Assembly: GCA_017305555.1 (NCBI GenBank)
Contig: JAFKKM010000009.1
Location: forward strand, 124,001-188,000
Direction: 5' to 3'
Origin: Hyphomicrobiales bacterium
Lineage (GTDB): Bacteria > Pseudomonadota > Alphaproteobacteria > Rhizobiales > Xanthobacteraceae
Length of the DNA stretch: 64,000 nt
Shown one piece after another: positions 1 through 64,000 of this stretch (the stretch's first letter is position 1; the number at the start of each line of letters is the position of its first letter). Position numbers and translations under genes: made by a program. Below the pieces are notes generated by a model, which worked only from the letters and a program-made list of their open reading frames with translations, was not told where the DNA came from and did no database searches.

Positions 1-224
1 CCAAAATAGACGAGAAAGACCACCATCAACACCGGAGTTGATTGTATCAACTCGATGTACACAACCGCGATACCATGCAGGACGTGACTTGACGAAATGC
101 GCATCAATGCAACGCAGAACCCGATCATACCACCGCCAATCATGGTGACAGCCGATAGGATCAGCGTCCAGCCTGCTCCGCTCAACAAGTACAGGATGTC
201 ATGGATTCCGAATTGATGAATCAT
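1..224 (-). CDS. Amino-acid ABC transporter permease, 3' part cut by window edge
   Basis: The reverse strand reads an ATG at 224 followed by about 74 codons without a stop to the window edge. The translation has an amphipathic start, a first membrane helix, and the segment VYIELIQSTPVLMVVFL, which matches the conserved ELxRxTPLLVQ region of HisM/GlnP-type permeases. The ATG overlaps the stop of the preceding permease (ATGA at 221-224), so the two are translationally coupled. It would form the inner-membrane channel together with that neighbour, energised by an ATP-binding subunit presumably encoded just outside the window. Substrate cannot be told from this fragment. Confidence 0.85.
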   Translation of the reverse strand, partial: MIHQFGIHDILYLLSGAGWTLILSAVTMIGGGMIGFCVALMRISSSHVLHGIAVVYIELIQSTPVLMVVFLVYF

Positions 225-919
225 ATTCCCGACATCCGCACTTGAGGTTGGACGACCCGACGACGCCGAAACAGCACAAGTCCTAGAAGGGCCAGGATCG
301 AGCGCAGACCAAGAGCCATAGCTATATAGAGCAACGTCGTGATCGTATAAACTTCAATGCTCCGAAACGTTTCACCTTCGATAATCTGCGCAACTGTAGT
401 GAGTTCATTGGCCGCCACGACCGATACGATGCTAGAAGCAAGAAGCGTTAGCGTAAATTGAGCACCCAACGCCGGATAAATGATTTCCAGAGCAGGCATG
501 AAGATAATATGCCGAAAAATCTGAAGACGCGTGAGGCTGAGCGAGAGCCCTGCCTCAAACTGCGTATGTGGGATAGCCTCGATACCCGCACGAATAATCT
601 CGGTTGCATAAGCTCCGAGGTTAACGGTCAGTGCGAATAGCGCGGCTTCCGTGGCCGTAAATTTTACGCCTACGGCGGGCAGACCAAAGAAGAGCAGAAA
701 CACCTGAACCAGCAACGGCGTGTTACGGATGACCTCGACATATGCTCCAACGATCCAATCAAGCCAGCGTGGCCCTTCAGTGCGCGCGAGCGCACCCAGA
801 ATTCCAATAACAGTACCAAAGACAATTGCTTCACCAGAGAGTTGCAGCGTGAGCGCAGCTCCTTCGATGAATCTGTCGCTCTGAGCGAGAACGACGTCGA
901 ATTGGAAGCGATAGCTCAT
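221..919 (-). CDS. Polar amino-acid type ABC transporter permease (HisM/GlnP family)
   Basis: This 232-aa inner-membrane permease shows the family signature VEVIRNTPLLVQVFLLFFGLP in its first half and a typical EAA cytoplasmic loop (QFEAGLSLSLTRLQIFRHII) that contacts the ATPase. About five hydrophobic segments are visible. The open frame extends upstream, but the ATG at 919 (MSYRFQFD) is preferred because the extra N-terminus is basic and unlike the family, and a purine-rich GAAAGG lies upstream. It is followed by an overlapping second permease and preceded by the binding-protein gene, 73 bp away, on the same strand. Family knowledge says amino acids or related small polar solutes; the exact substrate is unknown. 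Confidence 0.9.
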   Translation of the reverse strand: MSYRFQFDVVLAQSDRFIEGAALTLQLSGEAIVFGTVIGILGALARTEGPRWLDWIVGAYVEVIRNTPLLVQVFLLFFGLPAVGVKFTATEAALFALTVNLGAYATEIIRAGIEAIPHTQFEAGLSLSLTRLQIFRHIIFMPALEIIYPALGAQFTLTLLASSIVSVVAANELTTVAQIIEGETFRSIEVYTITTLLYIAMALGLRSILALLGLVLFRRRRVVQPQVRMSGI

Positions 920-992
920 CAGAAAGCGGCCTTTCGTTTGACGCAAAATTGGGATGCCCCTGACGTGGGCACCCCAAAACTGACGGTGAAAG

Positions 993-1787
993 TTAAAAGA
1001 CCGGCAAATCCTTTGCGAGCGGCTTGCCAAACCATTTCATATGAATCCGGTCGAGCTCGCCGTTGACTTTCATCCACGCAATCGTGGTGTTGAGCCATTG
1101 GTGCAGTTCGAATGCATCCTTGCGAACGGTCATCGAGCAAGGAATGCTCGCAAATTGGAACTTGATTTCGAACTTCCCCTCCGGAATTCGCTTCATAAAC
1201 TCCTTCACCATAGCGTCAGGATCAGCGCTAGCATCCACCTGGCCCGAGAGCAGCGCCTGGGCTGCACTCGCATCATCGTCGAACCGCGAGATCGTCAGTT
1301 CCGGTATTTTCATGGCACTGAGAATACCCTCTTGCGTGCTTCCGCGGGGAAGCGACACTTTCTTGCCCTTCAGATCATCCAAACTTTTGATATCCGCGGA
1401 CTTTGCCGCCCAGATCACGTGATCGAACGAACAATAGGGTTGGGTATACATCACGGCTTTCGCCCATTCAGGTCGAAGGCCCATGAGGGCCACAAGCATA
1501 TCGACTTTTCCCGACGTGAGTGCGGCGATCCGTGCCGGAACAGCCAGTTCGACAATCTCGACCTTCACCCCCAAGTATTTCCCAAGCAAATTAGCTACGT
1601 CAAAATTATAGCCGACGTGGTTGCCCTTCTCGTCAACAGTATCGAATGGCGGCGAACCGACTTGTACGCCAATAACGACTTTTCCCTTCTTGATGATATC
1701 GTCGACAGTTTGCGCTTGCGCAGAAGACAGCCAAAATAGCAGGGTCACCATCACGGATAGAAACTGAATTGCAGCACGCGGTTTCAT
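993..1787 (-). CDS. Periplasmic solute-binding protein of the ABC importer (SBP family 3)
   Basis: A 264-aa protein with a Sec signal peptide (basic MKPRAA, hydrophobic core, cleavage after AQA near residue 25). The mature part begins TVDDIIKKGKVVIGVQVGSPPF, the normal opening of family 3 extracellular solute-binding proteins. The segment GYNFDVANLLGKYLGVKVEIVE and the GSTQEG turn also fit. The start at 1787 has a strong AGGGAGG ribosome site 5 bases upstream. The reverse frame stays open to 2312, but that extension is rejected. It delivers the substrate to the two permeases downstream. A copy of the 17-bp putative operator lies 260 bp upstream, so it probably belongs to the TrmB-like regulon. 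Confidence 0.92.
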   Translation of the reverse strand: MKPRAAIQFLSVMVTLLFWLSSAQAQTVDDIIKKGKVVIGVQVGSPPFDTVDEKGNHVGYNFDVANLLGKYLGVKVEIVELAVPARIAALTSGKVDMLVALMGLRPEWAKAVMYTQPYCSFDHVIWAAKSADIKSLDDLKGKKVSLPRGSTQEGILSAMKIPELTISRFDDDASAAQALLSGQVDASADPDAMVKEFMKRIPEGKFEIKFQFASIPCSMTVRKDAFELHQWLNTTIAWMKVNGELDRIHMKWFGKPLAKDLPVF

Positions 1788-2046
1788 CGAATCCTCCCTT
1801 GTTACAACGACGTTGTGCTTGTTTTCCTCATTCGCAAATGGCCATCGGCTCAAATACGCGGTGAGGGGCAAGATCGTTCTGAAGGTCAAGAATCGCACCC
1901 CGCAAATCGATATTGTTGTGGCCCCGAGTGCGAACGCTTGTGGGATTTTCTCCCAACCCGGAAATTCCACAACGAACTCGCCTCCCTCACGAACAACAGC
2001 ATCCTCCACAGTCTCGGCCATTCTTGCTAGGAGGATACATGACGCA

Positions 2047-2063
2047 GTAGCTAGAGCAACTAC
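2047..2063 (+). promoter_or_regulatory. Putative TrmB-like operator, copy 1 (importer)
   Basis: GTAGCTAGAGCAACTAC. It shares 15 of 17 positions with the copy at 13600-13616 read on the opposite strand. It is an imperfect palindrome (GTAG...CTAC) upstream of the binding-protein gene. Direct observation is the repeat; operator function is inference. Confidence 0.6.
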
Positions 2064-2472
2064 TTTTTTGCGCTGTCGGTCAAAATGACCCATTCGCCGC
2101 AGGAGACTTGGCCTGAACTCTAAACTGAGCAGCGAGTGCAATGGCCGAAGACGCTGCGTCAGCGACCGCTCAGCAAAGACCCGATGAGCGACTACGCGGG
2201 GCGCGCGTCGATAATTGATGCGCGGCTCCCGCGAAGCAGTGGCCCAACGACAAGGATTATGACTCCGACAGGTTCCGCGAGGCTCTCGCCGTGCGAGGCA
2301 TACACCCCTCAAGTCAAACCACGAAACGCCGATTGAACATGAGCCTGCATTTTCTTATCGGGAATATGTTGTTCGAACTAAACCTTGGCGGCGCCATCCA
2401 CACCTATGACGATCGATGCACCCAAGCGTTATGACCGCCATCTGCATCGCGGTCACCGTCGCCGCCGTAGTC

Positions 2473-2510
2473 TATAAGTTATGATCATAGCACGATCATG
2501 AGAACTTATA
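2473..2510. repeat. 38-bp imperfect dyad
   Basis: TATAAGTT at 2473-2480 is exactly mirrored by AACTTATA at 2503-2510. An inner ATGATC/GATCAT pair lies between them. It is AT-rich compared with its surroundings. It could be an operator, an old mobile-element end or a hairpin; no T-run follows. Confidence 0.4.
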
Positions 2511-3245
2511 TCCAAAGCGCTCATCCAGCTTGATCGCTTTGCGCTTCTGCAGGAAATGAGGCGTCGATCGTTAGGACATCTCGGCCGATAGCAACCCTTA
2601 ACGCTTAAATGCGAGCGCGCATCATAATACGCTTCAACATCTGGCTGGCGCCATTAGCGATGGCGATGACACGCATCGTCGTTTTCATCGCCGATCTTGC
2701 TTATTCTCGCTGCGTTGGCGCGGACGCAGAATATCTGGACAGTCGGAGGTCCATTCGTCATTCCCGCATCACTCATCAAAACCGTCTTGCGGCAATAGTT
2801 ACGTTCGCTCGTTGGACACGAGCGCTGTGACGTTCGGCCCGTTTGCCGACCGATACGCACCGAACGCAACCACTTGGACGATGCGTATTTATCCTCAAGC
2901 GGCCTCGGACAAGCTGTGCAGGTCCATTACGACGATCGCACAAAGATCGCTCACGATATCAACGGCCGATACGTTGCGTGACAACCATGGCTGCCCGTTG
3001 TTGGCATGTTCATGCGCTGGGTTGATACCCGCCCTCGGCATCACACCGTGGTCAACGTCTCGGACTTGCCGAAGGAGCCCACAGCGTCCTCGTAAGATAG
3101 CTCATCCCCCGCAGGCTTGTAGGAGGGCTGCATTAATGCGGCCTGACTGCATCAGAAACTCGGTTACTCTTCCGTCTAGGCTAGCGCCAAGTTGCTGCGG
3201 TCGGCCTAAAATGGCTGGCCTGAAGATTTGTTCAACTTACGTCTT

Positions 3246-4007
3246 TCAGACGAGTGCTCGCATTAGATTGGTGGCAAAGAGACAAATAGCTGCGAGAAGC
3301 AAGGCGCTGATAGCGACACCCTGGAAGAAACGTTCGCCCGCGACGTGAAATAGGCGCGCTCCAATGACGATACTCAGGAAAAAAGCCGGAGCAAGCACAG
3401 TTGCACCAGTCAGCGCTTCGCTGGTGAGCAGGCCATGGAAAGCCAACGAGGCGAACGCGACGATGAGCGCGAGAGCGGAAACGACGATAATACTCGCTCG
3501 CTTCACCGCGGAAACGCCGTCCAGAGCGAGAATATAGAGGACAAGCGGAGGGCCTCCGACACCGCCAAAGCCAGTGAGGAAGCCGGAGAAGAGTCCGGCA
3601 CCTATGTGTCCCCTTACGTCTCGTGGAAAGGGCAGCCCGGATCCTGCAAAGACAAGCACGGCCATGACTGTGACTACGCCGCTGATAGCCAGATTGCTGA
3701 TGGTCGGATCCAGATATACGAGGAGTGTATGTCCAAGCGGAACGGCGACCGCCGCAGCCGGGCTCATGAAGAGCATCAAGCGCCGATCCGCAACTTTCAA
3801 CGCGGCAGGTACCAGCAATAGGCTGGCGAGCCCCTCAAGCAGTGTCCCGATGGCGACAGCTGACGTTGGACCGAGCGCTAGGCTAAGCGCGGGAACGATC
3901 AGGAGTGCCGATCCAAATCCCGTGAATCCGCGTAGGAGGCCCGCGGCGATACCCACGAGCAGGATGAGGCAGACACTCGATGGGTCTCTGCCGAGCGCAG
4001 TCCACAT
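3246..4007 (-). CDS. TSUP (TauE/SafE) family membrane exporter
   Basis: A 253-aa protein that is almost entirely hydrophobic, with about eight membrane segments. It carries the two family repeats, seen as GLLRGFTGFGSALLIVPAL near the N-terminus and GFLTGFGGVGGPPLVLYIL in the middle. TSUP proteins export or import sulfite, sulfoacetate and other small anions; members near catabolic genes often remove sulfite released from sulfonates. The ATG at 4007 lies 11 bp after the stop of the dehydrogenase gene, so it is the distal gene of a unit that may include the aldehyde dehydrogenase and the CoA-ligase genes. The cargo cannot be read from sequence. Confidence 0.88.
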   Translation of the reverse strand: MWTALGRDPSSVCLILLVGIAAGLLRGFTGFGSALLIVPALSLALGPTSAVAIGTLLEGLASLLLVPAALKVADRRLMLFMSPAAAVAVPLGHTLLVYLDPTISNLAISGVVTVMAVLVFAGSGLPFPRDVRGHIGAGLFSGFLTGFGGVGGPPLVLYILALDGVSAVKRASIIVVSALALIVAFASLAFHGLLTSEALTGATVLAPAFFLSIVIGARLFHVAGERFFQGVAISALLLAAICLFATNLMRALV

Positions 4008-4018
4008 GGGGACACCGA

Positions 4019-4801
4019 TCAGGGCAGCGCCTCGGCACCGATAGAGGGGTGAATAATTCCGGCTCCAACGAATCCTCCGTCAACAGCAAGTGTATGGCCC
4101 GTGACATAGGAAGCAGGATCGGACGCAAGGAACAGGGCGCCAGCGACGATCTCCTCGATTCGCCCATACCGACCGAGCGGCACGTCCGCGATCAGCGCGC
4201 GCCGAATCTCTGGTGGTTGCCAAGCTGTCATCGGCGTATCGGTTGGCCCGGGAGCAATGCAATTGACCGTTATACCAGTATGAGCAAGTTCGATCGCCAT
4301 TGTCTGGGCGAGATTAATAACGGCCGCCTTCGAGGCCGCGTACGCCGCCCGATGGGCAGCACCGCGAAAGCCGGTGTTAGACGAAATCAATACAATCCGG
4401 CCCAGGCCCTTCGGGATCATGAAGCGTGCCGTGGCGCGAGCCATCAGGAAAGTGCCCGTCAAATTCACGTCGAGGATCCGACGCCACTCCGAAACCGGGG
4501 TCTCCATGACTGGCATGAGGCGGTTTACGGCCGCGCAGTGAATCAGTACATCTGGCACGCCGAGGTCTTCCGATATTCTAGCCAGCCTGGCTTCAACCAT
4601 TGCTTCTTCACATATATCCAGTTCGTAACCTTGCGCTGTATGTCCGCACGTGATGATCTCGTCAGCGACGGCCTTCGCCGCGCTTGCCTCGATATCACAC
4701 ACACCCACCCGAGCACCTTCCGCGGCGAAGCCGAGCGCCATGCCTCGACCTATCCCTCCGCCTCCGCCTGTGATGATCACGGTCTTATTCGAATATCGCA
4801 T
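4019..4801 (-). CDS. Short-chain dehydrogenase/reductase (SDR)
   Basis: This 260-aa classical SDR has the cofactor loop TGGGGGIGRG (residues 11-20), a D60-type acidic residue region (ELDIC), N113, S140/S141 and the catalytic YAASK (Y154, K158). The acidic end of beta-2 (VCDIEAS) suggests NAD rather than NADP. The C-terminus DGGFVGAG is typical. It likely oxidises a hydroxyl group on the pathway substrate. The ATG at 4801 is chosen over a GTG at 4846 because the family begins at the first beta strand and GAAGAG lies upstream. It is 11 bp from the exporter gene and about 300 bp from the aldehyde dehydrogenase gene. Confidence 0.9.
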   Translation of the reverse strand: MRYSNKTVIITGGGGGIGRGMALGFAAEGARVGVCDIEASAAKAVADEIITCGHTAQGYELDICEEAMVEARLARISEDLGVPDVLIHCAAVNRLMPVMETPVSEWRRILDVNLTGTFLMARATARFMIPKGLGRIVLISSNTGFRGAAHRAAYAASKAAVINLAQTMAIELAHTGITVNCIAPGPTDTPMTAWQPPEIRRALIADVPLGRYGRIEEIVAGALFLASDPASYVTGHTLAVDGGFVGAGIIHPSIGAEALP

Positions 4802-5097
4802 TTTATCGCTCTTCAGCCCGAGACATGAAGCTTCAACCGGTTTCACCGTACGTTAGATCGCTGCGTGTCCGCTGGCAGCGCAAGAAATCCTCTAACCATC
4901 TGTTGCCGAATTCAGAGCAACGGCTAACGATTCGATTTTTGCAGCTGATACACCAGCACCACCGCCAATTATGCTGGCGCGCGAAGGCCTCGAAAAACAG
5001 CAACTCGGATCAATTCATGGACTTGCCAGTACCTCATCAAATCGACCACGGTATGTCTTCGATTGGTCCGCCGCTTTGTAACGCTCGTGCACACGTC

Positions 5098-6525
5098 CTA
5101 AATATTGAAAACAGCGAGGCGCTCCTCTGTCATTTCCTTGATCACATAACGTGGTCCCTCGCGGCCGATCCCGCTGTCTTTCACACCACCATACGGCATG
5201 CCGTCGACTCGCCATGTTGAAGTGCCATTGAGAATAACGCCTCCCGTGCGAAGCCGCCTGATCGCCCGCATCGCCAAAGGAAGGGCGCGCGTGAACAAGC
5301 CACATTGGAGGCCAAACCGGCTCTCGCTGATAGCGTCGAATACCGTCTCGACATCATCGTAGGGCAGAATAGAGACGATCGGGCCGAATGCCTCCTCGCA
5401 AGCGACTTTCATATCGGGCCTGACCTGAGTCATTACGGTCGGCTGCATCAGGGCGCCTTCGCGAGAACCGCCCGTCAAGACGAGCGCCCCGGCGGACACT
5501 GCTTCTGCCACCCAAGATTCGACGCGACGCGCCGCGCCCTCATCAATCATCGGCCCAACATCTGTTTCAGGATCCAGGGGATCGCCTACCTTCATCGCGC
5601 GGACAGCTCGAACCAAACGATCGGCGAACCGATCAGCCACCGAGCGGTGAACGTGCACAATCTGCACAGAGACGCAGCTCTGCCCCGCGAGACGAACCGA
5701 ATTTCGCGCACACATGACGGCCGCCTCGGCTATGTCGGCATCGTCATGGACGATAACCGGACCGATGCCGCCGAGTTCGAGTGCGACGCGGCGAAGGCCG
5801 CACGACTGCTTGATCTGGAGACCGACTCGTGTCGAGCCGGTAAAGCTTATGAAATCGACCCGCGGATCTTGTACAAGCGCCGGGCCGACTTCGTTACCAT
5901 AGACAACATTCAACACGCCGGGAGCAATACCTTCCCCAACAAAGATTTCAACGAGCCGGTGCACCGTCAATGACGCTTGCGGCGGCGGTTTGAGAACGAC
6001 CGTATTGCCTGCGGCGATTGCCGGACCAATCTTATGGCAAACGAGGTTAATCGGTGCATTGAACGGCGTGATCGCCGCGACGACACCTATTGGAAACCGC
6101 AGCATAACGGCGAGCTTGCCAACCCCCATTGGGGCACTGTCGAGCGGCACGTGTTCGCCCTGAATGCGTACAGCCTCCTCGGCCGAAATGATCAGAGTCT
6201 CGATGGACCGCGATATCTCTGCGCGAGCGTCCTTCAAGGCCTTGCCAGTTTCCGCACTCATGCAGGACGCAAGTGCCTCGCACTCCTTGGTAAGGCGTGA
6301 CGCCACCCGACGTAGAAGCGCAGCCCGCTCAAAGGCAGGAGTGTCGGCGGCAATGTCTCGCGCGGCTACCGCTGCCTCGAGAGCATCATCAAGATCGGCG
6401 AGCGTCGATCGCGGCGATGCGCATACAATCAGGTTGCGAAAGGGATCCCGCACGATGTCATGCTGGACAGCTTCCCGCCATTGTCCTCCGATGAGCATCG
6501 GTACGCGCGGTGTCATATCTGACAT
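5098..6525 (-). CDS. NAD(P)-dependent aldehyde dehydrogenase
   Basis: This 475-aa ALDH superfamily enzyme has the expected residues in order: N156 (in ITPFNAPINL) for the oxyanion hole, K179 for the cofactor, FTGSTRVG, general base E250 in ELGG, and catalytic C284 in GQSCVSVQ. EEAFGPIVSILPYDD is the usual C-terminal signature. It would oxidise the aldehyde made by one of the neighbouring dehydrogenases to an acid, which the adjacent CoA synthetase could activate. The ATG at 6525 has GAGG upstream. It sits 13 bp after the CoA-synthetase gene, consistent with one transcript. Residues are close to lactaldehyde/succinate-semialdehyde type ALDHs, but substrate is not determined. Confidence 0.92.
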   Translation of the reverse strand: MSDMTPRVPMLIGGQWREAVQHDIVRDPFRNLIVCASPRSTLADLDDALEAAVAARDIAADTPAFERAALLRRVASRLTKECEALASCMSAETGKALKDARAEISRSIETLIISAEEAVRIQGEHVPLDSAPMGVGKLAVMLRFPIGVVAAITPFNAPINLVCHKIGPAIAAGNTVVLKPPPQASLTVHRLVEIFVGEGIAPGVLNVVYGNEVGPALVQDPRVDFISFTGSTRVGLQIKQSCGLRRVALELGGIGPVIVHDDADIAEAAVMCARNSVRLAGQSCVSVQIVHVHRSVADRFADRLVRAVRAMKVGDPLDPETDVGPMIDEGAARRVESWVAEAVSAGALVLTGGSREGALMQPTVMTQVRPDMKVACEEAFGPIVSILPYDDVETVFDAISESRFGLQCGLFTRALPLAMRAIRRLRTGGVILNGTSTWRVDGMPYGGVKDSGIGREGPRYVIKEMTEERLAVFNI

Positions 6526-6538
6526 GGTAGCCTCGCAT

Positions 6539-7993
6539 TTAATTAGCCGAAGCGGATTTGATCGTGCGCCCGAGGAACATTTCATAGGTGCAGAAATTTC
6601 TTAGGGCTTCCACCGCTTCGGGAATTTCACTGAAGACAGGTACTCCGGCGCTGTTGGCTCCGGCTCGTACTTCGCGCTTCCAGGCTTCGACCTCTGGCCG
6701 ACCATCGGAACGTGCAACGACCACGGTATGCGGATCTCCCTCCCCGCGCTTGTCCGCGTTGATCAAGGAGTCCATCAAGTTTGGAAGGAAGCCCGGAATA
6801 TGACGATAGCCGTAAATGACCGACAGGTTGAGATGCGCCACGATGGCGTGTGGAGACGACATGCATCGTACGATTTCGAGCACCCGTCGGGCGATACGAC
6901 CGCTTTCTTCCTTAAGAACGCTGGCCGGCATGTCGATGGGATTTCCAAGACTTGAGCCGGGCGGCAACTTCAACTTGACCAAGGCGTCATGCGCGTCATC
7001 CCCGATAGCCGCGAGAGAGAAGCCCGCCCTGGCCGCCTCGTCCGCAGCGAGGACACTGGTTCCACCACCGTTGCCAAAGAACATGATCGTCGGTTGGGTA
7101 TCGAGAGGTCGCGGATTCAGCCAACAGCAGACCTGAAGCGCGTCAAGGAACTTATCAAGAGTCGAGGTGAGGATCACTCCGGTCTGCCTGGCGAGCGCTT
7201 CCCAAGCGCGAGCGTTTCCAGCGAGAGCTCCGGTATGGGACTGTGCGGCACGGCTGCCCTGGTGGGTAATACCGCCGACTAGAAGCACCACAGGCTTGCG
7301 ACCCGCGTTTCGTACAAGCCGTTTGAAGAAACCCTGGCCGTCCTTGATGTCCTCGACGTACATACCGACCACACGGGTTGCATCATCGTCCAGGTAAAAG
7401 TCGAGGAGGTCGACAGGACTCACGTCGATGCTGTTGCCGAGGGTGACAAGGCCGGAGAAACGCAGCCCCAGACTCTGCCCACGACGCAGGATGTCCATGC
7501 CGAGTCCGCCACTCTGGCATACGATACCAACAGAGCCCACCTCCGGAATGGCGCCGTCGATGAAGGTCATGCCTCCGCGGGGCGAATGCGTTCCCATGCA
7601 ATTGGGGCCGAGGATACGGAAATTGCCGTCCTTTGCCGCATCTTTCAGCGCCGCCGCCCAGGCACCACCCGCGTTGTGATCAGGGCTTGCCATGATCTGG
7701 GCGAACCGAAGCCGCCCCTCGGCTTGAGCAAGAACGCCGAGGACCTGTGAGGCCGGAACCGTCAGATAGGCATAATCAATCTGTTCAGGCACATCGCTTA
7801 AACTTCGATAGGCTTTCAAACCCTCGATTTCCGACGCGGAGGGATGAAGCGGATAGATCGCCCCTTTGTAACCGAAATCCCTGAGCCCCCGGATAAAGCG
7901 GTTGCCCTGCGCGACAGCTTTCGCCGATGCACCCGCGACGGCGATGCTCCGCGGATTAAAAAGATGTTGGAAATTCGTCCTAGCGATGGTCAT
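6539..7993 (-). CDS. NDP-forming acyl-CoA synthetase, alpha-like (CoA-binding/ligase) subunit
   Basis: A 484-aa protein of the acetate-CoA ligase (ADP-forming) alpha type. It has an N-terminal CoA-binding Rossmann domain (NPRSIAVAGAS), the succinyl-CoA-synthetase-like ligase domain with GPNCMG (129-134) and CQSGGLG (159-165), and the SHTG motif with the presumed phospho-histidine H253. A second ligase-like domain follows. Together with the ATP-grasp subunit upstream it converts an acid plus CoA and NTP to acyl-CoA plus NDP and phosphate (reversible). The ATG at 7993 overlaps the stop of the ATP-grasp gene by 14 bp. In many bacteria the two parts are fused; here they are separate genes. Confidence 0.88.
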   Translation of the reverse strand: MTIARTNFQHLFNPRSIAVAGASAKAVAQGNRFIRGLRDFGYKGAIYPLHPSASEIEGLKAYRSLSDVPEQIDYAYLTVPASQVLGVLAQAEGRLRFAQIMASPDHNAGGAWAAALKDAAKDGNFRILGPNCMGTHSPRGGMTFIDGAIPEVGSVGIVCQSGGLGMDILRRGQSLGLRFSGLVTLGNSIDVSPVDLLDFYLDDDATRVVGMYVEDIKDGQGFFKRLVRNAGRKPVVLLVGGITHQGSRAAQSHTGALAGNARAWEALARQTGVILTSTLDKFLDALQVCCWLNPRPLDTQPTIMFFGNGGGTSVLAADEAARAGFSLAAIGDDAHDALVKLKLPPGSSLGNPIDMPASVLKEESGRIARRVLEIVRCMSSPHAIVAHLNLSVIYGYRHIPGFLPNLMDSLINADKRGEGDPHTVVVARSDGRPEVEAWKREVRAGANSAGVPVFSEIPEAVEALRNFCTYEMFLGRTIKSASAN

Positions 7994-8759
7994 CCGGCCC
8001 CTGCTCCAAAATGAAACGCGCGTCGACCGCGACGATGCCTGTTTCGTCGGCAATGAGTGGATTGATGTCGAACTCTGCGATGCTAACAGTCGTAGTGAAG
8101 ATACCCTCCTCGCCGCCGAGAGCGATCAGAGCGTGGACAATGGCCTCGATATCGACGGGCGGCTTGCCGCGCAGACCCTTGAGCAAGCGGTAGCCCTTCA
8201 GTCCTTCAAGCATGGCGCGGGCATCGTCCGGTCCGAATGGACAGATTGCAAATTTAACGTCCTCCAAAACCTCAGTGAAAATTCCACCAAGGCCACACAT
8301 GATCAGGGGCCCGAAGCGTGGATCACGCATGCCTCCGATGACGATCTCGACACCCTGCTGAACCATCTCCTCGACCAAGAAACCGGTCAGTTCGATATCC
8401 AGGCCGGCAAGCCGATCGCGCATGCGATCACGTTCGACGGCGAGAGCTTGAATATCCTCGATGTTCAGCGCCACCGCGCCGATGTCGCTCTTGTGCAGCG
8501 CTCGCGAGGAGAGCGCCTTCAATGCAAAGGGGGGGCGCAAAGACTGAACGGCCCGATCGAGACTCGTGGTGACGCCGACGCGAATGCCCGTCGCTGTATG
8601 AATCCCAAGCTCGCGCAGAAGTGCTTTGCCGTCATGCTCGTCCAGTGCGCTCATCCTGGATGCTTGGGCGTCAGCGAGAATACGCATGGCGTGGGAGAGG
8701 TCACGTTTTTTTGGTGTTGTGACACGGGTATGCATGGCTACCAGCCTTGTCGGACGCAT
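7980..8759 (-). CDS. NDP-forming acyl-CoA synthetase, ATP-grasp (beta-like) subunit
   Basis: A 259-aa ATP-grasp protein (ATP-grasp_5 type). It shows KALSSRALHKSDIGAVALNI for nucleotide binding, EEMVQQGVEIVIGGMRDPRFGPLIMCGLGGI, which is near-diagnostic of this subunit, and the metal-binding EFDINPL near the C-terminus. It supplies NTP and forms the phospho-histidine on the partner encoded immediately downstream. The ATG at 8759 shares one base with the stop of the carboxyltransferase gene (TGATG), so all three genes are coupled. The pairing with a carboxylase suggests that an acid is first activated and the acyl-CoA then carboxylated, or that a carboxylation product is later cleaved to save energy. 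Confidence 0.88.
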   Translation of the reverse strand: MRPTRLVAMHTRVTTPKKRDLSHAMRILADAQASRMSALDEHDGKALLRELGIHTATGIRVGVTTSLDRAVQSLRPPFALKALSSRALHKSDIGAVALNIEDIQALAVERDRMRDRLAGLDIELTGFLVEEMVQQGVEIVIGGMRDPRFGPLIMCGLGGIFTEVLEDVKFAICPFGPDDARAMLEGLKGYRLLKGLRGKPPVDIEAIVHALIALGGEEGIFTTTVSIAEFDINPLIADETGIVAVDARFILEQGPDDHR

Positions 8760-10321
8760 CAATAGCTTGTGGGCCAGTTGGCAAGGCGATGTTGTCCTAT
8801 CACCCCTTCCGGTTTCGCAGAAAGGACGTTCAGACTGTCAATGAGGAAGTCCCTAGTGTCGCGCGGATCTATGACAGCCTGCGCTTCGAACAGTTCGGCA
8901 AGCGCCCATGCCGAACTGTCATTTGAAATCTCCGCCACGAGCCTATCGAAGCGCTCGGGGTCATCCTCACGCTTTAGACCGTGGAGGACATTGACGCCGA
9001 CCTGAGGGTCCATGAAGCCGAAATCGGCGGTCGGCCACGCGGCTGCAAAATCGGAGTTCCGTCCGCCACCCATGTTAAGATAGGCTTGCCCATAGTTCTT
9101 ACGCATTGTGATGGCGATGCGAGGCACAGTCACCTGAGACAGGGCGCTCACCCAATTCATGATTCGGCCCGGCGCCCAGCGTTTCTCTCCATCAATGCCG
9201 ATCAGAAAGCCAGGCTGGTCAACAAGGAATATCAGCGGGATGTTGAACGAGTCGCAATGCACCACGAAGCTCGTCGCTTTGCGCATGGAATTGACGTCGA
9301 TAGCCCCACCACGATGCATCGGGTTGTTGGCGATAAATCCAACCACCTTTCCTCCGACGCGCGCCAACGTTGTTACGATTGAGCGACCGAAACGCGGCTT
9401 TAGTTCGAATAGACTACCCTTATCGACGATGGCCTGAAGAATGCGACTGGAGTTGTAAACCTTGGAGCGCTCGGCAGGCAGGATGTCGAGAATGGTTTTT
9501 ACCGCATCCCCGGACCCAGGCGGGATCTCGGCCACCGGCGCGACAGCAGCGGCACTGCTTGGCATATAGCCGAGATAGCGCTTCACGATATCTAGCGCCT
9601 CTTCGTCGGTTTCTGCAGCCACATCTACGAGACCGGTTTCCTCCGTGTGCAGTCGCCAGCCACCGAGCGCTTCGGGATCCACGTGCTGCTTAATGGCAAT
9701 CGAAGTAACACGGCTCGAGGCGACAGCCATGGTTGCCCCCTTACGCATAACTACGAAGTCGGACATGCAGGCATACCATGTGGACGAGCCGTAGCAGTCT
9801 CCAAGGAGAGCGGAGACCAGAGGAACCTCTCTCAAGCGACGAAATTCGGTCGGATCCTGCCCAAGAATCGCGCGGCCGGGAGCACCCATTCTATCCGGCA
9901 TGCGAGCACCAGAGCTTTCTCCGAGCATCACCAGTGGCACGCCGCTTTTGATGGCCAATTCCTTAACGTGCTTGATTTTCTTGCCATTGATAACGCTAGA
10001 GGACGCGCCCATCACGGTGAAATCGTTAGAGACGACAGCTACCCGCCGGCCACCTATGCTACCGAAGCCCGCGATCTTACCATCGGCAGGCGTCTTTTCG
10101 CGCACCTCAGCGCGATGCGACGCAGCAAAACGACCAACCTCGAAGAAGCTTTTCTTGTCGAGAAGGTAATCCAGCCGCTCACGCGCGTTAAGCACACCGT
10201 CAGCCTTGCGCTTCGCAAGCTTCTCGGCTCCGCCCATGGCGAGCGCCTTCGCATTTCGCTTATCCAGTTCGGCAAGCATGCCATCAAACGGATGGGCGTC
10301 AGACCTAGCGACTTTGCTCAT
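8759..10321 (-). CDS. Biotin-dependent acyl-CoA carboxylase, carboxyltransferase subunit
   Basis: A carboxyltransferase of about 520 aa with both crotonase-like halves. The N-terminal half carries ARERLDYLLDKKSFFEVG and ESSGARMPD, and the C-terminal half carries NPMHRGGAIDVNSMRKATSFV and DQPGFLIG. This is the acyl-CoA carboxylase beta architecture (propionyl-CoA, methylcrotonyl-CoA and relatives), not acetyl-CoA carboxylase AccA/AccD. It works with the biotin carrier and biotin carboxylase encoded divergently. Two starts are possible: ATG 10336 with a weak upstream site, and ATG 10321, which has GGAG 9 bases ahead and is preferred. Operator copy 2 lies just upstream. Acyl substrate is unassigned. 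Confidence 0.9.
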   Translation of the reverse strand: MSKVARSDAHPFDGMLAELDKRNAKALAMGGAEKLAKRKADGVLNARERLDYLLDKKSFFEVGRFAASHRAEVREKTPADGKIAGFGSIGGRRVAVVSNDFTVMGASSSVINGKKIKHVKELAIKSGVPLVMLGESSGARMPDRMGAPGRAILGQDPTEFRRLREVPLVSALLGDCYGSSTWYACMSDFVVMRKGATMAVASSRVTSIAIKQHVDPEALGGWRLHTEETGLVDVAAETDEEALDIVKRYLGYMPSSAAAVAPVAEIPPGSGDAVKTILDILPAERSKVYNSSRILQAIVDKGSLFELKPRFGRSIVTTLARVGGKVVGFIANNPMHRGGAIDVNSMRKATSFVVHCDSFNIPLIFLVDQPGFLIGIDGEKRWAPGRIMNWVSALSQVTVPRIAITMRKNYGQAYLNMGGGRNSDFAAAWPTADFGFMDPQVGVNVLHGLKREDDPERFDRLVAEISNDSSAWALAELFEAQAVIDPRDTRDFLIDSLNVLSAKPEGVIGQHRLANWPTSY

Positions 10322-10350
10322 TAGCGTGTGCTCCATGGAATTCTTTAGTG

Positions 10351-10367
10351 GTTGTTAAAACAACTAC
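10351..10367 (+). promoter_or_regulatory. Putative TrmB-like operator, copy 2 (leftward carboxylase operon)
   Basis: GTTGTTAAAACAACTAC, lying 30 bp upstream of the carboxyltransferase start. It is part of a longer dyad, GTGGTTGTT/AACAACTAC, across 10348-10367. It matches the family of four copies at 12 or more of 17 positions. Confidence 0.6.
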
Positions 10368-10433
10368 TTTGACTCATCTATAACGTGATTTTCACGACCG
10401 GGCAATCACCAAAATATCTGGGTGGGAAAAATA

Positions 10434-10450
10434 GTAGTTGCTTGAGCAGC
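10434..10450 (-). promoter_or_regulatory. Putative TrmB-like operator, copy 3 (rightward biotin genes)
   Basis: On the minus strand this reads GCTGCTCAAGCAACTAC, sharing AAGCAACTAC with the copy at 13600. It lies about 46 bp before the biotin-carrier ATG, facing opposite to copy 2, as expected for a divergent promoter pair. Confidence 0.58.
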
Positions 10451-10495
10451 CATCATGCTAAATAATAGCGTCGATGTCTACAAAGGAACACGCTT

Positions 10496-10723
10496 ATGGG
10501 AACCGTCGACATAAATAGTGAAATGACCGGTAGTGTCTGGAAAATTGTTGTCGAAACAGGCCAGCGATTAGCTCAAGACGACACCATCATGATCATGGAG
10601 TCGATGAAGATGGAGATTCCTGTATTGGCGCCGGAAGACGGTATCGTCACTGAAATCGCAGTCGCCGAGGGCGACCCGGTTACCGAGGGAATGCTGGTCG
10701 CGCGCATGTCGAGAGAGGCATGA
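10496..10723 (+). CDS. Small biotin carboxyl carrier protein
   Basis: A 75-aa single biotinyl domain with the modification site MESMKME, biotin being attached to K38. The half-repeats around it (GSVWKIVVETGQRLAQDD and GIVTEIAVAEGDPVTEGMLV) are the standard hammerhead fold. It carries carboxybiotin between the biotin carboxylase 5 bp downstream and the carboxyltransferase encoded on the opposite strand. AAGGAA precedes the ATG at 10496. A free-standing carrier this short is unusual for acyl-CoA carboxylases, where it is normally fused to the carboxylase. The gene is short but the motif makes the assignment firm. Confidence 0.93.
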   Translation: MGTVDINSEMTGSVWKIVVETGQRLAQDDTIMIMESMKMEIPVLAPEDGIVTEIAVAEGDPVTEGMLVARMSREA

Positions 10724-10727
10724 AACT

Positions 10728-12104
10728 GTGAAAAAAGTACTGATCGCCAACCGGGGTGAAATTGCGCGGCGCATCGTGTCGACCTGCCGACACATGGGGA
10801 TTGCGACCGTCGCGGTGTATTCCGACGTGGACAGCGGCGCGGCCCATGTCATGGAATCCGATGAGGCTTATCCGCTCGGCGGGGCGCTCGCCCGTGACAG
10901 CTATCTGCGGGTGGACAGATTGATGGAAGCAGCGGCCAGGAGCGGCGCGGACGCTGTCCATCCCGGATACGGGTTTTTGTCGGAGAACGCGGAGTTCGCC
11001 GAAGCGGTGACCGCGACTGGGCTCACCTGGATCGGGCCGTCGCCGGCCACGATTCGCACGATGGGCGACAAGCAGCGCGCGAGAGAGACGGCAATGGCCG
11101 CAGGCGTCCCTGTCGTGCCCGGAAGCCGGCGCTTCGAGCCCGACGACCTTGACGGGCTTGAACAGGCTGCTGCGGAAGTCGGCTTTCCGCTGCTCGTGAA
11201 AGCGGCCGCTGGAGGCGGCGGAATTGGAATGCAGCGCATCGACCAGGAGAGAAAGCTGAGGGACGTGGTAACCGCCGTGCAGAGCGCCGCTGTAAAATCC
11301 TTCGGCAACGGCGCAGTCTATCTGGAGCGGCTAATTCCAAGAGCCCGACATGTCGAGGTTCAAGTCTTTGGCTTGGGGAACGGCACCGCGCTGCACATGG
11401 GCGAGCGCGATTGCTCCGTGCAACGAAGGTTTCAGAAGGTGATCGAGGAGACGCCCGCGCCAGGACTGCCCGAAGGCGTGCGCCAAAAAATGATCTCGGC
11501 GGCGCTGTCTCTCTCCAGTGCCAGCCGATATGCTGGGGCGGGTACGGTGGAGTTCATTGTCGATGCAAGCAGCTTCGATTTCTATTTTCTGGAGATGAAC
11601 ACGCGCATTCAGGTCGAGCATCCCGTGACGGAGATGGTGACAGGCATCGACTTGGTGCGGCTGCAGCTTGAACTCGCATCCGGCATACCCCTGTCGCAGC
11701 ACCAGAAAAACATTGTCGCCAGAGGGGCAAGCATTGAATGTCGGCTCTATGCCGAAAAGCCGGCAAAGATGTTTATGCCTTCCCCGGGTCCATTGAATCG
11801 ATTCCGCATGCCGCAGGCTTCCGCGCACCTGCGCATCGATTCCGGTTATCGCGAGGGCGATACTATCAGCCCCTACTATGACCCGATGGTGGCCAAGATC
11901 ATCGTACGAGGGGCGAACCGCGAGGAGGCACGGTCACGCATGATCGCAGCTCTGGAATCCGTTGAGGTGGATGGCATCAGCACAAATCGCGACTTTTTGA
12001 TTGCCTGCATTTCGACGGAGGCATTCGCCAAAGGCGACATCTATACCGGGTTCGTCGACGACCATAAGCCGCAACTCTTGCCGCGCACCGTGCTGGCGAC
12101 CTGA
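10728..12104 (+). CDS. Biotin carboxylase subunit of acyl-CoA carboxylase
   Basis: A 458-aa ATP-grasp enzyme beginning KKVLIANRGEIARRI. It has HPGYGFLSENAEFAEAV, the glycine-rich loop KAAAGGGGIGM, HVEVQVFG, GERDCSVQRR and EMNTRIQVEHPVTEMVTGIDLV, all diagnostic of biotin carboxylases. It carboxylates the biotin of the carrier protein with bicarbonate and ATP. It starts with GTG at 10728, only 4 bp after the carrier stop, so the two are co-transcribed and form one enzyme with the divergent carboxyltransferase. The length of about 450 aa is that of an unfused biotin carboxylase. It is convergent with the regulator gene downstream. Confidence 0.95.
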   Translation: MKKVLIANRGEIARRIVSTCRHMGIATVAVYSDVDSGAAHVMESDEAYPLGGALARDSYLRVDRLMEAAARSGADAVHPGYGFLSENAEFAEAVTATGLTWIGPSPATIRTMGDKQRARETAMAAGVPVVPGSRRFEPDDLDGLEQAAAEVGFPLLVKAAAGGGGIGMQRIDQERKLRDVVTAVQSAAVKSFGNGAVYLERLIPRARHVEVQVFGLGNGTALHMGERDCSVQRRFQKVIEETPAPGLPEGVRQKMISAALSLSSASRYAGAGTVEFIVDASSFDFYFLEMNTRIQVEHPVTEMVTGIDLVRLQLELASGIPLSQHQKNIVARGASIECRLYAEKPAKMFMPSPGPLNRFRMPQASAHLRIDSGYREGDTISPYYDPMVAKIIVRGANREEARSRMIAALESVEVDGISTNRDFLIACISTEAFAKGDIYTGFVDDHKPQLLPRTVLAT

Positions 12105-12140
12105 TCTACGTATTGAAGACGTTTCCAGAAGCGCTTCCGG

Positions 12141-12155
12141 CTGTCGAACCGACAG
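12141..12155. terminator. Small hairpin between convergent genes
   Basis: CTGTCG and CGACAG pair around a 3-base loop in the 80-bp gap between the convergent biotin carboxylase and regulator genes. There is no T-run, so a terminator role is only suggested by position. Confidence 0.3.
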
Positions 12156-12184
12156 TCAGCCCCACAGAATGAGAGCTTACGCTG

Positions 12185-13138
12185 TCATTTGAGCGCTTTT
12201 CTGGCAGATCGCCGACGCTGAGCGGGGACCGTTGCGGCAATCTGTTTGGCGCGCGGCGCGAAGGTATCGACACCCAGCGCATGCATCCTATCTCGCAGGA
12301 TGGAGAATTGTTCCGTCGAAAAAGTCTGTTCGCGCAAAGAGTAAAGGATGGGTCCAAATTTCTCGTCGATCTCTTTGCCGAAATACTTGAAGATTTCGGC
12401 GAGATAATAGTCGTGGCGGATCAATGATTCTGCCATGCGAACGACCGGCTCGCTGATTGTGTACGCCCCAAGCATATCGTCGGCGAGACGTGCTGTTAGC
12501 GCCGTCTTGTAGTCGCTCGTTATCGTAAAGAGATTATCCGCTCCGCCCATGCGGATACCATTTCCTTCATGCAAATAAACGCTGCAGGTCGGGCCGTAGA
12601 CAAATGGCGCCACATCTGAACCGAAAAGGATAATCAAAATTTTGACACCCCTCTTGGCCGCCTTCCGCAACTGTTCCGAGTGTCGGTTCAGCACGTCCTC
12701 CGCGGCCTTGATCCAGACGTGCTCCTTGGCGTCATCGATCATCTCGCCAATCTTGGCGGTGATGTCGGCTTGGCCAACGATGGTCCAGACGACGTCCAGC
12801 CCGCTCTCACCCTCAAGATGTCTAAGGCCTGCCTCAAGCCGGCCGCAGACCGCATTCACCTCGCGCGACCACTGACCAAGAAGCGCCGACGGCTCGACCG
12901 GAACATAACGCACCGGATTTTGGCTGACAGGCTGAACGGCCATTTTTTTGGTGAGGCTCTCAAGCGCGGCGTATGTGTTCGAGCGTGGTAGCCCGGTTTC
13001 CTTGCTCACTTCGTAAGCGGTCACCGACGGCGACTGCAGCAAACTGAGATAGATACGGGCTTCGTACTCTGAAAAACCAAGCCGCTGAAGATCGGCAAGC
13101 AGGGCCTGTCTTTGCTTTTGACCGTGATTTTTAGACAT
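12185..13138 (-). CDS. TrmB-family transcriptional regulator
   Basis: A 317-aa protein. Residues about 10-80 form the TrmB winged helix-turn-helix (LQRLGFSEYEARIYLSLLQ, YEVSKETGLPRSNTYAALESL). The C-terminal part resembles the phospholipase-D-like effector domain of TrmB relatives (VWIKAAEDVLNRHSEQLRKAAKRGVKILIILFG). TrmB proteins are mostly archaeal sugar sensors and are uncommon in Proteobacteria. The ATG at 13138 is chosen over an upstream ATG at 13192 because the domain begins there. It is surrounded by four copies of a shared palindrome-like 17-mer, so it is the best candidate for the local regulator. The ligand is presumably the pathway substrate or a CoA ester. Confidence 0.85.
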   Translation of the reverse strand: MSKNHGQKQRQALLADLQRLGFSEYEARIYLSLLQSPSVTAYEVSKETGLPRSNTYAALESLTKKMAVQPVSQNPVRYVPVEPSALLGQWSREVNAVCGRLEAGLRHLEGESGLDVVWTIVGQADITAKIGEMIDDAKEHVWIKAAEDVLNRHSEQLRKAAKRGVKILIILFGSDVAPFVYGPTCSVYLHEGNGIRMGGADNLFTITSDYKTALTARLADDMLGAYTISEPVVRMAESLIRHDYYLAEIFKYFGKEIDEKFGPILYSLREQTFSTEQFSILRDRMHALGVDTFAPRAKQIAATVPAQRRRSARKALK

Positions 13139-13277
13139 AGTGTTTAAGCTCGCTGAAGTGATCGAAATCGCCACCCCTCTTCGGCGCGGCACTCATATCA
13201 CTATATCCATTGCGGCGATGCCGTGCGAGAGCCTTTCAGGATTCATCGCCACCGACGGAATGACAGGGAGGCGCGCT

Positions 13278-13571
13278 TCACGGTTCGAACCTGTCCGCGA
13301 GGATTCGGACGCGCTCATGCAGCATGTGTTCGATCGCCGCCATGAACTTCTCGCAGTATGGTTGTCGGAAATGCTCCCTCCACGCGGCCTCGTCGACATA
13401 TATCTCGACCAGAAAACCTGTATTGGAATCTTCGCGCGAGGCGACAACGTCAAACTGGAGACAGCCAGGCTCGGAACGCGCCGACCGAGCGTTGATGATC
13501 GCATGGTCCAGCCATTCCGCCCGCAGGCCCGGCTTCAGCCGGTGCGTCGCCAGCACTACGAATGCGGGCAA
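13278..13571 (-). CDS. ABM-domain protein (antibiotic biosynthesis monooxygenase / YgiN-like)
   Basis: A 97-aa ferredoxin-fold dimer protein. It shows FVVLATHRLKPGLRAEWLDHA, then SEPGCLQFDVVASREDSNTGFLVEIYVDEAAWREHF, the standard ABM order, with the GCLQFDV strand well conserved. The start is most likely TTG at 13571, because AGGAG lies 7 bases upstream. An ATG at 13619 would place the operator inside the coding region and add an atypical N-terminus. ABM proteins act on quinones or small carbonyl compounds, or only bind them. It is divergent from the alcohol dehydrogenase and upstream of the regulator gene on the same strand, with operator copy 4 between. Confidence 0.8.
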   Translation of the reverse strand: MPAFVVLATHRLKPGLRAEWLDHAIINARSARSEPGCLQFDVVASREDSNTGFLVEIYVDEAAWREHFRQPYCEKFMAAIEHMLHERVRILADRFEP

Positions 13572-13599
13572 TTTCAATCTCCTCAACGTCGTGAAAAAA

Positions 13600-13616
13600 G
13601 TAGTTGCTTTAGCTAC
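13600..13616 (-). promoter_or_regulatory. Putative TrmB-like operator, copy 4 (ABM gene / alcohol dehydrogenase)
   Basis: The plus strand reads GTAGTTGCTTTAGCTAC. It lies between the divergent ABM gene (start 13571) and dehydrogenase gene (start 13701), 28 bp from the first. It is the clearest match to copy 1. Confidence 0.6.
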
Positions 13617-13700
13617 CATTAATTGTTGCCCCCTGTCCAGTTCGCATGTAGGGTCCGAACACTCGTTGAGCGTCCGCGAAATCCTAGAAGGAGATCTACC

Positions 13701-14732
13701 TTGAAGGCACTACTCGTTCGTGGACCGAACGACTTCTCAGTCGTCGACAGGCCAGATCCCGTTCCGGCGACCGGCACGGCCATCCTGCGCATTCATTACA
13801 CGGGCATTTGTGCGACCGATATTGCCACGATTGCGGGCCAAAGCACGGTTGCGCGTTTTCCGATGACCCCCGGCCATGAATTCATCGCCCAGATCGAGAA
13901 GATCGAGGAGGACTCTGAATTTCGCGTGGGCGACTGGGTCACCATCTATCCGACGGAGGGTTGCGGCACCTGTTCCGCTTGCCGAGAAGGCCACCCCAAC
14001 CATTGCCCTGACTTCAAGGTCTGGGGGGTCAGCCGGGACGGCGGCGCCTTTGCGGAGCGCATGGTGGTGCCAGTCAAGCAGCTTCTGCCGGTGCCGGAGC
14101 GGCTGCGCAACAGCGCCGGGGCTCTCATCGAGCCAACAGCGGTCGCGGTCCACGCATTGCGGCGAGCGCGGCTTGAGACAGGGCAGCGAGTGGCGATCAT
14201 CGGAATCGGATCAATAGGGCTTCTGATCGCGCAGGCCGCCCGCGCTGGCGGGGCCGCGCAGGTAACGCTCGTAGACCGCCTTCCAGGCCGGCGCGCTACA
14301 GCCGAGGCTCTGGGCTTTTCCGACTTCATGCTTGCCTCGAACGGAAATCTCGCCAACGAACTTTCGCAAGCACCGGGCGGTCCTTTCGATATCGTGTTCG
14401 ATACCGTTGGCATTCCCGCTACTCTCGAGGCGGCCATAGCCTCGCTGAGGATCACGGGGTATCTCGTCGCCCTCGCCTTCCCGCATGGAGACGAGTCCCT
14501 GACGCTGCCCTACCGAATGTTCTACCGCAAAGAGCTCTCGCTGATCCTGTCCCGCAACTATGCCCGAGACGATTTCATCGAAGCAACGAGGCTCCTTGAT
14601 TCCGGAGCCATCGCATCGGACGTCATGATTACCGGCAGCTTTCCGCTCTCCAGGTTCGCCTTGGCTCTCGATGCTCTGCGCCAGCAACCTGCGGACCATA
14701 TTAAAGTGCTCATTAATCCATCAATCGAGTGA
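13701..14732 (+). CDS. Zinc-dependent medium-chain alcohol dehydrogenase
   Basis: A 343-aa MDR enzyme. The catalytic zinc ligands are in CATDIATI and GHEFIAQIE, and the structural zinc set is GCGTCSACREGHPNHC. The nucleotide fold has GIGSIGLLIAQAA, followed by VDRLPGRR, where the acidic residue indicates NAD. It resembles threonine/sorbitol dehydrogenase-like enzymes. The start is TTG at 13701 with AAGGAG 7 bases upstream; the frame is open further upstream but without a ribosome site. It probably oxidises an alcohol in the same pathway as the aldehyde dehydrogenase. It carries its own operator copy upstream and is transcribed away from the rest of the cluster. Confidence 0.9.
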   Translation: MKALLVRGPNDFSVVDRPDPVPATGTAILRIHYTGICATDIATIAGQSTVARFPMTPGHEFIAQIEKIEEDSEFRVGDWVTIYPTEGCGTCSACREGHPNHCPDFKVWGVSRDGGAFAERMVVPVKQLLPVPERLRNSAGALIEPTAVAVHALRRARLETGQRVAIIGIGSIGLLIAQAARAGGAAQVTLVDRLPGRRATAEALGFSDFMLASNGNLANELSQAPGGPFDIVFDTVGIPATLEAAIASLRITGYLVALAFPHGDESLTLPYRMFYRKELSLILSRNYARDDFIEATRLLDSGAIASDVMITGSFPLSRFALALDALRQQPADHIKVLINPSIE

Positions 14733-14793
14733 CTCCGAGTGTTCGGGAATTGGGTCGACTACCCAATGCTCGAATCGGTAAGAAGGTGCGCCC

Positions 14794-15767
14794 CTAATCG
14801 GTGTACCCTTCCGCGCCGTCGCCGTAGAGCGTTTCCTGATTGAAGGCAGCGAAGGGTGCACCTGTCTTCAGGCACTCAACCAGATCGGGATTGGCGATGA
14901 AGGCATGCCCGAACGCAATCAGGTCAGCCGCCCCTTCGGTCAGGGCAGTCTCAGCAAGCGCCCGGTCATATCCATTGTTGGCGATGTAAGTGTTGAACGG
15001 CGCGACATCCCGCGGGCCGCCAGTCGCAGTTCGGTCACGATGTGATCGAACAGCGACTGCGGATCGCTGGTTGAGGTTCCGTTCGCCGGCGTGACCGGCG
15101 AAATCCGAACACCGGTGCGATTGGCACCAATCTCCGAGATGATTGCCTGGGTCACCTGCAACAGCAGGCGGGAGCAATTTTCGATTGAGCCGCCATAGGA
15201 ATCGGTGCGGCGGTTGCCCCCTCCCGGATATCCGCTCAACTTGCGCCAGCCTCTGCCGGCTCCGATGGACCAGTCCAGCGCATCATCACCGTCCCTGTCG
15301 TGTCGGCCGCCGAGCATGACAGATCGATTTTGCGTCGGTCCTGCCACCGTTGGCCCCTTGAACATCGCCAACGACATCCATGGCGATCCGGGAGCCGACA
15401 CGACTGACGTCAGACACGAGTCCCATGCCGACGAAACACTTCGGACGCCTGGTCCATTTCCAGATGGCCAGGCTCATGATCGACGCGCCGCGATCTCGGA
15501 CCTGACTTTGGGCTGTTCACCGAGAAGGAAATCCTGGTCCATGCATCGTGGGCTCCACATCCGACAATCCCGAAACGATGATCCTCCCCACCTCGCCGGC
15601 AGCCTCCAGCCAGCCAATGCCGAAGCAACGACCGCTGTTGTCCAAACGACGTGCCTTACGTCCCCACCAAAGCACGGATCCTTGCCGCATGCGCTTCCGG
15701 GAGGAATGGGATCGGCAGGATCCAACAACTCGCCATCACGGTCCGTAAGGTGAGCTTCGAACAGCAT
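14794..15767 (-). pseudogene. Broken Old-Yellow-Enzyme type alkene reductase (NemA-like)
   Basis: The pieces lie in different reverse frames. The N-terminal region starts near 15767 (MLFEAHLTDRDGEL), then comes VGRIIVSGLSDVEPT, which matches the AGLIVSEG strand. The middle is NRRTDSYGGSIENCSRLLL and GVRISPVTPANG in a frame around 15000-15240. The C-terminus (AADLIAFGHAFIANPDLVECL...LYGDGAEGYTD) is in another frame ending at 14794. The order is that of FMN ene-reductases of about 360 aa. At least three frame changes and in-frame stops make it non-functional. It marks the edge between the catabolic cluster and the accessory DNA. Confidence 0.8.
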
Positions 15768-16207
15768 GAAGGATTCGTTCGAAGGATTCGTGCGATCCAA
15801 AAGGCATCGCCGCCGATCCTTCAGATCGTCTCAGGAGAAGCCGCCAAAGATTCAGCCCCCAGAAAATCTGACCGATATGGGCGGAACGACGAACAGGCCG
15901 TCCCCAGGCATCGCGTTCCCCAAGATCAAAACCGATCCCAGGGAATCACAATACAAAGCGCTTCGCTATCGACTTCTTCAACACCCTGCTAGAGCTGCCG
16001 CGCGTGGAAGCCGCGATTGAATCTCGACCGTCACACGGCCTGCCGGAACGAGCTGCGGCCTGTACGACCAAGCTGAATTATCGCAGCTTGCCCGAAATTC
16101 ACATATTCCCAACTAGGGGACCGTAGAATCTCCTTTGTCACCACAGTTTTTGGTTCATTGAAGCAGGCCTGCTGGTGTAAGATTCGAGCCAGAATCTGAG
16201 GTCAGCC
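15768..16207. other. Intergenic stretch before the AAA ATPase gene
   Basis: About 440 bp with no gene recognised. One plus-strand frame reads FAIDFFNTLLELPRVEAAIES near 15965-16020, which looks coding-like but has no start or family match. GAGG lies 7 bases before the GTG of the downstream ATPase gene. Confidence 0.4.
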
Positions 16208-17209
16208 GTGTCCAACGCCAAGCAAATACTCGCAATGATCCGCAGCCGTGCCGAAGGCGACGAGGATGCGTTCTACTCGATCGCGTTGCAGGTGGCTGCG
16301 TCGGAAGCGCGTCAGGGGCATCGCCAGATCGCGGACGAACTGCGCTCGGAGATCGATAAAGCCCGCGCGCGGGGCGGACGCGGCCAATCGGTCGCGATTC
16401 CGTTCGCCACGCCGCGTGGCAACCTGGAAGGTTTGCTTGAGCTGCGCCAGCCGCGCTTCAATCTGAAAGACGTCGTGCTGAATGACCGCCTGCTTGCCCG
16501 CATTGATGACGTGCTGCGTCAACAACGCAAGCGTGACTGGTTGAGAGAGCACGGCAAGACTCCGAATCGCCGTCTCCTGTTCGTTGGACCACCTGGCTCC
16601 GGCAAGACGATGTCTGCCGAAGCCGTGGCTGGCGAATTGCACCTGCCTCTTTTCGTCATCCGTCTGGAGTCCATGATCACGCGTTATATGGGCGAGACGG
16701 CAGCAAAGCTGCGCCTGATATTCGACGAGACAAGCAAACGCCGCGGCGTATATCTCTTCGATGAGTTCGACGCAGTCGGCGGCCGCCGAACTGCAAGCAA
16801 CGACGTTGCGGAGATGCGCCGTGTACTCAATTCCTTCCTGCAGTTTATGGAAGAAAGCAATTCAACGGACAGCATCATCATTTGCTCGACAAACCATCCC
16901 AAGCTGCTCGATCGCGCATTGCTGCGCCGATACGATCAGGTTCTGGAGTTCGATGCGCCGTCCTCGCAGCAAATCCGGCAACTCATCACTGCCAGTCTCG
17001 GCAAGATGACGATCGAAAAGCCGAACTGGACGTCAATCGTCCGGGCCTCAAAGCTTTTAAGCCAGTCCGAGATCGTCCGGGCAACCGACGATGCGGTGAA
17101 GACAGCCATTCTCGACGAGCGTATCCATTTGAGCACGGAAAACATTCTCGAACGCCTGCGCGAACGTCGTTCAATGCGCAATGCGTTCATGGAGTCGAAA
17201 GGCGCGTAA
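16208..17209 (+). CDS. AAA ATPase partner of the subtilisin-like protease
   Basis: A 333-aa single AAA module. Walker A is GPPGSGKT (127-134), Walker B is VYLFDEFD (D185, E186), sensor-1 asparagine is at N229 in CSTNHP, and arginine fingers are at R240/R241. The N-terminal 100 residues are a helical region unlike FtsH or ClpX. It starts with GTG at 16208, with GAGG upstream. Its stop lies 3 bp before the protease start. This two-gene arrangement, AAA ATPase plus S8 peptidase, is a recurring accessory cassette thought to act against phages; the ATPase would sense or remodel a target and license the protease. I infer the role from the pairing and from neighbouring mobile DNA. Confidence 0.85.
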   Translation: MSNAKQILAMIRSRAEGDEDAFYSIALQVAASEARQGHRQIADELRSEIDKARARGGRGQSVAIPFATPRGNLEGLLELRQPRFNLKDVVLNDRLLARIDDVLRQQRKRDWLREHGKTPNRRLLFVGPPGSGKTMSAEAVAGELHLPLFVIRLESMITRYMGETAAKLRLIFDETSKRRGVYLFDEFDAVGGRRTASNDVAEMRRVLNSFLQFMEESNSTDSIIICSTNHPKLLDRALLRRYDQVLEFDAPSSQQIRQLITASLGKMTIEKPNWTSIVRASKLLSQSEIVRATDDAVKTAILDERIHLSTENILERLRERRSMRNAFMESKGA

Positions 17210-17212
17210 TGA

Positions 17213-21350
<4,138 letters not shown>

Positions 21351-21429
21351 GAGCGCCTTACGGGTGCTCACGGCCGGCATGGGCCTGAAATGATGATCCC
21401 GTCAAACAAAGCGCGAAAGTCATCATTCC

Positions 21430-21560
21430 GCATGGCGCTACAGCAGCAGGATCGAGCGCCGCTTCCACGACGTCAATCACTTCCGCCGCATCACCACACG
21501 CTACGACAAGGCCCCGTGTTCACTTCACTTACACAATGTCGTCTACTTCGACGCAGCCAT
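21430..21560 (+). pseudogene. C-terminal remnant of an IS5-type transposase
   Basis: The plus frame reads YSSRIERRFHDVNHFRRITTRYDKA. The pattern RNRIERxFxxxKxFRRIATRYDK is the conserved C-terminal segment of IS5-family DDE transposases. The frame has no upstream catalytic region, so only a scar remains. Confidence 0.7.
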
Positions 21561-21615
21561 GAACTCGATGCGATGAATGTCGGTCCGACTTCGTCATCAT
21601 ATGCATTGAAGCGTC

Positions 21616-22119
21616 TCAATTGTCAGAGACTTGGCTCGGCAGCCGATATCCAACTTCAGGATCCAAAGCAATTTTTAGCGGATCATTGAGACTCCACCAT
21701 GTCAGATTCGACGTTCTAGCCTGAGAAGCCAAAAGACCATCGGCAGGCTTTTTACGTATGTAACAAATCAGCCATCCAAAGAAACGCTCCGCTGCTTCGA
21801 ATTCCTCCTCAGGAACGCTGCCACTCACGACCTCTGCAAACAGTTCGAGAAGAGTGTTTCTGACGGTCTCGGGCTTATAGCTCGTTGATAACGCGGCGAG
21901 CTCAGCCAGCATTGACGAGGGAATCTCGTCCACGCTCTGAAGGATTTTATTGATCTGACGGATATGGCCAGTTCGCCACTGTCGCCACATATCTTCGTCG
22001 TATCGAGGATCAAACTTCCACAGCGGCATCGTGTTAACGCGGCGCTGATCAAAACCGATTGCTGCTGCAAAGCCTTCAAGAAGATTTCGGATATCTGCGT
22101 GGCTCAACGTTTCGGACAT
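21616..22119 (-). CDS. Hypothetical protein, 167 aa
   Basis: I do not recognise the family. The start at 22119 (MSETLSHADIRN) is supported by GGGAAGA 5 bases upstream; the frame is open to 22185 but without support. The protein is soluble and helical (LLEGFAAAIGFDQRRVN, TVRNTLLELFAEVVSG, EFEAAERFFGWLICYI). No catalytic motif is evident. It stands alone between insertion-sequence remnants and the XRE gene, with more than 200 bp on either side, and may be cargo of the accessory region. Confidence 0.65.
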   Translation of the reverse strand: MSETLSHADIRNLLEGFAAAIGFDQRRVNTMPLWKFDPRYDEDMWRQWRTGHIRQINKILQSVDEIPSSMLAELAALSTSYKPETVRNTLLELFAEVVSGSVPEEEFEAAERFFGWLICYIRKKPADGLLASQARTSNLTWWSLNDPLKIALDPEVGYRLPSQVSDN

Positions 22120-22413
22120 TTTTCTTCCCGAGTTTCTGTTTCGGACCGAGCCTACTCGATTTGCTATACGCTCAGAAATGACCACGAACGCGAATTACCC
22201 CGCGCACAGTTCACCTTTCATCGCAAAACACTAGCCTTCTATCAAACGACCAGTGGACTTGATCGCAAGCTCATCGGGAAAAGTTACGACTAAGTCTGCA
22301 AGGATCAAGCTCTTCTCGCAGCATAAAGAACGGTGTTGCCGGAAAACTATGGACCTAAGATAGCTGGTCTCTGCGAGAGTTCGGGGAAACCGCCCCCATC
22401 ACCCTCTCCTCCG

Positions 22414-22692
22414 TTACTTCCTGAATCGGACACCTTCGCCTGAATTCTCACTGGCCGCAAAAAACTCGACGCCGTATTCGTCTTCGAGCACGCGCTGCAT
22501 CGCTTCGAGAACTTTGCGTCGGCGCGGATCCATCTTCTCACCGCTGTCTGTTTCTACGACGCTTACAGCTTGGCGGGTCACACCCGCCAAACCCGCCAGA
22601 GTGGCTTGGTCAACTCCGGCCAGAGCACGGCCTGCCCGTATCAGTCGCGGTGACGGCCAAACTTCAAATGATATTTGTATTTTCTTAACCAT
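22414..22692 (-). CDS. XRE-family HTH transcriptional regulator
   Basis: A 92-aa protein with a single helix-turn-helix (LIRAGRALAGVDQATLAGLAGVTRQAVSVVE), residues about 17-48, followed by a short acidic tail (EDEYGVEFFAASENSGEGVRF). This compact build, with an R-A-x-L-G-x-x-Q-x-x-L-A core, is frequent in regulators of mobile-element and defence operons. It is divergent from the HNH gene, and the 88 bp between the starts contains a near-perfect 13-bp palindrome plus a half-copy. It probably represses both itself and the rightward operon. Confidence 0.85.
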   Translation of the reverse strand: MVKKIQISFEVWPSPRLIRAGRALAGVDQATLAGLAGVTRQAVSVVETDSGEKMDPRRRKVLEAMQRVLEDEYGVEFFAASENSGEGVRFRK

Positions 22693-22706
22693 ATGAGGAT
22701 TATCGC

Positions 22707-22765
22707 TGGAATTATTCCATTGATCTATTGATTTCCCGCTCTATTTCGCTGACATTATTCCAGTG
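22707..22765. promoter_or_regulatory. Putative operator pair of the XRE regulator
   Basis: TGGAATTATTCCA (22707-22719) is a palindrome except for its central base. ATTATTCCAGTG recurs at 22754-22765, 46 bases further, just before the HNH start. Both lie in the divergent promoter region. This is inference from symmetry and repetition. Confidence 0.5.
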
Positions 22766-22780
22766 AATGGAGCCTTCAGC

Positions 22781-23122
22781 ATGACCTACCACAAATACAT
22801 CATGAGTCGGCAGTGGCGCGAACACCCGGCGCGGCTGGCGGAGCTGGCGGCGTCGGGCTTTCGGTGCCGGCTTTGCAATGATGACGGTTCGGAGAGCCCG
22901 CTCGAGGTCCATCATCGCACCTACGCCAATCTGTTCAACGAAGAGGCGGGCGATCTGACGACGCTGTGTCGCTGCTGTCATCGCGTGGTGACCGATCATC
23001 AGCGGCGGCTTCGCTACGCAGATGTGCCTCCCAAAATCGTCGACGTGAAGCTGGCGCTGGATAATGCGGCGCCGTTGTTCGACCCCACCTTCAAAGATTT
23101 GGAGTTTCGTCATGTCCGTTGA
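22781..23122 (+). CDS. HNH-like zinc protein heading the XRE-controlled operon
   Basis: A 113-aa protein with two CxxC knuckles around a histidine pair: FRCRLC, then PLEVHHRTYANLFNEEAGDLTTLCRCCHRVV. This is the HNH endonuclease layout (C-x2-C, HH, N, C-x2-C-H) used by McrA-type and phage HNH proteins. The ATG at 22781 is chosen because GGAG lies 8 bases upstream; a GTG at 22763 is also in frame. Its last 11 bases overlap the next gene. It could cut or bind DNA. No extra specificity domain is present, so partners from the same operon may be required. Confidence 0.78.
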   Translation: MTYHKYIMSRQWREHPARLAELAASGFRCRLCNDDGSESPLEVHHRTYANLFNEEAGDLTTLCRCCHRVVTDHQRRLRYADVPPKIVDVKLALDNAAPLFDPTFKDLEFRHVR

Positions 23123-23681
23123 ACGTCTTCGCGTGCGCCTGACCGGCGAGCGGCCGCTGTTGATGCACAGTTCGCGCCTCGCCGATCCGCTGGAACAGAT
23201 CAAGGCCGATCTCGATCGGTTGACGAAGAAGCGCGACAAGACGCTGGCCGATCATGAGCAGATCGCCAAGATCGAGTGGCATGGCGGCCTGTGGCTGCAC
23301 GACGGCAGACCCTGCATCCCGAGCGAGGCTATCGAGTCCGCCTTCATCGCGTCGGCGAAGACTCGGCGAAAAGGCAAGAATGCGAAAGCCGGTTTTGCCT
23401 GCATCGGCTCGCCGTTGCTCCAGTACGATGGACCTTGCGATCTGGCGAAGCTGTGGGACGACAAGACGTTCCGGCTGCGGTTCGCGGTCAATGTGAACGA
23501 CGCCAAGGTGATGCGCACGCGGCCGCGCTTCCCGGACTGGCATGTCATCACCGACATCGAGTTCCTGCCGAGTCTCCTCAATTCGCACGAAGTCATCGAG
23601 ATCCTCGAGATCGCCGGCATGCGGGAGGGGCTCGGCGACTGGCGGCCGAAGTTCGGCAAGTTCTCGGTCAAGCTGGAATAG
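23112..23681 (+). CDS. Uncharacterised 189-aa mobile-element protein
   Basis: The protein opens with RLRVRLTGERPLLMHSSRLADPLEQI, then a charged helix, and contains WHGGLWLHDGRPCIPSEAIESAF and the C-terminal GLGDWRPKFGKFSVKLE. Proteins of this pattern occur in phages and genomic islands without assigned function. The combination of an N-terminal strand, a PCIPSEAIESAF element and a glycine-containing C-terminal loop is faintly like RAMP/Cas7-type RNA-binding folds; this is speculation from pattern only. The start at 23112 has GGAG 7 bases upstream and overlaps the HNH stop by 11 bp, so the products are coupled. Confidence 0.72.
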   Translation: MSVERLRVRLTGERPLLMHSSRLADPLEQIKADLDRLTKKRDKTLADHEQIAKIEWHGGLWLHDGRPCIPSEAIESAFIASAKTRRKGKNAKAGFACIGSPLLQYDGPCDLAKLWDDKTFRLRFAVNVNDAKVMRTRPRFPDWHVITDIEFLPSLLNSHEVIEILEIAGMREGLGDWRPKFGKFSVKLE

Positions 23682-23698
23682 AATCCGGCGCGCCGTAG

Positions 23699-23748
23699 GC
23701 GTGGCGGGGCGTGGCCCGATGAGGCATCGCGTGGCCCCGCGTGGCAAG
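23699..23748 (+). repeat. 10-bp phased repeat, four GCGTGGC copies
   Basis: GCGTGGC occurs exactly at 23699, 23709, 23729 and 23739. The unit in between (23719-23728, ATGAGGCATC) is diverged. The period is 10 bp, about one helical turn. It lies in the 171-bp gap between the 189-aa gene and the 195-aa gene. It could be a protein-binding array or an iteron-like element. Confidence 0.6.
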
Positions 23749-23852
23749 GCGAGAGCTCCCTGACAGGAACTGCTCCTCCCCTCACAACAACCGACCCATC
23801 CCTCGCAGGGATCAACGCGCAGAACCGTCTGCGCGAACAGGAGAGTATTGTC

Positions 23853-24440
23853 ATGCGTCAGACCACGGACGACACCACCATCACCGACTTGCCCGATCCG
23901 CATTGCGGTGGCGACCTGACCAAGCTGCTGCGGCAACACAACAGCGCCTCGGCCATCAGGTCCACGCCGTGGCCCTTTCGTGCTGCGGATGCCCCGCCGC
24001 TGGCGTGGTGGCGCATGTTGCCCGCGGATAAGTTCCGTGATGCCGAGCACCTGCTGCTCCGCGCCACGCTGGACAAGGTTGCCGTTCTGCGCGGCAAGAG
24101 CTGGATTGCGGCGTTGCGCGGCGACGCCGCCGCCAGCATCGCCGTGGCGCTGTCGTTGATGCCGATCGGCACCGCAACGCTCGAGGTCGACATCGCCATG
24201 ACAGCGGTGCTGGCGAGCGCGCTCGACGGCGACGCGGCCACCGCCCTCATGCTGTCGCACGTGCTTGGCCGTGCGGCCCTCGATCATCCGTTCGCGACCG
24301 AACTCGCGGCATCGTGGCTGGCGCACAATCTGCGGCATTCGCTGGATCGGCGCCGGTTCAGCCAGGCCGAAGCCGCAATGTGGAAAGCGCTGCGGGCCTT
24401 GGATGCGACCAGCGCCACGCACGCGGGAGATCGCGCATGA
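23853..24440 (+). CDS. Hypothetical 195-aa helical protein
   Basis: No family is recognised. After a polar, threonine-rich N-terminus it has PLAWWRMLPADKFRDAEHLLLRATLDKVAVLRGKSWIAAL and alanine-rich helices (ASIAVALSLMPIG, DIAMTAVLASALDGDAATALMLSHVLGRAAL). It is probably an all-helical soluble scaffold rather than a membrane protein, since charges interrupt each segment. The ATG at 23853 follows GGAGAG. The stop overlaps the metallophosphoesterase start by 4 bp (ATGA), so it belongs to the operon. Repeated pairing with the phosphoesterase and AAA+ genes would support a complex. Confidence 0.68.
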   Translation: MRQTTDDTTITDLPDPHCGGDLTKLLRQHNSASAIRSTPWPFRAADAPPLAWWRMLPADKFRDAEHLLLRATLDKVAVLRGKSWIAALRGDAAASIAVALSLMPIGTATLEVDIAMTAVLASALDGDAATALMLSHVLGRAALDHPFATELAASWLAHNLRHSLDRRRFSQAEAAMWKALRALDATSATHAGDRA

Positions 24441-25207
24441 AACTCCAGATCTTCTCCGACCTGCATCTGGATGTGGCCCCGCTCAAGCCGATCACGATTG
24501 CCGAGAGCGTCGATGTGGTGGCCGTCGCTGGCGACACCTGCGAGGGGGCGGTGCAAGCGTTCGAGCATCTGCGGCGGATCGTGCCGGTAACCATCCCGAT
24601 CGTGATGGTGATGGGCAACCATGAGTACTACCGCCGCTTTGTGCCGAACGAACTGGCGCTGGCCCGGCAACAGGCGCCGTCGTTCAACATCAACTTGTTG
24701 GAGAACGACAGCGTCACGATCGGCGGCGTGCGGTTCCTGGGCGCCACGTTATGGACCGATTATGCGGCGTTCGGTGCGGCCAATGTCGCCGGTGTTATGG
24801 AGGCCTGCACCCGCGCGATGAACGACCACCGCTTGATCGGATGGCGCAAGGAGCCCTGGTTGCGGTTCCGGCCGCAGGAAGCGGGCCTGTTGCATCACCA
24901 GTCAAAGACATTCCTCACCGAAACGCTGATGACGCCGTTCGAAGGGCCGACGGTGGTGGTGACCCATCACGCGCCGCACTGGAACTCGGTGCTTCCGCGC
25001 TACCAGAACGACCCGGTGACCGGTGCTTTCGTCTCCGATCTCTCCACTCTGATCGAGACACACCAGCCCAGTCTCTGGATCCACGGCCATGTCCATAACT
25101 CAAGCGATTACCGCGTCGCCAAGACGCGGGTGGTTGCGAACCCGCACGGCTACGGCGCCGAGAACGTGGGGTTCAACGGCCAATTGATCATCGAGCCTGA
25201 TCCGTGA
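24437..25207 (+). CDS. Calcineurin-like metallophosphoesterase
   Basis: A 256-aa protein with all phosphoesterase motifs: FSDLHLD (D8, H10), GDTCEG (D33), GNHEYYRR (N61, H62), VTHHAPHW and the C-terminal GHVHNS. The family hydrolyses phosphomonoesters or diesters with two metal ions and includes nucleases and cyclic-nucleotide phosphodiesterases. The ATG at 24437 overlaps the preceding stop (ATGA). The C-terminal RVVANPHGYG element is common in bacterial single-domain members of the UDP-sugar or DNA type. Within this operon a nucleic-acid or signal-nucleotide substrate is plausible but not shown. Confidence 0.88.
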   Translation: MKLQIFSDLHLDVAPLKPITIAESVDVVAVAGDTCEGAVQAFEHLRRIVPVTIPIVMVMGNHEYYRRFVPNELALARQQAPSFNINLLENDSVTIGGVRFLGATLWTDYAAFGAANVAGVMEACTRAMNDHRLIGWRKEPWLRFRPQEAGLLHHQSKTFLTETLMTPFEGPTVVVTHHAPHWNSVLPRYQNDPVTGAFVSDLSTLIETHQPSLWIHGHVHNSSDYRVAKTRVVANPHGYGAENVGFNGQLIIEPDP

Positions 25208-25278
25208 CGCTGCCGCTGCCGACCGCGCCAATCGCTCATTCCACTGCTCACTCTCCTCCTCAGTTCGTAGGTGCCTTC

Positions 25279-25683
25279 ATGCTGACGCAACTCTACCCCT
25301 TTCTCGATCCGATCCACATCAACGCCGATCTGGTGCGGCGGCTTCGCATGCTCGCCGATGACGCCGCGCGGCTGCAGCAAACGCGCTCGGTCTCGTCGGT
25401 GCTGCTGCAGTCGGCGCCGCGCATCGATGAGTGGCTCATCGCGCAGACCCCCGCGGGTCTGCAATTGATCGGCGACATCAGCGGCCATCCGCAGCTGGGC
25501 GACCGGATGGCGGTGACCTCTCCGCTGTGGTTCGCCGATCCGGACGGCCGATGGGTTCGTACGCTCTCGCGGTTTTATCGCATCGGAGCGCCGGCCGATC
25601 CCGACACCATGCGCCAAGTGCTGACCAGCATGGCGGAGACCTACGCCACCGAGGACGACGCCAACTCGGAGGGCACGGCATGA
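25279..25683 (+). CDS. Hypothetical 134-aa protein of the same operon
   Basis: The protein reads LTQLYPFLDPIHINADLVRRLRMLADDAARL, then TPAGLQLIGDISGHPQLGDRMAVTSPLWFADPDGRWVRTLSRFYRIG. It is mixed alpha/beta and acidic at the C-terminus. I do not know the family. The frame is open from a GTG at 25204 that overlaps the phosphoesterase stop, but the ATG at 25279 gives a start typical of soluble proteins and avoids a proline-rich leader; either is possible. Its stop overlaps the AAA+ start by 4 bp. It may be a small accessory subunit. Confidence 0.65.
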   Translation: MLTQLYPFLDPIHINADLVRRLRMLADDAARLQQTRSVSSVLLQSAPRIDEWLIAQTPAGLQLIGDISGHPQLGDRMAVTSPLWFADPDGRWVRTLSRFYRIGAPADPDTMRQVLTSMAETYATEDDANSEGTA

Positions 25684-27278
25684 GCACCGAATCCACCACC
25701 GGCGAGATCGACGACACGGAAGTGCCGGCGATCGCGGCCGACGAGATCACCACCGGAGCCGCCGCCGATTCCTCGGAAGACGACGAGCGGCTCAAGACTT
25801 TGCCGCGCCTGCTGCGTTACGCGATGTTGGTCTCGACCATGGCGCCGCACATCGATCAGCGGCTCGCGGCCGAGATCGGCGAGGTCTGTCCCGACCTTGC
25901 GCTCACGACCGGCTGGCTGGCCGGCCGCGAAACCGAATCCGATGAGGAACTTGCCACCGATCAGGGCCTGCTGCTTGCCGCCGAACTTGATCGCCTCGCG
26001 GTCAGCGAGGATCGGAGCGATCTGCGCTCGCTGGCCGATTGCGTGCGGCTGCTGTCGCTTCCCCTCCCGACCGATCTGGACCATTTTGGCGAGCATAAGC
26101 GCGTGGCCAAGAGCCTCCTGATGGCGTTGCGCGGTCTTGCGGGCAAAAACCATGACGATAAGCTGCGCGCGAGTCTTGAGCAGTTTTGCTACGGCTGGGC
26201 CGCCCTTCCCGCCTGCGGGCACATGTTGGATCGGCATGACCGATCCGCCGCCTATGTCGCCGATCGTATCGGCTCGTGGATGGCGGAGCGTCGCGTGGCG
26301 GCAGCCGAGGCCGAAATCTGGAACAGCTTGCATCGACGGGCCGAGCGCGAAAAAGAAACGAGCCAAAAGAAGGAAGACGACAACACCAAGCAGTCGCCCG
26401 AACCTGTTCCGGAAGATCATCTCGTCGTCGTCCGGCTCGACAACATCCAGATGAAGAACATCAAGCTCAAGGACATCCTTGGGCCGCTGAAGAGTGTCAT
26501 CAACACCGCGTTGCCGCTGGTGAAGCCGCCGCCGTTGCACGAGGTGCGCAGCACGCTGCTGTTTGAGTTCCCGTACGCCGCCGACGTTATCGACTTCGTG
26601 CTCGCCGATCTCGTGGGTTGCACCACGGTGCGGCTGCGACCGCTGCTTCTGGTCGGCGATCCCGGCGGCGGTAAGTCGCGCTTTGCTCGCCGGCTCGGCG
26701 AAGTGCTCGGTCTCGGCGTCTGGCGCACCGACGCATCGCGCGCTGACGGCTCCGTGTTCGGCGGCACCGACCGGCGCTGGTACTCGGCCGAACCGTGCCA
26801 TCCTTTTTTGGCGATCGGCCAGACCAAACACGCCAATCCCCTGGTTCTGCTTGACGAGTTGGAGAAGGCCGGAACGCGCAACGACTATGGCCGGCTGTGG
26901 GATTGCCTGCTCGGCTTCCTCGAACCGGAGACCAACGCCCGCTATCCCGATCCGGCGCTCCAGGTGACGCTCGATCTCAGCCAAGTCAGCTATGTGGCGA
27001 CCGCCAACGCGCTCGATCCGCTGCCGTCCCCGATCCGCGATCGATTCCGGGTGATCAACTTCCCGAAACCGGCTGCCTCCGATCTCGACGCGCTGCTGCC
27101 GGCCGTCACCGCCGATCTCGCCAACGAGCGCAATCTCGACCGGCGCTGGATCGTTCCTCTTGATGGCGTCGAACGCGAGGCCGTCGCCGCGCACTGGCGC
27201 GGCGGTTCGGTGCGTCGTTTGCGCCGCCTCGTCGAGGCCATCCTGCGCGAACGGGATCGCACCGCATCGCGGAACTGA
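25680..27278 (+). CDS. AAA+ ATPase (Lon/MoxR-like) with long helical N-terminus
   Basis: A 532-aa protein. Residues 35-215 are helical, 218-245 charged and flexible, and a single AAA+ domain starts around 285. Walker A is GDPGGGKS (326-333), Walker B is LVLLDELEKA (D392, E393), sensor-1 is in SYVATANALD, and arginine fingers are in PSPIRDRF. The segment DELEKA and the PLPSPIRDR pattern resemble Lon-protease ATPases, but no protease domain or Ser-Lys dyad follows. It would be the energy-using member of the operon, possibly remodelling nucleic-acid complexes made by the HNH and phosphoesterase proteins. The ATG at 25680 overlaps the preceding stop. Confidence 0.85.
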   Translation: MSTESTTGEIDDTEVPAIAADEITTGAAADSSEDDERLKTLPRLLRYAMLVSTMAPHIDQRLAAEIGEVCPDLALTTGWLAGRETESDEELATDQGLLLAAELDRLAVSEDRSDLRSLADCVRLLSLPLPTDLDHFGEHKRVAKSLLMALRGLAGKNHDDKLRASLEQFCYGWAALPACGHMLDRHDRSAAYVADRIGSWMAERRVAAAEAEIWNSLHRRAEREKETSQKKEDDNTKQSPEPVPEDHLVVVRLDNIQMKNIKLKDILGPLKSVINTALPLVKPPPLHEVRSTLLFEFPYAADVIDFVLADLVGCTTVRLRPLLLVGDPGGGKSRFARRLGEVLGLGVWRTDASRADGSVFGGTDRRWYSAEPCHPFLAIGQTKHANPLVLLDELEKAGTRNDYGRLWDCLLGFLEPETNARYPDPALQVTLDLSQVSYVATANALDPLPSPIRDRFRVINFPKPAASDLDALLPAVTADLANERNLDRRWIVPLDGVEREAVAAHWRGGSVRRLRRLVEAILRERDRTASRN

Positions 27279-27462
27279 GGAGAGCACAATCGTGACCAAC
27301 TGCTTGATGAGATTCTCGTCCGGCCTGCCCCGGCGCGCCGCGACAAGGCACGCCGTAGCGCCAAACGAGGTCGCATCGTTGGAGGTGTTGTCTTGCGAGG
27401 CCGCAGGACACGGCCTCTCGGGGAGGATGACATCATCGATTGAGAACCATCACACGACCGGG

Positions 27463-28755
27463 ATGGCGAACGAGCCCATGATCGTTTGTCCGAATTGCCG
27501 TAGTGAGATCAAGCTCACCGAATCCCTGGCTGCTCCCCTGATTGCCGAGGCCCGCCGCCAGTTCGAACAGCAGATTGCCGCCAGAGAAGCGGACTTCGGC
27601 AGAAGGGAGACCGCGCTCAAAAAGGCAGAGACCGATCTCGCTCGGGCCCAAGACGCGATCGATGAACAGGTGGCGGCCAGGTTGAAGGCCGAGCGCCCCG
27701 GCATCGCGAACGCCGAGGCGACCAAGGCCCATGCCGCGCTCGCCGACGACCTCGAACAGCGTGACCGGCAACTCGCTGAGTTGCAGCAGAACCTGAACGC
27801 CAACAACGCCAAGCTTGCCGAGGCTCAGACCGCACAAGCAGAAGTCATTCGCAAGGCGCGCGCGCTCGACGACGCCACCCGGGAGCTTGAACTGACGGTC
27901 GAAAAGAAAGTGCAGGAAAATCGCGTCAACGTCCGGGACACGGCGAAGCGCGAGGCCGAACAGACCCTGAAATTGAAAGTGTCCGAAAAGGAAGCCCAGA
28001 TCGCCGGAATGCAGCGCCAGATCGAGGACCTGCAGCGCAAGGCAAGTCAAGGCTCGCAACAGTTGCAGGGCGAAGCGTTCGAACTCGAACTCGAATCCAT
28101 GCTGCGCAACCGCTTCCCGCACGATCTGATCGAGCCATTGCCGAAGGGCGAGCTCGGCGGTGATGTCCTGCATCGCATTTTGAACTCATCCGGTCAGGTC
28201 TGCGGCACCATTCTCTGGGAATCCAAGCAAACCAGAAATTGGAGCGATGGATGGCTCGCCAAGCTTCGAGACGACCAGCGCGCCGCCAGGGCCGACATTG
28301 CGCTGATCGTCTCAACCGTGCTGCCCAAGGGCGTGGAGACCTTCGACCTCATCGACAACGTCTGGATCGCTGGGCCGCGCTTTGCGATTCCGCTTACTAT
28401 CGCGCTACGAGAATCCCTTATCGGCCTCGCCGGTAGCCGCCAGACTCAGGAAGGACAACAGACCAAGATGGAGCTGATTTATCAGTATCTGACCGGACCG
28501 CGCTTCCGGCATCGCATCGATGCTATCATCGAGCGGTTCACCGGCATGCACGATGATCTCGACCGCGAACGTAAGACCATGACGCGGCTATGGGCCAAGC
28601 GCGAAGAACAAATCAAGGGCGTGCTCGATTCGACGAGCGGCCTCTATGGTGATCTCCAGGGCATCTTCGGCCGGGCAATGCAGGAAATCGGGAGTCTCGA
28701 CGTGCTGATCATTGAAAGTGAAGCAACTTACAGAAATGCAGATAGCTCCCTTTAA
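27463..28755 (+). CDS. DUF2130 protein (coiled coil plus PD-(D/E)XK nuclease-like domain)
   Basis: A 430-aa protein with an N-terminal zinc knuckle CPNC (C9, C12), a long coiled coil (about residues 25-205, rich in E, Q and K), and a C-terminal domain with ELGGDVLHRIL and TILWESKQTRNWSDGWLAKL, matching D...E-x-K of restriction-like nucleases. The DUF2130 family has this exact composition, and the function is not established experimentally to my knowledge. The ATG at 27463 fits the family start; an ATG at 27427 touches a GGGAGG and is the alternative. It lies 184 bp behind the AAA+ gene on the same strand, so it may be read from the same promoter or be separate cargo. Confidence 0.82.
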   Translation: MANEPMIVCPNCRSEIKLTESLAAPLIAEARRQFEQQIAAREADFGRRETALKKAETDLARAQDAIDEQVAARLKAERPGIANAEATKAHAALADDLEQRDRQLAELQQNLNANNAKLAEAQTAQAEVIRKARALDDATRELELTVEKKVQENRVNVRDTAKREAEQTLKLKVSEKEAQIAGMQRQIEDLQRKASQGSQQLQGEAFELELESMLRNRFPHDLIEPLPKGELGGDVLHRILNSSGQVCGTILWESKQTRNWSDGWLAKLRDDQRAARADIALIVSTVLPKGVETFDLIDNVWIAGPRFAIPLTIALRESLIGLAGSRQTQEGQQTKMELIYQYLTGPRFRHRIDAIIERFTGMHDDLDRERKTMTRLWAKREEQIKGVLDSTSGLYGDLQGIFGRAMQEIGSLDVLIIESEATYRNADSSL

Positions 28756-28971
28756 ATCACGCGCCGATCCGTCACATAGAGGACAGCATCGGCAAAGGGG
28801 TCGGGTTCGGTCATACGAATACGCGTTCGAAATCGATTTGGGTGAACCCAGAGAGAGTGGGCATTCGGGCGAGCCTTACAAGGTCGCCTTTTGGCCCTGC
28901 TAGATATCGCTCTTTGACGGCCATTTTTTCAACCAAAGACTTCTCCACACTATCCCCCCCAATTGCTTCCT
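28756..28971. other. Gap after DUF2130 gene
   Basis: About 215 bp with no gene seen. It precedes the decayed helicase. Confidence 0.4.
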
Positions 28972-29576
28972 TCAAATCCGTAGTAGCGGCGTCGGGTGCG
29001 TGTGCGAAACCAGCAAGGCCAGGCTTTCCGTGGCGCGGCTCAGCGCGACATAGAGCCTTACCCGCGCTGCCTGGGTGTCGTTGAAATGCCGGCGGTCGCA
29101 CGTTGCCAGAACGACATGCGGAAATTCCAAACTTTTAGCCTTATGAATGGTGCTGACCGCCTCGGGAGGAACCGCAGCACGGGCGTGAGCGCGACGGCGG
29201 GCGATCTCCGCAAGTCCTTCGTCGGAGGAATCGAAGCGTCCGAGTTGGATCGCATCGTTATTCTCGCGAGAATGATCGATCTTGATGGCAGTGAACGCAC
29301 CATCCTCCTCATGAGAGTGCGTAGCATTGTGAGGAAACGCCCGACGCCTTGATGATCCGGTTGTTCCAAGATTATGCGACCAAGGGATTGGAGGGTGGCA
29401 GGTTTTTTCGTGCGCCGCGTGGTGCAGCCCTGCGCGATATCTTCTAATAACAAACGGCTATATCCGGTTGGAGAAAAACCTGTCGTTACGCTGCTAACGC
29501 AAGGTCGTGATGCCAATTTAACCCGATCCACCGAGTCAGCTCTGTCCCGCTGCGACAGCGGTTGAGACGACCTCAT
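28972..29576 (-). pseudogene. C-terminal remnant of a UvrD/Rep-type helicase
   Basis: In the reverse strand one frame gives VSTIHKAKSLEFPHVVLATC, then RVRLYVALSRATESLALLVSHTHPTPLL before a stop at 28972. HKAKSLEFPHVVL and LYVALSRATESLALL are motifs V and VI of UvrD-like superfamily 1 helicases. Further upstream the coding sense shifts to another frame (GRIILEQPDHQGVGRFL). The N-terminal ATPase half is missing. This is a decayed gene, probably from the same lost mobile element as the relaxase gene. Confidence 0.8.
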
Positions 29577-29789
29577 TGACTTAATCGGTCACGACTCGTC
29601 GCATTGCGCCCCAATCGCTGAGACGTCCGACCTGGATATCATCATTAGGCGCTCGGCGACCTCGAAAAAGACCGTGACGCCAGCGCCAAGATATCAAAGA
29701 GCTTGACAACGTCACACAATCCAAGGGCCGAATGACACTGCACTTCGGCACCAGCAGTCGGTCGACAGTTGGAAGCGGATGTATCGACA

Positions 29790-32375
29790 CTATATCTCCG
29801 TCGGGGGATCAATATCCTGCGCAGCATACGGCGGGGAGTAGATCGGAATAATCGCCGGCAGCAGTCCCCACCCGGCAGCTCGGATGGTCATCAGTTTGAG
29901 ATCCAGCTCAAATTTGTATAATTCCCAAGGACCCCAATGACGCGGTTCGAGTTCGACCAGTTCTAGAGGGAGGTCGACGCCATCGAAATCCGGCGCTTCG
30001 TCTTGTTCTGCGAGCTCTAAAACCACCTGTTGCGTGAGCTCGCTGCTGCAAAGCTCGAACGCACGCTGGACATTCTCCTGACGATTGGTGTTTTGCGGCG
30101 AAACGTGTTCATGAAGCAGTCGATAGGCCAACTGGGTTTGGCGGTCTTTCGTGATACGGTGACGAACAGCCTCATTAAATCCGACAGGCGGCGGCAGGGG
30201 TTGCTCCGGCTCGGTTGCCTGGCGCTCCGGAAATGGATCAAAGTCGTCGAGCATATGTTTGACCGCCATCGGGATATTGTTCTGTTGCATGGCTCGATGC
30301 GATATCCACGCAGCAGGAAGCGAACGGCGCGCTGCATCAATCAGTTCGTTAGGAGTTTCGGCGATCGACGGATCGATGTGGACTCGAGCGTGTTCGATTC
30401 GATCCGCAGCCAGCAGTAGTCCGGCCCAGACGTGACGGGGATCGGCAAGTTCAATGACCAGGTTTGCGTCCGGCGGTGCATCCCAAGCGGCCCTGATCGC
30501 AATTGCCGCTGCTGGCCGAATCGCCGGATCATCCTCGAGGTTTAGTCGAATAACGTTGCCATGACGCAGAACATCGATCCGGTTGGTAGCCGGATCGATG
30601 TTAACAATCTGCGCGAGTTGATGCGCGTCCATCGTGGCGAGAAGACCCCTCCTTCCCGTGGTTACCACCCATTCGCCGGGCGAAAGCTGAATTTCACCCC
30701 GCGGCCGGGTGAGGGTCTCTATCTCCTCCAAAAGCCCCGCCCGAGCACGAGCGGTCCTGATCGTGTTGCCGACCTCTTCGATCCGCGATTCATCAACTAC
30801 CGCGAACGATGGGGCGGCATTGAGGCTGAAGTCGGGACGGGCACCAAAATGCAGGAGTTTGAGATCGGCCATCGCCTCGATAGCATGACGCAGAAGGCCA
30901 GCACGCAGCAGTCGCTCGATCGTCTGTGATCCCTCGTGGTCCCGACCGACGATAGGTTGTGCTTTCTGCCGGTCGGCGATGAGGGCGGCTAGAAAGGAGC
31001 GGACGATGCCGCTCTCGCAACTTTGGTCGTGGCCAAACAGCAATTTTGATCCGGTACGATCCGCTGCAAGAATCAGGCGAGCTAACCGTTGATCGTCGAC
31101 TGCCTCGACACGCGGGACGATGATGTCCCGTCCGACCTTCAGATTGACGTGACCCCAGCGGCCACGTGGCCGCTCCGAGGGGTCGCCCAAGATCATGTCC
31201 AACATGCCTACCAGTGGATTACAATTCGCCAGTGCCTCGGCGGTCCGCGCGCAGTCGGAAAGCATTCGACCCAGGATCAGCGGCGGTTCGCGTTCCTGAT
31301 CGTTCGTCACATAAAGTTCCACAAGCTGCGCGACCACCGCATCGTGGTCGGCGCCGCTAACGGCGATCATCGCGCGCTCGCCGCGGTCGATCAGTTTGCA
31401 CGCTTTATCGATGATGCGCGCCACGCGCCGGGTCGTGACAAAACCAGGCACTCCGGCCCTGATGCCATCGGACATCGAAACGATATTCTGATCGGCCAGC
31501 ATGCAGTCGACCTGGGCGTGTCGATCCTCCTCGTTATCGATAAATCGTGCACACAACCGATGCAACTCGGCCACGCGAATCGCGGAGCGTCCCCTCGCGA
31601 TCTTCTCGATTGATTGCGTGGGACTTGTCTTGATCATTCGGATGTTGACATGGCGCCGCGCCAGACGCTGATCCTTGATCCACTGCGCGGTAACCTGATC
31701 GGGAATATCACCGTCGAAATGATACCCTGGCGCCGGTGCGCTCGGGCTGACCACAAGATCGATCGCACGCTCGGCGAAGAAAGTTTCTTGAATCTCCCAG
31801 CTAATGTCCGGCCAGCATGTGCCTTCGACAGGATCGATGTCCGCATAATGGGATCGAAAGCGCGCGAGGAAATCGGAAATCTTTAAACCCAGCGATCCAT
31901 CCGGAGCCATCGGGCGAAGAGCGATATGCGCGTGAGCATGACGGTTGACGGAAGCGCTGTGGATCGCGAGGTGGATCGGGACGCGATGCGATCCACACGG
32001 AGACTGCACGATCCTCCGCGCGATGATCAGCGCTTCATCCCGTGTTACTTCGAACGCGGGAGGGAGCGCTATAACCGCCGACATGACGATCTGTGGCAGG
32101 CGTTTGCGCTGCGAAAGCGGGGTCCGTACCTTTTGAATTTCCTTCGCGTCGAGAGCGTATGCGAGTGCCGCAGGGTCGAGATACACCGCGGGCGTGTCGG
32201 GGGGCAGAAGTACTTCCACCTGAGCCAGATCTTCCCGCAAGGCCGAATAATCGAATGCCGCGATTTCGGGCCGGGGATCCATCATGATGGTGCGGCCCGC
32301 ATAGGCGAATTGCTGCGTCACACCACCGGTGTCGGTCAGCCAAATCGGCTTCGCTCGCACATACGCAATTGCCAC
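29790..32375 (-). CDS. MobA/TraA-type relaxase with degenerate helicase region
   Basis: An 861-aa protein starting with GTG at 32375, with AGAAGG upstream. It begins MAIAYVRAKPIW, the usual MobA/MobL opening. The metal-binding histidines are visible in HRVPIHLAIHSASVNRHAHAHIALRP, the relaxase three-histidine motif. Tyrosines for strand transfer are possible near the N-terminus (Y5, Y25). In TraA proteins a RecD-like helicase follows; here the region corresponding to Walker A reads VSGADHDAVVAQ, without the GxxGxGK lysine, so helicase activity is probably lost. It would nick an oriT and start conjugation. No transfer genes are nearby, so the element looks defective. Confidence 0.78.
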   Translation of the reverse strand: MAIAYVRAKPIWLTDTGGVTQQFAYAGRTIMMDPRPEIAAFDYSALREDLAQVEVLLPPDTPAVYLDPAALAYALDAKEIQKVRTPLSQRKRLPQIVMSAVIALPPAFEVTRDEALIIARRIVQSPCGSHRVPIHLAIHSASVNRHAHAHIALRPMAPDGSLGLKISDFLARFRSHYADIDPVEGTCWPDISWEIQETFFAERAIDLVVSPSAPAPGYHFDGDIPDQVTAQWIKDQRLARRHVNIRMIKTSPTQSIEKIARGRSAIRVAELHRLCARFIDNEEDRHAQVDCMLADQNIVSMSDGIRAGVPGFVTTRRVARIIDKACKLIDRGERAMIAVSGADHDAVVAQLVELYVTNDQEREPPLILGRMLSDCARTAEALANCNPLVGMLDMILGDPSERPRGRWGHVNLKVGRDIIVPRVEAVDDQRLARLILAADRTGSKLLFGHDQSCESGIVRSFLAALIADRQKAQPIVGRDHEGSQTIERLLRAGLLRHAIEAMADLKLLHFGARPDFSLNAAPSFAVVDESRIEEVGNTIRTARARAGLLEEIETLTRPRGEIQLSPGEWVVTTGRRGLLATMDAHQLAQIVNIDPATNRIDVLRHGNVIRLNLEDDPAIRPAAAIAIRAAWDAPPDANLVIELADPRHVWAGLLLAADRIEHARVHIDPSIAETPNELIDAARRSLPAAWISHRAMQQNNIPMAVKHMLDDFDPFPERQATEPEQPLPPPVGFNEAVRHRITKDRQTQLAYRLLHEHVSPQNTNRQENVQRAFELCSSELTQQVVLELAEQDEAPDFDGVDLPLELVELEPRHWGPWELYKFELDLKLMTIRAAGWGLLPAIIPIYSPPYAAQDIDPPTEI

Positions 32376-32406
32376 GGCGCCATCCCTTCTCCCAACTTAA
32401 TATATT

Positions 32407-32422
32407 GAGCGTATCGACGCTC
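32407..32422. promoter_or_regulatory. Perfect hairpin/operator upstream of the relaxase gene
   Basis: GAGCGT and ACGCTC separated by ATCG, 32 bp upstream of the relaxase GTG and between it and the divergent small gene. It could be an operator or part of a nick region. Confidence 0.35.
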
Positions 32423-32494
32423 GAGAAGTTCACAGGCCGAATATGTTTCTAGGCTTCGCAATCTTCCGCCATCCATGGTCTCCTGACAGGGTGG

Positions 32495-33132
32495 ATGGAG
32501 AAATATTCCCATGAAGAAGCTGCTGCACTCATCCGTGAAATCGAGGTGAACCAAGCCAAACTAGCTTTGCTAAAGAATGAGCACGCCGCATTGGGCGGCA
32601 GATTTCGGACTTGTCTGCACGCAGCAAGGCCAGGCTCGTCGAGCTTGTGGGGGCCACGTTGGAAAGTCTGGATTTCGACGAAGTGCCGATCCACATGCTC
32701 GTTTCCAAATTGACCGAGTTGAGCGAAGAACTCATCCACGAGGGGCCGGGCGGCGACGACAGAATAGCGGTTTTCGTGCGGCTTGGACGCAACGCGTCGT
32801 CGGCGAACCGCCACGCGCGGATGTCGGCGGGGCTCCACTGGCACGGCCGGGATGGCGGATGGGTCGGCCAGGTGACGAAAATGCAGCTTGCCAAACTGCG
32901 CGAGGCTTTCGGGGACCGCTTGAGCGGGGCAAAGGCTCAGGAAGCGCAAAGCTCGCCTAAGGAGCAGACGTATGTCGCTCCAGAGGCAGTTTCCACCGAC
33001 GTAGTGGCCATGCTGCCTTTAGCTGAGGACAAAGAAAATCAGAAAGAACGGGCAATTCGCGGAAATCGGCTTCCATCAACGTTGACGCCGCCATCCTTCG
33101 CGTTCCCCTTGCGTCGTCCTGGCAGTGTTTAA
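32495..33132 (+). pseudogene. Frameshifted small coiled-coil gene
   Basis: The N-terminal frame (32495 on) reads MEKYSHEEAAALIREIEVNQAKLALLKNEHAALG. From about 32592 the continuing sense is one frame over: RQISDLSARSKARLVELVGATLESLDFDEVPIHMLVSKL, running to 33132 and containing RMSAGLHWHGRDGGWVGQV. The join in the GCATTGGGCGGCAG stretch needs a one-base change, so this is either a recent frameshift or a programmed or sequencing slip. The complete protein would be about 210 aa. It lies divergent from the relaxase gene. The family is unknown; similar helical-plus-basic proteins occur on plasmids. Confidence 0.6.
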
Positions 33133-33392
33133 GCACGCAGAATAGTGAGCGAATGGCTAGTGACCAACGTCATGAAGGCGTCGACGGCTGGAGTCCCCAC
33201 CGGTCCTGCGTTTTTCACTCACGAAGTCTTTGCCGATGCGCCCAACCTGCCGACCTTGCGGACTGTAACACTGAGGTGCTACACACCCCAGCGGTGTTGC
33301 CTGATTTCGTCAGGTTCTTCAGGTAGTTGTCGTTGGGCAGTTTCTGGCTGAGTACCCTCCCGCCCCAGCCAGTTGAAATCGCAGCGATATTC
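33133..33392. other. Gap with no gene seen
   Basis: This 260-bp stretch holds only chance frames. It lies at the boundary between the mobile remnants and the more chromosome-like genes. Confidence 0.4.
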
Positions 33393-34358
33393 TTACGCGA
33401 TAGCTTCCAGCCCGACGGTGCGGCTGGTCCGTTCATCGTTGAACAGATAGACCCGGTTGCGGCCGGCGGCCTTGGCGTCATAGAGCGCGCTGTCGGCCTC
33501 CGCGAACAGTTCAGCGATCCGCCGGCGATGGGGGCGGCCGACCAGCGCGGCTCCGATCGAGGCCCCGATGTCGAGCCGAAGGCCGTTCCAGAACAACGGC
33601 CGGCACAGCATGACCGCGGTTTCCTGAAGCACGCGCGCGATTTGCGCCGGAGCCACCGGCGCGCGAAGGATCAGCGCGAACTCATCGCCACCGATGCGCG
33701 CGACCAGGCCCGCGTTATGAAACGCGCGACGCAATCGCATCGCGACCTCGCACAGGCACGCATCGCCGGCGGCGTGACCGAAGGTGTCGTTCATTTCCTT
33801 GAAGCGATCGAGATCGATCAAAACCAGCGCCGAGGCGAACCCATGGTTCAGGCTGTCGCAAACCACTTCGCGATAACGCGCCTGAAAAACCGAACGGTTC
33901 GCGAGCCCGGTGAGCGCATCGGTTTCGGCACGCCGCCGCAGGTTCTCCATCGCCTGCCGATCGGCGGTGATATCCTGTTTTGAGCCGAAGATACGGACGG
34001 TGCGTCCGCCCTCCCCGATCGCGTTGATGGAGAGCCGCATCCAGCGCTTCTCGCCGCGCCAGGTGATAATCTCGGCATCCAGCGACGCCGTGCGGCCGGT
34101 GCGGATCACCTCGGCCCGCGCGAGCTCCATGTTGCGCCGGGACTCCTCGACATAGAGATCGACGATCGACGCGCGCCGCAGCGGATTGCCCATCGGATAG
34201 CCGAAGATATCGTAGACGCCCGGCGTCCAGGTCAGGCGCTCCGTCGCAAGCTCGCATTCCCAGGCGCCGATGCCCGCAAACCCCAGGGCCTGATCGTAGA
34301 GGCGTGCGCGAACGTCGACCGACGGAAGCGCGGGAACAGGGTCTGCCTCATCTCTCAT
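33393..34358 (-). CDS. PAS-GGDEF diguanylate cyclase
   Basis: A 321-aa soluble protein with an N-terminal PAS domain (about 20-135; LGFAGIGAWECELATERLTWTPGVYDIFG, then a PAC-like INAIGEGGRTVRIFGSKQDITADRQ). A GGDEF domain follows, with DALTGLANRSVF, DLDRFKEMNDTFGHAAGD and the active-site ARIGGDEFALI. It makes cyclic di-GMP from GTP, with the PAS domain sensing an unknown cue. No inhibitory RxxD motif stands out. The ATG at 34358 is natural. It stands alone, followed downstream by about 260 bp without genes. Confidence 0.93.
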   Translation of the reverse strand: MRDEADPVPALPSVDVRARLYDQALGFAGIGAWECELATERLTWTPGVYDIFGYPMGNPLRRASIVDLYVEESRRNMELARAEVIRTGRTASLDAEIITWRGEKRWMRLSINAIGEGGRTVRIFGSKQDITADRQAMENLRRRAETDALTGLANRSVFQARYREVVCDSLNHGFASALVLIDLDRFKEMNDTFGHAAGDACLCEVAMRLRRAFHNAGLVARIGGDEFALILRAPVAPAQIARVLQETAVMLCRPLFWNGLRLDIGASIGAALVGRPHRRRIAELFAEADSALYDAKAAGRNRVYLFNDERTSRTVGLEAIA

Positions 34359-34488
34359 TCGCGATCCAGCAGCCTAGCGAGGTCCTAACTCTTCCCTTTT
34401 CACTAAAGCGGTAGCGTTAACGAACTCTATACTCTTGTGGCAAACTGACGTCGCAACGCCCCTTTAGGTCGATACGATACCGTCACCG

Positions 34489-34518
34489 TTGAACTTGGAA
34501 CTTTATTTATCGTATACT
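34489..34518 (+). promoter_or_regulatory. Probable promoter of the toxin-antitoxin operon
   Basis: TTGAAC (34489-34494) and TATACT (34513-34518), 18 bases apart, about 45 bp upstream of the toxin start in an AT-rich stretch unlike its surroundings. Confidence 0.5.
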
Positions 34519-34562
34519 TTTATTATTGATCGTCAACCATTTTTCGTGTACAAATAATTTCC

Positions 34563-34811
34563 GTGAAAATCGTCTGGGACGAGCCGAAACGCCAAAGCAA
34601 CCTTGCCAAGCATGACCTGGATTTCGCTTCTCTGACCATCGAATTCTTCGATGACTCCACCATCTTCCCATCGGCTGCGGGCCGCTTTGTCGCGGTTGGA
34701 AACCTGAATGGCGAAATCGTCGTTGCCGTCGTGATCAAGCCGCTTGGCTCAGAAGCCATATCGGTCATCTCAATGCGGCCCGCGAGCCGTAAGGAGAGGA
34801 GTGCAATATGA
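34563..34811 (+). CDS. brnT: BrnT-family toxin
   Basis: An 82-aa protein opening KIVWDEPKRQSNLAKHDLDFASL, the BrnT signature WDExKxxxNxxKHxxxF, with VISMRPASRKERSAI at the end containing the conserved arginines. BrnT is a RelE-like ribonuclease that arrests translation. It starts with GTG at 34563. The stop overlaps the antitoxin ATG by 4 bases. Toxin first, antitoxin second is the normal order for this pair. Catalytic residues of the family (K, R and E at these positions) appear present, so it is likely active. Confidence 0.92.
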   Translation: MKIVWDEPKRQSNLAKHDLDFASLTIEFFDDSTIFPSAAGRFVAVGNLNGEIVVAVVIKPLGSEAISVISMRPASRKERSAI

Positions 34812-35095
34812 AGAAGATGAAGCGCCTGACCGAGGCAAAAATTCAGAAGATGATCGCATCGGACCCGGACAATCCGGAATTGACCGATGCACAGATCGCA
34901 AGAGCCAGACCATTCCGTGACGTCTTCCCCGACCTTCACGCCAGCATCAAGCGATCGCGCGGCAGGCCGAAAGTCGAGAATCCGAAGGAAGCCGTCACCT
35001 TGCGGCTGTCTCCGGATACGATCGAGAAGTTCAAGGCCACCGGCGACGACTGGCGCGCCAGGATGGCCAAGGCGCTTGAGCGGGCGAAGGTGTGA
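34808..35095 (+). CDS. brnA: BrnA-family antitoxin
   Basis: A 95-aa protein. The N-terminal half (ASDPDNPELTDAQIARARPFRDVFPDL) is the toxin-binding part. The C-terminal half (KEAVTLRLSPDTIEKFKATGDDWRARMAKALERA) is the ribbon-helix-helix DNA-binding domain, as in BrnA. It neutralises BrnT and represses the operon. The ATG at 34808 overlaps the toxin stop (ATGA). Confidence 0.92.
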   Translation: MKKMKRLTEAKIQKMIASDPDNPELTDAQIARARPFRDVFPDLHASIKRSRGRPKVENPKEAVTLRLSPDTIEKFKATGDDWRARMAKALERAKV

Positions 35096-35187
35096 CCGGT
35101 CGCAAGCCGATCATGTTCACGACCGCAACAGCAGCGATCGGGTGATGCCGACGGATCGATGTCCAGCAACACGCACAACCTCCGCCG

Positions 35188-35550
35188 ATGCTCGACGCAC
35201 TGAAACAATGGGCCAGGGCTATCAAACGCGACGTTGTCGCGCTGTGGCTGGCGGCGCGCGATCCTCGGGTGCCGTGGTACGCCAAGGCCATTGCAGGCAC
35301 GGTGGCCGCCTATGCGTTGAGCCCGATCGATCTGATTCCCGATTTCATCCCGATACTCGGATATCTCGACGACCTCATCATCGTGCCGCTGGGGATTTGG
35401 CTCGCGGTCCGCCTGATGCCGTCGGAGTTGATGGACGAGTTTCGCGCTAAGGCCGCCACGCGGTCGAAGCCGCGGACATGGGCAGGCTTCGTGGCGATCA
35501 TCGCAATCTGGTTGGTCACTGCACTGATTTTGATCCGGCTATGGCTTTGA
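35188..35550 (+). CDS. YkvA-family (DUF1232) membrane protein
   Basis: A 120-aa protein. The core DPRVPWYAKAIAGTVAAYALSPIDLIPDFIPILGYLDDLIIVPLGI is diagnostic of DUF1232/YkvA. Two hydrophobic segments plus a C-terminal membrane helix (AGFVAIIAIWLVTALILIRLWL) anchor it. The function is unknown. It begins with ATG at 35188 and stands alone, without partner overlap. Confidence 0.9.
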   Translation: MLDALKQWARAIKRDVVALWLAARDPRVPWYAKAIAGTVAAYALSPIDLIPDFIPILGYLDDLIIVPLGIWLAVRLMPSELMDEFRAKAATRSKPRTWAGFVAIIAIWLVTALILIRLWL

Positions 35551-35717
35551 TTACGCAAGACGATAACACGGGATCGGCAGCGAGCCGCAACTCCGGGCGC
35601 GGCATACCGGAATACTTCTTTCGCATCCCGATAACGAACCTGCTGTCCAACCGCCTTGACTCATCGACCGCCATCGCCAACGCTACGGGCCTTGCCGTCA
35701 ACGACTGAGGAAACACC

Positions 35718-35903
35718 ATGGCTTACAAGTTCGAACTCTATACCGACAAGGCCGGTGAAACCCGCTTCCGCTTCAAAGCGCCGAACGGGGAAATCATGTT
35801 CGGTTCTGAGGGTTACAAGCAAAAGAAATCCGCGCAGGACGCGATTGCATCGATCCAGAAGAACGCAGGCGGATCGACGGTCGAAGACAACACCGGCAAG
35901 TAA
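35718..35903 (+). CDS. YegP-family (DUF1508) small protein
   Basis: A 61-aa protein: YKFELYTDKAGETRFRFKAPNGEIMFGSEGYKQKKSAQDAIASIQKNA is the complete DUF1508 fold. In this family one or two such units form small stress-related proteins of unknown role. The ATG at 35718 has GAGG upstream (ACTGAGGAAACACC). A hairpin follows at 35957. Confidence 0.92.
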   Translation: MAYKFELYTDKAGETRFRFKAPNGEIMFGSEGYKQKKSAQDAIASIQKNAGGSTVEDNTGK

Positions 35904-35956
35904 CGAAACACACCGCGATTATCGGGCCGGCTCATCGGGCACTGCCACGCCGTAAG

Positions 35957-35981
35957 GCAGGGGATTTTGAGTAACCCCTGC
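35957..35981 (+). terminator. Weak hairpin after the yegP-like gene
   Basis: GCAGGGG (35957-35963) and CCCCTGC (35975-35981) form a 7-bp stem with an 11-base loop. No clear T-run follows, so this is a possible terminator or processing site only. Confidence 0.35.
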
Positions 35982-36074
35982 GGAAGTTCGACTTTCCCCA
36001 CCCCGTGAGGCAATATCTCTGAGGCCGTCGAAGTGCGATCGCCCCGCGAGAGCACCGCCGCTCGGAGGGCAGCC

Positions 36075-36497
36075 ATGCCGAACAGAGAACCCCTCGCCCA
36101 GATCACTGCCCTCACTCACATCGGTTGGCCTTCTGTGCGCCAATTGTTAGCGCTCGCCATCGGCGCGCTACTCTCGCTGACGGTAAGCATCCCCACGCTC
36201 GCCGCCAACAATGCGGCTCTCCAGCGATGCCGAAGGACTGTCGGGAAGCCAATCGTTCAGTCCTGCATGAAACAGGGACAGGGCGACAGGGCATCTTGCC
36301 GCCAGCAAGCCTCGCCCGCCGTCAGGCGCTGCATGATGGAATCGGGCTCGATGGGCGCTGGCGCGATGGCGGGACGGGAAGCGCGCCGCCTACATTGCAA
36401 GGATTTGGCCTACCAGCGTGGTTTCAACGGCGGGTTCAAGGATCGCGGCGGCGTCGCGGCTTTCGTCAAATCCTGTATGCAGGGAAAGATACATTAG
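36075..36497 (+). CDS. Secreted cysteine-containing hypothetical protein
   Basis: A 140-aa protein with a long signal peptide: LLALAIGALLSLTVSIPTLAA, cleavage expected after LAA near residue 42. The mature part has spaced cysteines (QRCRRT, VQSCMKQ, ASCRQQ, RRCMME, LHCKDL, KSCMQG), compatible with three disulfides. The ATG at 36075 follows a strong GGAGGG; an ATG at 36033 is less likely. No family is recognised. It is probably periplasmic. Confidence 0.7.
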   Translation: MPNREPLAQITALTHIGWPSVRQLLALAIGALLSLTVSIPTLAANNAALQRCRRTVGKPIVQSCMKQGQGDRASCRQQASPAVRRCMMESGSMGAGAMAGREARRLHCKDLAYQRGFNGGFKDRGGVAAFVKSCMQGKIH

Positions 36498-36653
36498 CCT
36501 CGTCCCCGCCGCTGGAGCGATTGACGCTGAATCGAGGCGATCCGTTAAACGGTTTGATTACCTTACGAGCCGAACGAGGTCCGCCTGTCCGGTTCAGGTA
36601 ATGATCGCTGACGTATAAAGCACCCGTCTCTCACCAGCGGTGCGTCACCCACC

Positions 36654-37802
36654 ATGCTTCTCGACCAATTGTCCATTCTCATCGCCATCGGCTTTTCGGG
36701 TGCCTCGCTCGGACTGACGCTGTTCATGATGTGGATCGTCGGACGCGGCGAAACGCATCTCCTGAGTTGGTCGCTCGCGCTTGCCTTCATCCTGGTCGGG
36801 GTCGCCTTCTTCGGAAGCGTGGTCGAAAACTACAACGCGACGTTCCTGCTCGTCTCCTTTCTGTTTCTTATTGCCGGCTTCGGCCTGCTCTATGCCGGCT
36901 CGGCGAAATTCTGCTCCGGGCAAGCCGATTGGCCTCTCGCCATGACGCTTGTCATCCTCGGCGGACTATCGACGACTGTGGCCTTCGCGCTTGGTTATTC
37001 CGGAATCGGCACCATGGCCGGCAACATCCTGCTCGGAATCCTGATGCTCACCACCGGGTATCGGTACTGGATCGCGCGCGCGGAATCGCCGCTGCTGATG
37101 ACGGCGAATGCGGCGCTCTACCTCATCGTGTCGGTCTCGTTCGTGCTCTGCGGCTACGCGCTCGCGCACGAAGGGCAGTACATTCTCACCGCAAAACCGT
37201 CCAACTGGGCGGAGGACATCAACTCCATTGTCGTGATCGCGGGGTTGACCGGCATCGGCACCTTGTCGCTGACACTCAATCAGGCGCGCATTGCCAACCG
37301 CCATAAGCGCGAGGCCATGACCGACGCCCTGACCGGGCTCTTGAACCGCAGGGCGCTGTTGCAAAATCCATCCGACACGATGCCGGCGGGCACCGCCCTC
37401 GTTGCGATGGACCTCGACTACTTCAAGAAGATCAACGACCGGTTCGGCCACGACTGCGGCGACCAGGCCCTCAAAGCCTTCGCCGAACTCATCCGCGCCA
37501 ACATCCGCCCAACCGATCTTGCGGCGCGCATGGGCGGCGAGGAATTTTGCATCGTGGTCTCCGACGAAAATCCGCGCGCACCTACCGCCATCGCGGAACG
37601 CATCAGGGAACAGGTCGAAGCGATGACGATCCCGACGGCGGCCGGGCCCATTCGCACAACGGTCAGCGCCGGGATCTCGTATTCCTCCGGCGACGAAACG
37701 CTCCAGTCACTGCTGATCCGCGCCGACGAAGCGCTCTACGAGGCCAAATCCGAAGGACGCAATCGCGTCAGAACATCAAGCCTCAACAGCTTGGCCGCGT
37801 AG
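36654..37802 (+). CDS. Membrane-anchored diguanylate cyclase
   Basis: A 382-aa protein. The first 210 residues hold about six membrane segments of a MASE-like sensor. The GGDEF domain has DALTGLLNRRALL, DLDYFKKINDRFGHDCGDQ and the active-site ARMGGEEFCIVV (GGEEF variant, active in the family). It ends with DEALYEAKSEGRNRV. It makes cyclic di-GMP in response to a membrane signal. It is the second diguanylate cyclase within 4 kb but not a close copy of the first. The ATG at 36654 is chosen because it begins the first helix. Confidence 0.93.
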   Translation: MLLDQLSILIAIGFSGASLGLTLFMMWIVGRGETHLLSWSLALAFILVGVAFFGSVVENYNATFLLVSFLFLIAGFGLLYAGSAKFCSGQADWPLAMTLVILGGLSTTVAFALGYSGIGTMAGNILLGILMLTTGYRYWIARAESPLLMTANAALYLIVSVSFVLCGYALAHEGQYILTAKPSNWAEDINSIVVIAGLTGIGTLSLTLNQARIANRHKREAMTDALTGLLNRRALLQNPSDTMPAGTALVAMDLDYFKKINDRFGHDCGDQALKAFAELIRANIRPTDLAARMGGEEFCIVVSDENPRAPTAIAERIREQVEAMTIPTAAGPIRTTVSAGISYSSGDETLQSLLIRADEALYEAKSEGRNRVRTSSLNSLAA

Positions 37803-38009
37803 GCTGCCACATCGGATCGGTAGCCAGACGGCGCGCCACCTCCGGCAAGCCGATAGCGTGATCACACAATGATGCCGTTCGGCGACCGGCGCACCCGCGC
37901 GGTGCGACCGTTTCTCCACCCCGCAATTTCCCCTTTGGGGTGTTGAGAAGGGTGTGGTTTCATGGGAAGACGACAGCCTGTTTCCAACCTCACCCGTGAG
38001 TGCCACGTC

Positions 38010-39794
38010 ATGACCTATCGCGCGCCCATCAACGACATTCTGCTGGCCCTCAACCACGGCGCCGGTTTGCAGGCCGCCGTCGATGCCGGCCATCTGGGCG
38101 ATTACGACGCCGACATTGCCGCCGCGGTGCTCGAGGAAGCGGGCAAGTTCGCGAGCGACGTGCTGGCGCCGCTCAACCGCGTCGGCGATCAGAACGGCAT
38201 CAAGCTCAGCGACAACAAGGTGACCACCGCGCCGGGCTGGCCCGATGCCTATCAGCGCTGGACCGCCGCCGGCTGGAACGCGGTCGCGGGCAGCGAGGAA
38301 TTTGGCGGTCAGGGACTGCCGGGCGCGATCAACGCCGCCTGTACCGAAATCTGGAGCGCGGCGAACATCGCGTTCGAATTGTGCCCGCTGCTGACCGCCA
38401 GCGCCATCGAGGCGCTCGATGCGCACGGCAGCGACGAGTTGAAGAACATCTATCTCGCCAAGCTGATCTCCGGCGAGTGGCCCGGCACCATGCAACTGAC
38501 CGAGCCGCACGCCGGCTCCGACGTCGGCCTGCTGCGTTCGCGCGCCGATCGCGCCGGCGACGGCACCTATCGCATCAGCGGCACCAAGATCTTCATCACC
38601 TACGGCGACCACGACATGACTGATAACATCATTCATTTCGTGCTGGCACGCCTGCCGGACGCCCCCGCCGGCACCAAGGGCATTTCGCTGTTCCTGATTC
38701 CGAAATTCCTTGTCAACGCCGACGGCTCGCTCGGCAAACGCAACGACGTCTATCCGTCCGGCGTCGAGCACAAGCTCGGCATTCACGCCTCGCCCACCTG
38801 CACCATGACCATGGGCGACAACGGCGGCGCGGTGGGATACCTGATCGGTGAGGAAAATCGTGGAATGCAATGCATGTTCACGATGATGAATCAGGCGCGC
38901 CTCGGCGTCGGCCTGCAAGGCGTCGGCCTTGCCGACCGTGCCTATCAGCAGGCGCTCGCCTACGCGCAGGAGCGCAAGCAGGGCAAAGGCAGCGGTTCGA
39001 CCGGCGCCGGCCCCGACCCGATCATCGTGCATCCCGACGTCAAGCGCATGTTGATGCAGATGCGCTCGATGACCGCGGCCGCGCGCACCATCTGCTACGC
39101 GACCGCCGTGGCATTGGACGTCGCCGCCCGCGCCAAGGACCCGCAGGTCCGCGCCGCCGCCGCCGCGCGCGGCGCGCTGCTCACGCCGATCGCCAAGGCC
39201 TTCTCCACCGACATTGGCAACGAGGTCGCATCCCTCGGCGTGCAGATTCACGGCGGCATGGGCTTCATCGAAGAGACCGGCGCGGCACAACACCTGCGCG
39301 ATGCGCGCATCACGCCGATCTATGAGGGCACCAACGGCATCCAGTCGATCGACCTCGTCACGCGCAAGCTCGGCGTCAAGGGCGGCGAGTCGGTTTGGGC
39401 GCTCCTCGGTGAACTGTCCGACATCGTCAAGCGCGTCGAGACATCGAACGATCCGGCATTCGGCTCGACCGGCGCAAAACTGCGCGAGGCGCTGGAGTCG
39501 CTTGAGCGCACCAGCCGCTGGCTGCTCGAACGCCTCGGCACCGCGCCGAACGAAGCGCTCGCCGGTGCGACACCCTATCTGCGGCTGTTCGGCTCCACCC
39601 TCGGCGGCTGCATGTTGGCCAATGAAGCGATGGCGGCGCGCGACAGCGGCGACCAGTTCGGCGACCCGAAGCGCTACGTGACACTGGCGCGTTACTTCGC
39701 CGAGAATGTCGCGGTCCAGGCGCCGTCGCTGGAGCGCACCGTGGTCGAAAGCGCCGACACCGTGCTCGGCGCCGACGCCATTTTGCTGGCCTGA
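38010..39794 (+). CDS. Acyl-CoA dehydrogenase, long form
   Basis: A 594-aa FAD enzyme of the form with a C-terminal extra domain. It opens TYRAPINDILLALNHGAGLQ, has MQLTEPHAGSDVG, GTKIFITYGDHDM, GAQ..HLRDARITPIYEGTNGIQ with the catalytic glutamate, and RKLGVK. It removes two hydrogens from an acyl-CoA, passing electrons to ETF. The ATG at 38010 is chosen from homology; an ATG at 37962 gives an odd leader. It is 71 bp ahead of the enoyl-CoA hydratase gene, and the two steps are consecutive in beta-oxidation. Confidence 0.93.
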   Translation: MTYRAPINDILLALNHGAGLQAAVDAGHLGDYDADIAAAVLEEAGKFASDVLAPLNRVGDQNGIKLSDNKVTTAPGWPDAYQRWTAAGWNAVAGSEEFGGQGLPGAINAACTEIWSAANIAFELCPLLTASAIEALDAHGSDELKNIYLAKLISGEWPGTMQLTEPHAGSDVGLLRSRADRAGDGTYRISGTKIFITYGDHDMTDNIIHFVLARLPDAPAGTKGISLFLIPKFLVNADGSLGKRNDVYPSGVEHKLGIHASPTCTMTMGDNGGAVGYLIGEENRGMQCMFTMMNQARLGVGLQGVGLADRAYQQALAYAQERKQGKGSGSTGAGPDPIIVHPDVKRMLMQMRSMTAAARTICYATAVALDVAARAKDPQVRAAAAARGALLTPIAKAFSTDIGNEVASLGVQIHGGMGFIEETGAAQHLRDARITPIYEGTNGIQSIDLVTRKLGVKGGESVWALLGELSDIVKRVETSNDPAFGSTGAKLREALESLERTSRWLLERLGTAPNEALAGATPYLRLFGSTLGGCMLANEAMAARDSGDQFGDPKRYVTLARYFAENVAVQAPSLERTVVESADTVLGADAILLA

Positions 39795-39865
39795 TACCCC
39801 GCGACCGGCGGCCAAGCGCCGCCATTATTTCGCCGCAAGAATCCCGAGCCGAAAAAGGACCTCGA

Positions 39866-40627
39866 ATGACCGACCATCTGACCGTGACCGACACCGAGGC
39901 CACGCGCGTTATCGCTTTCAATCGGCCGGATAAGAAGAACGCACTGACGCAAGACATGTATCGGGCAACCACCGATGCGATCAACGGCGCGCAGGACAAT
40001 GCCGCGATCCGTTGTCTCGTCCTCACCGGCGGCGCCGGTGTCTTCACCGCCGGCAACGATCTCGAGGATTTTCTCAAAGGCGGCACCGCCAGCGCCGACA
40101 AGCCGCGTCCCTCCGCTGCGCTCGGCTTCCTGCACGCACTCGCGCGCAACACCAAGCCACTCGTCGCTGCCGTCGACGGTATCGCTATCGGCGTCGGCAC
40201 CACGATGCTGTTTCATTGTGACTACGTCGTCGCCAGCAATAATGCGCGGTTCTCGACTCCGTTCATCCATCTCGGACTGGTGCCGGAAGGCGCATCGAGT
40301 CTTTTGATACCTCGCGCCATCGGCCATCAACGCGCCTTCGCCACGCTGGTGATGGGCCGCTCGCTCAATGCCGAAGAAGGGCGTGAAGCCGGTTTCGTCA
40401 ATGCCGTGGTTCCGGTCGGCGAAGCCGATGCCGAAGCGCTGAAGGTCGCACGCGAAATTTCCGCGCTGCCGGCGGAAGCGGTCGCGATCTCGCGCAAGCT
40501 GCTAAAACCTTCGCCAGAGGAACTGATCGAGCGGATCAATCACGAGAGCGCACTGTTCGGCGAACGGATGCGTTCGCAGGAAGCCATCAACGCCTTCAAG
40601 GCATTCTTCGCACGCAAGAAGGCCTGA
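39866..40627 (+). CDS. Enoyl-CoA hydratase/isomerase family protein
   Basis: A 253-aa crotonase-fold enzyme. It shows IAFNRPDKKNALTQDMY, LTGGAGVFTAGNDLEDFL for the oxyanion hole, AAVDGIAIGVGTTMLFHCDYVVASNNARFSTPFIHLGLVPEGAS, and KLLKPSPEEL. One glutamate of the hydratase pair is seen in PEGASS. It hydrates or isomerises enoyl-CoA. Spacing suggests co-transcription with the preceding acyl-CoA dehydrogenase. Confidence 0.93.
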   Translation: MTDHLTVTDTEATRVIAFNRPDKKNALTQDMYRATTDAINGAQDNAAIRCLVLTGGAGVFTAGNDLEDFLKGGTASADKPRPSAALGFLHALARNTKPLVAAVDGIAIGVGTTMLFHCDYVVASNNARFSTPFIHLGLVPEGASSLLIPRAIGHQRAFATLVMGRSLNAEEGREAGFVNAVVPVGEADAEALKVAREISALPAEAVAISRKLLKPSPEELIERINHESALFGERMRSQEAINAFKAFFARKKA

Positions 40628-40657
40628 TCGAACAGACTGACCCGCGATGAGGACCTG

Positions 40658-42312
40658 ATGCGGCGCACCCTGCCGATACTTGTCGCCTTGATCGCTTGCC
40701 TTGCGTCAGCACACGCGCGGGCGAGCGATCGTGTTGCGTTGCGCATCCTCGCGATCAACGATCTGCACGGCAATCTCGAACCGCCGCCGGGCGGCATCCG
40801 CATCGACGATCCTGCCAACAAGGACCGAAAGATTCGTGTCGACGCCGGCGGCGTCGAACGTATGGCGACGCTGGTGAAGCAACTGCGCGAAGGCCATAAA
40901 AACACGATCTTCGTCGCCGCTGGCGATCTGATCGGCGCAAGCCCGTTTCTCTCCGCGATGTTTATGACGAACCGACGATCGAGTCATTGTCGCTGATGGG
41001 CATGGAGGTTGCATCCGTCGGCAATCATGAATTCGACGAAGGCAAGGCCGAGCTGCTGCGAATGCAGAACGGTGGATGCCATCCGATCGACGGCTGCCAG
41101 GGGCCGCATCCGTTTACAGGCGCGACATTCCGCTATCTCGCCGCTTCGACGTTCGACAAGATCACGCGCAAAACGCTCTTTCCGCCCTACGCGATCAAGA
41201 CTTTTGACGGCATCCCCGTCGCCTTCATCGGCCTGACCTTGAAGAACACGCCGCGCCTTGTCTCGCCGGTCGGCGTGGCCGATCTCGAATTTCGCGACGA
41301 GGCCGACACCGTCAATGCGCTGGTACCGGAGTTAAAAGCGAAAGGCGTCGAGGCCATCGTGGTGCTGATCCACGAGGGTGGTTTCCCCACCGGCGATTAC
41401 AACGAGTGCCCCGGCATCTCCGGCCCCATCGTCGATATCGTCAAGAAGTTCGACAAGGCGGTCGATATCGTCGTCAGCGGTCACACGCACCAAGCGTATA
41501 CCTGCAATATCGACGGCCGGCTCGTCACCAGCGGCGACAAGTACGGTACGCTGGTCACCGCCATCGACGTCGAACTGGATCGCAACACGCGCGATGTGGT
41601 GAGCGCGAAAGCGAACAACATCATCGTCCGCACCGATACACTGGCGAAGGATGCGGAGCAGACCCGGCTGATCGCCGATTATCAGCGGCTCGCCGGTCCC
41701 ATTGCCGCGCGCCCGGCAGGCCACATCACGGCCTCGCTATCGCGCATCCCCAGCGATGCCGGCGAAAGCGTGCTCGGCGACATCGTCGCCGACGCACAAC
41801 TCGCCGCGACGCGATCTGCCGACAAGGGCGGTGCGGTGATTGCCTTCACCAACCCCGGCGGCGTGCGCAGCCCGATGATCCGGCGTGACGATGGCAGCAT
41901 CACTTATGGCGACGTGTTCGCGGCACAGCCGTTCCGCAACCAGCTTGTGACGCTGACGCTGACCGGCGCGCAGATCAAGGCGGCACTGGAGCAGCAATGG
42001 CTCGATCCGACGCGACCGCGCGTCCTGCAAGTCTCCCAAGGTTTCAGCTACACCTGGGACAACGCCAAGCCGCTCGGCGGGCGCATCGTGGCTGCGACCA
42101 TGACCCTCAACGGCACGCCGATCGATCCAGCAGCGAGCTATCGCGTCACCGTCAATAACTTCCTCGCGGTCGGTGGCGACGGCTTTACCGTGCTGAAGGA
42201 AGGGACGTCGCAACTTTTCGGCGTCTATGACGCCGATGCGCTCTATGCTTACTTCCAGACAAACAGCCCGGTGGCGCCACCAACAATCGGCCGAATCGTC
42301 CGGCTCAATTGA
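40658..42312 (+). pseudogene. 5'-nucleotidase/metallophosphatase gene with one-base frameshift
   Basis: The first frame (40658-40996) has a signal peptide (LPILVALIACLASAHA), then RILAINDLHGNLEPP and FVAAGDLIGASPFLSAMF. The second frame (from about 40960 to 42312) continues SLSLMGMEVASVGNHEFDEG, VSGHTHQAYTC, and the C-terminal 5'-nucleotidase domain (NNFLAVGGDGFTVL). Restoring one T in the TTT at 40961-40963 gives SAMFYDEPTIESLSLMG, a seamless family match, so a single deleted base splits an otherwise intact gene of about 550 aa. The product would be a periplasmic nucleotidase. It may be a true recent mutation or a sequencing error. Confidence 0.85.
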
Positions 42313-42359
42313 GTTACCTTGAATTATTCGCCGATACTGCTCGCACGAGTTCTGTAAAG

Positions 42360-42917
42360 ATGCCGCCACCGATCAAAGTCGAACTGGTACAGCACGATCC
42401 GCGCTGGGCTGTCGACGCGAAGGCTGAGGCCAAGCTGTTAGCGGACATTCTCGGTCGATGTCTGATCACCGTCCATCATGTCGGCTCCACCGCCATTCCC
42501 GGCATTCGTGCAAAGCCGATTCTGGATCTGATACCGGTGGCTCTCAGTCTCACGAATCTCGATACACGCCGGAGCGACATTGAGTCACTCGGCTATGAAT
42601 GGTGGGGCGAGTACGGGTTGCCGGGACGGCGCTATTGCACCAAGGCCGAGGCTGTTACCGGACGCAGGTTCATTCAATTGCACTGTTACGAAGATGGCTC
42701 ACCGGAAATCATCCGCCATCTGGCATTCCGTGACTATCTAAGAGCCTATCCACAACACGCGGCGGCTTACGACGCGATCAAGAGCCGCTGTCAGGTCAGG
42801 CATCCGGATGATTCACATGCCTATAGCGACTGCAAGGCGGCCTGGATCGTAGGAGCGGAGACCGAGGCGTTGAACTGGTATCGAATACACCGGTCGCAAG
42901 CCGCGATTCGTCGTTGA
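42360..42917 (+). CDS. GrpB family protein (UPF0157, nucleotidyltransferase-like)
   Basis: A 185-aa protein with HHVGSTAIPGIRAKPILDLIPV, the GrpB signature (GSTxxxG...K-x-x-x-D), and RRFIQLHCYEDGSPEIIRHLAFRDYLRAYP. The family is a minimal nucleotidyltransferase fold of unclear substrate. The ATG at 42360 follows AAAG; the frame is open further upstream into the preceding gene without a ribosome site. It stands alone. Confidence 0.88.
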   Translation: MPPPIKVELVQHDPRWAVDAKAEAKLLADILGRCLITVHHVGSTAIPGIRAKPILDLIPVALSLTNLDTRRSDIESLGYEWWGEYGLPGRRYCTKAEAVTGRRFIQLHCYEDGSPEIIRHLAFRDYLRAYPQHAAAYDAIKSRCQVRHPDDSHAYSDCKAAWIVGAETEALNWYRIHRSQAAIRR

Positions 42918-43002
42918 ATCGTCACGCACGGTGTAGGAATTTCAGATCAAGGGCACTAAGATAAGCGCTCCTCACTCGCGCCCCGGCGCGGCGGATCCTT
43001 GA

Positions 43003-43932
<930 letters not shown>

Positions 43933-44002
43933 CGTCCCGCCACATTCCGTCCTCACCCGTGTTTATCATCGCGCGCGACCGACATTCAGCAGGAACCTGA
44001 CC

Positions 44003-44257
44003 ATGGCCGATACCAACCACGCCGATATCAAGAAGCTGAGTTTCGAGCGCGCGCTGGAGGAACTCGAATCGATCGTCACGCGCCTTGAAGGCGGTCAGGT
44101 CGCGCTGGAGGAATCGGTCGCGATCTACGAGCGCGGCGAGGCGCTCAAGCGGCGCTGCGAGGATTTGCTGCGTCAGGCCGAAGCGCGCGTCGACAAGATC
44201 ACCACCGACGCCAAGGGCCAGCCTAACGGCACCGAACCGCTCGACGTTCCGTCATAA
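44003..44257 (+). CDS. xseB: Exodeoxyribonuclease VII small subunit
   Basis: An 84-aa protein: LSFERALEELESIVTRLEGGQVALEESVAIYERGEALKRRCEDLLRQAEARVDKI is the complete XseB helical hairpin. It binds several copies to XseA to degrade single-stranded DNA. AGGAACC lies upstream of the ATG. Confidence 0.96.
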   Translation: MADTNHADIKKLSFERALEELESIVTRLEGGQVALEESVAIYERGEALKRRCEDLLRQAEARVDKITTDAKGQPNGTEPLDVPS

Positions 44258-44466
44258 CGATCGTCGCGCGGCCGGAAACGGCCATCGCCGTTGCTGGCCT
44301 TTGATTTAACCTCCGATGTCGGCTTTACTGCGAGTGCGGGGCGTGAGCCTCCGCGCGAATTTCCCTTTTGAATTCAAACGAGCGCCAGATTGCCTCAAGC
44401 ATTTCTCTTATTCGGCAGCACGAATTCACACCTGTCAGTTGCGCTTTTTCAAGCAGGGTTGTGAGC

Positions 44467-45708
44467 GTGCGCGTACAACGCCGCCACGTCATCTATGTTC
44501 AGGGTTACGATCCGCGCGGGCTCGCGCAATACTATCGTCTGTTCCGCACCGAGTTGCGTAAATCCGCCGCTCTCTATGGATTGCAGGCCAAGGTCGGCCG
44601 GCCGCAGAGCGCGAACGACGACACGATGGCAACATGGTCGATTGAAACGCAGGGCCACGGCTGGCAAACCCACGTCACCTACGATTTCCTGCGCTGGGAA
44701 GACCTGATCAAGGGTGACTTCGCCGCGCCGATCTGGCGCACCGTGTTGCACGGGTTCACGATCTACTGCCGCGCATTTCTCGCGGGCGTCATTCCGCGCA
44801 TCTGGAAAGCGCACTGGCGCTTCGGGATGTTCATCACCTATCCGCATTTCGTGCTGCTGAATCTGGCAATCTGGTCGGCTCTCCCGGCATGGGGCGTTGG
44901 TACCATCGCGGGTTATCTCGGGGCGACGACGCCATTCAAATGGATCGCGGCCATTGCCGTATTTCTCGCCGCGCTGTGGGCGCTGTTGAAATATACCGAG
45001 AAGCGCACCTACGCGCTCTACCTGATGTCGGACACCATCTTCACCTGGCAGTTCGCACATCGCGCGCGGCCGGAATGGGATCGCCGCATCGATCGCTTCG
45101 CGCAGCATCTGGTCGAGGTCGCACGCACCAGCGATGCCGAGGAGATCGTCGTGGTCGGCCACAGCTCCGGCTCGTTCCTCGGCGTCGAGATCATGGCCCG
45201 CGCACTCGCGATCGATCCTGACCTCGGCCGTCACGGCCCGCGCGTCGTGCTGCTGACGCTGGGCGGCAACCTGCCGATCGTCGGCTTCATTCCTGCCTCG
45301 GAGTCGTTTCGCAAGCACCTGGGACAACTTGCGGTCGCGCCCGCGGTCGATTGGATCGACGGCCAGTCGCGCAAGGACGTGATGAATTTCTATCCGTTCG
45401 ACCCTATCTCCGGTCATGGCATCGATGCCGGAACAGCGCGGCGTAATCCGACCGTGGTGCCGATCCGGTTCCGCGACATGATCGATCCGTCACACTACAA
45501 TCGATTTCGCTGGCAGTTCTTCCGCGTCCACTTCCAATTCGTCATGGCCAGCGAGCGACCGCATCCGTTTGACTTCTATTCGATCGTGTGCGGCCCAGTC
45601 GCCTTGCCCGACCGTGTCACCGACCCAGCCGCGGCGCTGGCTACCGCAACAGGGCCGCTCAAACCGAATCCCACCGGACCCCTTTCCTCAACCGCCCTTG
45701 CACGATAA
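44467..45708 (+). CDS. Membrane protein with alpha/beta-hydrolase motif
   Basis: A protein of about 413 aa. RRHVIYVQGYDPRGLAQYYR begins an alpha/beta-hydrolase fold, two or three hydrophobic helices lie around residues 115-180, and VVVGHSSGSFLG is a nucleophile elbow (G-H-S-S-G). A histidine follows near the C-terminus (DPSHYN). It may be a lipase-like enzyme at the membrane. GTG at 44467 is preferred because AGGG lies 8 bases upstream; GTG at 44461 and ATG at 44368 are possible. No specific substrate is recognised. It lies alone between xseB and dxs. Confidence 0.7.
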   Translation: MRVQRRHVIYVQGYDPRGLAQYYRLFRTELRKSAALYGLQAKVGRPQSANDDTMATWSIETQGHGWQTHVTYDFLRWEDLIKGDFAAPIWRTVLHGFTIYCRAFLAGVIPRIWKAHWRFGMFITYPHFVLLNLAIWSALPAWGVGTIAGYLGATTPFKWIAAIAVFLAALWALLKYTEKRTYALYLMSDTIFTWQFAHRARPEWDRRIDRFAQHLVEVARTSDAEEIVVVGHSSGSFLGVEIMARALAIDPDLGRHGPRVVLLTLGGNLPIVGFIPASESFRKHLGQLAVAPAVDWIDGQSRKDVMNFYPFDPISGHGIDAGTARRNPTVVPIRFRDMIDPSHYNRFRWQFFRVHFQFVMASERPHPFDFYSIVCGPVALPDRVTDPAAALATATGPLKPNPTGPLSSTALAR

Positions 45709-46087
45709 AGAGGAACCCGAGGTCCTCCCGGTCGTTAAGGTCAAGGCGCATTTGAACCAATGCGCCCTGCGGCCTGACCAATAGCAATGCCGAAAGTTGG
45801 CTTTGGGGAGGAGGCTTGGTATAAGATTGGAAACACTATACATTTGCACGCTCGTCTCGGCCGACCGAATTTCGGCTAAGGGATTGAAACTGCTTGTGTA
45901 AATGCCGAAATTGAACTCGCGCAGTGGACGTGATCTACATCACAGTTCTCGGAAGCAGCGCGCAATAGGCTCGAAACCGTTTTCCCTGCTCAGGGGCGAT
46001 AGGATGGCGGGTGCCCGATGCGCAAGGGTTGCGCAGCACCCATATTATCCTTGTCGCCATGCCTGACATGCAAATTGGAACTCTGCC
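45709..46087. other. Leader region of dxs
   Basis: About 380 bp without a gene. It holds a 22-bp hairpin (45745-45766) and AT-rich promoter-like TTGGTA...TATACA at about 45818-45842. The rest shows no recognised riboswitch; a thiamine element was looked for and not seen. Confidence 0.4.
45745..45766 (+). terminator. Hairpin after the hydrolase-like gene
   Basis: GGCGCATT (45745-45752) and AATGCGCC (45759-45766) form a perfect 8-bp stem with a 6-base loop. No T-run follows, so it may end or stabilise the upstream transcript. Confidence 0.4.
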
Positions 46088-48019
46088 GTGACCAGCTTCA
46101 GTAAGACACCGCTTCTTGACACGATCCGCACCCCTGACGACTTGCGCAAGCTCAAGGTGGAGCAGGTTCGCCAGGTCGCCGACGAGTTGCGGCAAGAAAC
46201 CATTGATGCCGTGTCCGTCACCGGCGGGCATTTCGGTGCCGGCCTCGGCGTGGTCGAATTGACCACGGCAATCCACTACATCTTCGATACGCCGCGTGAC
46301 CGGTTGATCTGGGACGTCGGCCACCAAGCCTACCCGCACAAGATTCTGACCGGCCGCCGCGACCGCATCCGCACGTTGCGCACCGCGGGCGGTCTCTCCG
46401 GCTTCACCAAGCGTTCCGAGAGCGATTACGATCCGTTCGGCGCCGCGCATTCGTCCACGTCGATTTCGGCCGGCCTCGGCATGGCCGTGGCGCGCGACCT
46501 CTCCGGCGGCAAGAACAATGTCATCGCTGTGATCGGCGACGGTTCGATGTCGGCGGGCATGGCCTACGAGGCGATGAACAACGCCGGTGCGATGAATTCG
46601 CGGCTGATCGTCATCCTCAACGACAACGACATGTCTATTGCGCCTCCGGTCGGCGCAATGTCGGCCTATCTGTCGCGGCTGTATTCAGGCAAGACCTATC
46701 GCACGATCCGCGAGGCCGCCAAGCAGCTCGGCAAGCATCTGCCGAAGGTGATCTCCGACCGCGCCGAGAAGGTCGAGGAATATTCCCGCGGCTTCATGAC
46801 CAACAACGGCACGCTGTTCGAGGAGCTGGGCTTCTACTATGTCGGCCCGATCGATGGTCATAATCTCGACCATCTGCTGCCGGTGCTGAAGAACGTCCGC
46901 GACATGGAGACCGGCCCGGTGCTGATCCATGTCGTCACGCAGAAGGGCAAGGGTTATGGCCCAGCGGAAGCCGCCGCCGACAAGTATCACGCGGTGGTCA
47001 AATTCGATGTCGCCACTGGCGCGCAATCGAAATCCAAGCCCAACGCGCCCGCGTATCAGAACGTGTTTGGCCAGTCGCTGGTCAAGGAAGCCGAGAAGGA
47101 CGACAAGATCGTCGCCATTACCGCGGCGATGCCGTCCGGCACCGGCGTCGATATCTTCAACAAGGCGTTTCCGAAGCGCACGTTTGACGTCGGCATCGCC
47201 GAGCAGCACGCGGTGACTTTCGCCGCCGGTCTTGCGACTGAAGGCTACAAGCCGTTCTGCGCGATCTACTCGACCTTCCTGCAACGCGGCTACGACCAGG
47301 TGGTTCACGACGTCGCGATCCAGAACCTGCCGGTGCGTTTCGCCATCGACCGCGCCGGGCTCGTCGGCGCTGACGGTGCAACCCATGCCGGATCGTTCGA
47401 CAACGCCTATCTCGGCTGCCTGCCAAGCTTCGTCATCATGGCGGCGTCGGATGAAGCCGAACTGGTTCACATGGTCGCCACGCAGGTCGCCATCAACGAC
47501 CGCCCGAGCGCGGTGCGCTATCCGCGCGGCGAAGGCCGCGGCGTGGAGATGCCGGAAGTCGGCGTGCCGCTGCCGATCGGTAAGGGCCGCATCATTCGTC
47601 AGGGCAACAAGGTCGCGCTGCTCTCGTTCGGCACCCGTCTCGCCGATTGCGAGAAGGCCGCCGACGAACTCGCAGCGCATGGTCTGTCCACCACGGTCGC
47701 CGACGCGCGCTTCATGAAGCCGCTCGACGTCGAGTTGGTGCTGAAGCTAGCGCGTGAGCACGAAATCCTGCTCACCGTCGAGGAAGGCGCAATCGGCGGC
47801 TTCGGCTCGCACGTGATACAGACGCTCGCCGAAAACGGAATGCTCGACAGCGGCCTGCTGCGCTTCCGCTCGCTGGTGCTTCCGGACGAATTCATCGACC
47901 ACAACACGCCGGCGGCGATGTACGCTTATGCCGGCCTCGACGCCAAGGGCATCGTCGCCAAGGTGTTCGAGACCATCGGCAAAGACAAGGCCGGAACCAT
48001 CAAGCTCGCCGGCGCGTAA
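46088..48019 (+). CDS. dxs: 1-deoxy-D-xylulose-5-phosphate synthase
   Basis: A 643-aa thiamine-diphosphate enzyme. It shows [45 protein letters not shown] (ThDP/metal site), [28 protein letters not shown], and the second domain with [17 protein letters not shown] and [15 protein letters not shown]. It joins pyruvate and glyceraldehyde 3-phosphate, the first step of the MEP isoprenoid route. It starts with GTG at 46088. A strong terminator follows. Confidence 0.97.
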
Positions 48020-48040
48020 GCGTCAGGCCGGACGATATCG

Positions 48041-48076
48041 AAACCCCGCTTCCGGCGCGCTGGAAGCGGGGTTTTT
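48041..48076 (+). terminator. Rho-independent terminator after dxs
   Basis: A 12-bp stem (AACCCCGCTTCC / GGAAGCGGGGTT) with a short loop followed by a T-run at 48072-48076, 22 bp behind the dxs stop. Confidence 0.85.
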
Positions 48077-48111
48077 CATTTGCCGCGGGACCGCGATAGA
48101 CTGTTCGCGAT

Positions 48112-48846
48112 ATGACACAAACACGCAAACGCGCCGATATGCTGCTGGTTGAACGCGGCCTGTTCGAAAGCCGCGCGCGGGCACAGGATGCCATCGCGCA
48201 CGGCCTCGTGACTGCGGATGGCAAGGTGGTCGCGAAACCTTCGGAGACGCTGGCTGATAACGCCGTCATCGAAGCCACGCCCGCGCATCCCTGGGTGTCG
48301 CGCGGTGGCGTCAAGCTCGCCGGTGCACTGGTGCGGTATCCCATCGAGATCGAGGATCATGTCTGTCTCGATGTCGGTGCCTCCACCGGCGGCTTCACCG
48401 AGGTGTTGCTGAGCGAAGGCGCGGCGTTGGTGTTCGCCATCGACGTCGGTAGCAACCAGTTGCACGATAGCCTGCGCGGCCACCCACGCATCGTCTCGAT
48501 GGAGCAGACCGATATCCGCAACTACGACGGCAAGCGGCTGCCGCAGCGCCCGGACGTGGTGGTGATCGACGCCAGCTTCATCTCACTGAAACTGATCCTG
48601 CCCGTGGCTCTGCAACTCGCCGCCGCACCGATGAGCCTTCTTGCGCTGATCAAGCCACAATTCGAGGCGCCGCGCGCGGCGATCAAGAAAGGCATCGTGC
48701 GCGACGCGGCCATCCATAAAGCCGTATGCGATGACATCGTCACTTTCGCGGCGTCGCTCGGCTGCACGGATATCGAGGTCTTTCCATCCAGCATTGCCGG
48801 CGGCGACGGCAACGTCGAATTTTTCCTCGGCGCGCATCGTGGCTGA
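48112..48846 (+). CDS. tlyA: TlyA-family rRNA 2'-O-methyltransferase
   Basis: A 244-aa protein. An N-terminal S4 RNA-binding domain ([27 protein letters not shown]) is followed by an FtsJ-like methyltransferase with [17 protein letters not shown] (SAM site) and [16 protein letters not shown]. The family methylates 16S and 23S rRNA ribose in bacteria. Its stop overlaps the next start by 8 bp. Confidence 0.93.
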
Positions 48847-50074
48847 AACGTTTGTCATCGATCACGTCGGCCAACGCGGCGACGGCGTCGCACGCGTCAA
48901 CGGCGCCCCGCGCTATGTCCCCTACACGCTGCCCGGAGAGACGGTCGACGCGACCCCAATGGCCGCATCGGATCGTATGCAACTGGTCGCGGTCCGAACG
49001 CCAAGCCCGCAGCGGATCGATCCGTTCTGCGGCCATTTCGGCACATGTGGCGGCTGCGCCATCCAGCACTGGCAGCCCGATGCCTATCGTGCGTGGAAAC
49101 GCCAGTTCGTTGTCGACACGCTGGCACGCGCCGATATCGGCGTCGACGTAGCCGACCTGATCGATGCCCACGGCGCGGGGCGCCGACGCGTCACGCTGCA
49201 CGCACGCCGCGCCGCCGATGGCAGCTTCCCGGTCGGTTTCGCCGCGCCGAACAGCCACGCGGTGATTGCCATCGACGCTTGCCCGGTCCTCGATCCGATG
49301 CTCAGTGGCGCACTTGACGCGGCGCGCGCCCTCGCCGCGTTGCTGAAGCCCGTCGCCAAGCCGCTCGATATCCAGGTCACCGCCGCCGACAACGGGCTGG
49401 ACGTCGATGTCCGGGGCTCGGGTCCCTTACCGGCCAAAATCGTCACCGCGCTGTCGCGGCTTGCCGAGCAATACAAACTGGCGCGGCTGACGCGCCACGG
49501 CGAGCTGGTGCTGATGCGCGCGCCGCCGGTCGTGACGATGGGCGTGGCAACCGTGCCGCTGCCGCCGGGTTCGTTCCTGCAGGCAACCGTCGCCGGCGAA
49601 GAGACGTTAGCGACGTTGGCAGCTGCGTATTGCGGCAAGGCAAAGCGCATCGTCGATCTGTTCTGCGGCGTCGGCCCTTTTGCCCTACGGTTGGCGGTGA
49701 AGGCGCGCGTCGCAGCCTTCGACAGTGACGCCGGCGCGATTGCGTCGTTGCAAAAAGCCGTTGCTTCCGCCCACGGCCTAAAACCGATCACCGCGGAAGC
49801 GCGCGATCTGTTCCGGCGGCCGCTGGTACCGCAGGAATTGCGCGACGTCGATGCCGTCGTATTCGATCCACCGCGTCAAGGTGCGGAAGCGCAAAGCAGG
49901 CAACTCGCCGCCAGCAAGATACCGGTGGTCGTCGCCGTATCTTGCAACGTCACCACCTTCGCACGCGATGCACGCATCCTGATCGACGGCGGCTACAAAA
50001 TAGAAGCCGTCACGCCTGTCGATCAATTCCGTCACACACCACATGTCGAATTGGTGGCGCGCTTCGTACGATGA
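48839..50074 (+). CDS. RNA uracil-C5 methyltransferase (RlmD/RumA-like, Fe-S)
   Basis: A 411-aa protein starting with GTG at 48839. It has an N-terminal TRAM-like domain ([16 protein letters not shown]), iron-sulfur cysteines in [16 protein letters not shown], the SAM site [14 protein letters not shown], and the catalytic region [11 protein letters not shown] and [13 protein letters not shown] with the active-site cysteine. It methylates uridine in rRNA or tRNA. It overlaps tlyA, forming an RNA-modification pair. Confidence 0.93.
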
Positions 50075-50089
50075 TCGAGGCCCAGATCG

Positions 50090-50929
50090 CTATCGCCCCC
50101 ATCGCTCCTGCCAGATTTTTTCGCCGATCAGGCAATTGACGCGCGGCTCGCGTCCTGCCGTCGGAACGACGCGCGGCTCGGGCACGCGCCCCGCCACCTC
50201 CATCACCAGCTTGGTGTGGATCGCTTCGCGAAACTTCTCGCGATTCTTGATCGGAACCACGAATGAACCGGGGCCGCCGATAACGCAATCCTCGTAATAG
50301 TAATCGAGATTCTCGATATCCATCGTGGAATAGCTCGGCTCCTTCACCATGATCGGCAGGCCGTTGATGACGATGCCCTTCTCCAGCGCCGCATCACGTG
50401 CCACCGTCACCGGCATCCCGTTGTTGTTAGGCCCGTCGCCGGAGATATCAATCACGCGACGGATGCCGTGATACTGGTTTTGCTCGAACAGCGGCATCGC
50501 GAAGTTGATCGCGCCGGAAATCGAAGTGCGTGACGCACGCCGCACCGGCGTCTTGAGAATTTCTGCCGCAACCGCGTCGGCCGATTCCGGCCCATCGATG
50601 ATGCGCCATGGGATGATCAGCTTCTGGTCAGTCGATGCCGCCCACTCGAAATAGGTGACGGCGACTTTACCGGTGGGGCCCGCCTTCAATGCCTGGAGGA
50701 ATTCCTTCGAGACGATGGCCTGCGCGTAGCCCTCGCGCTGCACCGTGAGTTCCTCGATATCCATCGAATAGGAGACGTCAACCGCCAACACCAATTCGAC
50801 ATCGACAGTGATATCGGCGGGCTTCGCCTGGGCTACACGAGGCGGCGCCTGTGGCGCGGCATTCACGGCGACATCGCCGGCCATGGCGCCCATGGCCAAC
50901 AGCACTCCGATCGAGACGTACCAGCGCAT
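50090..50929 (-). CDS. DUF1194 von Willebrand-type secreted protein
   Basis: A 279-aa protein with a signal peptide (VSIGVLLAMGAMAGDVAVNA). The domain begins VDVELVLAVDVSYSMDIEELTVQREGYAQAI, a MIDAS-like DxSxS metal site, and has RVIDISGDGPNNNGMPV. It is exported, of unknown role. The ATG at 50929 with GGGAGA upstream is chosen over one at 51016. It converges with the RNA methyltransferase gene. Confidence 0.9.
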   Translation of the reverse strand: MRWYVSIGVLLAMGAMAGDVAVNAAPQAPPRVAQAKPADITVDVELVLAVDVSYSMDIEELTVQREGYAQAIVSKEFLQALKAGPTGKVAVTYFEWAASTDQKLIIPWRIIDGPESADAVAAEILKTPVRRASRTSISGAINFAMPLFEQNQYHGIRRVIDISGDGPNNNGMPVTVARDAALEKGIVINGLPIMVKEPSYSTMDIENLDYYYEDCVIGGPGSFVVPIKNREKFREAIHTKLVMEVAGRVPEPRVVPTAGREPRVNCLIGEKIWQERWGR

Positions 50930-51248
50930 CGCGGTCTCCCGTCGCCCCAGGCAATGGTGACACAGCGCGGTAAATCCGCAAGACCCGAGGCGATAGCTCT
51001 GATGGGCGCAAAGCAAATGCGATCAGTAGCTTGTGCCTGTTGGGAACTCATTTACCAAGACTTTACCGTGGTACTCTACAACCGAGGGTAAGCCCGTCCC
51101 CGTTATCGGACGAGGATTGGGTCCCGACTGGAAAAAAAGCCCAACAGCGCCAAGCCGGTTCTAACGCCATGCGTTCTGGCGACGCACCGCCATGCGCCGA
51201 TTTCGACTATCGCGGGATCTCATCCGCGGTCACCAGAAGGACGACGAG

Positions 51249-52931
51249 ATGCTTTCGCGACTCTCCATCAAGGCTAAGCTGATTACCCTGGTTGCGGTTT
51301 TGCTGCTCGCACTGACCGCGATCGGCACCTTCGCCGTGGTCGAGATGCGCGCGATCAACACCGCGGCTCAAGATATCAAGACCAACTGGCTGCCGAACAT
51401 TCGTCTCGTCAGTGAATTGCGCACCCAATCGGCGCGCTACCGGGCTGTGCTGCGCGATTACCTGACTGAGCCGGACGAAACCTTCATGGCCGATATCCAG
51501 CGCAATCTCGACGCCCGCGCCAGGGACTATGAGACCGCCAACAAGGCCTATGCCCCGCGCATCTCCTCGCCCCAGGAAGCGGCGCTTTATCAGGAACTAT
51601 CGCAGACCTGGAAGACCTTCCGCGAGGCAGCCGACGAGGTGGTGGCCCACGCCCGCAAGCACGAGGTCGCGCAGGCCCGCACCGTCAACGCCACCCGCGC
51701 CACGCCGGCGGGCCGCAAGATGGACGCCGTGATGACCAAGATCGTGGCGCTCAACGACAACGGCGCTACCGTATCCGGCCAGCACGCCGAAAGCGCCTAT
51801 GCCACCGCCTTCGGTGTGCTGCTCGCCGTGTTGTCCTGCATGGTGCTGCTGGGGTTGGCCGCCGCCGTTCTGGTGGTCCGGGATATCTCGCGCGGCATCG
51901 GTTCGGTACTGACGCCGATGCAGGCGCTATCTGCGGGAAATCTCGACGTCGAGATTCCGCATCGAGGCGAGCGCACCGAGATCGGCCAGATCGCCGATAC
52001 GCTCCAGCACTTCAAGACAGCCTTGATTGCCAAGCAGCAAGCCGATGAGGCCGCCGCCGGTGAAGCCAGCGCCAAGCTGCGCCGCGCGGAGACGATGGAC
52101 AAGGTGACCCGAAACTTTGAGACCATGGTCGGCGAGATGATCGGCTCACTGTCCTCCGCCTCGAACGAAATGGAGGCCACTGCCACGGCGCTGACCGGAA
52201 CCGCCGACACCACGCGTCGGCTGTCCAACTCCTCCGCCAACGCGTCCCACGAGGTCTCCGAGAGCATCCAGTCCACTGCCGCCGCCACCGAGGAGATCAC
52301 CTCGTCGGTCAACGAGATCAGCCGTCAGGTGCAGGAATCGAGCCGCGTAGCGCAGACCGCGGTGGCGCAAGCGCAGAAAACCAACTCCAGCATCCAGCAA
52401 CTATCGCAGGCTGCCGCCCGCATCGGCGACGTCGTCAAACTGATTACCGCCGTCGCCGAGCAGACCAACCTGCTCGCCCTCAACGCCACCATCGAGGCCG
52501 CCCGCGCCGGTGAGGCCGGACGTGGGTTCGCGGTGGTCGCTTCCGAGGTCAAGGCGCTGGCATCGCAAACCGCCAAGGCGACCGACGAAATCGGCACACA
52601 GATCGCCGGGATGCAGGCTGCAACGCAGGATTCCGTGGCCACCATCCAGGAGATCAGCACCACCATCAATCTGATATCGGAAATCTCCTCAACCATCGCT
52701 GCCGCCGTCGAGGAACAAGGCGCCGCGACGCAGGAGATTGCCCGCAACGTGCAGCAGGCCGCCGATCTCTGCGGCAACGTCGCCAGCAATATTACCGAGG
52801 TCGATCGCAGCGCCGGCGAAGCGGGCGCGGCATCATCGCAGGTGCTTGCGGCGGCGCAGTCGCTGTCGATGGAAAGCCACCGGTTGCAGACCGAGGTGCA
52901 TAACTTCCTTGAGACGATCCGCGCGGCATAG
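51249..52931 (+). CDS. Methyl-accepting chemotaxis protein
   Basis: A 560-aa receptor. It has a first membrane helix ([23 protein letters not shown]), a four-helix-bundle periplasmic sensor (about 35-190), a second helix, HAMP ([35 protein letters not shown]), and a signalling domain with the hairpin [41 protein letters not shown]. It probably signals to CheA/CheW encoded elsewhere. AAGGA lies upstream of the ATG. No ligand can be named. Confidence 0.95.
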
Positions 52932-52957
52932 GCCACTCCGGAGAAAAATGACACGAG

Positions 52958-52987
52958 CCGGCGGGTGCAAGCCCGCCGGTTTGCTTT
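52958..52987 (+). terminator. Terminator after the chemoreceptor gene
   Basis: CCGGCGGG and CCCGCCGG form an 8-bp stem with a 6-base loop, followed by a T-rich stretch (TTTGCTTTT), 27 bp behind the stop. Confidence 0.75.
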
Positions 52988-53082
52988 TGAGCCATATTTT
53001 CTTTTATGGGCGATGGAAGCTGCGCGCGAAATCCGCCATCGCCCGGCCCGAAAAATACGATAGTCTTTAAGGTTCCGGTCAT

Positions 53083-53412
53083 ATGGCGACGCGCATGAGC
53101 GATACCGTCATCAAGCCACGCACCAAGACTCAGACCAAGACCGTGCCAAAGACGGCACGGCCGCGCCTGCACAAGGTGATCCTCGTCAACGACGACTACA
53201 CACCGCGCGACTTCGTGGTGAGCGTGCTCAAGGCTGAGTTCCGCATGACGGAGGATCAAGCCTATAAGGTGATGCTCACGGCGCATCAGCGTGGGGTTTG
53301 CGTCGTCGCGGTCTTCACCAAGGATGTCGCGGAGACGAAAGCGACGCGCGCGACCGACGCCGGCCGCGCCAAGGGCTATCCGCTCCTGTTCACCACCGAG
53401 CCGGAGGAATAA
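53083..53412 (+). CDS. clpS: ATP-dependent Clp protease adaptor
   Basis: A 109-aa protein: LHKVILVNDDYTPRDFVVSVLKAEFRMTEDQAYKVMLTAHQRGVCVVAVFTKDVAETKA is the ClpS core that delivers N-degron substrates to ClpA. The N-terminal 30 residues are basic and flexible, as in alphaproteobacteria. ClpA is not encoded downstream. Confidence 0.96.
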   Translation: MATRMSDTVIKPRTKTQTKTVPKTARPRLHKVILVNDDYTPRDFVVSVLKAEFRMTEDQAYKVMLTAHQRGVCVVAVFTKDVAETKATRATDAGRAKGYPLLFTTEPEE

Positions 53413-53436
53413 CGCGGCTTCCGATGTCAGGCGACA

Positions 53437-54633
53437 TCATGCGCGCGGCGGTAAGGTCTCGTCGGTGAGTCCGTAAACACGCTCGGCGCGGCGGAAACCG
53501 GCGATCGGAAATTCGCCGAGATTGATCCAGCTTTCCGGCGCGGCAGCGGCAAAGCCTTCCGACGCAATGACGGTGCGGTTGAGATCGCTGGCGATCTTCT
53601 CGAGCCGCGCCGCGAGATTAACTGCCGGCCCAATGCATGTGAAATCGAGGCGATGACCGCCGCCGATATTGCCGTACAACACCTCGCCGACATGCAGCGC
53701 CAGCCCAAACCGAAACTTATCGAAGGTGACGCCGCCATGGCGAAACGCCATCGCCGCGACGCGCTCCCGGCTAGCCCGCGCCGCCGCCAGCACGCGGCTG
53801 CAAACCTCCACCGTATCGGCGCCGCCTTCGGCGATGGGAAATACCGCGAGCAGACCATCGCCCATAAACTTCAACACCTCGCCGCCGTGCTCCACGATGG
53901 GGTGAACCTGACAGTCGAAATAGAGATTGAGCACCTCCACCACCGCGCTCGGCGGCAGCGCGTCCGACAGCCGCGTGAAGCCGCGTAAATCCGACAGCCA
54001 GATCGCCGCCGACATGGTTTCGGTGTGGCCGCGCCGGATCTGCCCGGCGAGGATGCGCTGACCAGCGCGATTCCCGACATAGGTATCGAGCAACGCGGTC
54101 GCGGTGCGCTCCAGACGAATGATCTCGATGACGCGCGCGACAGGCGCCATCAACGCCCGCAAAGCCTCGATCTCGGCTTCGGAAAAACCGCCCGGCGCCG
54201 TCGTCGTCCAGCTCACCGCATGGATCTCGCCACTGAGAAAACGCAACGGCATCGCGATATAGTCGGTCATACGCTCGGCGCGCGCATCGACGAAGAAACT
54301 CGACCGCGTGTCGGCCAGGATATCGGCCTCACGGTAACGCATCTCGCGGCCTTCGGCGTGAACGACCGCAAGCGGGCTATTGAGGAAGTCCTCATCCTCC
54401 TCGATGCCAAACGGCGCCGCATAAACGGTGACGCCCTCGCCGCGCCGCCACGTAAAGCTCTGGCCGAACATCTGCGGATGCAGCGTGCGAACGAAAACGC
54501 CGACGCGCCACAGCGCGACCCCTGCCTCGACAAGGCGCTCGCACAGTTGCTGCATCATCACTTCCGGCGTCACGCCGTTGCGCTCGCCGGCCGACACCCA
54601 GGTGGCAATGTCTCTCAGATTCTCAATCTGCAT
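53437..54633 (-). CDS. Adenylate/guanylate cyclase (class III), copy 1
   Basis: A 398-aa soluble protein. An N-terminal GAF-like sensory part (about 10-185) is followed by a class III cyclase domain with SAAIWLSDLRGFTRLSDALPP (metal aspartates), VEHGGEVLKFMGDGLLAVFP and CIGPAVNLAARLEKIASDLNR. The metal-binding D-F/L-x-G and the transition-state N-x-x-x-R are present. It makes cAMP (or cGMP) from an unknown cue. It is a paralogue of the neighbour at 54696-55883, with the same order and very similar ends (GEFPIAGFRRAERVYG). Confidence 0.92.
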   Translation of the reverse strand: MQIENLRDIATWVSAGERNGVTPEVMMQQLCERLVEAGVALWRVGVFVRTLHPQMFGQSFTWRRGEGVTVYAAPFGIEEDEDFLNSPLAVVHAEGREMRYREADILADTRSSFFVDARAERMTDYIAMPLRFLSGEIHAVSWTTTAPGGFSEAEIEALRALMAPVARVIEIIRLERTATALLDTYVGNRAGQRILAGQIRRGHTETMSAAIWLSDLRGFTRLSDALPPSAVVEVLNLYFDCQVHPIVEHGGEVLKFMGDGLLAVFPIAEGGADTVEVCSRVLAAARASRERVAAMAFRHGGVTFDKFRFGLALHVGEVLYGNIGGGHRLDFTCIGPAVNLAARLEKIASDLNRTVIASEGFAAAAPESWINLGEFPIAGFRRAERVYGLTDETLPPRA

Positions 54634-54695
54634 CTCAGCAATCCGCTAGGGTAGCGTCTCTCTCGATAAGCCTTGCGCCAATCCGCTTCCAGTCC

Positions 54696-55883
54696 TCAAC
54701 CTTGCTCCGACAGCGTTTCGCCATAGACATGCTCGGCGCGACGAAAACCGGCAATCGGAAATTCACCAAGGTCGGCCCAACCTTCGGAGAAGGCGCCGGC
54801 GAACGCCGACGACGCCACCACCGTTCGATTGAGCGCACCGGCGATCTTTTCCAGCCGCGCCGCAAGATTGACGGCAGGGCCGATACAGGTGAAATCGAGG
54901 CGATCCCCGCCACCGATATTGCCGTAAAGCACTTGCCCGACATGCAGCGCGAGCCCGAAGCGGAATGCGCCGAGGAGTTCGTCGCCAATGGCATATTCGA
55001 GGCTTGCGACATTGGCGCGACTGGCCCTGGCGGCTTGCAAAACCGCCTGAGAGACCGTCCGCATGTCGGTGCCGTCCTCAGCGACCGGGAAAACGGCCAG
55101 CAGCCCGTCGCCCATGAATTTCAGAACCTCGCCGCCGTGTTCGAGAATCGGCGCCACCTGGCAATCGAAATACCGATTGAGCAATTCGACAACAGCATCC
55201 GGCGGCAGGCGATCCGACAGCGGCGTGAAGCCGCGCAAATCCGACAGCCAGATCACCGCGCGCATGGTCTCGGTGTGGCCACGGCGAATCTGACCGGCAA
55301 GAATGCGCTGGCCGGCGCGCGGTCCGACATAATTGTCGAGCAATCCGGCTGCGGTTCGCCGCAACAGAAAAATCTCGATCATCCGCGACAGCGGCGCATG
55401 AATGGCGCGCAATTCGTCGAGATCGGTCTCGGTAAACCCACCTTCTCGCCGTGTCGACCAACTCAAGGCCTCGCGCTGGCCATCGGAGAACGTGATGGGC
55501 AGCGCGAAGTAGTCGGTGACGCCCTCGGCTCGCATCGAAGCAAGGAAAGAGGAATTGCCGATGGCGTCGACGTCACGCAGGCATCGCCGCACTTCGCGAC
55601 CGGTATTGTAGACGGTCGAGAGCGGGCTCGAGAGGTAGTCATCGGATTCCTCGACCCCGTATGATGCCGAGGTCACCGAGACGCCGGTTTCCGCGCGCCA
55701 GATGAAACCGCGACCGGACATCGTGGGATGCAAGGTGCTGACGAACACGCCGACCCGCCAGATCGGAATGCCGCAGGCTACGATGCGTTCGCAACTCTCT
55801 GTGACGAAGGAGCCAACCTGTGGCGCGGATTGCGCCCCATCGATCAGCCAGTCCGCCACGCTTTGGAGACGACCGGCTTGCAT
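54696..55883 (-). CDS. Adenylate/guanylate cyclase (class III), copy 2
   Basis: A 395-aa paralogue of the neighbouring cyclase. It has RAVIWLSDLRGFTPLSDRLPP, EHGGEVLKFMGDGLLAVFP and FTCIGPAVNLAARLEKIAG. The N-terminal sensory part is more diverged than the cyclase part, implying duplication followed by change of input signal. The ATG at 55883 opens MQAGRLQSVADWLIDGAQ. It is separated by 62 bp from copy 1 on the same strand. Confidence 0.92.
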   Translation of the reverse strand: MQAGRLQSVADWLIDGAQSAPQVGSFVTESCERIVACGIPIWRVGVFVSTLHPTMSGRGFIWRAETGVSVTSASYGVEESDDYLSSPLSTVYNTGREVRRCLRDVDAIGNSSFLASMRAEGVTDYFALPITFSDGQREALSWSTRREGGFTETDLDELRAIHAPLSRMIEIFLLRRTAAGLLDNYVGPRAGQRILAGQIRRGHTETMRAVIWLSDLRGFTPLSDRLPPDAVVELLNRYFDCQVAPILEHGGEVLKFMGDGLLAVFPVAEDGTDMRTVSQAVLQAARASRANVASLEYAIGDELLGAFRFGLALHVGQVLYGNIGGGDRLDFTCIGPAVNLAARLEKIAGALNRTVVASSAFAGAFSEGWADLGEFPIAGFRRAEHVYGETLSEQG

Positions 55884-55894
55884 CCGAGACCGCC

Positions 55895-56980
55895 CTAGCC
55901 CACCTGCCCGCGATGGCGCAGCAGATGATCCGCCAGCACGCAGGCCATCATCGCTTCGCCGACCGGCACCGCGCGAATGCCGACGCAGGGATCGTGACGG
56001 CCCTTGGTCATGATGTCGGTGTCGGCACCGCTGCGGTCGATGGTCCGACGCGGCGACAGGATCGATGACGTCGGCTTCACCGCAAAGCGCACGACCACCG
56101 GCTGCCCGGTGGAAATACCGCCGAGAATGCCGCCAGCGTGATTGGAGAGGAAACTCGGCCCGTTGTTACCCATTCGCATCTCGTCGGCATTCTGTTCGCC
56201 GGACAGCGCGGCAGCATTGAAGCCCTCGCCGATCTCGACGCCCTTCACCGCGTTGATGCTCATCATTGCCGTAGCGAGATCGCTGTCGAGCTTGGCGTAG
56301 ATCGGCGCGCCGAGCCCTGCCGGCACGCCTTCGGCCACCACCTCGATCACCGCGCCGATGGACGAACCGCTTTTGCGGATGCCGTCGAGATAACTTTCGA
56401 AGAACGCGGCCTTGTCCTTATCGGGACAGAAGAACGGATTGCGCGCCACCTCGTCCCAATCCCACTTTTCGCGATCGATCTTGTGCAGCCCCATCTGCAC
56501 CAGCGCGGCGCGCACCGTCATACCGGGAATGACCTTGCGCGCCACCGCGCCGGCGGCAACGCGGCTCGCCGTTTCCCGCGCCGAGGAGCGGCCGCCACCG
56601 CGATAATCACGGATGCCGTATTTCGACTCGTAGGTGAAGTCGGCGTGGCCGGGACGATACTTGTCCTTGATGTCGGAATAGTCCTTCGAGCGCTGATCGG
56701 TGTTCTCGATCAACAGCGCGATCGGCGTGCCGGTGGTCACCTGCACCCCGCTCTCGGGATGGGCCATCACGCCGGACAGGATTTTCACCTGGTCCGCCTC
56801 CTGCCGCTGCGTGGTGAAACGCGACTGGCCAGGGCGGCGGCGGTCAAGGTCCTGCTGGATGTCCTCGGCCGCGAGCGGGATCAGCGGCGGGCAGCCATCG
56901 ACCACGCAGCCGATCGCCACTCCATGGCTCTCGCCGAAGGTGGTGACGCGGAACAGATGGCCGAAGGTGTTGTGGGACAT
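55895..56980 (-). CDS. aroC: Chorismate synthase
   Basis: A 361-aa enzyme. It shows [91 protein letters not shown] and [27 protein letters not shown]. It converts EPSP to chorismate using reduced FMN. It is 11 bp upstream of copy 2 of the cyclases by strand sense, yet functionally unrelated. Confidence 0.98.
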
Positions 56981-57060
56981 GCACCCGCCTCAAAGTAGCG
57001 ATTTTCGCTATATCTCGTAGCGACTTGTTGCGAGAATCGCAAATTCTGCAGCAAACCAGC

Positions 57061-57660
57061 TCAGCTATACTTCGCCAGCGACCCGCCGCTAAAAACGTAC
57101 ACAGCGCCCTGTTCGATAAAGAGGTCCGCCGCCTTCTCCGGCGACGCAACGCCGACCGCCACCATCAGCGCCCGCGCCGTGCCGCCGTGGGACACCGCGA
57201 CGGTGTCCCCCAGCAACGACCCATACCATTTCCGCATCCGCTGCGTGACCGACACATAGCTTTCGCCACCCGGCGGCGAGACGTGCCACTTGTCCCGCTC
57301 GCGTTCCGCGAACAGATCGGGATGCGAGGCGCGCATCTCCGGTAGTGTCGAGCCCTCCCACTCCCCATAGGCAATTTCGCGCAGGCGGTCATCGATCGCG
57401 AAACCGTCCGGCGGCAGGGCGAGTTCGGTTCGCACCAACTCCATGGTGACGCGCGCGCGCACCAAGGGGCTCGCGACGAACGCAAAAGCATCCAACGCTT
57501 GACCGTTGCGCGCGACCAGATCGCCGAGAATATCGCCGGCGTGCGCTGCCTGCGTGCGACCGAGATCGTTGAGCGGAATATCCTTGGAGCCCTGGAAGCG
57601 GCCCGCGGCATTCCACGCCGTCTCGCCGTGGCGGATGAAGTAGATCGTGGGTGGGGACAT
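57061..57660 (-). CDS. Histidine phosphatase family protein
   Basis: A 199-aa phosphoglycerate-mutase-like enzyme. The phosphohistidine motif is YFIRHGETAWNAAGRFQG, FVASPLVRARVTMELV follows, and a second histidine is in VAVSHGGTARALMV. The substrate is unknown in this branch. The ATG at 57660 is natural. Confidence 0.95.
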   Translation of the reverse strand: MSPPTIYFIRHGETAWNAAGRFQGSKDIPLNDLGRTQAAHAGDILGDLVARNGQALDAFAFVASPLVRARVTMELVRTELALPPDGFAIDDRLREIAYGEWEGSTLPEMRASHPDLFAERERDKWHVSPPGGESYVSVTQRMRKWYGSLLGDTVAVSHGGTARALMVAVGVASPEKAADLFIEQGAVYVFSGGSLAKYS

Positions 57661-57687
57661 TGTCGAAAGTTTCTCGGTCTTACTGTG

Positions 57688-57796
57688 TCATTGCGACGAG
57701 CATCCAGATCCCGTGCTTCGCGCTGTCCGGGCGGGAGCTCCGCGACGGAACAATACAGAAGTTCCTAGAAGGTGTGGATCGCTTCGCTCGCAATGA
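57688..57796. repeat. Decayed REP-like palindromic element
   Basis: TCATTGCGA at 57688-57696 is mirrored by TCGCAATGA at 57788-57796. The inner text GTGTGGATCGCTTCGCTCGCAATGACG is of the dispersed palindromic repeat type common in Bradyrhizobiaceae genomes (recollection, not checked). The element lies between fabI and the phosphatase gene. Confidence 0.55.
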
Positions 57797-57842
57797 CGGT
57801 CGCTACTGTTCGCGGATACGTGTGGTTCACACCGTTGCAGAA

Positions 57843-58673
57843 TCAATCCTTCGCCAGCGAGATGTCCGGCGCGTCAGGGCGCTTCATGCCGACGACATGA
57901 TAGCCGGAATCGACGTGATGCACCTCGCCGGTGACGCCGCGCGACAGGCTTGAGAGGAAATACATCGCGCTGTCGCCAACCTCCTCGATGGTCACGGTGC
58001 GGCGCATCGGCGCGTTGTATTCATTCCATTTCAGAATGTAACGGAAGTCGCCGATGCCGGATGCGGCCAGCGTCTTGATCGGCCCCGCCGACAGGGCGTT
58101 GACGCGGATGTTCTTCTCGCCAAGGTCGGCGGCCAGATAACGCACGCTCGCCTCCAGCGCCGCCTTGGCCACGCCCATGACGTTATAGTGCGGCATCCAC
58201 TTCTCGGCGCCGTAGTAGGTCAGCGTGAGGATCGAGCCGCCATCGGTCATCAATTTCTCGGCGCGTTGTGCAACGGCCGTGAGCGAATAGCACGAGATCA
58301 GCATGGTCTTGCTGAAGTTGTCGGCGGTGGTCTCGATGTAGCGGCCGTCGAGTTCGTCCTTGTCGGAAAACGCGATGGCGTGGACCACGAAATCGATCTT
58401 GCCCCACTGCTTCCTGGCTTCGTCGAACACCGCGTCGATGGTCGCGGGATCGGTGACGTCGCAATGGCCGAGCAGGATGCCGCCGAGTTCCGCGGCCAAC
58501 GGCTCAACCCGTTTCTTCAGCGCGTCACCCTGCCAGGTCAGCGCGATCTCCGCCCCCTGCGCCCGGCAGGCCTTGGCGATGCCCCAGGCGATCGAGCGGT
58601 TGTTGGCGACGCCGAGGATGATCCCGCGCTTGCCCTGCATCAGGCCTGAATTCTGTCCCATTCCATGTCCCAT
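57843..58673 (-). CDS. fabI: Enoyl-[acyl-carrier-protein] reductase (NADH)
   Basis: A 276-aa atypical SDR. GKRGIILGVANNRSIAWGIAKA replaces the usual glycine loop, and the FabI active site is TYYGAEKWMPHYNVMGVAKAAL, with tyrosine and lysine in the Y-x6-K spacing. It also has SAGPIKTLAASGI. It reduces enoyl-ACP in the last step of fatty-acid elongation. The ATG at 58673 is one of three close methionines. Confidence 0.96.
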   Translation of the reverse strand: MGHGMGQNSGLMQGKRGIILGVANNRSIAWGIAKACRAQGAEIALTWQGDALKKRVEPLAAELGGILLGHCDVTDPATIDAVFDEARKQWGKIDFVVHAIAFSDKDELDGRYIETTADNFSKTMLISCYSLTAVAQRAEKLMTDGGSILTLTYYGAEKWMPHYNVMGVAKAALEASVRYLAADLGEKNIRVNALSAGPIKTLAASGIGDFRYILKWNEYNAPMRRTVTIEEVGDSAMYFLSSLSRGVTGEVHHVDSGYHVVGMKRPDAPDISLAKD

Positions 58674-58908
58674 CGATCCAATGCCGGCCGATTGCCAGCC
58701 CTTCCGGGTACACCAGTGCCGAGGCTGGGCAAAGCCAAAAATGACCCGAAAACGTGCTGTTTTGAGGCGAAAAAGTTAACGGCCGGAATAGCCGCGCGGG
58801 ACCGGTGTTCTATCGGCATGGGCGCGGGGCCTGCTATAGCCGAACCGGCATTGCCCAGCACGTAACCACCCGGCGCGGGTTCGCATACGTTGAGATGACA
58901 ACACGGCA
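58674..58908. promoter_or_regulatory. Divergent promoter region of fabI and the ECF sigma gene
   Basis: A 235-bp gap between divergent genes. AT-richer stretches lie around 58735-58780. ECF genes usually transcribe themselves, but no box could be assigned with confidence. Confidence 0.4.
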
Positions 58909-59397
58909 ATGAACACATTTCGCGACAGTGTCGAAGCCATGATCCCGGCGCTGCGCCGCTACGCGCGAGCACTGACGCGCGACGCCGATGTCGCCGACGA
59001 TCTGGTGCAGGACACCCTGCTCCGCGCGCTGCGCTCGGAGCGGCTGTTCATCGGCGGCGATCTTCGGAGCTGGCTTTACACGATCCTCACCAACCTCAAT
59101 CGCAATCGCCGCCGCTCGCTGGCGCGCAAGCCCTCCTTCGCGCCGTTGCAGGACGCCGCCGCCGGCGCCAGCGGGACCGAGGCCGAAGGCCGCGACATCG
59201 CGCGCGCGCTGGCAACGCTGGTGGACGATCAACGTGCGGTTCTGCTGCTGGTGACCCTGGAGGGCCTGACCTATCGGGAGATCGCCGACATTCAGGGCGT
59301 GCCGATCGGCACCGTGATGTCGCGCCTCGCCCGCGCCCGTGCCCACATGAAAGCCGCACTCGATGGCGAGCGCCCGGCGCTCCGCCGCGTCAAGTAA
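58909..59397 (+). CDS. ECF-type RNA polymerase sigma factor
   Basis: A 162-aa sigma-70 family member. Region 2 is RRYARALTRDADVADDLVQDTLLRALRSERLF...WLYTILTNLNRNRRR. Region 4 is LATLVDDQRAVLLLVTLEGLTYREIADIQGVPIGTVMSRLARARAHMKAAL. It is followed 26 bp later by an anti-sigma factor gene. It directs transcription under an envelope or stress signal. The pair resembles the EcfX/PrtI-type units. Confidence 0.95.
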   Translation: MNTFRDSVEAMIPALRRYARALTRDADVADDLVQDTLLRALRSERLFIGGDLRSWLYTILTNLNRNRRRSLARKPSFAPLQDAAAGASGTEAEGRDIARALATLVDDQRAVLLLVTLEGLTYREIADIQGVPIGTVMSRLARARAHMKAALDGERPALRRVK

Positions 59398-59423
59398 TTC
59401 GAGCGAGACGAGAAGAGACGACC

Positions 59424-60197
59424 ATGACCGAACCCAACATTCCCGTAACCGAAGACGAGTTGCATGCCTACATCGATAACGAACTGCCGGCAGAACGCCG
59501 CGACGATGTCGAGGCATGGCTCATCACTCATCCCGAAGATGCCGAACGCGTCCGATCATGGCGAGCGATGGCGGAGGCGCTGCACGCACGCTACGATGCG
59601 GTCGCGGACGAACCGGTGCCCGCACGGCTTGAGATTGAACGGCTGGCCCGCCCGCAGCGCCGCATGCTGTACGGCGCGATCGCCGCGACGCTCGCCGCGT
59701 TCGTCATCGGTGGCGCGACGGGATGGTTGGCGCATGGAGTCAACGCTGCGCCGTCGTCATTGCGAGCCTTCACGCTCGACGCGCTGGAAGCACACCGGCT
59801 TTACGTTGTGGAAGTGCGCCATCCGGTCGAGGTCGCGGGCTCGGAGCGCGCGCATCTGCAACAGTGGCTGTCGCGACGCGTCGGCTACGCAATCAAGGCG
59901 CCGGAACTGGATGCATCCGGATTGAAGCTGGTGGGCGGCCGCCTTCTGCCCGGACCGACAGCGCCCGCGGCCTTCCTGATGTACGAGAGCCCGACCGGCG
60001 AACGCTTCACGTTGTATACATCGCGCGCCGCCGCGCCGACGACGCAGATGCGCTATGTGACGCGCGCCAGCGACGGCGCGTTGTACTGGTCGGATCGCGG
60101 CGTCGGCTACGTGCTGTCCGGCCCCGACGATAACAAGAACCGCCTCGAACAAGTCGCGCGCGCTGTTTACGATCAGACCGAAAAGAATGGAGGCTGA
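59424..60197 (+). CDS. Anti-sigma factor
   Basis: A 257-aa protein. The N-terminal segment VTEDELHAYIDNELPAERRDDVEAWLITHPEDAERV is a zinc-finger-like anti-sigma domain in which the usual H-x3-C-x2-C is absent. A single membrane helix (YGAIAATLAAFVIGGATGWLAHG) near residue 85 puts the C-terminal domain in the periplasm. It binds the ECF factor encoded just upstream. GACGAGAAGAG lies before the ATG. Confidence 0.9.
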   Translation: MTEPNIPVTEDELHAYIDNELPAERRDDVEAWLITHPEDAERVRSWRAMAEALHARYDAVADEPVPARLEIERLARPQRRMLYGAIAATLAAFVIGGATGWLAHGVNAAPSSLRAFTLDALEAHRLYVVEVRHPVEVAGSERAHLQQWLSRRVGYAIKAPELDASGLKLVGGRLLPGPTAPAAFLMYESPTGERFTLYTSRAAAPTTQMRYVTRASDGALYWSDRGVGYVLSGPDDNKNRLEQVARAVYDQTEKNGG

Positions 60198-60239
60198 GGT
60201 ATGCATCTCGGGACACACGCTAACGACAGCCATTAGAAG

Positions 60240-61184
60240 CTACGCTGTCAGCAACCGCTCCGCGGCCTCCTCGGCGCGCGCATAACCGGGATAATCACCC
60301 TTGCCGCCGACGATCTCGATCGGACCCGACCCGATCGGCCCGGTGAGTTTCGGATCGGTGGCAATGAAGACGCCGATCAACGGCACCGCATAGGCGGCGG
60401 CGAGATGCAGCAGGCCGGTATCGACGCCGACCACCAGCGACGCATTTGCAATCACTTGCGCGGTTTCATCGAGCGGGCGGCGCGGTAACACTTCAGCGCC
60501 CTTGATCGCGCCAGCTAGCCGTTCGCTGCGCACGCGCTCGGCTTCGGTGCCCCACGGGAGCAGAACGCCCAAACCTCTTCGCCGCAACGCTTGTCCCAGA
60601 CCGATCCAGTTGGATTCGCGCCACTCCTTGTCGGCGCGCGATGTGCCGTGCAGTAGCACCGCGTAAGGGGAAGAAGATACACCCTGACGCGACAACCCAT
60701 AGTCGATGACCTCAGAGGGAACGAAATCCAGCGACAGTCCCGCAAGCGCGCGATTGCGTAACACTGCGTGCTGATCTTTCGCGACAGCATGACGAACATC
60801 GTAGAACCATGACGCCACCGGCTCACGAATGCTGCGGCGGTCATAACCGTGACGCTCGCCTTGCGCCTGCGCCGCGATCAATGCCGATCGAAACAATCCC
60901 TGAGTATCGACGACACGGTCATATCGACGGCCGCGCAGGACACTCCGGAATGTCGCAACATCCTGCCATGTCGAAGGTGACAGCACTCCACGACGCCAGC
61001 GCCGTGTTGCGACCGCGATGACTTCGTTAACGCCGGGATGTAATCGCACCAAAGGCAGGAACGCCTCCTCGACCACCCAGCCAATATGCGCATCCGGCCA
61101 GCGCCGACGCGCCTCGGTCACTGCCGGCATGTTGTGCACGACATCGCCGAGCGACGAGGTCTTAACAAACAGGAGAGAATCCAT
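60240..61184 (-). CDS. waaC: Lipopolysaccharide heptosyltransferase I
   Basis: A 314-aa glycosyltransferase family 9 protein. FVKTSSLGDVVHNMPAVTEARRRWPDAHIGWVVEEAF is the heptosyltransferase opening, VVDTQGLFRSALIAAQA follows, and VLLHGTSRADKEW and VVGVDTGLLHLAAAYAVPLIGVF close the ADP-heptose site. It adds the first heptose to the lipid A-Kdo core in the cytoplasm. The ATG at 61184 is preferred over GTG 61241. Confidence 0.92.
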   Translation of the reverse strand: MDSLLFVKTSSLGDVVHNMPAVTEARRRWPDAHIGWVVEEAFLPLVRLHPGVNEVIAVATRRWRRGVLSPSTWQDVATFRSVLRGRRYDRVVDTQGLFRSALIAAQAQGERHGYDRRSIREPVASWFYDVRHAVAKDQHAVLRNRALAGLSLDFVPSEVIDYGLSRQGVSSSPYAVLLHGTSRADKEWRESNWIGLGQALRRRGLGVLLPWGTEAERVRSERLAGAIKGAEVLPRRPLDETAQVIANASLVVGVDTGLLHLAAAYAVPLIGVFIATDPKLTGPIGSGPIEIVGGKGDYPGYARAEEAAERLLTA

Positions 61185-61370
61185 CGTCGATAAAGGCTCG
61201 CATTGTTCGAAACCCGGTGAGGTTTTGGCAACCATAAGCACGTTTCAAAGCCAAGATCACACCGAATCTGCGGTTCATTAGCCCAGTTTTACCTTGTCTG
61301 CACCGCTGCGGCCGTAGGCTTGCCTGCTTCTTGGCGCGCTGCGGGGCGCGGTAGATAACGGAAAGACCTC

Positions 61371-62387
61371 ATGACCGTACTCGTGACCGGCGGAGCGGGC
61401 TACATCGGCAGCCATATGGTTCTCGCATTGGTGGAAGCCGGCGAGAGCGTGGTGGTGATCGATAATCTATCGACCGGCTTTTCCTCCGCGCTACCGGAAG
61501 GCGTGCCGCTGTATATCGGCGACGCTGGGGATGAGAATCTGGTCGCGGGCGTGATCGCCAATCACGATATCGATGCGATCATTCACTTCGCCGGATCCGT
61601 TGTGGTGCCGGACTCGATGCGCGACCCGCTCGGCTATTACCGCAACAACACCATGACCACGCGCAATCTGCTGGCTGCCGCGGTGCGCGGCAATGTGCGG
61701 CGCTTCATTTTTTCATCCACCGCCGCCGTCTACGGCAACCCCGATCAGATGCCAGTGACGGAAGATGCGCCGACTCGGCCGCTATCGCCCTACGGCGCCT
61801 CGAAGCTGATGAGTGAGATCATGCTGCACGATACCGCCGCCGCGCATGATTTCCAGTTCGTGGTGCTGCGCTATTTCAATGTCGCGGGCGCCGACCCTCT
61901 TGCCCGCATTGGCCTCGCGACCATCGGCGCCACGCATCTGCTGAAGATCGCCGTGGAGGCCGCCACCGGTCAGCGCGCCAAGATCGACGTCTACGGTACC
62001 GACTACCCAACACAGGACGGCAGCTGCATTCGCGATTTCATCCACGTCAGCGATCTTGCTCAGGCACATCGCGCCGCTCTGGCTTATCTGCGGCAAGGTG
62101 GAACCTCGACGACGCTGAACTGCGGCTATGGGCGGGGCTATTCCGTGCTGGAGACCATCGAGGCCGTGCGCCGTGCAGCGGGCCACAACTTCGCGGTTCA
62201 ATACGCGCCGCGCCGGCCGGGCGACATCATGACGATGATCGCAGACACCGGCCGTATTCATGCGACGCTCGACTGGACACCACAATATGACGACCTCCCC
62301 ACCATCGCCCGACATGCGCTGGCCTGGGAGGCAAAGCTCGCACAAACCCGTGACGGCGACCAATGGCGGCGGGCGGAATCGGCCTAA
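61371..62387 (+). CDS. galE: UDP-glucose 4-epimerase
   Basis: A 338-aa SDR-type epimerase. TVLVTGGAGYIGSHMVLALVEAGESVVVIDNLSTG is the NAD site, FIFSSTAAVYGNP and SPYGASKLMSEIM (catalytic Y-x3-K) follow, and DYPTQDGSCIRDFIHVSDLAQAH is diagnostic of GalE. It interconverts UDP-glucose and UDP-galactose for envelope polysaccharides. It is divergent from waaC. Confidence 0.97.
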   Translation: MTVLVTGGAGYIGSHMVLALVEAGESVVVIDNLSTGFSSALPEGVPLYIGDAGDENLVAGVIANHDIDAIIHFAGSVVVPDSMRDPLGYYRNNTMTTRNLLAAAVRGNVRRFIFSSTAAVYGNPDQMPVTEDAPTRPLSPYGASKLMSEIMLHDTAAAHDFQFVVLRYFNVAGADPLARIGLATIGATHLLKIAVEAATGQRAKIDVYGTDYPTQDGSCIRDFIHVSDLAQAHRAALAYLRQGGTSTTLNCGYGRGYSVLETIEAVRRAAGHNFAVQYAPRRPGDIMTMIADTGRIHATLDWTPQYDDLPTIARHALAWEAKLAQTRDGDQWRRAESA

Positions 62388-62511
62388 AGGGATGGTAAAA
62401 ACTCCGTTTCCGGCTTGAAAAAGCCGCGCATAGCGGGCAATTGAGGCGGACATTCTCGCATACAACCCTGACGCGTGCCGACAACTCGCCGCACCCGTCA
62501 CTGGAACGCGG

Positions 62512-64000
62512 ATGACCGACGCCCCACGCAAGATTACCGACGATCCCTACGGCGCAGCGATCCTGATTCGCCGCCTGATCAGCGAGCAGGCCGCAATTTA
62601 CTGGCGGCGTTACCTGCTCGCCTTCATTCTAATGGGCATTGCAGCGGCGACCACCGCGGCCGCCGCCTATCTCCTCGGCGAGGTTATCAATCAGGCCTAT
62701 GTCGACCGCAACGTGCGCGGCATCTTCATGCTGTCGGGCGTGGTGCTGGTCATCTTCGTGGTCAAGGGCGCAGCCACCTATGGCCATTCGGTGATCCTGT
62801 CGCAGATCAGCAACGCCATCCTCGCTAATAATCAGCGACGGCTGTTCGCCAAGCTGATGAGCGAGAGCATCGGCTATTTTTCGCAGCGGCACTCGTCCGA
62901 ATTTCTGGCGCGGCTCACCGCCGGCGCGACCTCGGTGACGCAGGTGCTCACGCTGCTGATCAACGCCGTCGGCCGCGATCTGCTGTCGCTGATCGCGCTC
63001 GTCGCCGTGATGGTGATGCAGGACCCATATATGTCCCTGCTCGGCGCGCTGGTGGCGCCGCCGGCAATGATCGTGTTGCGCAAGCTGGTGAAGCGCATCA
63101 AGGGATTGGCGCACAGCCAGTTCCACGGCACCGCCGACATCATGGAGACGATGCAGGAATCGCTGCAAGGCATCCGCACCGTCAAGGCGTTCACACTCGA
63201 ACAAACCATGCGCGAGCGCATCGGCGTCAGCATCGATGCCGTGGAACGCGACTCCAACAAGATGGCACGCATCTCCAACCGCTCCAGCCCGCTGATGGAA
63301 ACGCTCGGCGGTTTCGCTATCGCCGGCGGCCTGATGTATGGCGGCTACCGCGTGGTGGCGATGGGCGCGACACCGGGACAATTCTTCTCGTTCCTCACCG
63401 CGTTCCTGCTGGCTTATGAGCCGGCGAAGCGGTTGGCGCGCCTCAACATCGACCTCAACTCCAGCCTGATCGGCGCGCGCAAGCTGATCGAGATCATCGA
63501 CAGCCCCGCCACCGAACCCGACGACAGCAACAAGCCGCCACTGAAACTGACCGAAGCGCGTGTCGAGTTGCGCGACGTGACCTTTGCCTATCGACCGGGC
63601 GAGCCGGTATTGAACCGGATGAGTTTCGTTGCCGAACCGGGCAAGGCGACCGCATTGGTCGGCCCGTCCGGCGGCGGCAAATCCACGGTACTGGCACTGC
63701 TGCTGCGGCTTTACGAGATCGATAGCGGCGAAATCCTGATCGATGGCCAGAACATCTCAAACGTGTCGCGGCATTCGCTGCGACAGCAGACCGCCTATGT
63801 CGGACAGGACGTCTATCTGTTCCGTGCCACCATCCGCGAAAATATCGCGTTCGGCAAACCCGGCGCGAGCGACGACGAGATCGTCGCTGCTGCCAAGGCC
63901 GCCTGCGCGCACGACTTCATCATGAGCTTCCCGAAGGGCTACGATACGCCGGTCGGCGAACACGGCACGCAACTGTCCGGTGGCCAACGCCAGCGCGTCG
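62512..64000 (+). CDS. MsbA-type ABC exporter, cut by window end
   Basis: The first 496 residues of an ABC half-transporter with fused domains. The transmembrane part shows about six helices, and a nucleotide-binding domain starts near residue 350. Walker A is VGPSGGGKSTVLALLL, the Q-loop is VGQDVYLF, and the signature is LSGGQRQRV at the very edge. Walker B and the H-loop lie beyond the window. The ATG at 62512 follows GGAAC. Location next to galE and a heptosyltransferase suggests lipid or lipopolysaccharide flipping. Confidence 0.93.
   Translation, partial: MTDAPRKITDDPYGAAILIRRLISEQAAIYWRRYLLAFILMGIAAATTAAAAYLLGEVINQAYVDRNVRGIFMLSGVVLVIFVVKGAATYGHSVILSQISNAILANNQRRLFAKLMSESIGYFSQRHSSEFLARLTAGATSVTQVLTLLINAVGRDLLSLIALVAVMVMQDPYMSLLGALVAPPAMIVLRKLVKRIKGLAHSQFHGTADIMETMQESLQGIRTVKAFTLEQTMRERIGVSIDAVERDSNKMARISNRSSPLMETLGGFAIAGGLMYGGYRVVAMGATPGQFFSFLTAFLLAYEPAKRLARLNIDLNSSLIGARKLIEIIDSPATEPDDSNKPPLKLTEARVELRDVTFAYRPGEPVLNRMSFVAEPGKATALVGPSGGGKSTVLALLLRLYEIDSGEILIDGQNISNVSRHSLRQQTAYVGQDVYLFRATIRENIAFGKPGASDDEIVAAAKAACAHDFIMSFPKGYDTPVGEHGTQLSGGQRQRV

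Follow-up and report, generated by a model that had tools for sequence, protein, structure and literature searches.

A 20-bp palindrome as the predicted operator of a TrmB-family regulator in an alphaproteobacterial catabolic gene cluster

Catabolic genes and their TrmB-family regulator

The 64-kb window (the whole stretch of DNA analysed, which starts at position 124001 of contig C153) carries near its left end part of a catabolic cluster that includes the gene for a TrmB-family regulator (Table 1). Judging from gene order, the ABM gene and trmB, ~140 bp apart, are probably co-transcribed. The genes downstream of the sites described below also include a TPP enzyme gene and divergent TIM-barrel/epimerase genes. 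The TPP enzyme is acetolactate-synthase-like, though below every cut-off among the best 25 of 52 families, with sulfoacetaldehyde acetyltransferase scoring lower than the acetolactate-synthase-like families; similarity to sugar enzymes, with scores below cut-off, was noted for the epimerase and TIM-barrel proteins. The targets consist mainly of genes for carboxylase, CoA ligase and dehydrogenases and for the family-3 ABC importer. Most of them give little backing to the analogy to archaeal sugar metabolism drawn in a sequence-only reading of this DNA: they point to acyl-CoA carboxylation, near an exporter of the sulfite type, rather than to a typical sugar operon. No Rfam family reached the gathering threshold within window positions 1-22000, and no tRNA was found in the 64-kb window.

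Table 1. Genes and predicted operator sites of the cluster (window coordinates)
Feature	Coordinates	Strand	Basis and remarks
ABC-importer permease	221..1030	-	Pfam; second permease and ATPase gene left of window
ABC-importer solute-binding protein, family 3	993..1787	-	PF00497; start ATG 1787
Operator site 1 (predicted)	2044..2063	.	GCAGTAGCTAGAGCAACTAC; 256 bp upstream of solute-binding-protein start; own-excluded matrix score 25.3
TauE/SafE-type exporter	3246..4007	-	PF01925
Short-chain dehydrogenase	4019..4846	-	Profile matches
Aldehyde dehydrogenase	5098..6585	-	Best NCBIfam models lactaldehyde and sulfoacetaldehyde dehydrogenase, both below cut-off
ADP-forming acyl-CoA ligase, alpha-type domains	6539..8053	-	Profile matches
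ADP-forming acyl-CoA ligase, ATP-grasp part	7980..8762	-	PF13549
Acyl-CoA carboxylase carboxyltransferase subunit	8759..10336	-	Profile matches
Operator site 2 (predicted)	10348..10367	.	GTGGTTGTTAAAACAACTAC; 11-26 bp upstream of carboxyltransferase start (ATG 10336 or 10321); score 25.4
Operator site 3 (predicted)	10434..10453	.	GTAGTTGCTTGAGCAGCCAT; 42 bp upstream of biotin-carrier start; lowest-scoring of six, 16.6
Biotin carrier protein	10496..10723	+	PF00364
Biotin carboxylase	10728..12104	+	Profile match
TrmB-family regulator, 317 aa	12185..13138	-	From ATG 13138 (ORF to 13192); PF01978 E 1.3e-19; PDB TrmB 3qph, TrmBL2
ABM-domain protein	13278..13571	-	PF03992
Operator site 4 (predicted)	13600..13619	.	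GTAGTTGCTTTAGCTACCAT; gap between divergent ABM (-) and Zn-alcohol dehydrogenase (+); score 21.9
Zinc alcohol dehydrogenase	13701..14732	+	Profile matches (longer ORF)

The family assignment of the regulator made earlier is borne out by its PF01978 winged helix (70.2 bits against a Pfam cut-off of 25.6), and a genome-wide PF01978 ranking places it at the top with 73.9 bits, the second-best protein reaching 26.1. Homology to solved structures extends over residues 35-188 of the 335-aa ORF for TrmB (3qph, E 2.7e-9) and was also found for TrmBL2 (E 1.4e-7). The C-terminal effector-binding domain PF11495 scored 33.8 bits (cut-off 22.2), aligned over profile positions 2-59 of 233 only; this domain is absent from some TrmB family members. 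An AlphaFold model of the regulator, computed from two sequences, had a pLDDT of 39, too low for use. The statement that the cluster has no other regulator stands for the 40 ORFs that were compared with Pfam (window 1-22000 plus the stretch L015), the others in the cluster being mostly overlapping ORFs. Its supposed rarity in Proteobacteria is consistent with the counts for its subfamily, which was found, own genome included, in 5/198 genomes of the family (E<=1e-30), 6/397 of the order (E<=1e-50), 1/385 of the class (E<=1e-60) and 2/398 of the phylum (E<=1e-40). TrmB regulators are chiefly known in archaea, where they make up 12% of transcription factors compared with 0.5% in bacteria (PMC9426492).

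A palindrome upstream of six groups of genes

Four copies of a 17-mer, described in the sequence-only reading as sharing at least 12 of 17 positions, are present at the positions and strands given there and agree pairwise at 13 or more of 17 by hand count. With up to three mismatches, GTWGCTARAGCAACTAC matches the 64-kb window at exactly these four places, compared with a mean of 0.17 and a maximum of 2 in 100 shuffles. Throughout the 5.17-Mb assembly, the relaxed pattern GYWGYTMRARCAACTAC has exact matches only at the four copies, and the five exact matches of the looser pattern GYWGYTNNARCAACTAC all fall on contig C153. The 17-mers are a truncated view of the full unit, a 20-bp even-centred imperfect palindrome with half-site GTAGTWGCTW and consensus GTAGTWGCTW-WAGCWACTAC. 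At 4.7 and 6.2 kb beyond the left edge of the window there are two extra copies (C153:119249-119268 and C153:117796-117815), which makes six sites in total, all upstream of genes within one 19.8-kb catabolic stretch that includes trmB, at 11-256 bp from the start codon (11-81 bp for five of them; distances read by eye).

A matrix built from 11 sites of other genomes ranked the six own sites first to sixth in 84 kb, with scores of 28.1-16.6 and the next match at 8.0; shuffles gave 0.015 sites scoring at least 16, a cut-off chosen after the own-site scores were known, with a matrix whose training sites had been found using a pattern taken from the window. For the degenerate 20-mer, all three exact matches in the genome and three of the seven one-mismatch places lie inside the cluster. 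The best matches are thus concentrated in 19.8 kb of 5.17 Mb rather than spread at random as equally good copies, with the exception of one stray (C80:44412, inside a 751-aa ORF) that scores 16.5 with the own-excluded matrix, about as high as the lowest cluster site. At up to three mismatches the genome has 472 matching places against 3562 for a reversed control, so that there is no enrichment at this loose level.

The sites had also been described as lying between a gene start and its likely promoter. Their location upstream of start codons stands; the promoter side lacks support, since of four regions with sites that were scanned (two from the window, one from L015 and one from the relative G128, the 2044 site lying outside them) three yielded no promoter-like pair and the fourth a single pair at chance level, and with no convincing promoter no site can be placed relative to −35 and −10 elements.

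We consider it highly improbable that the elements are RNA hairpins or weak terminators. TTTTTT follows sites 1 and 4 on one strand, and at least five T in eight adjacent bases, on either strand, accompany 13/29 sites, but such a T-rich flank is missing in the other 16, only 9/29 have a Watson-Crick pair at positions 6/15, hairpins predicted for the 20-mers reach just −1.0 to −7.3 kcal/mol, and the own copies precede genes rather than follow them. The pair counts across the 29 sites, in particular, disfavour this reading.

Recurrence of the palindrome at TrmB loci of other genomes

Eleven TrmB loci identified by protein search lay outside the training of a 17-site matrix, and in eight of them one or more sites reach a score of 16, with 14 sites in 288 kb as compared with a shuffled mean of 0.07 and a largest value of 2. 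The four of these loci that were retrieved last, once the matrix was final, contain eight sites in 84 kb (0 in 100 shuffles). By contrast, 110 kb of control sequence, some stretches of which (L023, L024, L041, L042 and L025) are more distant flanks of TrmB loci, has none at this cut-off, its maximum of 15.8 being the deliberately included C80 stray; without the four stray regions, the maximum falls to 8.8. Across the family, four of five TrmB genomes have two or three sites within 17 kb of trmB, whereas only 3/193 others have any, one each (Fisher 2.8e-6, a value that ignores kinship and is circular in that the pattern came from sites in those four genomes). A related-locus search of the genome contigs returned one locus, L010, which, judging by length and site positions, is identical to contig G128:C57.

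Moreover, sites recur at corresponding promoters. Each of the seven loci that have the carrier/carboxylase/carboxyltransferase/ligase set has a site 42-115 bp upstream of its biotin-carrier match; these loci are the own one and those of Sulfitobacter, G052, G873, G1115, G1233 and G1043, three of the G loci having been retrieved only once training was complete. The epimerase/TIM-barrel and TPP-enzyme promoters carry sites in the own genome, G063 and G128, and the ABM/ADH gap does so in the own genome and G063; the site at 13600 has a counterpart between a homologous ABM/ADH pair at L021:3127. Chance similarity or a dispersed repeat, which would agree with the unenriched loose matches, is hardly credible given the packing of the best matches, their recurrence at corresponding promoters and the result at untrained loci.

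At three of the 11 untrained loci no site reached 16: peak scores were 8.8 in G164 (TrmB 49% identical), 15.3 in one Paracoccus plasmid and 9.8 in Aminobacter, whose TrmB match is split in two pieces. Best scores in Bradyrhizobium and the other Paracoccus were just 16.9-18.5. In the presumed recognition helix, the TrmB proteins of G164, Bradyrhizobium and Paracoccus have PKAN in place of PR(S/A/P)N, and there are suggestive signs that such proteins pair with a drifted motif, GTAGTAT-N6-ATACTAC, with Cupriavidus as a counterexample, its TrmB having PKAN yet fitting the main matrix. With up to four mismatches the drifted motif has 4, 6 and 2 matches in L012, L013 and L019, where shuffling gives 1.1, 3.2 and 1.2 on average; the drifted motif therefore has few sites behind it, and weight is given only to copies with one or two mismatches.

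The Cupriavidus locus (TrmB 35% identical) shares with the window, at E<=1e-15, only TrmB and one 32% SDR, and it has a single strong site, in the gap upstream of trmB and a divergent ORF. Such cases bear on whether the motif is bound by another regulator, for instance one of LysR or GntR type or one whose gene lies elsewhere, with TrmB a mere neighbour. LysR genes are present in some TrmB loci, and the regulator scan of the own cluster covered 40 ORFs, a part of all; still, we regard this as improbable, because the motif accompanies TrmB into loci of otherwise different gene content and no second regulator family appeared among those 40 ORFs.

Predicted regulation and relation to known TrmB systems

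The earlier proposal of a TrmB regulon is thus well supported by a palindrome that several promoters of one cluster share, that other genera have kept at the corresponding promoters and that co-occurs with TrmB homologues. From its sequence and distribution, the 20-bp palindrome very probably marks where TrmB binds, and we conclude with good confidence that it serves as the TrmB operator at all six places in the catabolic cluster, the protein likely being a self-regulating repressor. Direct binding, the dimer, repression over activation, autoregulation and a ligand are what we infer for it: a TrmB dimer would contact the palindrome with one winged helix per half-site. Under its control would be the ABC importer; two operons, one for the carboxyltransferase and one for the biotin carrier and biotin carboxylase; the ABM(-trmB) and alcohol dehydrogenase genes, which diverge; the TPP enzyme gene; and the likewise divergent TIM-barrel and epimerase genes. 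In the likeliest scheme, these six targets would stay repressed until a pathway metabolite binds the C-terminal part of TrmB, which would also control its own expression through the ABM-trmB unit.

TrmB might instead activate its targets, or do so at some sites and repress at others according to where the site lies, a behaviour described for archaeal TrmBL1, Tgr and VNG1451C. Dual function of TrmB regulators is covered in the review PMC4158304, and with promoters not locatable, site position relative to them gives no constraint; but five of six sites lie so close to the start codon as to suit repression, and we consider this alternative the less likely one.

Like archaeal TrmB and TrmBL1, the system described here has a PF01978 winged helix and palindromes at promoters of uptake and catabolic genes; for the archaeal members a ligand-sensing C-terminal part and, for some, self-regulation are described. 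It differs in its GTAGTWGCTW half-site and 20-bp length, as compared with the Thermococcales motifs TACT-N3-AGTA and TATCAC-N5-GTGATA (PMC4158304), in its bacterial promoters, in its acyl-CoA carboxylase, ligase and dehydrogenase targets and in matching PF11495 only in part. Halobacterium VNG1451C (TACT-N7-8-GAGTA; PMC4158304) likewise has spaced inverted half-sites and a metabolic-gene regulon, but another half-site and arrangement, and is an archaeal protein with sugar-responsive metabolic control. The plasmid TrmB genes of Paracoccus (pTAV3), Bradyrhizobium guangxiense (p53363) and Sulfitobacter sp. LC.270.F.C4, known here from annotations, are by sequence of the same subfamily (42-47% identity). 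In Sulfitobacter, trmB is near carboxylase and CoA-ligase genes; tricarboxylate-type transporters are near it in Sulfitobacter and Paracoccus, and sulfate-exporter genes in Sulfitobacter and Bradyrhizobium. The Paracoccus and Bradyrhizobium members differ in their drifted motif. Among the open-access literature matches listed, none describes an operator for a bacterial TrmB.

More tentatively, at somewhat less than even odds, a bacterial TrmB subfamily across several alphaproteobacterial families and Betaproteobacteria may have its own 20-bp operator, drifting with the recognition helix, and, responding to a ligand other than a sugar, may control modular catabolic clusters of acyl-CoA ligase/carboxylase type, several of which include exporters of the sulfite or sulfate type. 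A predicted operator that occurs six times in one genome and has matches in relatives opens this subfamily to direct testing and would provide a handle on the catabolic pathway of the cluster.

Form and copies of the palindrome

All four copies of the 17-bp motif on which the sequence-only reading had based a TrmB-like regulon are present where it had placed them, and a degenerate 17-mer with up to three mismatches matched exactly four times in the 64 kb, against 0.17 expected from shuffles. These four were the only exact matches of a relaxed 17-mer in the 5.17-Mb assembly, and a looser version gave a fifth on the same contig, beyond the window. When copies of several genomes were compared, an even-centred, imperfect palindrome of 20 bp emerged, with half-site G(0.91) T(0.93) A(0.76) G(0.96) T(0.84) T/A G(0.96) C(0.71) T(0.73) W followed by its complement; the element proposed earlier is real but incomplete, the 17-mer being the palindrome minus three bases of one arm. 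The count of four also proved too low, since the source genome has six copies, the additional ones lying at C153:117796 and C153:119249 (C153 being the contig of the window), that is 6.2 and 4.7 kb outside the left edge of the window, respectively, and all six together span 19.8 kb (C153:117796–137619) of the catabolic cluster that holds trmB. Promoter scans of four site-bearing regions, two of them in the window, one in the L015 stretch left of it and one in the relative G128, gave one chance-level match in total.

Predicted operator sites and neighbouring features (site-to-gene distances read by eye from the sequence; positions are those of the window unless stated)
Feature	Position (strand)	Remarks
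Site 1	2044	256 bp upstream of solute-binding protein
Site 2	10348	11–26 bp upstream of carboxyltransferase
Site 3	10434	42 bp upstream of biotin carrier
Site 4	13600	ABM 28 bp to one side, alcohol dehydrogenase 81 bp to the other
Off-window site		50 bp upstream of TPP enzyme
Off-window site		Between TIM-barrel protein (51 bp) and NAD-epimerase (65 bp)
AGGAGG, then ATGACGCAGTAG (M-T-Q-stop)	2029–2050 (+)	Reaches into site 1, on the strand opposite the importer gene; probably chance
trmB	12185–13138 (-)
Short ORF	14794–15177 (-)	Sub-threshold match limited to the C terminus of an FMN oxidoreductase profile; probably what is left of a gene
AAA ATPase, then subtilase	16208–19681 (+)	IetAS-type defence pair adjoining the catabolic cluster (PADLOC: IetA 239 bits, IetS 107 bits)
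IS110-family transposase	19947–21068 (+)
Second biotin carboxylase, biotin carrier, OADA/HMGL-type protein, BioB-like radical-SAM protein	L015:797–4336 and 9092–10141 (L015, C153 left of the window)	No operator site ≥16 among them

A genome-wide scan, named beforehand as a check, revealed concentration in the cluster for the best matches only, because matches with up to three mismatches were fewer than those of a reversed control (472 versus 3562 places). GTNGYWGYTNNARCWRCNAC occurs exactly at three places in the genome, all within the cluster, and at one mismatch at seven, three of them within it; the four strays outside score 16.5, 10.8, 9.0 and 4.4 with a matrix that excludes the genome's own sites, the best falling within a 751-aa ORF.

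Co-occurrence of the probable operator with TrmB

TrmB homologues were picked by protein search alone, and the loci of the first ones obtained were scanned for a palindrome drawn from the window, at ≤1 mismatch. Copies were found in the relatives' genomes G128 (on the same contig as the fetched stretch L010), G063 and G052 and in a Sulfitobacter plasmid; genome G164 and the plasmids of Bradyrhizobium (one) and Paracoccus (two) had none at this stringency. With a matrix trained on the 11 sites found in these four loci and on none from the source genome, the six sites of the source genome took ranks 1 to 6 in 84 kb (28.1, 25.4, 25.3, 22.3, 21.9 and 16.6; next, 8.0), and 200 shuffles yielded 0.015 sites at ≥16, a cut-off picked once these scores were known.

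A 17-site matrix, which adds the six, was run on every TrmB locus without a training site, flanks included. Eight of 11 such loci were positive at ≥16 (G873, 2 sites; Cupriavidus, 1; G1115, 2; G1076, 1; G1233, 2; G1043, 3; one Paracoccus plasmid, 2; Bradyrhizobium, 1), amounting to 14 sites in 288 kb versus a shuffled mean of 0.07 and a largest value of 2 in 100 runs. The cleanest subset is G1115, G1076, G1233 and G1043, fetched once the matrix was fixed, where 4/4 loci bear sites (eight in 84 kb; none in 100 shuffled runs); a 110-kb control had no site at 16. With this matrix no site ≥16 was detected in the second Paracoccus plasmid (maximum 15.3), whose TrmB is identical to that of the first, in Aminobacter (9.8) or in G164 (8.8). 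On Aminobacter niigataensis plasmid p1 the TrmB match is split in two, no gene is annotated beneath it and the local motif is weak; this is apparently a broken gene.

Across the family, GTAGYWGYTNNARCWRCTAC (≤1 mismatch) matched in seven of 198 genomes. Four of these belong to the five with this TrmB; each has two to three sites, none of them on another contig than trmB or more than 17 kb away from it. In the fifth, G164, nothing matched at ≤1 mismatch, and the remaining three genomes had one match each. Fisher's exact test for TrmB versus GTAGYWGYTNNARCWRCTAC gave p = 2.8e-6, a value that ignores relatedness and uses a pattern drawn from those four genomes. While the TrmB regulator as such is of an already known kind, we found neither the predicted operator, nor its recurrence in Alpha- and Betaproteobacteria, nor its target set in the open-access literature among the matches listed.

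Corresponding promoters and the nature of the element

The clearest corresponding promoter across genera is that of the biotin-carrier gene: by tblastn position, a site precedes the carrier match by 42–115 bp in all seven loci with carrier, biotin carboxylase, carboxyltransferase and CoA ligase together (the source locus, Sulfitobacter, G052, G873 and three retrieved once the matrix was final, namely G1115, G1233 and G1043). The divergent neighbour is the carboxyltransferase gene in the source genome and G873. Judged by position, sites also recur at the epimerase/TIM-barrel gap (source, G063, G128), at the TPP enzyme (source; in G063 and G128 an SDR gene lies on the other side of the site), between ABM and alcohol dehydrogenase (source and G063, L021:3127) and at a transporter gene (ABC in the source, TRAP in G063, tripartite tricarboxylate in Sulfitobacter). 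On the betaproteobacterial Cupriavidus plasmid, which at E ≤1e-15 shares with the window only TrmB (35% identity) and a 32% SDR, the sole strong site precedes the trmB ORF by 91 bp and a divergent ORF by 81 bp.

Over 29 sites, positions 6/15 are AA in 10, TT in nine, TA in nine, TG in one and AT in none. Since they form a Watson–Crick pair in only 9/29, an RNA stem is not the conserved feature; action of the sites as terminators, with which a T-rich flank on one strand in 13/29 would agree, is a weak possibility, and the variation among half-sites would suit a DNA-binding protein that acts as a dimer. Half-sites usually have T or A at position 6. In none of the 29 sites (11 genomes/plasmids) does A stand there in both halves, T being present in one half or both; an overlapping promoter element or a dimer that is asymmetric may account for this.

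The TrmB-family regulator and the pathway under its probable control

The 317-aa regulator (PF01978, 70 bits) resembles archaeal TrmB and TrmBL2 among PDB entries, and PF11495 covers its C-terminal part only partly. No other protein in its genome matches PF01978 strongly: it scores 73.9 bits there, and two others barely clear the cut-off (26.1 and 25.7 bits). The presumed recognition helix has PR(S/A/P)N in the source genome, G128, G063, G873, G052 and Sulfitobacter, and PKAN in the G164, Bradyrhizobium and Paracoccus proteins, a supported group (98/95) in an 11-row tree; the best motif copies of this group drift towards GTAGTAT-N6-ATACTAC. An association of PKAN with the drifted motif is suggestive only: Cupriavidus has PKAN as well, yet its site fits the main matrix.

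Archaeal TrmB members are described in PMC4158304 as repressors or activators according to site position. The sites, their clustering, their conservation and their co-occurrence with TrmB are observed here, whereas we infer TrmB binding, the sign of regulation and the ligand's role: most likely, a TrmB dimer would sit on the palindrome near the start of each unit, repress it without ligand and be released from DNA upon binding a pathway metabolite, TrmB also controlling its own expression via ABM–trmB. The encoded proteins are consistent with a pathway in which a polar solute is taken up, oxidised (ADH, ALDH, SDR), activated with CoA in an ADP-forming step and carboxylated in a biotin-dependent one. 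A TauE-type exporter gene (source, G063, G128) or a sulfate-exporter-type gene near trmB (G873, Sulfitobacter, Bradyrhizobium, Aminobacter) occurs at at least seven of 16 loci, which suggests, without proving, that the pathway serves catabolism of organosulfonates or related acids.
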